Source: Candidatus Krumholzibacteriia bacterium (GTDB taxonomy: Bacteria; Krumholzibacteriota; Krumholzibacteriia; LZORAL124-64-63). From it: a stretch of 33,365 nucleotides of DNA. The first letter of the stretch is position 1; the number at the start of each line of letters is the position of its first letter. A program made the position numbers and the translations under genes. Where the stretch lies: NCBI GenBank assembly GCA_024762975.1, contig JANTGJ010000023.1, positions 1 through 33,365 on the forward strand, read 5' to 3'. Positions 1 to 33,365 of this stretch are shown piece after piece. The notes beneath the pieces were generated by a model. That model did no database searches, was not told the DNA's origin, and saw only the letters and a list, made by a program, of their open reading frames with translations.

Positions 1-1848
1 GAGTTGCCGACTTTGGCTCGGATGAGCGAAGAAGGGACCTTCCGGCCGCTGGGCACCACCTGGCCGGCGATGTCGCCGGTCGGCTGGTCCACTTTTGCCA
101 CGGGCGTGGATGCCTCCGGTCACAATATTTTCGATTTTCTGTCCCGCGACCAACGGACGCACCTGCCGGTGCTCAGTTCGACGCGGCTGCATCCGGCCCG
201 CGAGCGGCGATGGGGTCCGCTGAAGTTGCCGGACCGCGCACCGCATTTCGAGCTGTTGCGGCGCAGCAAACCTTTCTGGAAAACCTGCTCGGAGCAGGGC
301 CTGGGCAGCACGATCCTGCGCGTTCCGATCACCTTTCCCCCCGACAAGTTCGGCGGCAAGCAGTTGTCGGCGATGTGTGTACCGGATCTGCGGGGAACAC
401 AAGGGACCTTTTCGCACTACACCGAACCCGGTGCGGTACCGACCGTGGAGCGTACGACCGGCGGTGAGCGGCTGGTTCTCCAGTCGGCGGGCGCCGGGAT
501 CTGGACCTCGCACCTGACCGGGCCGGACCGGCCCGACGGCCGGGGTTCGATGACGTTGCCGATTCGGGTGAAGGTCGACGCGGCGGCCCAGCGAGCCGAA
601 TTCGATTTCGACGGCCAGCGTTTTTCGCTGGGCACCGACGAGTACTCCAGCTGGATCACCGTCCAGTTCCGCCAGGGTCGTGCGAAGGCCCACGGGATCT
701 GCAAGGTGCGGGTGACCTCGTTCGAGCCGGGCTTTTCGTTCTACGTCACACCCGTGAACATCGACCCGCGCCAACCGTCGCTGACCATCAGCAATCCGCC
801 GCATTTCGCGATCGCCACGGCGCGGTTGCAGGGACGATTCGCCACCCTCGGTCTGGCCGAGGATACCTGGGCGCTGAACGAGCGGGTCATTGATGAGCAG
901 GCTTTCCTGGAGCAGGCCTACGCGATCCACGACGAACGCGAGGCCCAGTTCTTCCGCGCGCTGGATCGCCAGAGCGACGGAGTCGTCTCCGTGGTCTTCG
1001 ATGCGACCGATCGCATCCAGCACATGTTCTTTCGCTATCTCGATCCCGCGCACCCGGCGAATCGTGGCAAGGATATCGAGCGCCATCGTGATGCGATCCT
1101 GGATCTGTATCGGCGCGCGGACGACCTGGTCGGCCGTACCCTGGAGAAGCTGGGTAGGCGGGATGTACTGCTGGTCATCTCGGATCACGGATTCAAGCAG
1201 TTCCAGCGCGGTGTGAACCTCAATACCTGGTTCCGCGAAAACGGCTATCTCTTCCTCAAGGGTGATTCCGCGGGCGAACCGCTCCGTGCAATTCCGGACG
1301 GAGAGCGGTTCGAGGTGTCGGACATCGACTGGCCGCGCACCAGGGCCTACACCAACGGGCTGGCGGGATTCTACCTCAATGTCCAGGGGCGCGAGCACCA
1401 GGGGTGCGTACCACCGGACCAGGCTCCGGCGTTGGCGGAAGAACTGATCGAACGCCTGCGAGGATTGCCGGATCACGAGCGCGGCAACGAGGCCATCACC
1501 GAACTCTGGCCACGCGAAGAGATCTACCAGGGACCCTACGCGGCCAACGGCCCGGACGTGATCGTGGGATACAAGCCGGGCTACCGCGCCGACTGGGATG
1601 CCGCGGTCGGCGCCGTGGGAGCCCACGCCGTGTCGGACAACACGCGCAGCTGGTCCGGCGACCATTGCATGGATCCGCGGCAGGTACCGGGTGTGATTTT
1701 CTCGACGCGGAAGTTCGCATCACCGAAACCCGAGTTGGTCGATCTGGCGCCGAGCGTATTGGACCTGCTGGGAGTCGCGACACCGAGGCATATGACCGGT
1801 CGAAGCCTTTTCGCTGCCGGGAAATCGCAAGAGGGGGCGAGTGCATGA
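1..1848 (+). CDS. AlkP-superfamily phosphohydrolase/phosphodiesterase (5' end cut by window)
   Basis: The reading frame is open at the first base. The first visible residues (PTLARM) align with 'PNFDRF' about 45 residues into the next gene, so the true start and the first metal-binding Asp lie outside the window. Visible features of the type I phosphodiesterase / COG3379-like alkaline phosphatase superfamily are the nucleophile region 'MSPVGWSTFATG', a D-x3-H ligand pair in 'DATDRIQHMFF', 'SDHGF', and a late 'SGDHCMDP' histidine. Such enzymes are two-metal hydrolases of phosphate mono- or diesters. The substrate cannot be read from the sequence. It is a paralogue of the next gene along its whole length, including a beta-rich insert between the nucleophile and the second metal site. 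Its TGA overlaps the ATG of the next gene (ATGA), which implies translational coupling. It lacks the LGYI tail seen at 6120-6164. Confidence 0.85.
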   Translation, partial: ELPTLARMSEEGTFRPLGTTWPAMSPVGWSTFATGVDASGHNIFDFLSRDQRTHLPVLSSTRLHPARERRWGPLKLPDRAPHFELLRRSKPFWKTCSEQGLGSTILRVPITFPPDKFGGKQLSAMCVPDLRGTQGTFSHYTEPGAVPTVERTTGGERLVLQSAGAGIWTSHLTGPDRPDGRGSMTLPIRVKVDAAAQRAEFDFDGQRFSLGTDEYSSWITVQFRQGRAKAHGICKVRVTSFEPGFSFYVTPVNIDPRQPSLTISNPPHFAIATARLQGRFATLGLAEDTWALNERVIDEQAFLEQAYAIHDEREAQFFRALDRQSDGVVSVVFDATDRIQHMFFRYLDPAHPANRGKDIERHRDAILDLYRRADDLVGRTLEKLGRRDVLLVISDHGFKQFQRGVNLNTWFRENGYLFLKGDSAGEPLRAIPDGERFEVSDIDWPRTRAYTNGLAGFYLNVQGREHQGCVPPDQAPALAEELIERLRGLPDHERGNEAITELWPREEIYQGPYAANGPDVIVGYKPGYRADWDAAVGAVGAHAVSDNTRSWSGDHCMDPRQVPGVIFSTRKFASPKPELVDLAPSVLDLLGVATPRHMTGRSLFAAGKSQEGASA

Positions 1849-3791
1849 CGCGCCGGCTGGTTGTTCTGATGTTACTGGTCGTGATCGCTACGCCGGCTGT
1901 CGCGAGCAAGGTGCTTGTCATCGGATTCGACGGGATGGATCCGATCCTGTTGGAGCAGTATCGCGCCGAAGGACGGATGCCGAATTTCGACCGGTTCCTT
2001 GCGGCCGGGGGGCAGTGGACCGAGTTCGGCACTTCGGTTCCGCCCCAGTCGCCCGTCGCCTGGTCGAATTTCATCACCGGTCGCGACTCGGGCGGGCACG
2101 GCATCTTCGATTTCATTCACCGCGACCCCAAGACGATGCTGCCGTATTCCTCGACCAGTGAAGCGAAATCCGCGACCCGATTCATCGAACTGGGCTCGTG
2201 GAAGATTCCGCGCGGGGGCGGCGGGATCCGCAACCTGCGCCAGGGGACGGCGTTCTGGGAAATCCTGTCCGATGAGGGGATCGACGCCACGATCTTCAAG
2301 GTGCCCTCGAATTTCCCTCCCGTCGAATGCGAAGCACGTTGCCTGTCGGGCATGGGCACGCCTGACCTGACGGGCAACTACGGCATCTCGACCCTGATCA
2401 CGGATGACCCGCCGCTGGAGCGCAATCTGGCCGGAGGACGGATCGAGTCGGTGTGGTTGGACCAGGGGCGATTCGACGCCACGCTGGTCGGCCCGGCCAA
2501 TACCTGGCGCGAAGGTGATCCGGAGGCAACGGTCCCGGTGCATGGCCGTGTCGATCGCGCAGCGAAGACGGTATGGCTCACCGCGGACAAAACGGAACTG
2601 GTTCTGCGCGAGGGCGAGTGGAGCGACTGGGTGTCCCTCGATTTCGAGATGGTGCCGCTGCTGAAGTCGGTGTCGGGAATCTGTCGTTTCTTCCTGATCG
2701 AGACCGGACCGGCGCTGCGGTTGTACGTCACGCCGATCCAGATCGATCCCGAGGATCCCGAAATGCCGATCAGTGTTCCGGGCAACTACAGCCGCAAGAT
2801 CGCCGAGCGGACAGGACCCTACTACACGCAGGGCCTGCCCGAGGATACGAACGCTCTGGAAAACGGATTCCTGACCGACGACCAGTATGTCCAGCAGAGC
2901 AACCTCGTGCTCGAGGAACGCCTGCGGCAGTTGGATGTCGAACTCGATCGTTTCGCGGGCCTGGAAGAAGGCTTCCTGTTCTTCTACTTCAACACGCCGG
3001 ATCAGACCTGCCACATGCACTGGCGCAACATGGACCCGGAGTCGCCCACCTTTGCGACAGCCGACCCGAATCACCGCGACCGCATTCCCGAGATGTACAC
3101 TGCGCTGGACGGAGCACTGGGGCGCGCCCTGGATGTCGTCGGGGACGACGTGGTGGTCATGGTCATGAGCGACCACGGCTTTGCGCCCTGGCACCGGACC
3201 TTCCACACCAACACCTGGTTGCTGGAGAACGGCTACCTGGCCCTGCAGGAGGGCCGCGAACGAGACGATGTCGTGATGCTGACGGGAATCGATTGGACGC
3301 GAACCCGGGCCTACGCGATGGGCATCAACGGATTGTATCTGAACCTGGCGGGCCGTGAACGCGAGGGCATCGTGCAGCCGGGTGCCGAGCAGGAAGCGCT
3401 GTTGGCGGAACTGCAGTCGAAACTGGAAGCCGAACGCGATCCCCTCCTGGGGCAACTGGCGATCAAGCACGCCTACCGCGCCGACGAGACCTATCATGGA
3501 CCGCTGAAGAACTCGGGGCCGGATATCGTGCTGGGATACGCGCGCGGTTGGCGCGGCGGCAACGAATCGGCGATGGGCGAACTGAGCGATTCGGTGTTCT
3601 CGGACAATCTGCTGAAATGGAGCGGCGACCATTGCATCGCCGCGGACGAGGTGCCCGGCATTCTGGTGACGAATCGGCCGATCCTGCGCCGCGACCCGTC
3701 CCTGGTGGATATGGCGCCCACGATTTTGCGTCTGTTCGGGATCAACCCGCCCGAAGATATGGTCGGCGGCTCGGTTTTCGAGCCGCGCTAG
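1845..3791 (+). CDS. Exported AlkP-superfamily phosphohydrolase/phosphodiesterase
   Basis: A 648-residue protein with a clear Sec signal peptide (MTRRLVVLMLLVVIATPAVA), so it is expected in the periplasm or at the cell surface. All superfamily metal and catalytic positions can be placed: D29 in 'VIGFDG', predicted nucleophile S69 in 'QSPVAW', D386 and H390 in 'PDQTCH', D443 and H444 in 'SDHGF', and H596 in 'SGDHC'. Residues about 200-340 form a beta-rich insert shared with the upstream paralogue. Serine replaces the threonine usual in nucleotide pyrophosphatases/phosphodiesterases. The ATG at 1845 is chosen because it overlaps the upstream stop and gives a proper signal peptide; the frame is open further upstream, but only as a shadow of gene 1. 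Role and substrate are unknown. A phosphodiesterase acting on envelope lipids, glycans or nucleotides is possible. Confidence 0.88.
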   Translation: MTRRLVVLMLLVVIATPAVASKVLVIGFDGMDPILLEQYRAEGRMPNFDRFLAAGGQWTEFGTSVPPQSPVAWSNFITGRDSGGHGIFDFIHRDPKTMLPYSSTSEAKSATRFIELGSWKIPRGGGGIRNLRQGTAFWEILSDEGIDATIFKVPSNFPPVECEARCLSGMGTPDLTGNYGISTLITDDPPLERNLAGGRIESVWLDQGRFDATLVGPANTWREGDPEATVPVHGRVDRAAKTVWLTADKTELVLREGEWSDWVSLDFEMVPLLKSVSGICRFFLIETGPALRLYVTPIQIDPEDPEMPISVPGNYSRKIAERTGPYYTQGLPEDTNALENGFLTDDQYVQQSNLVLEERLRQLDVELDRFAGLEEGFLFFYFNTPDQTCHMHWRNMDPESPTFATADPNHRDRIPEMYTALDGALGRALDVVGDDVVVMVMSDHGFAPWHRTFHTNTWLLENGYLALQEGRERDDVVMLTGIDWTRTRAYAMGINGLYLNLAGREREGIVQPGAEQEALLAELQSKLEAERDPLLGQLAIKHAYRADETYHGPLKNSGPDIVLGYARGWRGGNESAMGELSDSVFSDNLLKWSGDHCIAADEVPGILVTNRPILRRDPSLVDMAPTILRLFGINPPEDMVGGSVFEPR

Positions 3792-3803
3792 AAGGAGAGA
3801 ACA

Positions 3804-4004
3804 ATGTTTGGCGGAGGCAACAGGATCAAGGTCGACAAGGACCTGTTGGAAAAAATCAGGAAGTATGCCGCACTGGCCGGCTACTCGACGCCCGAAGAGT
3901 TCGTGAATCACGTGCTGGAGCGCGAGATCGCGAAATTCGAAGAGGGCAGCGACGATGAGGAAGAGATCCGCAAGCGGATGCAGGGGCTGGGTTATATCTC
4001 GTGA
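3804..4004 (+). CDS. Small ribbon-helix-helix-like protein with LGYI tail
   Basis: A 66-residue protein with a Shine-Dalgarno sequence (GGAG) a few bases before the ATG and a stop overlapping the next start (GTGA). Residues 7-45 look like a CopG/ribbon-helix-helix unit: a short strand (RIKVDKDLLEKI), a first helix (LLEKIRKYAALAG), a turn 'YSTPEEF', and a second helix (VNHVLEREIAKF). An acidic linker follows, then the tail 'DEEEIRKRMQGLGYIS'. The tail matches the C-terminus of the phosphohydrolase at 4866-6164 in about ten of fifteen positions. Proteins of this fold are usually dimeric DNA-binding regulators or antitoxins, but no toxin partner is present. It sits between a hydrolase and a membrane protein, so an adaptor or assembly role is equally possible. 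No signal peptide is seen. Confidence 0.75.
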   Translation: MFGGGNRIKVDKDLLEKIRKYAALAGYSTPEEFVNHVLEREIAKFEEGSDDEEEIRKRMQGLGYIS

Positions 4005-4822
4005 ACGCATTGGCGGCAGGCATCGGTCGATTCTTCGACCTGATCATTGGCCCGCTGGCTGACCGGCCGGCGCTGGCCATGGTCGTACTGTCGGTGCTGA
4101 CCGCCGTCTGGTCCTTGCTGCTGTTCAAGGCCACGACCCGTCAGGAACGACTGACGACGGGTCGTGACCGCCTCTTCGGCCATTTGTACGAGATGGGTCT
4201 TTATCAGGACCACCTGAATGTGATGGGGCGGATCCAGCGCGACCTGGCGCTCGCGAACCTGCGCTATCTTTGGTTGACGCTGCCGGCGCTGCTGGCGCTG
4301 ACCGTGCCGATGGTCATCACGTTGGCGCAACTGGACTCACGCTACGCGCACCGGCCGCTGCAGGTGGGTGAGTCGACGGTGTTCGTGGTGCGCGTGCACG
4401 ACAGAGATCGGGCGGCGCTGGCGGACCTGAAACTGGTGGCTCCCGACGGTGTCCGGATCGAGGCAGGGCCGGTGCTCGACCGGCCCGCGGGCGAGGCGGC
4501 CTGGCGACTGAGACTCTCCGCCCCGGGTCCGCATCTGCTCCGGGTCCTGCGGGGCGATGAAATCGTGGCTTCACGCAAGCTGAACGCCAACCATGGATTG
4601 CCGCGCCTGGCTGAAACCCAGGGCGCCACCGGATGGCGGGTTTTGCTGGCACCGGGATCGCTTCCGTTGCCGGCGCAATCACCCGTTGTCGAGACTCGTC
4701 TGCAGCTGCCCGAGCGCAGCGTCCGGTACCTCGGCTTCAAGATGCACTGGCTGCTGGCGTTCATGATCTTCTCGCTGATCGGCGGCTACCTGGTGAAGGA
4801 TCCGTTGCGGGTCTCGATCTGA
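4001..4822 (+). CDS. EMC3/YidC-like (DUF106-like) integral membrane protein
   Basis: A 273-residue protein starting with GTG at 4001, overlapping the stop of the small upstream gene by four bases. Predicted layout: an N-terminal amphipathic stretch (FFDLIIGPLADRP), membrane segment 1 (about 24-43), a charged helical hairpin (about 46-88, TRQERL...RIQRDLALANLRYLW), membrane segment 2 (about 90-110), an extracytoplasmic beta-rich domain (about 111-243), and membrane segment 3 (about 250-266). The segment-hairpin-segment arrangement and the 'PLADRP...KATTRQERL' pattern resemble the EMC3/TMCO1/DUF106 branch of the Oxa1/YidC superfamily, which insert proteins into membranes. The periplasmic insert before the last segment is not typical. 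The assignment rests on topology and a weak motif, so it could instead be an unrelated membrane anchor for the neighbouring hydrolases. Confidence 0.6.
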   Translation: MNALAAGIGRFFDLIIGPLADRPALAMVVLSVLTAVWSLLLFKATTRQERLTTGRDRLFGHLYEMGLYQDHLNVMGRIQRDLALANLRYLWLTLPALLALTVPMVITLAQLDSRYAHRPLQVGESTVFVVRVHDRDRAALADLKLVAPDGVRIEAGPVLDRPAGEAAWRLRLSAPGPHLLRVLRGDEIVASRKLNANHGLPRLAETQGATGWRVLLAPGSLPLPAQSPVVETRLQLPERSVRYLGFKMHWLLAFMIFSLIGGYLVKDPLRVSI

Positions 4823-4865
4823 GTCGTAGTCACTGCTGGAATTCGAAAGGGAACAGGGAACGGAT

Positions 4866-6164
4866 ATGAGATTGTGGAAACGTGGTTTGGCGATCCTGCT
4901 GTTGGCAGCCTCGGCTCTGGTTCTGGTCGGTTGCGGCGGCTCTGAACCGTTGGATCCCGAGGCACGCAAGCTGGTGGTCATCGGCATCGATTCGGCCGAC
5001 TGGCGGCTGCTTGGACCGATGATCGACGACGAGGGGCGCTTGCCGGTAATCGCGAAATTCCGCGAAGAATCGGCGTCCGGCCGGATGAAGACCTTCTACC
5101 CGCTGGAGAAGTCTCCGCTGTTGTGGGCGAGCATTTCCACCGGCGTGATGCCCGAGGTGCACGGTATCCGGAATTTCGTGAAGGGATCCCAGCAGAAGCC
5201 GGTCACGGGCAGCGCCTGGTACGCACCGGCGATCTGGGACATTCTCGGTGCCGCGGGCATGAGCAGCTCGGTGGTCGGCATGTGGACGACCTACCCCGCG
5301 CGCGAAATCGATGGGGTGATGGTCAGTGATTACCTGCCCTACGGTCACGGTCGCGAGAAACCGCTCGAAGGTCTGGTTTGGCCCGACTCGTTGAGCGCCG
5401 AGGTCAACGCCCTGCGGGTGGATCCGGGCTCGTTGACTGACGAGGATCTGGGCCGATTCCTGACACCCGAACAGCTGTCGATCGCCGAGGCCGAATACCC
5501 GACCGAGATGCAGAAACTGCGCGATGTCTATGCGGCGGACCTCGGTTACCTGGCCGTCAACCGGATGTTGGCCCAGCGCTTCGACTTCGACCTGTTCTTC
5601 TACTACCTGCGTGGCCCGGATATGATCAGCCACTACTTCTACCGCTTCCTGAAGCCGCAGGACAGCCGCCTGGTCGTCACGCCCGAGCAGGAGGAAGTCT
5701 TTCACGATGTCGTCAAGAAGTACTACGACTGGGCGGACGAGGTGACCGGCGAAGTGCTGAGCTGGTTTCCGGCCGACCGCCAGGCCGTCATCGTTTCGGA
5801 CCATGGATTCTATGGACCCCGCAAGTCGGGACAGAAGGGGGCGGCAGAGCACAGCGAGTGGGGGATCTTCCTGGTACGCAGTCCGCTGTACCAGCCGGGG
5901 GCGCGTTTCAATCACATCGATCTGATCGACATCTGTCCGACCATGCTGGCGCTGATGGGATTGCCGGCGGCTGCCGACATGCCCGGGCGTGTGCTGCGGG
6001 ACGGGTTGACACCGGACGGGCAGAAGCGTGTGGAAGAGATGGAAAAGAATCGTGTGCCCTCCTATCTCTCCCTGCGCCCTGCCGCGGGGCCGGCCGGCGA
6101 AGTGGATGCCGGTGTGGACGAGGAGATTCGCAAGCAGTTGCGATCCCTGGGGTATATCAACTGA
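4866..6164 (+). CDS. AlkP-superfamily phosphohydrolase lipoprotein with LGYI tail
   Basis: A 432-residue protein with a type II signal peptide: basic N-terminus, hydrophobic core and lipobox LVGC with C23 as the lipidated cysteine. It is therefore predicted to be membrane-anchored on the periplasmic side. Catalytic positions of the alkaline phosphatase superfamily are D42 in 'VIGIDSADW', predicted nucleophile S83 in 'KSPLLW', D252 and H256 in 'PDMISH', D312 and H313 in 'SDHGF', and H329 in 'AEHSEWG'. It lacks the large insert of the two upstream homologues. After the catalytic domain comes a linker rich in Ala/Pro/Gly, then the tail 'DEEIRKQLRSLGYIN', also found on the 66-residue protein at 3804-4004. 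It is the last gene of the cluster, 43 bases after the membrane protein. Substrate unknown. Confidence 0.87.
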   Translation: MRLWKRGLAILLLAASALVLVGCGGSEPLDPEARKLVVIGIDSADWRLLGPMIDDEGRLPVIAKFREESASGRMKTFYPLEKSPLLWASISTGVMPEVHGIRNFVKGSQQKPVTGSAWYAPAIWDILGAAGMSSSVVGMWTTYPAREIDGVMVSDYLPYGHGREKPLEGLVWPDSLSAEVNALRVDPGSLTDEDLGRFLTPEQLSIAEAEYPTEMQKLRDVYAADLGYLAVNRMLAQRFDFDLFFYYLRGPDMISHYFYRFLKPQDSRLVVTPEQEEVFHDVVKKYYDWADEVTGEVLSWFPADRQAVIVSDHGFYGPRKSGQKGAAEHSEWGIFLVRSPLYQPGARFNHIDLIDICPTMLALMGLPAAADMPGRVLRDGLTPDGQKRVEEMEKNRVPSYLSLRPAAGPAGEVDAGVDEEIRKQLRSLGYIN

Positions 6165-6178
6165 CCGACCGTTTTTCC

Positions 6179-6206
6179 CGGGCCGCTTCGTTTCCGAGGC
6201 GGCCCG
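6179..6206 (+). terminator. GC-rich hairpin after the phosphohydrolase operon
   Basis: The 12-base arms 6179-6190 and 6195-6206 pair with one G-T wobble around the loop TTTC, 14 bases after the stop codon. No T-run follows the hairpin; the only T-run lies just before it. It may be a terminator of the U-poor kind or an RNA stability element. Confidence 0.4.
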
Positions 6207-6372
6207 CTCCCGCGCCGCTTTCCGTAGGGTAAAGAAATCCCGCGCTACGGAACACTCCTTGCAATTCTCTCCCGGAAGATTCCCTGCCGGACGAATCGAT
6301 TCTCCCTGGGGGAGCATTCGCCCGGCGTTCAGAACCGAAGCGGCGATCCGGTGCAGGATCGCCGGGAGCACT

Positions 6373-7473
6373 ATGCGGTCTGTCCGTAACATCTTGTCAT
6401 ATCGCAAGAAACGCCGGTGGCGGATTTCACTTGCCGTGGTGTTGCTGTGCTTGCCGGCACTGGCCTTCGCCGCCCAGGACGCACCCCCGCCGACCTATAT
6501 CCAGTTCTCGATCCAGGACCCAGGTGGCAATTTCTTCCCCCAGGGGGAGATCGAATTCTGTACACCGGGCGGTCGCTGCTTCTACGCCGACATCCAGGAA
6601 GGCTTTCCCGGCAACTTCTATTTGCCGAGCGAGTACCTGCACGCCGATACCCTCTACACCGTGATGATCTACGATCAACAGGTGAAGGTGCTGTGGGAAA
6701 TGCGCGATTGGCGTTTCGAGCCCGAGGACTACGACGCCCAGTGGAACCGCTGGCTGGGTGTCCACAAATTCCTGATCTTTCCTCGCTTCTTCGTGAAGGA
6801 AGACGGGTCGATGAGCTTCGAGGTCGAGACCACCCTGAACCCGGAATGGGAACGGTTGATGGGGCTGGCGAACGCCTATGCCGGTCCCGATACCCTGCCC
6901 GATTTTCCCGAGCTGCTCTGGACCACGGACGGCCTGGTGCCGCTGGGCGGTAATTTCCGGTCCGGTCCCGACAAGGCCGCCGGAGTGACCGGAGTCAGCC
7001 CCGGGTACGGCGCTTCGCTGCTGCGCCGCTTTGGCTATCCGCAGCACGAACTGACACGGGACTCGTGGGCCTCGTTCCGCGAAATCGGTGGGGGTTATGC
7101 CCGTAACCGCTACGACACCGACAGTGCGATGGCTCCGGGTCGCGCCAGCGACGTCGTGCTGCACCGGCTCTGGATCAGCGTTGGCTATGGCCGCATCACG
7201 CAATCGATGAGAACGCACTGGAGCGTCTCCTTGGCCGCCGGCCACGCCGCCGTGCGAGACGGGGGCAAGGTGCTCGAGTATCGCGGCCGCAGCTACCGGA
7301 TGTGGGGCGGCGGCGTGCAGGTGCGATGGGTGCGCGGCTTGTGGAGTACCGATCGTGCCGACATCGGGGTGATCGGTCGATTCGATGCGATGCACTGGTT
7401 CGCCGATGCGGCGGAGAACGATCACTGGTACGGTTGGGAGCCGTCCGTGCTGGTCGGATTGGTGGTGTACTGA
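6373..7473 (+). CDS. Exported beta-rich protein, probable small outer-membrane barrel
   Basis: A 366-residue protein of no recognised family. The ATG at 6373 is chosen because it follows a GGGAG ribosome-binding site and gives a basic N-terminus plus hydrophobic signal ending in 'PALAFA|AQD'; the frame is open upstream but without such signals. Residues about 30-200 form a soluble domain with two cysteines in 'CTPGGRC' and aromatic-rich segments. Residues about 235-366 show alternating hydrophobic strands (VLHRLWISVGYGRI, YRMWGGGVQVRW, WEPSVLVGLVVY) and end in an aromatic residue, as outer-membrane barrels do. The stop (TGA 7471-7473) overlaps the ATG of the Calx-beta protein by one base, so the two are probably coupled. 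It could be an anchor or export partner for that protein, which is inference from position alone. Confidence 0.65.
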   Translation: MRSVRNILSYRKKRRWRISLAVVLLCLPALAFAAQDAPPPTYIQFSIQDPGGNFFPQGEIEFCTPGGRCFYADIQEGFPGNFYLPSEYLHADTLYTVMIYDQQVKVLWEMRDWRFEPEDYDAQWNRWLGVHKFLIFPRFFVKEDGSMSFEVETTLNPEWERLMGLANAYAGPDTLPDFPELLWTTDGLVPLGGNFRSGPDKAAGVTGVSPGYGASLLRRFGYPQHELTRDSWASFREIGGGYARNRYDTDSAMAPGRASDVVLHRLWISVGYGRITQSMRTHWSVSLAAGHAAVRDGGKVLEYRGRSYRMWGGGVQVRWVRGLWSTDRADIGVIGRFDAMHWFADAAENDHWYGWEPSVLVGLVVY

Positions 7474-10400
7474 TGGGCGCGCGCAGGCTGTTGTGGAACC
7501 GTTTCTACTGTGGACCGGCCGCCCTGATCGCGCTGGCGCTGGCCGGCGTGTTGGCCTGGACCGGTGGCTGCGATCGCGAGGACAACGACTGGGGCGCCTT
7601 CGATCCGGAACAGCGCGAACTCGTCGTGCTGGCCGATACGTTGCGCGTCTCGGAAGGCGGCGCCGAGGCGACTTTCCGTGTTGCGCTGCGCATGGTGCCC
7701 GAAGATACGGTCACGGTGCTGATCCGGCCGCAGTCCGACCAGATCGTGGCCGAACCCGACTCCCTGGTATTGGTGCCCGTGCTGGACCAGTGGGCGGGCG
7801 AGCGCCGCATCGTCGTACGGGCGTTGGACGACCAACGCGCCGAGGGACCGCATTCCGAGTGGATCGACGTCCACGCTTTTTCCCGTGACCCGGCCTACAA
7901 CGGCCAGGGCGGCGACGGGCTGGTGCCGGTTCTGATAGCGGATGATGATCAGGCGGGCGTTTCCGTGAACGAGACCCTGCTGACGCTGGTCGAATCGCTT
8001 GCCGGAACCGTCAACCAGACCTACGAGGTGGCCCTGCTGAGCGAGCCCGCCGATACGGTGCGGATCGCGATCGCATCGACCCCGATCGAGCCGACACTGC
8101 ATATCGAGCCTGCCGAGTTGGTGTTCTCGCCGGCGAACTGGGATACGGTGCAGCGGGTGACCCTGTGGGCAGAGATGGACGAGGTCGACGGTGACGATCT
8201 GGATCTGCAGATCGGTCACGTAGCCTCCAGCTCGGATCCGGACTATGACGCGCAGATGCAGATCGCCGATGTGCGCCTATTGGTTCTGGACAGCACACTG
8301 TCGCCCGTCGGCCGGCTCGAGTTCGTACTCGATGACGACCACACGCTGCACGAGAACGATGCCGCGCAGACGGTACGGGTCGTCATCACCCTCAGTCGGC
8401 CGAGTACCGAGAACGTGGTGGTGCATCTGTCGACGGTGAACGGTTCGGCGGTCGGCGGCCAGGATTTCGAGGTGTTGGACGAAGATATCACCTTCGCTCC
8501 CGGCGAAGCGCTGGTGCAGACGCGCGAAATCAACGTAGTGAATGATGATATTCTCGAATTCCCCGAACAGTTCGAGGTCGCGATCACGCCGGTCGAGAAT
8601 CTCTTCGTCGGCGAACTGGATCGACTGACCCTGGATATCGACGACGACGACACGACGCCGTTGACGATGACCGTCACCGACGCGGAGGAGGACTCCGGGG
8701 CGGCGGAATTCATTGTCTCGATGCCGACGACCCAGATGGTACCCATCTCTTTCCGCTTCGTCACCGAGGGGGGAACCGCCCTGCAGGGCAACGACTACGA
8801 GGCGCTGGACGAAGAATTCGTGATCGAGCAGGGGCAGACGCACCAGATCGTTCCGGTCGTGTTGCTGGCCGATCCCGACCACGAACCGGACGAGGATTTC
8901 ACCGCGCGGTTGGTCGATCTCTCGCGACACGCGACCTGGAGCCAGGCGCCGGTGGCCTGCACGATCCTGAACGACGATCCGCAGACGGTCACGCTGACCG
9001 GCGGCGACTACGAAGAGAGCGACAGCCACGCCATCTTCACCGTCAGGACCGAAGCACCGTACAACGAGGATGTCTCGCTGCTGCTGAACGCCCTGTCCGG
9101 TGATGGCCTGGGGAATATCGGCGACCAGGAGGATGCCGAGGCGGGTTCCGATTTCGGCGCGATGGTCGGCGCGTTGATCGCTCTGCCGGCCGGTGAAACC
9201 GAAATGCAGGTTCGCGTGCCGATCCTGCAGGATCCGTACGCCGAACGTCTGCAGGAGTACTTCCGCCTCGAGATCGCCGGTGCCGATCAGGACGGGTTTG
9301 CCGGGCTGATCGCCACGGCTTCGATTCGGGACGATGACCAGCCCTGCCTGCAGGTGGACGACCTGCTGGTCGACGAAAGCGACGGTACGGCCAACTTCCG
9401 CGTCGAGGTCATCGACGGCAGCGGGGCGTTGACGACCAGCACGGCGGATATCGTTTTCGATGCCTTTACCATGGACCAGACGGCGGAGGCGGGTCAGGAC
9501 TACGAGGCGTACGCTTCCACTCTGACGATCAACGCCGGCCAAAGCGGTCTGGACATTCCGGTCACGCTGCTGGATGACGGCCAGGATGACGACAGCGAGT
9601 CCTTTGTTCTCGTCCTCGGGCCTCCGGAAAACGCGACCGGCGCCTGCCGCGACGAAAACGCCTTCTGCCGCATCGCGGACGACGAATACCCATCGCTGAA
9701 CCTTTATGCCGTTGCCGCGGACCGTTACAACGAAGGCTCGGTGTATGAATACGTGGCACGAATCAGTACACCGCGTCAGGAGCCGACGACGTTCATCATG
9801 AATCTCTCGGCCGGCTCCTCCAACGGCCAGGGTGTGGACTACGATTTCGCGGAAAACGGACTGCAGACGATCCTGCCGGGCGATACCGAGATGCATTTCT
9901 CGGCGTCGTTCCTGGATGACCAGCTTGCCGGCGAGTTGGACGAAACTCTCGATATCAGCGTGGGGGGCGCGAATGTCGCACTCGGTATCTATCAGATTCA
10001 GGCCGTGATCATCGACGCGCCGGAGCTGAGCATCACCGGCGATGCGGTCAACGAGGGGGAGACGGCGCACTTCACCGTCACCCTGGATGCGACCTCGACC
10101 GCCGATGTGCAATTCCTGGTGCAATACGCCAGCGATACGGCCACAGCGGGTTCGGATTTCTCGAACACCAACGTCGGTCCGTTCACGATTCCCGCCGGTT
10201 CGCTTTCCGCGGACGTGGCGGTTCCTGTCACCGCCGGAGACGGTGGCGATGCCTCGGTCGAGTATTTTGTCGCGACCCTGATCACACCGACCAACGCCAC
10301 GCTCAGCCCGTTCAACAGTGCCATCGGTACGATCTACGATATGGATCCGCCCGAGCTGCGGTGGGACGGCCCCGCCTCGGCCGTCGAGGGCACCGATGTC

Positions 10401-11018
10401 GAGTTGCTGGTCCGATTGAGTTGGCCCAGCGAAGTGGACGTCGAGTTCGAGGTGAGCTTCACCGACGGTACGGCGGCGCGTTCGGGCATCGACTACGACG
10501 ACTCGAATACCGGTCCCTACACCGTTGCGGCGGGGATGACCAGTTTCATCGTACCGGTGCCTACGGTGGCCGACGGACTGCCCGAACTGGCGAGTGAAGA
10601 CTTTACCGTCACCCTCCACTCGCCCGTCGAGGCCGTTCTGGGTACGCCCGTGATCGCGACCGGCAACGTGCTGGACGCCGATCAGCCCGAGTTGTCGATT
10701 CCGGTCGACGAGACCACGACCGAGGGCGGCGACCTGTTCTTCACCGTGCATCTGAGCCAGGCGACAATCGTGCCTGTGTTCTTCGGTCTGGAGTACGATG
10801 TCGGATCAACGCAGGGCCCGACGGACTTCGACGCCTCGAACACCGGCCCGTTCTCGATGATGCCGGGGACCACGGATACGACCATCACCGTGATCACCTT
10901 CGACGACACGGACTTTGAGAATCAGGAGGCCTTCATCGTGCGGATCGCATCCGATCCGACCAACGCGGTCGTGGGTGATCCGTTCGAGGCGACCGGTACG
11001 ATCGACGACAACGATTGA
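7473..11018 (+). CDS. Large exported Calx-beta repeat protein
   Basis: An 1181-residue protein built of about ten repeats of roughly 110 residues resembling Calx-beta domains. They carry the recurring 'G..Y....G.......G.....I.V...DD..E..E.F.V.L' pattern and end in acidic 'DDD' or 'DND' turns typical of Ca2+ binding. Approximate repeat limits are 45-150, 150-270, 277-396, 396-501, 506-621, 623-740, 740-848, 850-957, 960-1070 and 1071-1181. The last three share a close 'DF..SNTGPF...PG' block and look recently duplicated. The N-terminus is a signal sequence ending in 'AWTGGCDRE', possibly an atypical lipobox with C33. Such proteins are usually surface adhesins or scaffold proteins. No C-terminal sorting or anchor domain is present. 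It is translationally linked to the upstream exported protein and followed by a terminator. Confidence 0.85.
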   Translation: MGARRLLWNRFYCGPAALIALALAGVLAWTGGCDREDNDWGAFDPEQRELVVLADTLRVSEGGAEATFRVALRMVPEDTVTVLIRPQSDQIVAEPDSLVLVPVLDQWAGERRIVVRALDDQRAEGPHSEWIDVHAFSRDPAYNGQGGDGLVPVLIADDDQAGVSVNETLLTLVESLAGTVNQTYEVALLSEPADTVRIAIASTPIEPTLHIEPAELVFSPANWDTVQRVTLWAEMDEVDGDDLDLQIGHVASSSDPDYDAQMQIADVRLLVLDSTLSPVGRLEFVLDDDHTLHENDAAQTVRVVITLSRPSTENVVVHLSTVNGSAVGGQDFEVLDEDITFAPGEALVQTREINVVNDDILEFPEQFEVAITPVENLFVGELDRLTLDIDDDDTTPLTMTVTDAEEDSGAAEFIVSMPTTQMVPISFRFVTEGGTALQGNDYEALDEEFVIEQGQTHQIVPVVLLADPDHEPDEDFTARLVDLSRHATWSQAPVACTILNDDPQTVTLTGGDYEESDSHAIFTVRTEAPYNEDVSLLLNALSGDGLGNIGDQEDAEAGSDFGAMVGALIALPAGETEMQVRVPILQDPYAERLQEYFRLEIAGADQDGFAGLIATASIRDDDQPCLQVDDLLVDESDGTANFRVEVIDGSGALTTSTADIVFDAFTMDQTAEAGQDYEAYASTLTINAGQSGLDIPVTLLDDGQDDDSESFVLVLGPPENATGACRDENAFCRIADDEYPSLNLYAVAADRYNEGSVYEYVARISTPRQEPTTFIMNLSAGSSNGQGVDYDFAENGLQTILPGDTEMHFSASFLDDQLAGELDETLDISVGGANVALGIYQIQAVIIDAPELSITGDAVNEGETAHFTVTLDATSTADVQFLVQYASDTATAGSDFSNTNVGPFTIPAGSLSADVAVPVTAGDGGDASVEYFVATLITPTNATLSPFNSAIGTIYDMDPPELRWDGPASAVEGTDVELLVRLSWPSEVDVEFEVSFTDGTAARSGIDYDDSNTGPYTVAAGMTSFIVPVPTVADGLPELASEDFTVTLHSPVEAVLGTPVIATGNVLDADQPELSIPVDETTTEGGDLFFTVHLSQATIVPVFFGLEYDVGSTQGPTDFDASNTGPFSMMPGTTDTTITVITFDDTDFENQEAFIVRIASDPTNAVVGDPFEATGTIDDND

Positions 11019-11042
11019 TCGCGACCTGGTCGCGAAAAGGAA

Positions 11043-11071
11043 ACGGCCCGCACCGGGAAGGCGCGGGCCGT
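11043..11071. terminator. Bidirectional terminator between convergent genes
   Basis: The arms 11043-11051 (ACGGCCCGC) and 11063-11071 (GCGGGCCGT) pair perfectly around an 11-base loop, in the 66-base gap between two converging genes. A short weak T-stretch (TATTTCTT) follows on the plus strand. Confidence 0.75.
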
Positions 11072-11084
11072 ATTTCTTCGGTCC

Positions 11085-13328
11085 CTAGTTGGGTGCGACC
11101 ACCGTGAAGGTGAACGACACCGACGAGCCCTGTGGCGGTTCGCCCGAGGTGCCCCCGATCTCCACGCCGTTCTGCACCGCGGTGGCCGTGAAGGTGCCGA
11201 TGTTGTCCGGCGCCAGCAGGACCGTGATGGTCGCCGTATGGGTGCCCGGCGGCAGATCCACGCCATAGGTGCGCAGGCCGCCCACCGGTGTGGCGCCAAG
11301 GCTGCCCAGGCCCTGGACCGACAAGCCGAACGAGTCGTCCGCCGCCGATCCCGAATCGAATACCACGATGGTCACGACCTTGCCGGCGACCTCGGACCAA
11401 TCCTCTTCCTGGCGGCCGTCCTGATCATTGTCCACACCGTCGCCGGCGATCTCTCCCATATTGCTGCCGTCCTGCAGGCCGTCCGGGTCGTTGCCGTCCT
11501 CGGTATAGCGGTCGGCCAGCTCGTCGAACTCATCCTCGTCGCAACCGTTCTCACCCAGGCGCGATTGCATCGCCGCCAGCGCGGCACTGGCTTCGCGGCG
11601 GGCATCTCCGGCCTTGGCGATATCGCGGATCACATCGGCAATGGTGTACGGCGGTCCGGAGGCATCCGCCTCGTCGGGGCACAGCGACATCTGCATCAGC
11701 AATGCGCTGGCCTGGCTGCGAATCTCGTCGACCAGGTAGTCGATGTCGCCAGCCACCTGACTGGCCTGCTGGTAGCAATAGGCCATCAGCGTGTTGCCAC
11801 ACGGGTCGGCTGCACGGTCGGCTAGCTCCTTGTCAAATTTCGTCCGGTACGAGGAAATGACCGAGGACTTGCTCTGCACCTGGCCGATCTGGCCGGCCAG
11901 CGTACTGCGCATCCGGGCAATGCCGGCTGCCGTGCAGTAGTCGTCTTCGGGATCCTGGATCTCTTCGATGACGTCCTCGATTTCCTCTTCCTCGTCGTCG
12001 TCATCCTGGGTCTGCTCGCGCACCGTGATCTCGGCCGATCCACTCAGTCCGTTGGCTGTGGCCGTGATGCGGAAATCGCCCGGTTCGGTGCCGACGAACG
12101 TGGCGCTCGAAGCGGCGCCTGCCCACGTCACATTGGAAAACGCCTGCTTCAGGGAATGGTCTTCGAATACATACCAGGCGGTGAAGGTGACCGACTCTTC
12201 CACCTCGATCGTTCGCGCACCGGGACGCAGGATCAGGCTCACGGGCGTCGGTTCCTCTTCTTCTTCCTCGGGCTGGAACTTACCGGCGTCGTCGATCGCC
12301 AGGCGCAATTTCTCGAGGTCCGCGATCAGCGCGAGCAGATCCCGATAGGCCTTGTCGGCCTGGTACCAGGCCAACGCTTCCGCCTTCTCGGCCTCGTTCT
12401 GGTAGAAGGTCTTCAGTGTGGTGTGGACCCGCTCGAAGTAATAGCGCCCGGCGAATTTGTCCTTGAACTGCAATTCGGCCATGGCCGGCGGTGTCTGCAA
12501 TCGCGATTGACCGTAGTACTTGACGGCGTTGTCGTAGGGCGCGTCCCAGAATTCGTACAAGCGTCGCTGGACGGCTGCGTCGCCTCCACGCCGGGCGATC
12601 TCCGCCCAAGAATTGGGCCCGGTCACGAGGTCGGGGTACTCGCCGTTCAACCATTGGCTGTAGGCATTCCACCAGTAGTCGGTGTACTGGGTCTGCGCTT
12701 CGGCCTGGAATCGATCCAGGGCATACGAGATCACTCCGACACCGATCATGGCCGTGCCCAGGCTGTTCCAGCCGATCTTCGATGCCCAGTAGCCCGAGAC
12801 CACGTCATAGGTGCCCTTGACCGCTTTCAACTTGGCGCTGTTGTCGCCGTTGTAGCCGGCGGAGACATCCTTCATGATCGAGTACACGGACAGGCCCAGC
12901 GCCAGGTTGCTCATGTTGTCCTTCATGCTCCCGAAGAGCGAAGAGGACTGATTCCGCCGGATCGTCTGCTGAACATTCACCAGTTCGTAGCTTCCGTACA
13001 TGCCCCGGTTCGCATTCCATTGCTGCACCGGCATGTTCATGATGTCGTCGATCTGTTCGGTGTAGTCGCCTCCGGCGAGCGCCGCCGCGAAATCGAAGAC
13101 CGTCTTGGTGAACCCGAAAGCCTGGTTGCCGTGGGTGGTGATGGCCTGCTGCGCCTCCGCGTCGCTTTTCATCTTCTGCAGGTCGGCCTTGAATCTCGCA
13201 TTCTGGAGAATGGAGTCCGGGTCGAACTCCTGGGCGGCCCGGCCCGGCGCGGCCGCGATCAGCAACACCACCAGCGCGAGGCAGGTTGCCAGCGCCGCCC
13301 GGGGGAATCGTTTCCATGATCGATTCAT
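11085..13328 (-). CDS. Large exported protein with Ig-like domain, acidic linker and Ca-binding-like motif
   Basis: A 747-residue protein with a signal peptide ending near 'APGRA|AQEF'. Regions in order: an alpha-helical N-terminal half (about 35-350) with a hydrophobic stretch (LGTAMIGVGVISYALDRF) that might insert in a membrane; a Glu-rich linker; a bacterial Ig-like (BIG2-type) domain (about 365-440, VSLILRPGARTIEV...GSAEITV); a highly acidic Asp/Glu linker; a helical region with several cysteines (about 465-610); an acidic 'DGVDNDQDG' motif like known Ca2+-binding loops; and a C-terminal beta domain (about 650-747). No family could be named for the whole protein. It lies 12 bases downstream of the SH3/barrel gene and is probably cotranscribed with it. 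A surface or secreted role handled by that barrel protein is a reasonable guess. Confidence 0.75.
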   Translation of the reverse strand: MNRSWKRFPRAALATCLALVVLLIAAAPGRAAQEFDPDSILQNARFKADLQKMKSDAEAQQAITTHGNQAFGFTKTVFDFAAALAGGDYTEQIDDIMNMPVQQWNANRGMYGSYELVNVQQTIRRNQSSSLFGSMKDNMSNLALGLSVYSIMKDVSAGYNGDNSAKLKAVKGTYDVVSGYWASKIGWNSLGTAMIGVGVISYALDRFQAEAQTQYTDYWWNAYSQWLNGEYPDLVTGPNSWAEIARRGGDAAVQRRLYEFWDAPYDNAVKYYGQSRLQTPPAMAELQFKDKFAGRYYFERVHTTLKTFYQNEAEKAEALAWYQADKAYRDLLALIADLEKLRLAIDDAGKFQPEEEEEEPTPVSLILRPGARTIEVEESVTFTAWYVFEDHSLKQAFSNVTWAGAASSATFVGTEPGDFRITATANGLSGSAEITVREQTQDDDDEEEEIEDVIEEIQDPEDDYCTAAGIARMRSTLAGQIGQVQSKSSVISSYRTKFDKELADRAADPCGNTLMAYCYQQASQVAGDIDYLVDEIRSQASALLMQMSLCPDEADASGPPYTIADVIRDIAKAGDARREASAALAAMQSRLGENGCDEDEFDELADRYTEDGNDPDGLQDGSNMGEIAGDGVDNDQDGRQEEDWSEVAGKVVTIVVFDSGSAADDSFGLSVQGLGSLGATPVGGLRTYGVDLPPGTHTATITVLLAPDNIGTFTATAVQNGVEIGGTSGEPPQGSSVSFTFTVVAPN

Positions 13329-13340
13329 TTCCTGATCTCC

Positions 13341-15494
13341 CTAGTTGTGGCGGTAGCGAGCGCCCACGAACAGTGTGAAGCGATCGTTGTTGGTGACCGG
13401 GTTGATGCTCAGCGTTTCGTCCATGTCCGTGGCGATGCGGTACATCGAAAGTCGGGATGTCAGGTCGAAGTTCTCACCGAGCGGTTTGGAGGCAAAGGCG
13501 TTCAATTGGAAGGTCGTGGGATGTCGTTGGACGACCTCGTCGACGGTGATCGCCCCGGTGCCGGTATCCACGTCGAACTGGTTGGTGTAGACGAATCCGT
13601 AGTCGTAGGAGGTATCCAGTGTCATGTGAATTTTTGCGGGCAATTCGAAATTGCCCTCTGCCTTGAATCCGACGCGAATCAGGTTGCCGTCCTGCTGGAT
13701 GACCTTCGAGCCCTTGGCGGCCACCAGATGCACTCCGACCGTGGGGCCGAATCGCAGATTCCCGCGCACCCAGCCGTAGCGGCCGTAGAGATCCACCACG
13801 TAGGGTTTGGCGACCGAGGTGGAATCACTCTCGCCCGGTTTGTGCCACAGCCGCGAATAGACGTTCAGATCGAAGAAGTGCTCGTCCTGTGTGCGGCTGC
13901 GATTCAGGCGCAGATCGGTGTAGTTGTTGTCGGAATTGTCCGGGTAGAAGTTCGTGTAGGTGGTCAACGAGCGGCGCAAGGTCGCGTCACCCGTCTTGTC
14001 ACGCTGCCAGGCGGCTTTCAACTGCGCATAGGTCGCCAATTCGTTGTCGGGAAAATTCTTGTGCGTCAGGGCATAGGCCGAACGATTGCGCCGGGGGCCG
14101 TCACGATAGCTCTTCTCATACGCCAGTTGCGCCCGGCCGAAGCTGCGCAAGGCGGCTTCACTGTACTCCAGCGATTCGTAGACGCCGCGCCAGGTGGTTC
14201 GGCCGGCTCCCTTGCGCTTGCTGTACTCCAGCGAAGGGGTCAGATGGGTGAAGTCGTGGAAGTCGGCGTCACTGCTTTCGAAAACACCGAGCAGGCGCGC
14301 CCGCAACTGGGCTCCGGCGCCGCGTGTCCAGCGGCCCGATAGGTCCAGTGCGTGACTATCGAAATCCTCCGAGGCGACCTCTTCGAAGGCCTTCCGCGTG
14401 AAGCCGTAGTCGAGGTGGTAGTCGTGACCGGCGCCCCGCTTGTCGGAGGTGGCCGAAAATTTCGTGCGTCGAAAATCATTCTCCGAGTTCAGGTCGTCGG
14501 TGTAGGAGTAGGTGTCGACCGCGAAGTCCAGGTCGGTCGTGTCGCTCCACTTCCTGGCATAGCCGGCACCGGCGGTACGCGTTTTGTACGCGGTCTGATT
14601 GACCTCGTTCTTGTTCGAGAAGCTGGCCCGCAGGCTGGAGCTCTCGTTCAGATCCAGCTCGCCGCCCAGCTCGATCTGTTGCAGTGATTCGTCGACCTCG
14701 TTTTTCTCCTGGTCGCGATCGGTGCCTCGTACGACCAGCGTCGTGGTCGTAAATTTGGAGGTGCCCAGCAACAGGTCGGCATAGGCCGAGAGGTTCTCCA
14801 GAAAAGCCCGTTCGTTCTTCAGGCTGAAGTCGTAACTCACGATGTACTTCTGATAGAAGTGGTGGGCGTAGGTCTGATATTCGGCGATACGGGCGTGGGC
14901 GCCGCGTGCCCGGAGCCGGTCGTTCTTCCCGGTCAGTGGAGATTCGCCCTTCTCGGGCAACAGTCCGGACAGGAGGGCATCGGCCGATTGCATGTCTTCG
15001 TCGATCCCCGCCAACAGCTCTTCGATGACGATCGCGTAGCGCCGCAACTGCTGTGGATCGGCGCCCAGGAAGCTGAGTTCGTCCGTCTTGCGCTGTTGCT
15101 CGAAACGCTGCAATGCCGATTCGTCGATCCAGCCGGTACGACCGTCGCCGAGGTCAATCCGTACGAGGTTGTCGTCCTCGTCCAGGATCTCGTACTCGTT
15201 GTTCAGATTCGGCTGAAGAATGCCCCGCGATTCGGGGCTGCGCGCCTCGCGCACCTGCGAGCTGACGGTGACGATCCGTCCCATCGGCACCGTCTCCGTG
15301 CCTGGTGAGACCTCGGGCTCCATGCTCTTGAGTACGGAAAGGAGGGCGAGGGATTTCTGACGAGCGGCCGTCTCGAGGTCCTGCAATTCACGCAGATCCT
15401 GACTCGGCCCGGCCAGCACGGGGGTCGCCAGTACCAGTAGCGCACAAAGAACGGCACTCCCCGCCCGAGGATAGGAGAGTCGAGGTCTTCTCAT
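13341..15494 (-). CDS. Exported protein with SH3-like domain, helical region and outer-membrane beta-barrel
   Basis: A 717-residue protein. The ATG at 15494 is preferred over an upstream in-frame start at 15551 because it has AGGA at good spacing and gives a standard signal peptide (MRRPRLSYPRAG..., cleavage near 'PVLA|GPS'). Residues about 30-60 are helical. Residues about 70-135 resemble a bacterial SH3 domain (VTVSSQVREARSPES...DGRTGWIDESAL), usually a peptidoglycan-binding module. Residues about 145-245 are helical. From about 250 to the end there are many alternating amphipathic strands with Arg/Tyr/Asp-rich turns, as in a large outer-membrane barrel (for example VDLYGRYGWVRGNLRFGPTV and FTLFVGARYRHN). 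It is the first gene of a two-gene operon. It could anchor, export or display the downstream Ig-like protein. The exact family is not recognised. Confidence 0.75.
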   Translation of the reverse strand: MRRPRLSYPRAGSAVLCALLVLATPVLAGPSQDLRELQDLETAARQKSLALLSVLKSMEPEVSPGTETVPMGRIVTVSSQVREARSPESRGILQPNLNNEYEILDEDDNLVRIDLGDGRTGWIDESALQRFEQQRKTDELSFLGADPQQLRRYAIVIEELLAGIDEDMQSADALLSGLLPEKGESPLTGKNDRLRARGAHARIAEYQTYAHHFYQKYIVSYDFSLKNERAFLENLSAYADLLLGTSKFTTTTLVVRGTDRDQEKNEVDESLQQIELGGELDLNESSSLRASFSNKNEVNQTAYKTRTAGAGYARKWSDTTDLDFAVDTYSYTDDLNSENDFRRTKFSATSDKRGAGHDYHLDYGFTRKAFEEVASEDFDSHALDLSGRWTRGAGAQLRARLLGVFESSDADFHDFTHLTPSLEYSKRKGAGRTTWRGVYESLEYSEAALRSFGRAQLAYEKSYRDGPRRNRSAYALTHKNFPDNELATYAQLKAAWQRDKTGDATLRRSLTTYTNFYPDNSDNNYTDLRLNRSRTQDEHFFDLNVYSRLWHKPGESDSTSVAKPYVVDLYGRYGWVRGNLRFGPTVGVHLVAAKGSKVIQQDGNLIRVGFKAEGNFELPAKIHMTLDTSYDYGFVYTNQFDVDTGTGAITVDEVVQRHPTTFQLNAFASKPLGENFDLTSRLSMYRIATDMDETLSINPVTNNDRFTLFVGARYRHN

Positions 15495-15539
15495 GGCGAC
15501 GTCCTTATCGGATGGATTTTGCAGTTGGACCCGATCCTG

Positions 15540-15568
15540 ATTGTTGATCAAAAAACCGAAAACGTCAA
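15540..15568 (-). promoter_or_regulatory. Candidate sigma70-type promoter for the SH3/barrel operon
   Basis: On the minus strand, -35 TTGACG (15563-15568) and -10 AACAAT (15540-15545) are separated by 17 bases. This places a start site about 40 bases before the ATG at 15494. It was found by eye; the -10 matches consensus at four of six positions. Confidence 0.4.
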
Positions 15569-15612
15569 GTCAGAATCCCGGGAAACGTACTGACACAAAA
15601 CGAGTTCGCGCC

Positions 15613-16029
15613 TCAGAGGGAAGCGGTCCGTGACAGCTCGGCGTACTTCACACCCTTCTGTCCCCCGATTTCGACACTCATGCGCGTGATCTCGTCGGGT
15701 CGGCCCCGGAGAATGATCGTTTCGAGGCAATTGTCATGGTCGAGGTGCACGTGGGTGGTGCACAGGATGTGGATGAACTCGTTGTGCTGGATGCGATGCA
15801 GACGGTCGGTCAGTCCTCGCCGGTGGTGGTCGTAGCAGATCGTCAGCACACCGACGACTTCCTCCTCGCCGCGGTTCCAGGTCTCTTCGACCAATTGCGC
15901 CCGGATCAGGTCGCGCACCAGTTCCGAGCGCGAAGCGTAGCCGCGATCGGTGAAGCGGCGATCCAGTTCGTTCAGCAGGGAGGCCGGCAGCGAAACACTG
16001 AAGCGGATCGTCTCTGCGTTCTTCTTCAT
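15613..16029 (-). CDS. nikR: Nickel-responsive transcriptional regulator NikR
   Basis: A 138-residue protein, the usual NikR length. Residues 7-48 form the ribbon-helix-helix DNA-binding domain (IRFSVSLPASLLNELDRRF...SRSELVRDLIR). Residues 58-135 form the ACT-like metal-binding domain. Aligned with E. coli NikR, the high-affinity nickel ligands are all present: H82 (E. coli H76), H93 and H95 in 'THVHLDH' (H87, H89), and C101 (C95). NikR represses nickel-uptake genes when loaded with nickel. It is the last gene of the operon it is predicted to control, three bases after nikO, so autoregulation through the operator at 20146-20172 is expected. The strong motif match makes the identification secure. 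Confidence 0.95.
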   Translation of the reverse strand: MKKNAETIRFSVSLPASLLNELDRRFTDRGYASRSELVRDLIRAQLVEETWNRGEEEVVGVLTICYDHHRRGLTDRLHRIQHNEFIHILCTTHVHLDHDNCLETIILRGRPDEITRMSVEIGGQKGVKYAELSRTASL

Positions 16030-16032
16030 GGC

Positions 16033-16809
16033 TCAATCCCAGTCGTGGGTGTGGTAGTGGCGATGCGTCACTTCGCCGCTGCGATGAACATGGTCGTGGA
16101 TGTGCACCAGATTCGCGCGCGTGAGCAGCTCCATGTCGTCGCGCAGCGCGAGCACATCGCCGTCGTAGAGCAGCGTATGGTCTTCGCCCAGCAACAGGCA
16201 GCGGGTGCCCAGCTCACTGGCCAGGCTCAGGTTGTGCGAACTGGTGATCACGGTGGCGTCCAGGCCGCGCAAGAAGTCGACGAGCCAGCCGGTGCTCCGT
16301 GGATCGAGGCTGGAGGTCGGCTCGTCCAGCAGCAGCAGATCGGGTTCGAGAGCCAGCAGCAGAGCCAGGCAGACGCGTTGCTTTTCGCCGTTGCTGAGTG
16401 CGTGGGGCGAGCGGTCCAGCAACTTCCCGACACGCAGTTCGCCGGCCCAGAATTCGACGCTGGCGTCGACCTCCTTGCGCCCGAAGTGTCGCGGACCGAA
16501 AGCCAGCTCGTCGCGTACCGTCGAGTGGAAGAGCATCGCGTCGGGATTCTGGAAAAGCAGTCCGCAACGGCGCCGCACCTCGCGCCGCCAGGCGGCATCG
16601 CCGCTCATGCCGGACAGGTCGCGGCCCCAGAGGGAGACGCTGCCGCGGTCCGGTTCGATCAGTCCGTTCAGAATCTTCAACAGGGTGGATTTGCCACTGC
16701 CGTTGCAGCCCAGCAATGCGATTTTCTGGCCCGGTTCCACGGAGAACGAGATCTCGCGCAGCGCCTGGATCCCCTCGTGGTCATGGCTCAGTTCTTCAAC
16801 CTTGATCAA
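16033..16809 (-). CDS. nikO: Nickel ECF transporter ATP-binding protein NikO (CbiO-like)
   Basis: A 258-residue ABC ATPase of the energy-coupling-factor type that drives nickel import. Motifs: Walker A GCNGSGKST (34-42), Q-loop Q87 in 'LLFQNPD', signature LSNGE (138-142), Walker B with D162 and E163 in 'LLLLDEP', and H-loop H192. The 'FQNPD..LF..TV..ELAFGP' stretch is typical of CbiO/EcfA. The C-terminus is unusual: eight histidines lie in the last 23 residues (HIHDHVH...THRHYHTHD), a likely metal-binding or sensing tail. The start overlaps the end of nikQ by 14 bases. The choice of nickel over cobalt rests on the linked nikR, nikK and nikL. Confidence 0.92.
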   Translation of the reverse strand: MIKVEELSHDHEGIQALREISFSVEPGQKIALLGCNGSGKSTLLKILNGLIEPDRGSVSLWGRDLSGMSGDAAWRREVRRRCGLLFQNPDAMLFHSTVRDELAFGPRHFGRKEVDASVEFWAGELRVGKLLDRSPHALSNGEKQRVCLALLLALEPDLLLLDEPTSSLDPRSTGWLVDFLRGLDATVITSSHNLSLASELGTRCLLLGEDHTLLYDGDVLALRDDMELLTRANLVHIHDHVHRSGEVTHRHYHTHDWD

Positions 16810-17356
16810 GGAAGAACCCCCGGGATGTCATGCCTTGGGTCAACTCTTCGGAGGATTGCTCCGCGCGATGCAGGAACGAGGCCCCGACCGACGCGCCCAG
16901 TTGCACACTGTCGCGCACTGCGGGCCGGCGGCACATGCGGCTGCGCGCGGCCTGCCGGATATCGGTCAGCAGGCGCCGATAGACCTGCACCTGGGCCCGG
17001 ATCAAAACGAAGAGGGTCTGCAGTCGAGGAGCGATTGCCAGGGCGCTCTCGAAGTTCACGTTCGCCGCAGCGGTAGATGTCAGCAGCGTGAGGGTGAACA
17101 CACGCAGGTTGAGTCGCGCGAGCGCAATCCAGGGGACATCGCCCTCCAACGCGGCCGAGACGGCCCACGCAGCCGAGACCAGGCCTGCGAAGAATGCTGT
17201 CGCCAGGATCGCACGCCGTGCCAGGCGCGGTGCTTGCCGGCCGCCGGCAATCAGCACCACGATCGCTCCGGCCGTCAGCCAACGCATCTGCTGTGTCATC
17301 GACAGGAACAGCAACGCCGCGAGGTAGATGATCAGGCCGGTACGGTCACGTGTCAT
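16796..17356 (-). CDS. nikQ: Nickel ECF transporter T-component NikQ (CbiQ-like), short form
   Basis: A 186-residue membrane protein, shorter than the roughly 220-260 residues usual for CbiQ/NikQ. Hydrophobic segments lie at about 8-20, 26-38, 49-66 and 84-100. The coupling region that contacts the ATPase is present, with Arg-rich helices ('RLLTDIRQAARSRM') and a late 'LTQGMTSRGF' that matches the conserved 'A..SRGF' end of CbiQ proteins. It is the energy-coupling membrane subunit between NikM and NikO. It overlaps nikM by 11 bases and nikO by 14, typical of tightly coupled operons. The shortness lies in the N-terminal membrane part; a different start is not available because the ATG is close to the nikM stop. 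Confidence 0.85.
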   Translation of the reverse strand: MTRDRTGLIIYLAALLFLSMTQQMRWLTAGAIVVLIAGGRQAPRLARRAILATAFFAGLVSAAWAVSAALEGDVPWIALARLNLRVFTLTLLTSTAAANVNFESALAIAPRLQTLFVLIRAQVQVYRRLLTDIRQAARSRMCRRPAVRDSVQLGASVGASFLHRAEQSSEELTQGMTSRGFFLDQG

Positions 17357-18005
17357 CGGTCGCCTCCGGCTGTGGCTTTTTTTCCCGAAAAAAGCGGACC
17401 CCCAGGATCGTCAGCATCCCTTCCCCGACGCCGAGCGCCAGATGGGGCAGGATCAACGCCGGCAATGCGACCGACAGGCCAAAGGGGAAATACTGCGGTG
17501 TGCCGGCCGCGTCATGGGCGATCGACGGCTGGATTCCCAGAACGAACCCGACCAGTGCCGAGGGCAGGACCACGGCCAGCCAGCCGACCACGAACATCCT
17601 GATGCGTTCGGGCGCAGGGCGCAACCATCGCAGGGCCAGCGAGGCGGTCAGCGTTCCGGCGCCGGCGATACACAGGATATTGACCGGTAACGCCGTGACT
17701 CCGCCGTCGCCCAGCAGGAAGGCCTGCATCGCGAAGACCAGCGACAGGGAGAGGAAGGCCAGTCGTGCCCCGAACAACACGGTCAACAACCCGGTAAAGA
17801 TCAGGTGTACCGACGAACCGCCCGGTAGCGGAATCGTCACCAGGGAGAGAACGAAGGCCGCTGCAGTCAGAACCGAGAGGCGAGGAATCGTCCTGGTTTC
17901 CAGCAGGTTGCCGGCCCGTCGCAGGCTGAATCCCCAGGCCGCGGCGGCGAGGCCCCAGCTGGGCAGAAAAACCTGCGGGGCGATGAATCCGTCCGGGATG
18001 TGCAT
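17346..18005 (-). CDS. nikM: Nickel ECF transporter substrate-binding membrane protein NikM (CbiM-like)
   Basis: A 219-residue polytopic protein beginning MHIPDGFI, the family hallmark. In characterised NikM proteins nickel is held by the N-terminal Met1-His2 and by His67; here M1, H2 and H67 (in 'GGSSVHLIF') fall at the same positions. This also fixes the start codon at 18005, although the frame is open further upstream. Around six hydrophobic segments follow (for example LTAAAFVLSLVTIPL, FGLSVALPALILPHLALGVGEGML). The C-terminus is 'VRFFREKKPQPEATDDT' with no NikN fusion; the separate NikL and NikK proteins upstream probably replace NikN. It starts 14 bases after the outer-membrane barrel gene. 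Confidence 0.93.
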   Translation of the reverse strand: MHIPDGFIAPQVFLPSWGLAAAAWGFSLRRAGNLLETRTIPRLSVLTAAAFVLSLVTIPLPGGSSVHLIFTGLLTVLFGARLAFLSLSLVFAMQAFLLGDGGVTALPVNILCIAGAGTLTASLALRWLRPAPERIRMFVVGWLAVVLPSALVGFVLGIQPSIAHDAAGTPQYFPFGLSVALPALILPHLALGVGEGMLTILGVRFFREKKPQPEATDDT

Positions 18006-18019
18006 CTTCGTCCTACCTT

Positions 18020-19003
18020 CTAGAAGAGCGTCGACCAGGTGGCCACGAAGCGTCCCTTTTCCGTACCTTCGGCTCCCTGCTGGAGGGATTCTTCGTTCAG
18101 ATCGGTCCAGATCGGCTGTTTCCAGCCCAGGCCCAGGCTGGACGAGCCGATATACGCTCGCAGGCCCGGCAGGGCGTAGATGATTCTTCCTCCGGTGGCC
18201 TCCTCGCCGACCCCGTTCACCTCGTCCCGGCTCAGCGCCAGGCCGTTCGCTTCGAGACTGGTGTCCAGGCGCAGTTTCCGCTTCGCATCCGTCAGCACCC
18301 GCAGTGTCCAGGCAGTATTCAGTCGCCACTCGGTGCCGAACTTCACCTGTTGGCCATCGTCATATTCGTTCTTCTGGAATCCGATCCATGAGACATCCGC
18401 CACCAGCGTGGAGCGGGTGCCGACCGTTTTCGTGGTCGTCCAGCCGGCCATGAACGAAGGCCGGCCAAACCCGAGAGACCTGCCCGGATCGATGCCGCCG
18501 TCGGCGTCGCGTAGATTCTCCTGCCCGGTGGGCAGCGTCGCGCCGCCGTAGAAGGTGAAGTGCCAGTCCTCCAGGTCGTCCAGGCTCTCGCCGGCGGGCA
18601 CCAGCCTCGGGCCGTCATCCAGCTTCCAGCCCAGCACGGCCATCAGTGCGATGTCGGCGAATCCGGCCGAGTTGAATCCATTGTCTTCGGATTTTTTCAC
18701 CGTGTAGGGGACGAAGGCGTAGATCGACCAAGCGGGAGTCAAGCCCTGGCCGACGCCATAGATCCAAAACGCGTTGGAGACACTCTCGTCGTCGCGTTCG
18801 GGGGTGTAGACCTCGAAGAGGGGGTAGTCCAGTTTCAGCGAGAACAGCCAGGCGCCGTCGGGCAAGGTGGCGGAGCTGGCGGATTCGACGGGCGCGCCGG
18901 GGCCTTCGAGGCCGGCGACTCCCAGCGAAGCTACGCCGTGGTGGGCAACGGCCGTAGCAGGCAGGGCCGCCAGGAACACGACCAGAAGGAGATGGTGTTT
19001 CAT
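18020..19003 (-). CDS. Outer-membrane beta-barrel protein inside the nickel operon
   Basis: A 327-residue protein with a signal peptide ending 'ATAVA' and a predicted mature N-terminus 'HHGVASLG'. The remainder has regularly spaced amphipathic strands (WLFSLKLDYPLFEVY, WHFTFYGGATLPTGQ, GRPSFMAGWTTTKTV, STLVADVSWIGFQKN, LRAYIGSSSLGLGWK) and ends in Phe (FVATWSTLF), as outer-membrane barrels do. The overall look is of the 'transporter / MetA-pathway phenol degradation-like' barrel group. The ATG at 19003 overlaps the nikL stop (ATGA), and nikM follows 14 bases later, so it is a full member of the NikR-controlled operon. A role as an outer-membrane nickel channel is inferred from this position; no TonB box or plug domain is visible. 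Confidence 0.8.
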   Translation of the reverse strand: MKHHLLLVVFLAALPATAVAHHGVASLGVAGLEGPGAPVESASSATLPDGAWLFSLKLDYPLFEVYTPERDDESVSNAFWIYGVGQGLTPAWSIYAFVPYTVKKSEDNGFNSAGFADIALMAVLGWKLDDGPRLVPAGESLDDLEDWHFTFYGGATLPTGQENLRDADGGIDPGRSLGFGRPSFMAGWTTTKTVGTRSTLVADVSWIGFQKNEYDDGQQVKFGTEWRLNTAWTLRVLTDAKRKLRLDTSLEANGLALSRDEVNGVGEEATGGRIIYALPGLRAYIGSSSLGLGWKQPIWTDLNEESLQQGAEGTEKGRFVATWSTLF

Positions 19004-19422
19004 GATTCGCTCCTGGAACGCCAGTACATCGCACCGCCGAGCAGGGCCACGATGGCCACACCGATCAGGATGCGCAGTCCTCGATTCGGACCTCGGTCGC
19101 CGCTGATGACCGCCGGATGCAGGTCCTGGACCTGGATCGTGGCGGTCAGGCCATGTCCGTCCTCGGAGAATACCTTGACGGTCCATTCCCCGATCCGGTC
19201 GGGCACGAAGGAGACGCGGCCGTGCTTGTCCGTTCTCCCCACCTGGTGCGGCGTGCGGTCTCCGGGGCCGAAGATTTCCGAGCTCTCGAAAGCGAACGGG
19301 CGACCGTCGGCGGTCTTGACCTCGACGGTTCGGGACGCTCCTTCATGGACGACGTAGTCGATCTCGTGGGCCGGGGCCGCGACTGCGACCAGCAGGAATA
19401 CCAGGACAGCAAGCAGCCTCAT
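19000..19422 (-). CDS. nikL: Nickel transport accessory protein NikL-like
   Basis: A 140-residue protein: signal peptide (MRLLAVLVFLLVAVAAPA), mature start 'HEIDYVVHEG', a single Ig-like/carboxypeptidase-regulatory-type beta domain (about 25-98, with 'GRTDKHGRVSFVPDRIGEWTVKVFSEDGHG'), and one C-terminal membrane helix (about 116-134, GLRILIGVAIVALLGGAMYW). This is the architecture of NikL, which together with NikK accompanies NikMQO in systems lacking NikN. It starts four bases after nikK ends and overlaps the next gene by four bases. Histidines at the mature N-terminus and in 'EDGHG' could hand nickel to NikM. The name is based on architecture and context rather than a diagnostic motif. Confidence 0.75.
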   Translation of the reverse strand: MRLLAVLVFLLVAVAAPAHEIDYVVHEGASRTVEVKTADGRPFAFESSEIFGPGDRTPHQVGRTDKHGRVSFVPDRIGEWTVKVFSEDGHGLTATIQVQDLHPAVISGDRGPNRGLRILIGVAIVALLGGAMYWRSRSES

Positions 19423-19426
19423 CGAT

Positions 19427-20122
19427 TCACTCCAGGTTGAATTGCAGGGTGGTGGTCGCCACGATTTCGTCGCAATGGCCGCTTGGGTCGGACCGAACCC
19501 AGGTTGCGGTCAGCAACTGCATCCCTGCGCGTTTGAGTCGGATGTTGATGCGGCCATCGGAGTCGGTGATGCCACGGGCCTTGCCGTGATAAGTGACGAC
19601 CGCACCGGCGATGGGAACGTCGCCGCCGGTCAGGCGGACGGTCAGCTTGGCACCCACCCGCTGTTCGAACGGGTTTTCGGTAGGCAGCAACCGGGGGCGC
19701 GCCGGTTCGCATTCGGGCACGAAATTCCACGCGCTCGCATCGCCCAACCAGAGAATCGACTCGTACGACGTCCAACTGCCCAGGGGGCCGGCGACCGAGT
19801 CGGGCGGTGCGTTCACCGTTCCTTGGCGAGTGTGGGTCCAGTCCTCGGGGCGGAGGGTGATCCACAACGCGGATTCCTTCGCCGGCCAGCCATTCGTGGT
19901 AGGGTCCGCAGTCGAAACGTGAGCCCCCCGGGAGGTGACCGCCGTCACCGACTCCAGGGCCGAGTCCGGGCACATCTGGCCCGGTTCGTCAGGCTCCGAC
20001 CCGGGGTCCGGGTGTCCATGGAACAGGAGGAGGCGCTCTCCCTGGCACTGCAGGAATAGTTCGTGGCCCGCGGCCGGGGCCGCGGGCAGGAGGATCAGAA
20101 TCAGCAACGCGAAGGAGCGCAT
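19427..20122 (-). CDS. nikK: Periplasmic DUF4198/NikK-like nickel-binding protein
   Basis: A 231-residue protein with a signal peptide ending 'PAAPAAG' and mature start 'HELFLQ', the pattern typical of DUF4198/NikK proteins, where the N-terminal His is thought to bind metal. It continues with His-containing beta segments ('LLFHGHPDPG') and ends with an Ig-like domain (about 153-231, KLTVRLTGGDVPIAGAVVTYHGKARGITDSDGRINI). The start at 20122 is chosen for the signal peptide; the frame is open upstream. It is the first gene of the operon, with the promoter and NikR operator immediately before it. It probably supplies nickel to the NikLMQO importer. Four cysteines are present in the mature part (in 'FLQCQGE', 'GQMCPD', 'VPECEPA' and 'GHCDE'). 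Confidence 0.8.
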   Translation of the reverse strand: MRSFALLILILLPAAPAAGHELFLQCQGERLLLFHGHPDPGSEPDEPGQMCPDSALESVTAVTSRGAHVSTADPTTNGWPAKESALWITLRPEDWTHTRQGTVNAPPDSVAGPLGSWTSYESILWLGDASAWNFVPECEPARPRLLPTENPFEQRVGAKLTVRLTGGDVPIAGAVVTYHGKARGITDSDGRINIRLKRAGMQLLTATWVRSDPSGHCDEIVATTTLQFNLE

Positions 20123-20145
20123 GCGAATTCTCCCAGGATCTGGCA

Positions 20146-20172
20146 GTGTTACGAATGGCGAACCCGTAACAC
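20146..20172 (-). promoter_or_regulatory. NikR operator GTGTTAC-N13-GTAACAC
   Basis: Perfect inverted half-sites at 20146-20152 and 20166-20172 are separated by 13 bases; extending each by one base (GTGTTACG/CGTAACAC) keeps the symmetry. Known NikR operators are two short inverted half-sites of this type and spacing, and the delta-proteobacterial consensus is, to my knowledge, the same sequence. The site starts two bases downstream of the candidate -10 and ends before the nikK start, so bound NikR would block transcription. Confidence 0.88.
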
Positions 20173-20173
20173 C

Positions 20174-20202
20174 ATGATGGCTTGCGAGGTGTGGGTTGTC
20201 AA
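20174..20202 (-). promoter_or_regulatory. Promoter of the nickel operon
   Basis: On the minus strand a perfect -35 TTGACA (20197-20202) is separated by 17 bases from a -10 CATCAT (20174-20179, four of six matches). The predicted start site falls inside the NikR operator, consistent with nickel-dependent repression. Confidence 0.65.
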
Positions 20203-20289
20203 AAATAAAACATATGGTTTGACGGGCCGGTTTCTTCCAGAATCCGGCGATTCCGTTGCTTGAACCGCTAAATCCCTTCGGGAGGGTCC

Positions 20290-20796
20290 ATGAAGAAGTT
20301 GATGCTTTGGGCACTGTTGTTGACCCTGGCTGCCCCCGCTCATGCGGTCGAACCGGTGCCGACCGGCTCATTCCAGTTCAGCTTTGCGGTCGAGATCCCC
20401 GCGACACCGAACGAGGTCTTCGATGCCGCGACGGGCGATATCTCTGCCTGGTGGGATCACTCGATGAGCGAGCATCCTGTCGAACTGATCATCGAACCGA
20501 CACCGGGTGGCCGTTTTCTCGAGATCATGGACTCCCGAGGCGGGGGAGTCGTGCACGCGAGGGTCACGCAGGTCCAGTACGGCAAGATGCTCCGCCTGGT
20601 CGGTCCTCTCGGTCTGGCCGGTCACGCGATCAACATGGTGACGACCTGGACGCTGGAGCCGGCCGGAGACCAGGCCACGAAATTCACGGTCGAGGTCCAC
20701 GCCACGGGTGAGATGCACGAGGGCTGGGGTGAGGCGGTCGAGGAGACCTGGCGACATTTCATCGAGGGTCGGCTGTTGCCCTATCTTGAAAAATAG
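20290..20796 (+). CDS. Exported SRPBCC (AHSA1/START-like) domain protein
   Basis: A 168-residue protein with a strong ribosome-binding site (GGGAGGG) and a signal peptide ending 'APAHA|VEP'. The mature part is one SRPBCC-type domain: 'FSFAVEIPATPNEVFDAATGDISAWWDHS', then 'IEPTPGGRFLEI', 'VVHARVTQVQYGKMLRLVGPLG', 'TTWTLEP...TKFTVEVHATGEMHEGWGEAVEETWRHFIEGRLLPYLEK', matching the activator-of-Hsp90/polyketide-cyclase-like fold that binds hydrophobic ligands. Most relatives are cytosolic, so an exported copy is unusual. It is divergent from the nickel operon and shares the same intergenic region, so NikR might also affect it. Ligand and function are unknown. Confidence 0.8.
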   Translation: MKKLMLWALLLTLAAPAHAVEPVPTGSFQFSFAVEIPATPNEVFDAATGDISAWWDHSMSEHPVELIIEPTPGGRFLEIMDSRGGGVVHARVTQVQYGKMLRLVGPLGLAGHAINMVTTWTLEPAGDQATKFTVEVHATGEMHEGWGEAVEETWRHFIEGRLLPYLEK

Positions 20797-20819
20797 CGCC
20801 TAAGGGGCGGTCCTAGGCG
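20797..20819 (-). terminator. Hairpin terminator between convergent genes
   Basis: The arms 20797-20805 and 20812-20819 (CGCCTA/TAGGCG core, one bulged base) overlap the stop of the minus-strand hydrolase gene. On the minus strand a T-run (TATTTTT, 20787-20793) follows immediately, so it fits an intrinsic terminator for that gene. No T-run follows in the plus direction. Confidence 0.6.
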
Positions 20820-21778
20820 AGCGGCGGTGTTGCTGCAATGAACTCGACCGCCCGCTGCTCGCTCCAATAGCGACCCGGTGCGCGAAATCCGGTATGGCCT
20901 CCCCATTTCGGGATCTCCAGGGTCAACCAGACAGAGGATTCGGCTACCGCAACCGGATAGCATTCGGGATCGAGAAACGGATCGTTCGCGGCATTGACCA
21001 GCAGGGTCGGCCGGGCGATCGCCGACAGATACCGCAGCGCGCTGCACTTCTCGTAGTAGTCGGTGGCGTTGGCGAACCCATGCAGCGGCGCGGTAAAGCG
21101 CTCGTCGAATTCCCACAGATCTTTCACGCCGCGCAGTTGACTCGCATCCACCCGGCCGGGATGGTCCAGGGCTTTCCGGCGAATCTTGCGCGCCAGTTTG
21201 CGCAGGAATCGGCGCGAATAGACCCGGTTGTGCGGCCGGCTGATTTCGCGGCACGAGCTGCCCAAATTCACCGGCACTGAGAACGCCACGGCCGCGCGCA
21301 GGCGCGGATGAACCGCGGCGGGGTCCTCTCCCAGGTATTTCAGGATCAGGTTGCCGCCCATGCTGAACCCTACCAGCGCGATTTCCGGCGGTTGGTCGAG
21401 TTCGATGTGATCGATCACCGCTCGCAGGTCATCGGTTGCGCCGGCATGGTAGGAGCGAACCCGCCGATTCGGCTCTCCACTGCAACTGCGGAAGTTCATC
21501 AGCACACAGCTCCAACCGGCGGCGCGCAGCGCATCGCACATGCCCAGCATGTAGTTGCGGCGCGAGTTGCCTTCCAGCCCATGACACAGCAGAGCTGTTC
21601 GCCCGGCTCGCGGACCGCAGCGGTCGATATCCAGAAAATCGCCATCGGCCAGTTCGATGCGTTCTCTTGTCAGGTCCAGTGACGGAGGGCGGCGCAACAG
21701 GGTCGGCAGGATGGTGCTGAGGTGGGCCCGGCGGTAGATCAGGTTCGGGCGATAGCCGGATTCTGGAATGAGAGGCAT
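20813..21778 (-). CDS. YheT-family alpha/beta hydrolase
   Basis: A 321-residue protein matching the YheT/ABHD1-3 family of alpha/beta hydrolases in length and motifs. It has the oxyanion-side 'LLCHGLEGNSRRNYM', 'MNFRSCSGEPN', the nucleophile elbow GFSMGGN with S139, a late 'NAANDPFLD' carrying acid D266, and 'WGGHTGF' carrying H295. No signal peptide, so cytoplasmic. Relatives include esterases and phospholipase-like enzymes; the bacterial YheT substrate is not settled. It converges on the SRPBCC gene with a shared hairpin. Nothing in the neighbourhood indicates a pathway. Confidence 0.9.
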   Translation of the reverse strand: MPLIPESGYRPNLIYRRAHLSTILPTLLRRPPSLDLTRERIELADGDFLDIDRCGPRAGRTALLCHGLEGNSRRNYMLGMCDALRAAGWSCVLMNFRSCSGEPNRRVRSYHAGATDDLRAVIDHIELDQPPEIALVGFSMGGNLILKYLGEDPAAVHPRLRAAVAFSVPVNLGSSCREISRPHNRVYSRRFLRKLARKIRRKALDHPGRVDASQLRGVKDLWEFDERFTAPLHGFANATDYYEKCSALRYLSAIARPTLLVNAANDPFLDPECYPVAVAESSVWLTLEIPKWGGHTGFRAPGRYWSEQRAVEFIAATPPLA

Positions 21779-21800
21779 GGGCGCTCCCGGTGCCGTTCGG

Positions 21801-23285
21801 CTACTTGAGCAGCAGGACCTTTTGGACCCGGGTCACGGCCTCACCCTGCAAGCGAACGACGTAGGCGCCGGAGCTGACTCCGCGACCGGCATCATCCCGG
21901 CCATTCCAATGCAATGTGGTCCAGCCGGGAGTGTAGACCTGATCGGCCAGCATGCGTACGCGGCGTCCATCGATCCCATAGACTTCGGCCCGGATGTGCT
22001 GGGCGGATTCCAGCTGGAAACGAATGTGCGTCGTAGGGTTGAACGGATTCGGCGCGGCTTGCACACCTTCGATACTCAGGACCCGCGGCAGTTCCGGGGC
22101 CGGCTGCTGCACGCCCCGATCACCGGCGCATCCGGCCAGCCAGGCACCCATGACGCCGCATTCCCCGTCGGTGACGACAGGCGATTCAACATCCACGTTG
22201 AAGCTCAGTCCGTCTTCCATACTGCAAAAGAGCGGGTCGACCGAGAGATTGTCGTTGGAGTCGCCGGCATCTGCCGGGAGTCCGATCAGGTCGCCACCGC
22301 TGTTGCCGTGTACATTGCTGCAGGCCAACTGGACTTCGGCGCCGGAGACCGCTTCGATACCACTGCCGTCCTGGAAGGCGAGGATGCTGGATTCGACGAC
22401 CGATACCGCACCGTTGCTGAACAGGCCCGCGCCCTCGGGCGCCGCATTCTGCGTCAACGTGCAGTGCTCCAGAAATGCCGGGGCATTGGGCAGCGCTGCG
22501 ATGGCGCCACCATGGTCGGCGCGGTTGCCGTAGAATGTCGAGTAGCGATATTCCGGTCGTGAGTCGAAGAACGAAACGGCGCCGCCACCATAGGCGACCT
22601 GGCCATCGCTGCGGTTGCTGTAGAACGCGCCGCGCAATACGTGGGGGTCGGACTGACCCCGCGAGGCGATCGCGCCGCCCCAGGCCGACAGGTTCTGGCG
22701 GAAAGTGCAATCCTCCAACCAGGGTGAGGCCTCGTAGCTACAGTCGAGCGCGCCGCCGCCACCGAGCAGAGCGGTATTGCCGACGAACTCGCAATCGGTG
22801 AAGGTGGGAGTTGCCCGCATCACACGCACCGCGCCGCCGTGGGTCTCGGCCCGGTTGTTCGTGAATCGGCATTCGGTGAGATCCAGTTTGGCCTGGTTGA
22901 TGAAAATCGCGCCGCCGCTCTTGCCGTAGCTGTTCTTTCCACGGGCCCAGCCGTTCTGGAAGGTGATGCGGTTGATGCGGCTGGTCGGCCCCGGTTCGCA
23001 GGCCATCAAAATGCGTGCGTGGCCCTGGCCATCGATCACCGTGCGGGATGGATCCTCGTCCACGCCGGCCAACAGGACCCCGGCTTTCAGGTAGAGGCCC
23101 GTTTCCTGGTACAGACCCGGCTGTACTTCGACGCGATCGCCCGCGCGGGCGGCGTTCAGGGCCGAACCGATGGTGGAAAATTCGGTGGGGACACGGAGAG
23201 TGGCGGCCTGGGCCAAGCCGACGGTCAGCGCACTCCAGGCGACCAGAATCGAGACGCCGAGGGTCAGAATTTTTCCATGCGCCAA
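21801..23285 (-). CDS. Exported right-handed beta-helix protein with C-terminal sorting-type domain (paralogue 1)
   Basis: A 494-residue protein. No ATG fits; the start is TTG at 23285, supported by GGAGG six bases before it and by the signal peptide that follows (VSILVAWSALTVGLAQA|ATLRVP). Residues about 28-375 are a right-handed parallel beta-helix with repeated 'GGA', 'DC.F..N' and 'FYGNRADHGGAI' turns, as in polymorphic outer-membrane or pectate-lyase-like proteins. Residues about 405-494 form a FlgD-like/T9SS type A sorting-type domain (APNPFNPTTHIRFQL..., GIDGRRVRML, SSGAYVVRL, VLLLK). It is likely secreted and held on the surface. It is a close paralogue of the gene at 23967-25442, including at DNA level in the helix region. 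No catalytic site was recognised. Confidence 0.85.
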   Translation of the reverse strand: MAHGKILTLGVSILVAWSALTVGLAQAATLRVPTEFSTIGSALNAARAGDRVEVQPGLYQETGLYLKAGVLLAGVDEDPSRTVIDGQGHARILMACEPGPTSRINRITFQNGWARGKNSYGKSGGAIFINQAKLDLTECRFTNNRAETHGGAVRVMRATPTFTDCEFVGNTALLGGGGALDCSYEASPWLEDCTFRQNLSAWGGAIASRGQSDPHVLRGAFYSNRSDGQVAYGGGAVSFFDSRPEYRYSTFYGNRADHGGAIAALPNAPAFLEHCTLTQNAAPEGAGLFSNGAVSVVESSILAFQDGSGIEAVSGAEVQLACSNVHGNSGGDLIGLPADAGDSNDNLSVDPLFCSMEDGLSFNVDVESPVVTDGECGVMGAWLAGCAGDRGVQQPAPELPRVLSIEGVQAAPNPFNPTTHIRFQLESAQHIRAEVYGIDGRRVRMLADQVYTPGWTTLHWNGRDDAGRGVSSGAYVVRLQGEAVTRVQKVLLLK

Positions 23286-23467
23286 GTCGGTCCTCCCTGA
23301 AGGTCATCCGCTGGTCCGATATCGAAGTTGGATCGGTGAACCCCCGGATCGTCCACCGTTCCTCGCGGACGCCTATGCAATATGCGGTCCCGGTCGCAAT
23401 CGAGGCAACCGCTTTCTGCAGATAGTCGACTTGAAATCGGGTATTGATGTTCGTTATAGACATTCTT

Positions 23468-23496
23468 TTGCGAACCCGGTTGGGTTCCTGTATCAT
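23468..23496 (+). promoter_or_regulatory. Candidate promoter of the fibronectin-like gene
   Basis: -35 TTGCGA (23468-23473) and -10 TATCAT (23491-23496) with a 17-base spacer, 79 bases before the ATG at 23576, in the divergent gap 23286-23575. No convincing promoter for the minus-strand beta-helix gene was found in this gap. Confidence 0.5.
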
Positions 23497-23575
23497 CTTT
23501 TGGAGAGAGTATCGGCTTACGTGACGAGCCGTTGCGGACCAAAGCTCAAGTAATTCGGAATGAATCGGAGTGATC

Positions 23576-23950
23576 ATGGGATCGGTACAGCGCAAGACAT
23601 TCCTACTGGCGGTGGTTCTTGGCGGAGCGATTCTCGCAGCTTTTCCGGGCGCAGTGGCAGCGCAGGAAATGGAGCGCCAGGCGGAGTGCACCTGGGACCA
23701 GCCCAATGTCCTGCCGGCGGCGGTCGACTATTATCAGGTCGAACTGCAGCAACTGGTCGGAGAGATCATCCTGGACAGCAAAATCTTCGAACGCGTCGAG
23801 GAACGTTCCCTCGAAGTCACCGTCAGCTACGGCTATGTCTACCGCTTCCGTGTCAAGTGCGTCGATGTGAACGGCCAGGTCGGGCCGTGGTCCCTGTGGT
23901 CGAATGAGCATAGTCCCGAAACGCTGCTGGGTGAGCATCTCGGCCAGTGA
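23576..23950 (+). CDS. Small exported fibronectin-III-like protein
   Basis: A 124-residue protein. The ATG at 23576 is preferred over an in-frame GTG at 23570 because GGAG lies five bases before it. It has a signal peptide (KTFLLAVVLGGAILAAFPGAVA) and then one domain with the fibronectin type III strand pattern: 'VDYYQVELQQL', 'ERSLEVTVSYGYVYRFRVKCVDVNGQVGPWSLWSNEH'. Two cysteines (in 'AECTWD' and 'RVKCVD') could form a disulfide. It lies between two paralogous beta-helix genes on the other strand. It may be a binding module or a small surface protein; there is no further evidence. Confidence 0.7.
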   Translation: MGSVQRKTFLLAVVLGGAILAAFPGAVAAQEMERQAECTWDQPNVLPAAVDYYQVELQQLVGEIILDSKIFERVEERSLEVTVSYGYVYRFRVKCVDVNGQVGPWSLWSNEHSPETLLGEHLGQ

Positions 23951-23959
23951 TCCGCGCCG

Positions 23960-23985
23960 GCTGGCGCTACTTCAAGAGCGCCAGC
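23960..23985. terminator. Hairpin between convergent fibronectin-like and beta-helix genes
   Basis: Nine-base perfect arms (GCTGGCGCT/AGCGCCAGC) around an 8-base loop, overlapping the last codons of the minus-strand gene. No T-run follows on either strand, so terminator function is uncertain. Confidence 0.4.
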
Positions 23986-25442
23986 TTATAGGTGAGAGTC
24001 TCGATCTCGCTGTGCATCCGTACCAGATAGGCTCCCGAACCGAGTCGCCGACCGTTGTCATCCCGCCCGTCCCAGTCCATGAAGTTCTGCCCGACCGGAT
24101 ATACGCGGTCGCCCAGGTGCCGGACCCGTCGGCCGTCGATGCTGTAGATCTCGGTCACGATGCGCTGTGCGGTTTCCAGTTCGAAATGGATCCGGGTCGA
24201 CGGATTGAACGGGTTCGGTGAAGCCTGCAGATTGTCGATGGTTCGGGCCTGTGGCGTATCGTCGGCCGGCAGGGTGTCCTGACCGTCGGAGCAGGCCGGC
24301 ACCCAAGCGCCGATCGTTCCGCAGGAGCCATCGGTGACACATTCCGATTCGACGGCCAGATTGAAGCTCAAGCCCCGCTCATCCATGCTGCAGAACATCG
24401 GATCGGCCGACAGGTTGCCGTACAATTCACCGATGTCGGGCGCGAATCCGACCAGATCTCCGCCGCTGTTGCCGTGAACGTTGGTACAACCCATCTGCAG
24501 GGCGTTGGGGCCTTCGGTGGTCAGGCCGGGACCTTCCTGGAATGCGACGATGCACGATAGCACCGCCGAGATCGCATCCTGGTTGTAGATGGCGGCGCCG
24601 TTGTCGGCGGCGTTGCGGGTCAAGGTGCAGTGCTCGAGGTAGACCGGCGATCCCGGCAGTGCGGCAAGTGCTCCGCCCAGGTCCGAGCGGTTGCCGTAGA
24701 AGGAGCTGTAGCGGAAAACGGGATCGGAATCGAAGAACGAGACCACCGCTCCGCCGTAGGCCTGCTGACCATCGCTGCGATTGCTCTGGAAATCTCCGCG
24801 TACGATTTCCGGAGTCGACCGGCCGCGAATGGCCAGGGCGCCGCCCCAGGCAGCAAAGTTCTGATGGAAGCTGCAGTCCTCAATCACGGGGGAGGCCTCG
24901 TAGCTGCAATCGAGCGCGCCGCCGCCGCCGAGCAGGGCGGTATTGCCGATGAAGTCGCAACGCGTCAGCGAGGGGGACGAGCGCAGAACGCGTATGGCCC
25001 CGCCATGCCCGTCGGCTCGATTATTCCGAAATTTGCAGTCGTTGATTTCAATCTTTGCCTGTTGGATGAGAATCGCGCCACCGCTTCGTTCGTAGGAATT
25101 CTTGCCCCGGGCCCACCCGTTCTGGAAGGTCAGCCGCAGCACGCGTCCGAGTTGTCCCGGCGTGCACGCCGACAGGATGCGCCCCCGTCCCTGGCCGTCG
25201 ATGATGGTCTGCTCCGGATCGGTCCCCACACCCGCGAGAATCACGCCGTCGCGGATCCGAAGGCCATGTTCGAGGTACAGTCCGGGAGCGACTTCGACTC
25301 GGTCGCCGGCCACGGCAAGCGTCAAGGCCGCGCCGATCGTTTCGTATTGCTGGGGAACCTGCAAGGTCGCTGCCGAAGCGTTGCCGAGGGCCAGTAGAAC
25401 CAGGATCATGGCGCCGATCGAAGTGGGTCGAATGCTGCTCAT
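23967..25442 (-). CDS. Exported right-handed beta-helix protein with C-terminal sorting-type domain (paralogue 2)
   Basis: A 491-residue protein, ATG at 25442 with GGAGGAA before it and a signal peptide ending near 'GNASA|ATLQVP'. It has the same plan as the gene at 21801-23285: a parallel beta-helix (about 27-375, with 'GGGGALDCSYEASPVIEDCSFHQN', split here as GGGGALDCSYEASP then VIEDCSFHQN, and 'SSFYGNRSDLGGALAALPGSP') and a C-terminal FlgD-like/T9SS type A sorting-type domain (ASPNPFNPSTRIHFEL, SIDGRRVRHLGDRVYPVG, GSGAYLVRM, KLALLK). The two proteins align without large gaps and arose by duplication. It is probably surface-attached or secreted; enzymatic activity is not evident. It appears to have its own promoter and a long leader. 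Confidence 0.85.
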   Translation of the reverse strand: MSSIRPTSIGAMILVLLALGNASAATLQVPQQYETIGAALTLAVAGDRVEVAPGLYLEHGLRIRDGVILAGVGTDPEQTIIDGQGRGRILSACTPGQLGRVLRLTFQNGWARGKNSYERSGGAILIQQAKIEINDCKFRNNRADGHGGAIRVLRSSPSLTRCDFIGNTALLGGGGALDCSYEASPVIEDCSFHQNFAAWGGALAIRGRSTPEIVRGDFQSNRSDGQQAYGGAVVSFFDSDPVFRYSSFYGNRSDLGGALAALPGSPVYLEHCTLTRNAADNGAAIYNQDAISAVLSCIVAFQEGPGLTTEGPNALQMGCTNVHGNSGGDLVGFAPDIGELYGNLSADPMFCSMDERGLSFNLAVESECVTDGSCGTIGAWVPACSDGQDTLPADDTPQARTIDNLQASPNPFNPSTRIHFELETAQRIVTEIYSIDGRRVRHLGDRVYPVGQNFMDWDGRDDNGRRLGSGAYLVRMHSEIETLTYKLALLK

Positions 25443-25797
25443 GGGCTTCCTCCGTGCCGTCCGTGCGAGGGGCTTCCGTTGCTCGACCCGGGGGTCGATG
25501 TCCCTGTTTCGCTGTACGGTGAATCTGTAGCGGAGGGCGTGCCCAAGGCAAAAATTATGTGGATCTATCTATCTTGAAACCGAGAAGTGATCTTCTTTTG
25601 CAACTAGCAATTATGCCAACGGGCGGTCATTTTCGAGGGAAATCGGCGGCCAGACGTAAACAACTGAAGTGATTTGAAGAGGTTTTGTGAGTTGTGTGAA
25701 ATAAAGAAAACTGTATTATAATTTAGATGTGCTGAATTCTGAAATCCGCAATCGACGAGGAGCCTGAACTGCGGCCCGTCGTCGCAATCGACCGAAA
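25443..25797. other. 355-base intergenic region, AT-rich leader of the beta-helix gene
   Basis: This is the only gap above 300 bases. It is clearly more AT-rich than its surroundings. It holds the candidate promoter at 25715-25743 and a 10-base direct repeat (CGCAATCGAC at 25747-25756 and 25783-25792). No reading frame with start and ribosome-binding site was seen, and no strong hairpin or known riboswitch was recognised. Confidence 0.6.
25715..25743 (-). promoter_or_regulatory. Candidate promoter of beta-helix gene 23967-25442
   Basis: On the minus strand, -35 TTCAGA (25738-25743), a 17-base spacer and a perfect -10 TATAAT (25715-25720). This implies an untranslated leader of about 265 bases before the ATG at 25442. 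Confidence 0.45.
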
Positions 25798-26559
25798 TCA
25801 GTCCCGGAGCACCAAAGTGATCGGACAGTGGTCCGACCCCATCACCTCCGGTCGGATTTCAGCCGCCTCGAGACGGGGGCGCAGGGACTCCGAGATCAGG
25901 AAATAGTCCAGGCGCCAGCCAATATTCCGTTCACGCACTCCCTTGCGGTTGCTCCACCAGGTATAGTGACCGCCCCCGGACTCGAACTCGCGAAACGTAT
26001 CGATGAACCCGGCCTTGAGGATCTTGTCGAATCCGGCCCGTTCCTCGTCGGTGAAGCCGGCATTGCCGCGATTGGGGCCGGGGTTGGCCAGGTCGATTTC
26101 CCGGTGCGAAACGTTCAGATCGCCACAGAATGCGACCGGTTTCCGTTTCTCCAACGTGCGCATGAACTTCAGGAAGAGCGGGTCCCACTTCTGGTCGCGG
26201 TACTCCAGCCGAGTCAGTTCGCGCTGCACGTTCGGTGTGTAGACGGTTGAGACATAGAGATCGTCCAACTCGGCGGTCAGGACCCGGCCCTCGGTATCCA
26301 GTTCCTGGCTGCCCAGTCCGGGAAATACCTGCAACGGGCGCAGTCCGTCGCGGATCAGCAAGGCTGTGCCCGAGTATCCGGGCTTTTGGGCGGGATTCCA
26401 GTGCATCGTGAAGCCGGGGAACTCGTCGGCGACCTGTTCCGGACGTGCGCGGACTTCCTGCAGACAAACCACATCGGCTCCGCTCTGCGCCAGGAAATTC
26501 AAAAAGCCCTTCTTGATACAGGCCCGCAGTCCGTTGACATTCCACGACATGATCTTCAC
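25798..26559 (-). CDS. xth: Exodeoxyribonuclease III (AP endonuclease family)
   Basis: A 253-residue protein of the ExoIII/APE1 endonuclease-exonuclease-phosphatase family, which cleaves DNA at abasic sites in base excision repair. Motifs: 'SWNVNGLRA' (metal-site Asn), 'VVCLQEVRA' (metal-site Glu), 'GYSGTALL', 'VYTPNVQ', 'FCGDLNVSH' (catalytic Asp and Asn), 'YTWWSNRKGVRERNIGWRLDYFLIS' in two parts around 'GWRLDYF', and the terminal 'GSDHCPI' with the catalytic Asp-His. The GTG at 26559 is preferred over the ATG at 26550 because AGGA stands eight bases before it and it yields the usual 'MKIMSWNVNG' N-terminus. It is a housekeeping gene unrelated to its neighbours. Confidence 0.95.
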   Translation of the reverse strand: MKIMSWNVNGLRACIKKGFLNFLAQSGADVVCLQEVRARPEQVADEFPGFTMHWNPAQKPGYSGTALLIRDGLRPLQVFPGLGSQELDTEGRVLTAELDDLYVSTVYTPNVQRELTRLEYRDQKWDPLFLKFMRTLEKRKPVAFCGDLNVSHREIDLANPGPNRGNAGFTDEERAGFDKILKAGFIDTFREFESGGGHYTWWSNRKGVRERNIGWRLDYFLISESLRPRLEAAEIRPEVMGSDHCPITLVLRD

Positions 26560-26679
26560 GAAATCGATCCTTTGCGACAGGGGAGGGGCGAGCGGCCAAG
26601 GATCCAAGGTATCCTGTCGAATCGGGAGGCGAAACCATTGATTTTGCGACTCAGCTTTCGGGTCGCTGCAAACCGGTTC

Positions 26680-26709
26680 TTGATATTGAGAAACACTACC
26701 ATTTATCAA
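26680..26709 (+). promoter_or_regulatory. Candidate promoter of the NuoE-NuoF-GltD-like operon
   Basis: -35 TTGATA (26680-26685) and -10 TATCAA (26704-26709) with an 18-base spacer, in the divergent gap between the exonuclease gene and the redox operon, about 120 bases before the ATG at 26831. Only a moderate match. Confidence 0.4.
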
Positions 26710-26830
26710 CAACTTCCATCGATTCTGGATCGTTGCGAAACTCGGGATTTTCTTGCAATTCGGCGGACTCGGTGGCTACTTTGGCCAGGTCACTTTCGGG
26801 AATCGCTCTTAGTTCCTCAAAGGTGGAGTC

Positions 26831-27292
26831 ATGACAATCGATCTGAAGAAAGTGGACGCCATCGTGGCGGCCAAGGGCACCCAGTCCCAGTACGCAATCC
26901 CCGTACTGCAGGGCGTCCAGGAAGAATTCCGTTACGTTCCGCGCGAGGCCATCGAGCGGATCGCCGAACTCACCGAGATGACCGAGTCCCAACTCTATGG
27001 GGTGGCCACGTTCTATTCGCAGTTCCGGCTCCAGCCGGTCGGCGAGAAGATCATCAAGGTCTGCCACGGTACGGCTTGCCACGTGGGGGGAGCCGAAGGT
27101 TTGACCGAGGCTCTCGAGGCAAGGCTCGGCGTCAAGAGCGGCGAGAACACCGAGGACATGAAGTACACGCTCGACTCCGTCGCCTGTGTGGGGTGCTGTT
27201 CCCTGGCTCCGGTCGTCATGGTGGACGATCTGACCTTCGGCCGGCTCGACCGCAAGAAGGCTGCCAAGATCATCGACGACTTAGAGGGTTAA
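26831..27292 (+). CDS. NuoE-like [2Fe-2S] subunit of an NADH-dependent redox complex
   Basis: A 153-residue protein of the 24-kDa NuoE/HydC family: an N-terminal helical part (YAIPVLQGVQEEFRYVPREAI, split as YAIPVLQGVQEE and FRYVPREAI; 'QLYGVATFYSQF') and a thioredoxin-like domain with the [2Fe-2S] ligands C78 and C83 ('VCHGTACHVGGA') and C119 with C122/C123 ('CVGCCSLAPVVMV'). GGTGGAG gives a good ribosome-binding site. In complexes of this type the subunit binds a small iron-sulfur cluster next to the NuoF-like flavin subunit, encoded 16 bases downstream. No other complex I genes are nearby, so it belongs to a soluble enzyme rather than respiratory complex I. Confidence 0.92.
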   Translation: MTIDLKKVDAIVAAKGTQSQYAIPVLQGVQEEFRYVPREAIERIAELTEMTESQLYGVATFYSQFRLQPVGEKIIKVCHGTACHVGGAEGLTEALEARLGVKSGENTEDMKYTLDSVACVGCCSLAPVVMVDDLTFGRLDRKKAAKIIDDLEG

Positions 27293-27308
27293 CCCGAGGA
27301 GGATTGCG

Positions 27309-29090
27309 GTGCAGGCAGCAGACAAGAAAACCCGGAAGCAAATCGTCGTCGGGATGAGCACATGCAACATCGCCGCCGGCAGCCAGGACGTTTTCGACCT
27401 GGTGCAGGAGCGCGTGGACGCGGGCCTGGATGCCGACGTCAAGATCACCGGCTGTTTCGGCATGTGTTTTTCCGAGCCGCAGGTCCAGGTGATCGACGAG
27501 GACGGCACCACCCATCTCTACAGCGGTGTCAGCAAAGCCCGGATCAAGAAGATCCTGGACCAGCACGTCGAGGGCGGTGAACCGGTCGACAAGTGGGAGA
27601 ACCACTTTGCCGAGGGTGAGGACCTCGCGTTGATGGGCAAGCAGAAACGCATTGTCCTGAGAAATTGCGGTGTCATCGATCCCGAGTCGTTGGACGAGTA
27701 TCTCGCCGTCGACGGGTACCAGGCACTGGAAAAGGTCCTGAAGGAGCAGACTCCCGAAGAGGTCATCGCCACGGTGACCGAAGCCGGGTTGCGTGGCCGC
27801 GGCGGCGCCGGTTTTCCCACCGGCCTGAAGTGGAAATTCACGCACGGCTACGAGAACGACAAGAAGTACGTGATCTGCAACGCCGACGAAGGCGATCCCG
27901 GTGCCTTCATGGACCGGGCCACGCTCGAAAGCGACCCGCACGCGGTGCTCGAGGGGATGGCCATTGGCGGATTCGCCACGGGGGCGGACGAAGCCTATGT
28001 CTATTGCCGGGCCGAGTACCCGATGGCCATCGAGCGTCTGAACAAGGCCATCGCCGACGCCGAGGCGAGGAATCTGCTGGGCGAGAACATCATGGGTACC
28101 GGCTTCAACTTCAGTATCCACGTCAAGGAGGGCGCCGGTGCGTTCGTCTGCGGTGAGGAAACGGCACTGCTGATTTCCATCGAGGGTCAGCGCGGTATGC
28201 CGCGGGTGCGGCCGCCGTTCCCGGCCGAGAGCGGATTGTTCGGCAAACCGACGACGATCAACAATGTCGAGACCTGGGCCAACGTGCCCTGGATCATCCG
28301 CAACGGCGCCGAAGCCTACGCGGCCAACGGCACCGAAAAGAGCAAGGGTACGAAGGTTTTCGCCCTGGCCGGCAAGATCAAGCACGGGGGCCTGGTCGAG
28401 GTGCCGATGGGCATCACCCTGGACGAGGTCGTCCACGAAATCGGAGGCGGAACGGGCACCAAGCGGGAAGTGAAGGCCGTGCAGATGGGCGGTCCGTCCG
28501 GCGGCTGTGTCCCCCGCACCCTGTTCGATACGCACGTCGACTACGACGAGGTCAACAAGACCGGCGCGATCATGGGCTCGGGCGGCATGGTGGTCATGGA
28601 CGAAACGACCTGCATGGTCGACGTGGCCCGCTATTTCCTGACGTTCACGCGGGCGGAGTCGTGCGGCAAGTGCACCTTCTGCCGGGTCGGGACCACCCGG
28701 ATGCTCGAGATCCTCGAGCGGATCTGTGCCGGCGACGGAAAGCCGGAAGACATTCCGCTGCTGGAGGATCTGGCCGAGCAGATCAAGAACACCAGTCTGT
28801 GCGGTCTGGGCCAGACGGCTCCCAACCCGGTCCTGACCACGCTGCGCTATTTCCGGGAAGAATACGAAGAGCACATCCACGACAAGAAATGCCGTGCCGG
28901 AAAGTGCCGTAACCTGTGCAAGTACGAGATCACCGAGGATTGCACCGGTTGCACGGTCTGCGCCATCAACTGTCCCGTCGATGCCATCACGGGCGCCAAA
29001 AAGGAACTCCACATCATCGACCCCGAGGTCTGCATCAGCTGCGGCGTGTGCCGTGAGGTGTGCAACTTCGAGTCGGTGAAGGTCATTTGA
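27309..29090 (+). CDS. NuoF/HydB-like flavoprotein subunit with extra iron-sulfur domains
   Basis: A 593-residue protein with a GTG start (GAGGA six bases before). Domains in order: a thioredoxin-like [2Fe-2S] domain (about 8-90; C19, C49, C53 in 'MSTCNIAAG' and 'GCFGMCF'); the NuoF core (about 110-440) with FMN/NADH-binding 'GLRGRGGAGFPTGLKW' (160-175) and 'NADEGDPGAFMDR' (191-203); a [4Fe-4S] site 'ESCGKCTFCRVGT' (C452, C455, C458, plus C498); and a C-terminal two-cluster ferredoxin domain (C545, C548, C551, C555; C575, C578, C581, C585). This is the architecture of HydB-type subunits of NAD-dependent, often electron-bifurcating, hydrogenases and formate dehydrogenases. Here the partner is a GltD-like protein. 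It is the likely NADH-oxidising or -reducing subunit. Confidence 0.92.
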   Translation: MQAADKKTRKQIVVGMSTCNIAAGSQDVFDLVQERVDAGLDADVKITGCFGMCFSEPQVQVIDEDGTTHLYSGVSKARIKKILDQHVEGGEPVDKWENHFAEGEDLALMGKQKRIVLRNCGVIDPESLDEYLAVDGYQALEKVLKEQTPEEVIATVTEAGLRGRGGAGFPTGLKWKFTHGYENDKKYVICNADEGDPGAFMDRATLESDPHAVLEGMAIGGFATGADEAYVYCRAEYPMAIERLNKAIADAEARNLLGENIMGTGFNFSIHVKEGAGAFVCGEETALLISIEGQRGMPRVRPPFPAESGLFGKPTTINNVETWANVPWIIRNGAEAYAANGTEKSKGTKVFALAGKIKHGGLVEVPMGITLDEVVHEIGGGTGTKREVKAVQMGGPSGGCVPRTLFDTHVDYDEVNKTGAIMGSGGMVVMDETTCMVDVARYFLTFTRAESCGKCTFCRVGTTRMLEILERICAGDGKPEDIPLLEDLAEQIKNTSLCGLGQTAPNPVLTTLRYFREEYEEHIHDKKCRAGKCRNLCKYEITEDCTGCTVCAINCPVDAITGAKKELHIIDPEVCISCGVCREVCNFESVKVI

Positions 29091-29117
29091 TCCGGGCAGG
29101 AGCGAAAGGGTTCGACT

Positions 29118-31208
29118 GTGGAAAAGATTACATTCACTCTCGATGGCCAGCAGGTTTCCGTTGAGCCGGGCACGACGATCCTCCAGGCTGCCGAGTCCCA
29201 GGGCAAGAAGATCCCGACCTTCTGCCACGTCAAGAAACTGAAGCCGTTCGCTTCGTGCTTCGTGTGCGTGGTCGAGATGGAAGGTCGCGCCAATCTGCTG
29301 CCGTCCTGTTCGACACTGGTGGGCGAGGGCATGGTCATCAAGACGAGCAGCGACCGCGTGCGCAAGGCGCGAAAAACCTGCGTCGACCTGCTGCTGTCCG
29401 ACCACCTGGGTGATTGCCTCGGTCCGTGCATGTCCAGCTGCCCGGCCGGGATCGATATTCCGGGTTTCATCAAGCATCTGGCCGAAGGCGAGCCGCGCAA
29501 GGCGCTCGAACTGATCAAGCACAACATGCCGTTGCCGGCGATCCTGGGCCGTGTCTGCACGCGCCCCTGCGAGGAAGCCTGCCGTCGCCAGCTGGTGGAG
29601 AAGGAACTGGCGATCTGCCACCTGAAGCGCTACGCCGCCGACTACGTCAGCAAGTCGGGCGACGAATACCAGCCGACCTGTGAGCCGAGTACCGGCAAGA
29701 CCGTCGGTATCGTCGGTGCGGGTCCGAGTGGTCTGACTGCGGCCTACTACCTGCAGTTGCTGGGCCACCAGTGCACGATCTACGATATGCACGAGGCCCC
29801 CGGCGGTATGGTGCGCTATGGCATCCCCAGCTACCGGCTGCCCCGCGATGTGATCGACCGCGAGGCCGAGATCATCGAGAAGATGGGTTGTGAGTTCCAG
29901 TTCAATACCAAGCTGGGCCGCGATGTCTCGATGGACCAGCTGCGCGACAGGCACGACGCCGTCTACCTGGCGCTCGGTGCCCAGAAGGCTTCGTCGATGC
30001 GCGTCGAGGGAGAGAATTTGGAAGGCGTGCTGCCGGGTATCGGGTTCCTGGGCGCCGTCTCGCGCGACGAAAACTTCCCCATCGGACGGAAAGTCATGGT
30101 CGTCGGTGGCGGCAACACCGCGATCGATGCTTCCCGTACCGCCTTGCGTCTGGGAGCGGACGAAGTGAGCATCCTGTACCGCCGTACGCGCAAGGAGATG
30201 CCGGCCTGGGAAGAGGAAATCGTCGCGGCCGAGGAAGAGGGCGTGAAGCTGGAACTGCTGGCGGCCCCGACCCGGATCGAGCGCAACGAGGACGGCACGT
30301 TGAACGTGACCTGCATCCGGATGGAACTGGGCGAGCCGGATGATTCCGGTCGTCGCCGTCCGGTGCCGCAGGAAGGCAGCGAGCACATTCGCGTCATGGA
30401 CAACGTGATCGCCGCGATCGGCCAGGGTGTGGATGCCACGATGGCCGACGGTGTCTCGCTCGAGCGCTGGGGCAACATCCAGGCGGACTCGCACACGATG
30501 CGTACCAGTGTTCCGGAAGTCTTCGCCGGTGGTGATTGCGTCACGGGCGCGGATATCGCGGTGACTGCGGTCGGCGCGGGCCGGCGGGCGGCGATCTCCA
30601 TCGACCAGTTCATCCGGGGCGAGGAAGTCGTTGGCGACGAACGTCGCTACCAGCACGAAATGGGCCCGCTGAACGTCATCCAACCGGCGGTGTACGCGAA
30701 GTTCGAGAAGGCCGAACGTACGCCGATGCCGCATCTGGAGGACGAGAAGCGCAGGACCACCTTCGAGGAGGTCGAGACCGGCTTCATGGACCAGAAGGTC
30801 ATCGAGGAAGCCAAACGCTGCATGGAATGCGGGTGCCGCGATGCTCACGAGTGCAAGCTCCGCGACTACGCGACCGAGTTCGGCTCGAGTGCCGAAACGT
30901 ACGCCGGCGCGCACCGTGATTTCGAACTCGACGAGTCGCATGATTCGATCGTGTACGAATCGCACAAGTGCATCCAGTGTGGCAACTGCGTCCGGTTGAC
31001 GGAAGAGGAAATCGGCTCGCACGCCATGGGCTTCGTCGGTCGCGGCTTCACGTCGCGCGTCAAGCCGGCCCTGGACGTGGCGATGGCACTGGTCGGCCAT
31101 GAAGGTCTGGAAGCGATCGTGGACAACTGCCCGGTCGGCGCCTTGACCCTCAAAAGCGACAGCGTTGCGACGCTGAAGCCGAAGTTCGAGCGGCCGAAGG
31201 GCGCCTAG
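29118..31208 (+). CDS. GltD/NfnB-like FAD-NAD(P) oxidoreductase fused to N-terminal [2Fe-2S] and C-terminal [4Fe-4S] domains
   Basis: A 696-residue protein with a GTG start (AAAGGG seven bases before). Residues 1-75 are a plant-type/NuoG-type [2Fe-2S] ferredoxin domain (C36, C47, C50, C64). About 90-175 is the GltD-type two-cluster helical domain (C100, C104, C108, then C147, C151, C155, in 'GRVCTRPCEEAC'). About 192-500 is the glutamate-synthase-beta/NfnB-like reductase with FAD motif 'GIVGAGPSGLTAAY', NAD(P) motif 'VVGGGNTAIDASR', 'YRRTRKEMPA' and 'FAGGDCVTGADIAV'. The C-terminus adds cysteine groups C568/C571/C573/C579 and C618/C621/C624 with C671, the latter a ferredoxin-like cluster. No glutamate synthase large subunit is present. 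With the two preceding genes it probably forms one electron-transfer complex linking NADH, NADPH and ferredoxin. Confidence 0.9.
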   Translation: MEKITFTLDGQQVSVEPGTTILQAAESQGKKIPTFCHVKKLKPFASCFVCVVEMEGRANLLPSCSTLVGEGMVIKTSSDRVRKARKTCVDLLLSDHLGDCLGPCMSSCPAGIDIPGFIKHLAEGEPRKALELIKHNMPLPAILGRVCTRPCEEACRRQLVEKELAICHLKRYAADYVSKSGDEYQPTCEPSTGKTVGIVGAGPSGLTAAYYLQLLGHQCTIYDMHEAPGGMVRYGIPSYRLPRDVIDREAEIIEKMGCEFQFNTKLGRDVSMDQLRDRHDAVYLALGAQKASSMRVEGENLEGVLPGIGFLGAVSRDENFPIGRKVMVVGGGNTAIDASRTALRLGADEVSILYRRTRKEMPAWEEEIVAAEEEGVKLELLAAPTRIERNEDGTLNVTCIRMELGEPDDSGRRRPVPQEGSEHIRVMDNVIAAIGQGVDATMADGVSLERWGNIQADSHTMRTSVPEVFAGGDCVTGADIAVTAVGAGRRAAISIDQFIRGEEVVGDERRYQHEMGPLNVIQPAVYAKFEKAERTPMPHLEDEKRRTTFEEVETGFMDQKVIEEAKRCMECGCRDAHECKLRDYATEFGSSAETYAGAHRDFELDESHDSIVYESHKCIQCGNCVRLTEEEIGSHAMGFVGRGFTSRVKPALDVAMALVGHEGLEAIVDNCPVGALTLKSDSVATLKPKFERPKGA

Positions 31209-31231
31209 CACTCGGACGGTCAGATGGAAAG

Positions 31232-31262
31232 ACGGCCGGTCCGCATTGCGCGGACCGGCCGT
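31232..31262. terminator. Strong bidirectional hairpin terminator
   Basis: Thirteen-base perfect arms (31232-31244 and 31250-31262) around the loop ATTGC, between the convergent redox operon and the GGDEF/EAL gene. A short TTTC follows on the plus strand and TCTTTCC on the minus strand. Confidence 0.8.
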
Positions 31263-31283
31263 TTCGAATCTACTCGGCGACCC

Positions 31284-33365
31284 TCAAATACCGATACGTG
31301 TCCAGGTGGAGGAGTCTTCGATCTGATCGGCCCGGAGGTGCCAGCCGTCGGCGCTGAAGCTTTCGAGGAACTGACCGGCGTCCCCGGCTGCCATCGGTTT
31401 GCCGACCAGGTAGCCCTGGATCTGATCGCACTTTTGTTCCTGCAGGAAGGCGAACTGGGCCAGCGTTTCCACACCTTCGGCAATCGTATGGAGGCCCAGT
31501 TGTTTGGCCATGGCGATGATCGCGCGGGCAATCGCGGCACTGTCCGGATCGGTATTGACGTCGGTGATGAAGCTGCGGTCGATCTTGAGCGTATCGAGGG
31601 GAAAAGTCTTCAGGTAGCTCATCGACGAGTAGCCGGTACCGAAGTCGTCAATCGAGATCAGCACACCGAGATCCCGCAGCGCGATGAGCGTCTCGCGGGC
31701 TTCATCCACGTTCTGCATGATGGCACTCTCGGTGATCTCCAGTTCGAGGCGGTCCGGTGCGATGGCATGCTGTAGCAATACATCGCGAGTCAGGCTCAAC
31801 ACATCGGCATTCTGGAATTGACGGCTCGACAGATTCACGCCGACCTTGATGTCCAGCCCCAGGCTTCGGCGCCAGGCGGCGGCCTGCCGGCAGGCCTCCT
31901 GCATCACCCAGGCGCCGATCGGTTCGATCAGACCCGTGTCCTCGGCGACGGGAATGAAAGTCACCGGCGGGATATTGCCCAGGGTCGGGTGGCTCCATCG
32001 CAACAAAGCCTCGACGCCCATCACGCGGCCATCGGTAGCACGGATCTGGGGCTGGTAGTGCAACGCCAATTCGTCGTTGTCCAGGGCCTTCTGCAGTTTG
32101 CCGCCGAGGCTGAGCCGCTCCATCATCTCAGCGCTCATCGTGTGTGTGTAGGACAGGAAGCGATTCCGGCCGATTTGTTTGGCGCGATACATGGCCGTGT
32201 CGGCGTGCTTGAGCAGGGAGTCGAGATCGTCGCCATCGCCCGGGTACTGCGCCAGCCCCATGCTGCCGGTGACATACAGTTCGCTGCCCTCGACCTCAAT
32301 CGGCTCGGCCAGAGCCTCGAGGATCGATGTGGCCAGATCCTCGATCGCATCGTCGGTGTATTGGCCGCGAACCAGCAGTACGAACTCGTCGCCTCCGAGG
32401 CGGGACAGGTCCAGCTGCCAGGAATCCCCTGCCGCGGCGGCAAGCTCGTTCAGGCGCGCACTGAGACGGTCGGCTACCTTGCGCAACAGGTCATCGCCCG
32501 CCCCGTGTCCCAGTGTGTCGTTGATTTTCTTGAACATGTCCAGGTCGACGTACAACAGTGCGACGCGGTCGCCGTGTGCGTTGGCATGGCGCAGGGCACG
32601 CCCCGCCGTTTCCATGAAGTTCTGTCGATTGGGCAATCCGGTCAGGCTGTCGTAGAACGCGAGCTGGCGAATGCGCTCCTCGACGATCTTGCGTTCGGTC
32701 ACATCCTGCATGGTGCCGCTGATGCCGATGATCTGGCCACCCTTGTCGTAGATTCGCTGGATTCGCTGCTGCACAGTGCGCACCACGCCGTCGGCGCGAG
32801 TGATTCGGTGGTCGATGTCGACGACTTCGGTATCATTCAGAAGTGTGCTGACCTTCCTGAACAGGAATTTACGATCGGACGCATGGACATATTTTTCCAT
32901 CTGATCCAGCGGCAGACTGATCGGTTCCTGACCAGCCTGACAGATGCGCACGACTTCGGTCGAGCAGTGAACGATCCGGGTAGCCAGGTCCATTTCCCAG
33001 TTGCCGAGATTTGCTACTCGCTGTGCCCAGGCCAGGCGTTGGCGGCTCTGGTGGAGTGCGGCGAACGCCTGCTGCGCCCGCAAGAGGTAGCGAACCCGGT
33101 GGATCAGCACCTGCCAGTTGAAAGGCTTGGTCAGAAAATCGGTGGCGCCGATCTCGTAGGCCCGATCGATCGACTCATAGTCCTCGAGGCCCGTGACCAG
33201 AACGATGGCTGCATCCGAACCGTTGGGCAGTTTGCGCATCTCGGTGCAGGCTTCGAAACCGTCGCAGACCGGCATCTGGATATCCATCAGGACCAGCAGT
33301 GGATGATGGCGCTCGAAGCACTCGATGGCTTCGATCCCGTTCTCTGCCTCGACGATTTTGCGTCC
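31284..33365 (-). CDS. REC-PAS-GGDEF-EAL cyclic-di-GMP signalling protein (5' end cut by window)
   Basis: At least 693 residues; the frame runs off the window edge, and residues encoded at 33288-33365 continue the receiver domain (RKIVEAENGIEAIECFERHH). Numbered from the edge: receiver domain to about 100 with phospho-acceptor Asp28 in 'LMDIQMP', Thr58 and Lys80 in 'FLTKPF'; a PAS-type domain with PAC ending (about 118-235, 'GISGTMQDVTERK'); a GGDEF domain with intact GGDEF at 324-328 (32382-32396); and an EAL domain with intact EALLRW (EAL codons at 32004-32012), 'DDFGTGYSS', 'LKIDRSF' and 'AEGVE'. Both the cyclase and the phosphodiesterase active sites look complete, so it may make or degrade c-di-GMP depending on phosphorylation or ligand. 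The cognate kinase is not in the window. Confidence 0.93.
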   Translation of the reverse strand, partial: GRKIVEAENGIEAIECFERHHPLLVLMDIQMPVCDGFEACTEMRKLPNGSDAAIVLVTGLEDYESIDRAYEIGATDFLTKPFNWQVLIHRVRYLLRAQQAFAALHQSRQRLAWAQRVANLGNWEMDLATRIVHCSTEVVRICQAGQEPISLPLDQMEKYVHASDRKFLFRKVSTLLNDTEVVDIDHRITRADGVVRTVQQRIQRIYDKGGQIIGISGTMQDVTERKIVEERIRQLAFYDSLTGLPNRQNFMETAGRALRHANAHGDRVALLYVDLDMFKKINDTLGHGAGDDLLRKVADRLSARLNELAAAAGDSWQLDLSRLGGDEFVLLVRGQYTDDAIEDLATSILEALAEPIEVEGSELYVTGSMGLAQYPGDGDDLDSLLKHADTAMYRAKQIGRNRFLSYTHTMSAEMMERLSLGGKLQKALDNDELALHYQPQIRATDGRVMGVEALLRWSHPTLGNIPPVTFIPVAEDTGLIEPIGAWVMQEACRQAAAWRRSLGLDIKVGVNLSSRQFQNADVLSLTRDVLLQHAIAPDRLELEITESAIMQNVDEARETLIALRDLGVLISIDDFGTGYSSMSYLKTFPLDTLKIDRSFITDVNTDPDSAAIARAIIAMAKQLGLHTIAEGVETLAQFAFLQEQKCDQIQGYLVGKPMAAGDAGQFLESFSADGWHLRADQIEDSSTWTRIGI

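Follow-up and report, generated by a model that had tools for sequence, protein, structure and literature searches.

Members of the Oxa1 superfamily (the DUF106 protein MJ0480, EMC3, TMCO1 and YidC) have in common three transmembrane (TM) helices and a cytoplasmic hairpin, as set out in work in which MJ0480 is described as an archaeal YidC (PMC8675477). The DUF106 group itself is described in PMC8887752, and proteins of the Oxa1 family act as lipid scramblases in vitro and in simulations (PMC10491306). Solved enzymes of the AlkP superfamily include iPGM, NPP and phosphonoacetate hydrolase, and the Pfam family PF01663 covers the phosphodiesterase/nucleotide pyrophosphatase type. Small ribbon-helix-helix (RHH) proteins, such as those of the CopG and NikR types, are usually DNA-binding regulators.

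Here we analyze an operon from a Candidatus Krumholzibacteriia bacterium, a member of a phylum that has been little studied, in which three AlkP-superfamily enzymes are encoded together with a small RHH-like protein and a membrane protein with remote likeness to the Oxa1 superfamily. The component families are known. We know of no system of such composition, in agreement with the initial annotation of this DNA, and none was found in the literature searched, mainly that outside subscription journals; as far as this literature shows, the combined system is new.

The window, i.e. the whole stretch of DNA analyzed, is one entire contig of 33,365 nucleotides (G000:C23), and for this reason the start of the first gene, HydA, is missing. 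Five plus-strand genes extend across positions 1-6164. HydA and HydB overlap by 4 bases (ATGA), as do Rhh and Mem (GTGA), while HydB and Rhh are separated by 12 bp and Mem and HydC by 43 bp. The genes and their main features are:

1-1848, + strand: HydA, AlkP-superfamily enzyme (PF01663), with the 5' end lost at the contig edge
1845-3791, + strand: HydB, predicted periplasmic enzyme bearing a Sec-type signal peptide, ~35% identical to its paralogue HydA
3804-4004, + strand: Rhh, predicted RHH protein of 66 aa lacking a signal peptide (AF2, Foldseek and weak RHH-family matches)
3957-4001, + strand: C-terminal tail of Rhh (EEEIRKRMQGLGYIS), a predicted helix that hardly varies among 19 family members
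4001-4822, + strand: Mem, predicted three-TM protein with a cytoplasmic helical hairpin and a periplasmic Ig-like domain (AF2, PDB profile search)
4067-4339, + strand: TM1, cytoplasmic hairpin and TM2 of Mem (approximately residues 23-113), inside the part aligned to MJ0480 residues 8-117
4355-4600, + strand: predicted periplasmic Ig-like (filamin-like) domain of Mem, inserted between TM2 and TM3
4739-4816, + strand: TM3 of Mem (residues 247-272), colinear with MJ0480 residues 172-197, W250 invariant
4866-6164, + strand: HydC, AlkP-superfamily lipoprotein with the lipobox LVGC, an accessory member
6117-6161, + strand: C-terminal tail of HydC (ending VDEEIRKQLRSLGYIN), with Q424, L425, S427, L428, G429 and Y430 invariant in 19 homologues

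All three Hyd proteins match PF01663 far above the cut-off of 23 bits (HydA 86, HydB 111.5 and HydC 71.6 bits), and have complete two-metal sites with serine at the nucleophile position. The invariant residues are S25, D337, H341, D395, H396 and H555 in HydA (the first Asp of its site is lost here at the contig edge, and is present in relatives), D29, S69, D386, H390, D443, H444 and H596 in HydB, and D42, S83, D252, H256, D312, H313 and H329 in HydC. The initial annotation, which described five tightly packed genes, three of them encoding two-metal hydrolases of this superfamily (two large paralogues, one with a signal peptide and one cut at its start, and one lipoprotein), is confirmed in these respects. 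The likeness to the PF01663 type lies in the domain match and the invariant two-metal site; the difference is a large middle insertion carried by HydA and HydB. No close solved relative of HydA, HydB or HydC was found, and the three proteins match the solved AlkP enzymes named above weakly. Assignment as formylglycine sulfatases is ruled out by the absence of the C/S-x-P/A-x-R motif (CxPxR or SxPxR), the corresponding sites reading SPVGW, SPVAW and SPLLW.

Full-length relatives of HydA have at their N-terminus a signal-like helix that stops ahead of the motif AYIGPGAGF, and then a hydrophobic TM helix and, directly after this second hydrophobic helix, an Arg/Lys-rich segment of the type WPxRxxxRxxRGRGRRK. 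Because the positive charges follow TM2, the AlkP domain is expected, by the positive-inside rule, to be cytoplasmic, and HydA is thus predicted to be a membrane-anchored enzyme facing the cytoplasm. HydB and HydC would be exported, given the signal peptide of the former and the lipobox of the latter. With the enzyme domain of HydA facing the cytoplasm, we infer that the two large paralogues lie on opposite sides of the inner membrane, an arrangement absent from the initial annotation.

Of 80 Krumholzibacteriota genomes, 37 contain HydA-HydB-Rhh-Mem, which behaves as an all-or-none unit. Mem and Rhh are each present in 38 genomes, with both in 37 and neither in 41 (Fisher p=1.6e-20 over the 80 genomes, uncorrected for relatedness), and the two mismatches (G037 and G077, one with Rhh alone and one with Mem alone) are contig edges. 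The order HydA-HydB-Rhh-Mem-HydC is kept in relatives at ~46-86% identity, some contigs cutting off members, and the members found at 10 independent loci keep the same order. This co-conservation rules out a chance grouping of the genes, and speaks against the possibility, raised in the initial annotation, that they are not conserved together in relatives. Outside the home family of this genome (f1), the Rhh and Mem pair is present in four genomes (one of family f5, one of f7 and two of f8), and apart from the G077 edge neither protein was otherwise found outside f1 among the 80 genomes. HydB orthologues are restricted to genomes bearing Rhh and Mem, contig-edge cases aside, and HydA-like genes are also found alone in genome G014 and in family f4. 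HydC is adjacent in part of f1 only, and is inverted or missing elsewhere in this family; the core is therefore the four-gene unit HydA-HydB-Rhh-Mem, with HydC accessory to part of one family. The grouping of all five genes as one set is accordingly supported for the four that are conserved together, and not for HydC, the non-core status of which had gone unnoticed. The genome contigs carrying Mem relatives, where titled, are assigned to Candidatus Krumholzibacteriota or Krumholzibacteriia. Beyond the phylum, the searches took in plasmids and viral contigs together with a single scan of genome contigs; no relatives were found in the viral contigs searched and no Mem homologue in the plasmid collection.

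In the AF2 model of Mem (11 sequences, pLDDT 79), an N-terminal helix and TM1 lead into a cytoplasmic hairpin, which is followed by TM2, a beta domain and a final TM helix. The model and the family hydropathy both point to a core of three TM helices with a cytoplasmic helical hairpin, in a topology that is predicted. The beta domain is Ig/filamin-like, and the top Foldseek matches of Mem are mainly Ig-like domains. The Pfam family EMC3_TMCO1 (PF01956) has no match in the window Mem, in 21 relatives or in the genome, leaving Mem unsupported as a plain member of that family, and hhalign of Mem against the phylum's own YidC proteins (PF02096) gave no alignment, ruling out its identity as YidC; a canonical YidC is encoded separately in the same genome. 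A profile built from 11 close relatives of Mem gave nothing useful against the PDB. A later profile of 21 diverse Mem proteins, compared with 177,635 PDB sequences, gave MJ0480 (5c8j) with E=0.013, the next match having E=9.2. The aligned part of Mem runs from the N-terminal helix through TM1 and the hairpin to TM2; a further, weak segment pairs the TM3 of the two proteins in colinear position. When pieces of MJ0480 were locally shuffled, all 2993 scored below the real match (best shuffle 10.7 vs 15.4), and hhalign of Mem with MJ0480 gives P=4.7e-4, at a probability of just 32%.

These comparisons make it very probable that Mem is remotely related to the DUF106/Oxa1 group via MJ0480. At this remote distance Mem may be said to work like the DUF106/Oxa1 type, short of formal membership. 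The earlier description of an EMC3/YidC-like protein is thus retained as a remote but specific relationship to an Oxa1-type structure and given up at the level of the EMC3_TMCO1 and YidC families, for which the tests fail. Mem resembles the Oxa1 superfamily in its predicted three-TM core, hairpin and colinear TM3, and differs in being bacterial, in occurring alongside a canonical YidC and within an enzyme operon, in its added periplasmic Ig-like domain, and in falling below the Pfam PF01956 thresholds.

The AF2 model of Rhh (19 relatives, pLDDT 85.6) has helices at residues 12-25 and 30-45 and a tail helix at 52-62. The best Foldseek match is NikR (prob 0.99, rmsd 1.1 Å over 42 aa), with further matches to CopG, MazE9, omega, FitA and Arc. 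The Pfam family RHH_1 weakly matches 8 of 19 Rhh members (best E=0.0084) and not the window copy. The RHH fold, already suspected in the initial annotation, is a sound prediction from these models. Few parts of Rhh are as well conserved as its tail (EEIRKRMQGLGYIS); this tail, which is common to enzymes, and a fixed operon place next to AlkP genes distinguish Rhh from the CopG and NikR types.

A short C-terminal tail, RLxxLGYI, is common to Rhh, HydC, a cluster-encoded CysC and many AlkP enzymes and sulfatases, a feature likewise missing from the initial annotation. Genomes were scanned for the pattern LxxLGY(I/L/V)x-stop, with the reversed pattern as control. In the genome of the window it occurs three times, in Rhh, in HydC and in one apparent chance match. 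In a tally covering 67 of the 80 genomes, with 13 low-count f5 genomes left out, the pattern exceeds its reversal in f1 (134 vs 70), f4 (33 vs 4) and f8 (54 vs 17) and in one f7 genome, with no excess in f2, f3, f5 and f6; genome G074 has 15 matches vs 3. All 10 sampled tailed ORFs from other loci are PF00884 sulfatases. HydA, HydB and two extra AlkPs of f7 and f8 lack the tail.

In f7, f8 and genome G027, the region directly upstream of the unit holds another RHH gene with the tail (on contigs that extend far enough), followed by genes for an ATP sulfurylase (Sat, in some), an AlkP, an APS kinase (CysC) and another AlkP. The kinase domain of the cluster CysC ends at residue 173 of 200, with the tail beyond. 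As the domain ends ~27 residues earlier and no tail is present on those APS kinases of the phylum that were inspected outside these clusters, the tail is not an ordinary APS kinase end. In G014, the HydA-like gene adjoins CysD/CysN and tailed AlkP genes. The natural ends of CysD may resemble the tail (GYM or GYF), making CysD weak as support for a tail tag. The presence of Sat/CysC and of CysD/CysN beside AlkP genes ties sulfate activation repeatedly to AlkP genes, a link not made in the initial annotation. Sulfate-activation genes are not adjacent in f1, this window included, and the link may therefore not apply here. G027 is 67% complete, and is possibly misbinned or the recipient of a transfer.

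Haloarchaeal plasmids encode HydB-like AlkP enzymes lacking signal peptides, many of them within polysaccharide clusters that encode glycosyltransferases, epimerases, deacetylases and sulfatases. Thirteen of these AlkPs carry the tail in cis (e.g. VEDRLKGLGYME). Three tail-less AlkPs from Halorussus are directly preceded by an RHH-like gene of 72-76 aa ending VVEDRLEQLGYLEK, and two AlkPs have neither a tail nor a tailed RHH neighbour (split 13/3/2, Fisher p=0.012, uncorrected, in a set of related haloarchaea selected by AlkP). Three more Halorussus plasmids have the same RHH-AlkP pair, as judged by position. In Haloprofundus, Halorussus limi and Haladaptatus, too, tailed RHH-like genes adjoin sulfatases that lack the tail, at loci chosen via the RHH gene. 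The archaeal genes are called RHH-like from weak Pfam matches for one member and from the look of the sequences. A single Halopiger cluster has the tail at the C-terminus of three sulfatases, an AlkP, a protein resembling CysD and a protein of 290 aa. The haloarchaeal clusters thus resemble the present system in containing AlkP relatives that bear this tail in cis or adjoin an RHH gene bearing it, and differ in that their enzymes lack signal peptides and that the plasmid collection contains no Mem homologue.

The explanation that we prefer, at slightly less than an even chance, is an inner-membrane complex that carries out phospho- or sulfo-ester chemistry on a lipid or glycan of the envelope, Rhh being the adaptor that presents the tail. 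The predicted complex would act on an envelope lipid or a glycan linked to lipid, cleaving or transferring phosphate or sulfate esters, HydA acting at the cytoplasmic face and HydB at the periplasmic face, with Mem as a membrane scaffold and possibly a path for lipid or substrate. Rhh would be a cytosolic dimer displaying two copies of a C-terminal docking tail, giving in trans the tail that HydC and many sulfatases carry in cis. It would tether tail-less enzymes to the complex, and the tailed APS kinase of related families would be tethered likewise. The envelope-processing module proposed in the initial annotation finds partial support here, as it fits the haloarchaeal polysaccharide clusters. 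The main difficulty for an adaptor is that the tail is found on cytosolic and exported proteins alike; these could therefore have no single common partner, unless it is present on both sides of the membrane.

Rhh could instead be an autoregulatory DNA-binding repressor of the operon, comparable to NikR and CopG, with the tail as an effector or stability element and no adaptor involved. We consider this unlikely: although the folds nearest to that of Rhh are those of NikR, CopG and antitoxin RHH domains, and the Rhh strand retains basic residues (KIK pattern), the rhh gene lies between HydB and Mem in every family, neither first nor divergent, the most conserved part of Rhh includes the tail, and the same tail is found on APS kinase, CysD-like and AlkP enzymes, which do not bind DNA. 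For Mem, the relationship to MJ0480 and the co-encoding of the membrane protein HydA might also suggest that it is a bacterial Oxa1 protein of the DUF106 type dedicated to inserting or assembling HydA and other envelope enzymes, in line with the membrane assembly factor put forward in the initial annotation. A canonical YidC is already at hand, however, the simple N-terminal anchor of HydA should need no private insertase, and the Ig-like domain of Mem suggests a periplasmic partner, so that a dedicated insertase seems quite unlikely; a scramblase or scaffold role for Mem may stand level with that of an assembly factor.

Decidedly improbable is a nutrient-scavenging module, in which exported AlkPs would free phosphate or sulfate from organic esters. 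The predicted export of HydB and HydC and the sulfate-activation genes adjoining the unit in some relatives would suit such a function, but HydA is predicted to face the cytoplasm, the conserved unit contains no uptake transporter, and the haloarchaeal relatives are in biosynthetic polysaccharide clusters.

Returning to the membrane complex with Rhh as adaptor, a broader and more tentative proposal, possible rather than probable, is that RLxxLGYI is a general docking tag of bacterial and archaeal phospho- and sulfo-ester enzymes in pathways for envelope glycans or lipids, used in cis or supplied in trans by small RHH dimers. In Krumholzibacteriota, the tagged system would be organized around a DUF106-type Mem bridging two opposite-facing AlkP paralogues. 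Equally tentatively, the cis carriers would be some AlkPs and sulfatases together with the cluster-encoded CysC and CysD-like proteins, and the trans recipients would be tail-less AlkPs.

If this is true, Krumholzibacteriota would possess a bacterial relative of the archaeal and ER DUF106-EMC3 group inside a defined enzyme operon. In both bacteria and archaea, otherwise unrelated proteins of a single pathway would be tied together by a short tag, making partners predictable from sequence, and the system would offer a handle on the use of COG3379-type AlkP enzymes in making sulfated or phosphorylated surface polymers.

Second copies of HydB-like genes (56% identity) lie away from the operon in two genomes of the phylum, G045 (contig C234, 23670-25547) and G042 (contig C385, 3578-5155). 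A HydB/HydA-like gene in G056 (contig C344, locus L139) contains an in-frame TAG, perhaps reflecting a decaying copy or an assembly error. In G014 (locus L131), a membrane AlkP-like gene (8470-10527, minus strand) encodes a product starting with GYIDPSAGF, and adjoins a gene (6655-8439, plus strand) whose product ends in RTTGYIH; these are variants of the N-terminal YIGPGAGF motif of full-length HydA relatives and of the C-terminal LGYI tail, respectively.

Within the window, the HydA-HydC operon is followed downstream (about 7480-11018, plus strand) by a very long ORF, whose predicted product is lipoprotein-like with numerous Calx-beta-like repeats. Further along, a gene for a 138-aa NikR-like ribbon-helix-helix regulator adjoins an ABC-transporter ATPase gene (15613-16809, minus strand; read by eye), and the pair probably belongs to a nickel/cobalt uptake system. 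At 26831-31208 (plus strand), three genes resembling those for NuoE, NuoF and iron-sulfur subunits may encode part of a hydrogenase or dehydrogenase that is NADH-linked.

At loci L138, L140, L141 and L143, an LPG_synthase_TM gene (PF03706) and, by eye, DnaK-like and ThrS-like genes are found upstream of the cluster of f7 and f8 in which the four-gene core lies behind sulfate-activation genes. Near the Halorussus RHH-AlkP loci L204 and L208, a gene annotated as phosphosulfolactate synthase is one more sulfur-linked neighbour.

Follow-up and report, generated by a model that had tools for sequence, protein, structure and literature searches.

We have discovered that a family of predicted outer-membrane barrel proteins is encoded within nickel uptake operons, and that this arrangement recurs in many bacterial phyla. 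The barrel is probably a dedicated outer-membrane component of the NikK-type nickel uptake system. Its link to nickel uptake is strong, and a role in outer-membrane entry is the best reading that we infer from the sequence results. How nickel crosses the outer membrane is unsettled for bacteria that have NikKLMQO or HupE but lack a TonB-dependent nickel receptor, and few candidates are known. The barrel family provides a concrete, genetically linked candidate that is present in cultured organisms. If its proposed role is correct, a COG4313 barrel, whose family has been linked until now with hydrophobic compounds, would enter metal uptake.

The window, i.e. the whole stretch of 33,365 nucleotides that was analysed, carries an operon with the order nikK-nikL-barrel-nikM-nikQ-nikO-nikR and the following features:

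20146..20172, no strand assigned: NikR operator GTGTTAC-N13-GTAACAC, perfect (consensus from PMC545781)
19427..20122, minus strand: nikK, secreted, His after the signal peptide, DUF4198-like
19000..19422, minus strand: nikL, sub-threshold profile matches and conserved order
18020..19003, minus strand: outer-membrane barrel gene, PF13557/COG4313 type, 327 aa, candidate nickel entry channel
17346..18005, minus strand: nikM, CbiM family substrate-binding membrane protein (Pfam CbiM above cut-off)
16796..17356, minus strand: nikQ, weak CbiQ match and conserved order
16033..16809, minus strand: nikO, ATPase (Pfam ABC_tran above cut-off)
15613..16029, minus strand: nikR, regulator (Pfam NikR_C and three NCBIfam NikR models above cut-off)

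The barrel reading frame begins with an ATG at 19003, its stop codon ends at 18020, and the product is predicted to be secreted; the sequence AGGAG was read by eye just 5' of the ATG. As the sequence-only reading had placed it, the gene lies between nikL (19422-19000), which it overlaps by 4 bp, and nikM, whose start at 18005 follows the barrel stop after a 14-bp gap. The names NikK, NikL and NikQ were assigned from sub-threshold profile matches together with conserved gene order: NikK and NikL both match Pfam DUF4198 below the cut-off, the NCBIfam NikL model scores 38.5 bits (cut-off 100) and the NCBIfam CbiQ model scores 16.5 bits (cut-off 111.8). With nikK, nikL, nikM, nikQ, nikO and a NikR operator all present, the locus has the make-up of a NikKLMQO nickel uptake operon. 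It shares these proteins, NikR and the operator with the NikKLMQO/NikKMLQO transporters (Zhang 2009, PMC2667541; Rodionov 2004, PMC545781), which as described there are without an outer-membrane component; the term "outer membrane" has no occurrence in the available text of PMC2667541. No description of the barrel in nik operons was found in the open-licence literature.

The claim that the operon is controlled by NikR was borne out by nikR itself and by the perfect operator, which precedes the nikK ATG by 24 bp and conforms to the delta-proteobacterial NikR consensus (PMC545781). A search across all 265 contigs of the genome (3.8 Mb), with up to 3 mismatches allowed, showed this site to be unique at 0-2 mismatches, and thus no TonB receptor appears, from sequence, to be under the same operator in this genome. 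The genome has a need for nickel, since it carries a NiFe hydrogenase large-subunit gene, in which we take both cysteine motifs to be present, adjoining a small-subunit-like reading frame. A secreted SRPBCC (Polyketide_cyc2) protein is encoded divergently from nikK on the plus strand (20290-20796), with the NikR operator between both genes.

A profile built from six relatives retrieved 66 loci from public genomes. Adding the window brings the set to 67, and each locus was searched with profiles derived from the seven operon genes of the window itself. The collection relied on two conserved peptides and so recovered the close family alone, a bias that the whole-genome samples described below were run to offset. 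The 66 loci include Proteobacteria, Campylobacterota, Gemmatimonadota, Aquificota, Nitrospirota and other phyla, and the cultured organisms Rhodocyclus, Azonexus, Allochromatium and Thiorhodococcus. The sequence-only reading had pointed to gene neighbourhood as a check, and this agreed with it: nikK is directly upstream of the barrel in 63 of the 67 loci, and nikM is found downstream in 59; nikL is present in 56 and nikR in 36. In the four loci without nikK (L022, L038, L081, L082) the DNA is cut off 1-3 bp upstream, so that nikK is there in every locus whose upstream DNA is present. The order nikK-nikL-barrel-nikM-nikQ-nikO is almost fixed, although in L053 nikM is matched 1.9 kb farther downstream. 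Because the same gene order recurs across many phyla, the arrangement is not due to chance. Eight loci have no nikM (L083, L026, L029, L031, L035, L036, L043, L057); the contig ends 2 bp downstream in L083 and 611 bp downstream in L026.

Operator-like sites also occur beyond the window. Of 56 loci, 24 have a NikR-type palindrome (GT, N13/14, AC, with at most 1 mismatch between the arms) upstream of nikK, compared with 2.1 expected from mononucleotide shuffles; the 56 were taken from the 63 nikK loci after dropping 7 with an unrecognised mature start. In 21 of the 24 the palindrome is 36-70 bp from nikK, and the remaining three (L034, L036, L060), more than 100 bp upstream, are probably chance occurrences. 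Two kinds of palindrome are seen, GTGTTAC and GTATGA, both of which are published NikR consensus types (PMC545781).

In four of the loci without nikM (L031, L035, L043, L036), a HupE/UreJ nickel permease (PF04955, 158-168 bits) follows nikK and the barrel in place of nikM. In the first three of these, nikR and nikK are transcribed divergently, and in L031 and L043 the space between them contains perfect GTATGAT-N13-ATCATAC sites. In the tree, the four loci form one clade with L029 and L057 (support 100/99), nested among nikM-linked barrels. This nesting, along with the HupE loci, suggests that the inner-membrane transporter was probably swapped while nikK and the barrel stayed paired. L029 and L057, which have nikK and the barrel, show no nickel permease downstream; they are two of the six non-nikM loci with full downstream DNA, and count against a strict rule that a permease follows.

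Three whole-genome samples gave a consistent picture, in that all 16 full-length orthologues sit in nik operons (6/6, 7/7 and 3/3); 3 of the 16 come from sample-centre genomes picked for carrying the barrel, leaving 13 independent of that choice. Six were found in the order of Rhodocyclus tenuis (200 genomes), with a CbiM match 5-85 bp downstream of each. Among the 15 best-scoring CbiM loci of that sample, 7 are of the nikL type, six with the barrel and the seventh (G122) with a remnant. The seven orthologues of the Sulfurimonas class (200 genomes) all adjoin nikL and nikM, and the three of the Thiorhodococcus class (274 genomes) are all in the operon. The barrel is absent from 20 of the 27 NikM-like loci of the Sulfurimonas-class sample, all of other types: 13 have a small gene that is NikN-like and that we take to be NikN, 6 have a distant nikK or nikL, and 1 is of another kind. 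In this Campylobacterota-centred sample, the barrel therefore tracks the NikK/NikL type of nickel system. A further 98 relatives of the window's genome yielded nine matches, six of them full length; of the others, one is truncated where its contig ends (G062), one is weak (G072) and one is without its middle (G006). The last (G006:C258; L084, L007, L010) is a 256-aa barrel copy in which about 76 middle residues are missing in frame, through either a deletion or an assembly fault.

A natural case of loss was seen at G122:C75 (L118, L138), where a nikKLMQO operon that adjoins a NiFe hydrogenase operon retains only about 32 codons of the barrel, comprising the start and the last C-terminal stretch. 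Since one operon has lost the barrel and many nik systems run without it, the barrel is not indispensable.

Distant relatives do occur elsewhere. Weak PF13557 matches lie outside nik operons in all three samples: at four sites in the first, spread over 3 genomes, at one in the second and at 20 in the third. Those inspected have no nik genes within about 1.5 kb. These other contexts would suit an unrelated general porin hitch-hiking in a mobile nickel cassette. We consider such a passenger hardly credible, given that the position is kept over many phyla, that the barrel stayed with nikK through the change of inner-membrane transporter, and that among the 67 loci it never occurs without nikK where upstream DNA is present. 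The orthologous family is thus not one whose members lie mostly outside metal-uptake operons, and the neighbourhood continues to favour a dedicated outer-membrane component.

A sister family of three full-length barrels (L199, L200, L201; E about 1e-68) has the mature start AHHGG. L199 and L201 adjoin DUF3347 and DUF4198 genes, which hints that a barrel paired with a DUF4198 protein is a wider metal-entry module; neither gene was among those called around L200, where the neighbours are other secreted proteins only. In Sulfurimonas (L098), the gene next to a distant PF13557 barrel encodes a small secreted protein rich in His, which may be a further metal-related context.

The barrel fold that had been read from the sequence was upheld by a Pfam match to PF13557 (38.2 bits, cut-off 22) and by an AlphaFold2 model. 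With 61 family members as input, a 12-strand barrel was predicted with high confidence both for the full protein (by pLDDT and by pTM) and, slightly higher, for its mature form. PF13557 is matched by 33 of the 61 members at E 0.01 or better. Sequence searches of the barrel against solved structures and against plasmids gave no match. Among the solved fold matches listed, the best was the COG4313 channel Pput2725 (PDB 4rl8; Z 25.4, rmsd 2.2 over 250 residues) and the second best was FapF (Z 23.6).

FapF is a secretion channel, and its rank among those matches, along with the constancy of NikK as a neighbour while the inner-membrane partner changes, would fit a FapF-like role in which the barrel, as scaffold or export channel, positions NikK or NikL at the outer membrane or outside it and is not a passage for nickel. 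We regard this as very improbable, as NikK and NikL, both small and folded, each carry their own signal peptide and are also found in operons that lack the barrel.

The resemblance to Pput2725 bears on what an entry channel would carry. Both proteins belong to COG4313/PF13557 and have 12 strands (predicted here), although they share about 13% identity and the nickel-family barrel has a longer N-terminal segment with an invariant His-His. The COG4313 proteins known so far have links to hydrophobic molecules, in contrast to the nickel operon here, and Pput2725 conducts ions poorly in vitro, binds detergent and has been proposed to move amphipathic molecules (PMC4493636). From this fold and family, it could be argued that nickel enters through the barrel bound to a chelator or to an amphipathic ligand and not as a bare ion. 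This is unlikely in our estimation, since no gene for making or degrading a ligand recurs (the census covered the seven operon families and HupE) and the invariant His, Asp and Glu residues of the nickel-family barrel suit metal better.

Outer-membrane nickel uptake is otherwise known from the TonB-dependent receptors FrpB4, FecA3 and NikH, some of which are NikR-controlled (PMC11247825). The candidate role of the barrel is the same step, but unlike them it has no plug or receptor Pfam domain and is predicted to have 12 strands. An identification as a TonB receptor was rejected, as PF13557 is the sole Pfam match at E 1 and the predicted model has 12 strands. The barrel also has no match at E 1 to the PcoB/CopB family, whose CopB profile we take to be a Pfam family, and PcoB is not among the matches listed in the fold searches of the model, which does not speak against a similar fold. 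PcoB is a 12-strand outer-membrane barrel for copper uptake, with a proposed TonB-free entry of a divalent metal (PMC9210255); it differs in its metal, copper, and in its pco operon.

Three parts of the protein are considered further:

18944..19003, minus strand: signal peptide, residues 1-20, with predicted cleavage at A20 before H21, read from sequence
18851..18943, minus strand: N-terminal segment, residues 21-51, headed by His21-His22, likely a lumen segment, the most conserved region
18566..18619, minus strand: acidic turn and short helix (ESLDDLED), residues 129-146, facing the periplasm provided that the N-terminus does, conservation mean 0.80

The residue at -1 is Ala in 59 of 61 rows and Ser in 2, and His21-His22-Gly23 is invariant in all 61. 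Within residues 21-51, conservation reaches at least 90% at 17 of 31 positions and averages 0.81, compared with strand means of 0.57-0.71; the last long loop of the barrel is also high (0.79). Mature residues 1-10 have very low model confidence, so the His-His is not confidently placed. In the structural alignment, the stretch from mature residue 20 (Glu40, invariant) onward corresponds to Pput2725 from residue 2 (Glu2) onward, which leaves about 19 extra, unusually conserved residues ahead of the Pput2725 start. In Pput2725 itself, the N-terminus, with conserved Glu2 and Gly6, obstructs the lumen from the periplasm (PMC4493636). The earlier description of a simple barrel with neither plug nor TonB box therefore held in part: Pfam finds no TonB-receptor or plug domain, but "no plug" is doubtful because COG4313 barrels keep the N-terminus in the lumen (PMC4493636) and the matching segment is the most conserved here.

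The His start of the barrel is a striking parallel to its partners, as the mature N-terminus of NikK/DUF4198 is His and the N-terminal Met-His of NikM is invariant. NikK is a DUF4198 protein by a weak match in the window and by above-cut-off matches in relatives, and its mature form starts with His in the loci where the start is readable. Nickel binding (Kd 18 nM) through a His that signal-peptide cleavage exposes has been shown for a DUF4198 protein (PMC12537917). The barrel shares such an N-terminal His with these proteins and has NikK, of that family, as a partner; they differ from it in being a soluble domain, and neither "barrel" nor "outer membrane" occurs in the available text of PMC12537917.

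The proposal of an outer-membrane nickel channel is thus backed by operon, fold and neighbourhood, with nickel transport itself a step beyond such results. Nickel, free or as a small chelate, would diffuse through the barrel without TonB energy, and the His-His-headed segment and carboxylates would hold it. NikK, with its N-terminal His, and NikL would pick it up on the periplasmic side and deliver it to the inner-membrane transporter, which is NikMQO or, in a single clade, HupE, and NikR would close the whole path when nickel is plentiful. More tentatively, we hypothesize that the N-terminal histidines might make the channel metal-selective: the lumen segment begins with a His-His freed by cleavage, and the free N-terminus and two histidines might catch nickel and start an N-terminal-His relay from the barrel to NikK and on to NikM or HupE. 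This mechanism is possible, though we would not favour it.

Elsewhere in the window, a large secreted protein downstream of nikR (13341-15551, minus strand) has barrel-like sequence and a weak SH3_3-like stretch (E 0.23), with no Pfam match at 0.01. Beyond the operator, a tandem pair of similar secreted repeat proteins (21801-23285 and 23967-25442, minus strand) has, as read by eye, right-handed-helix-like repeats and an FlgD-like C-terminus.
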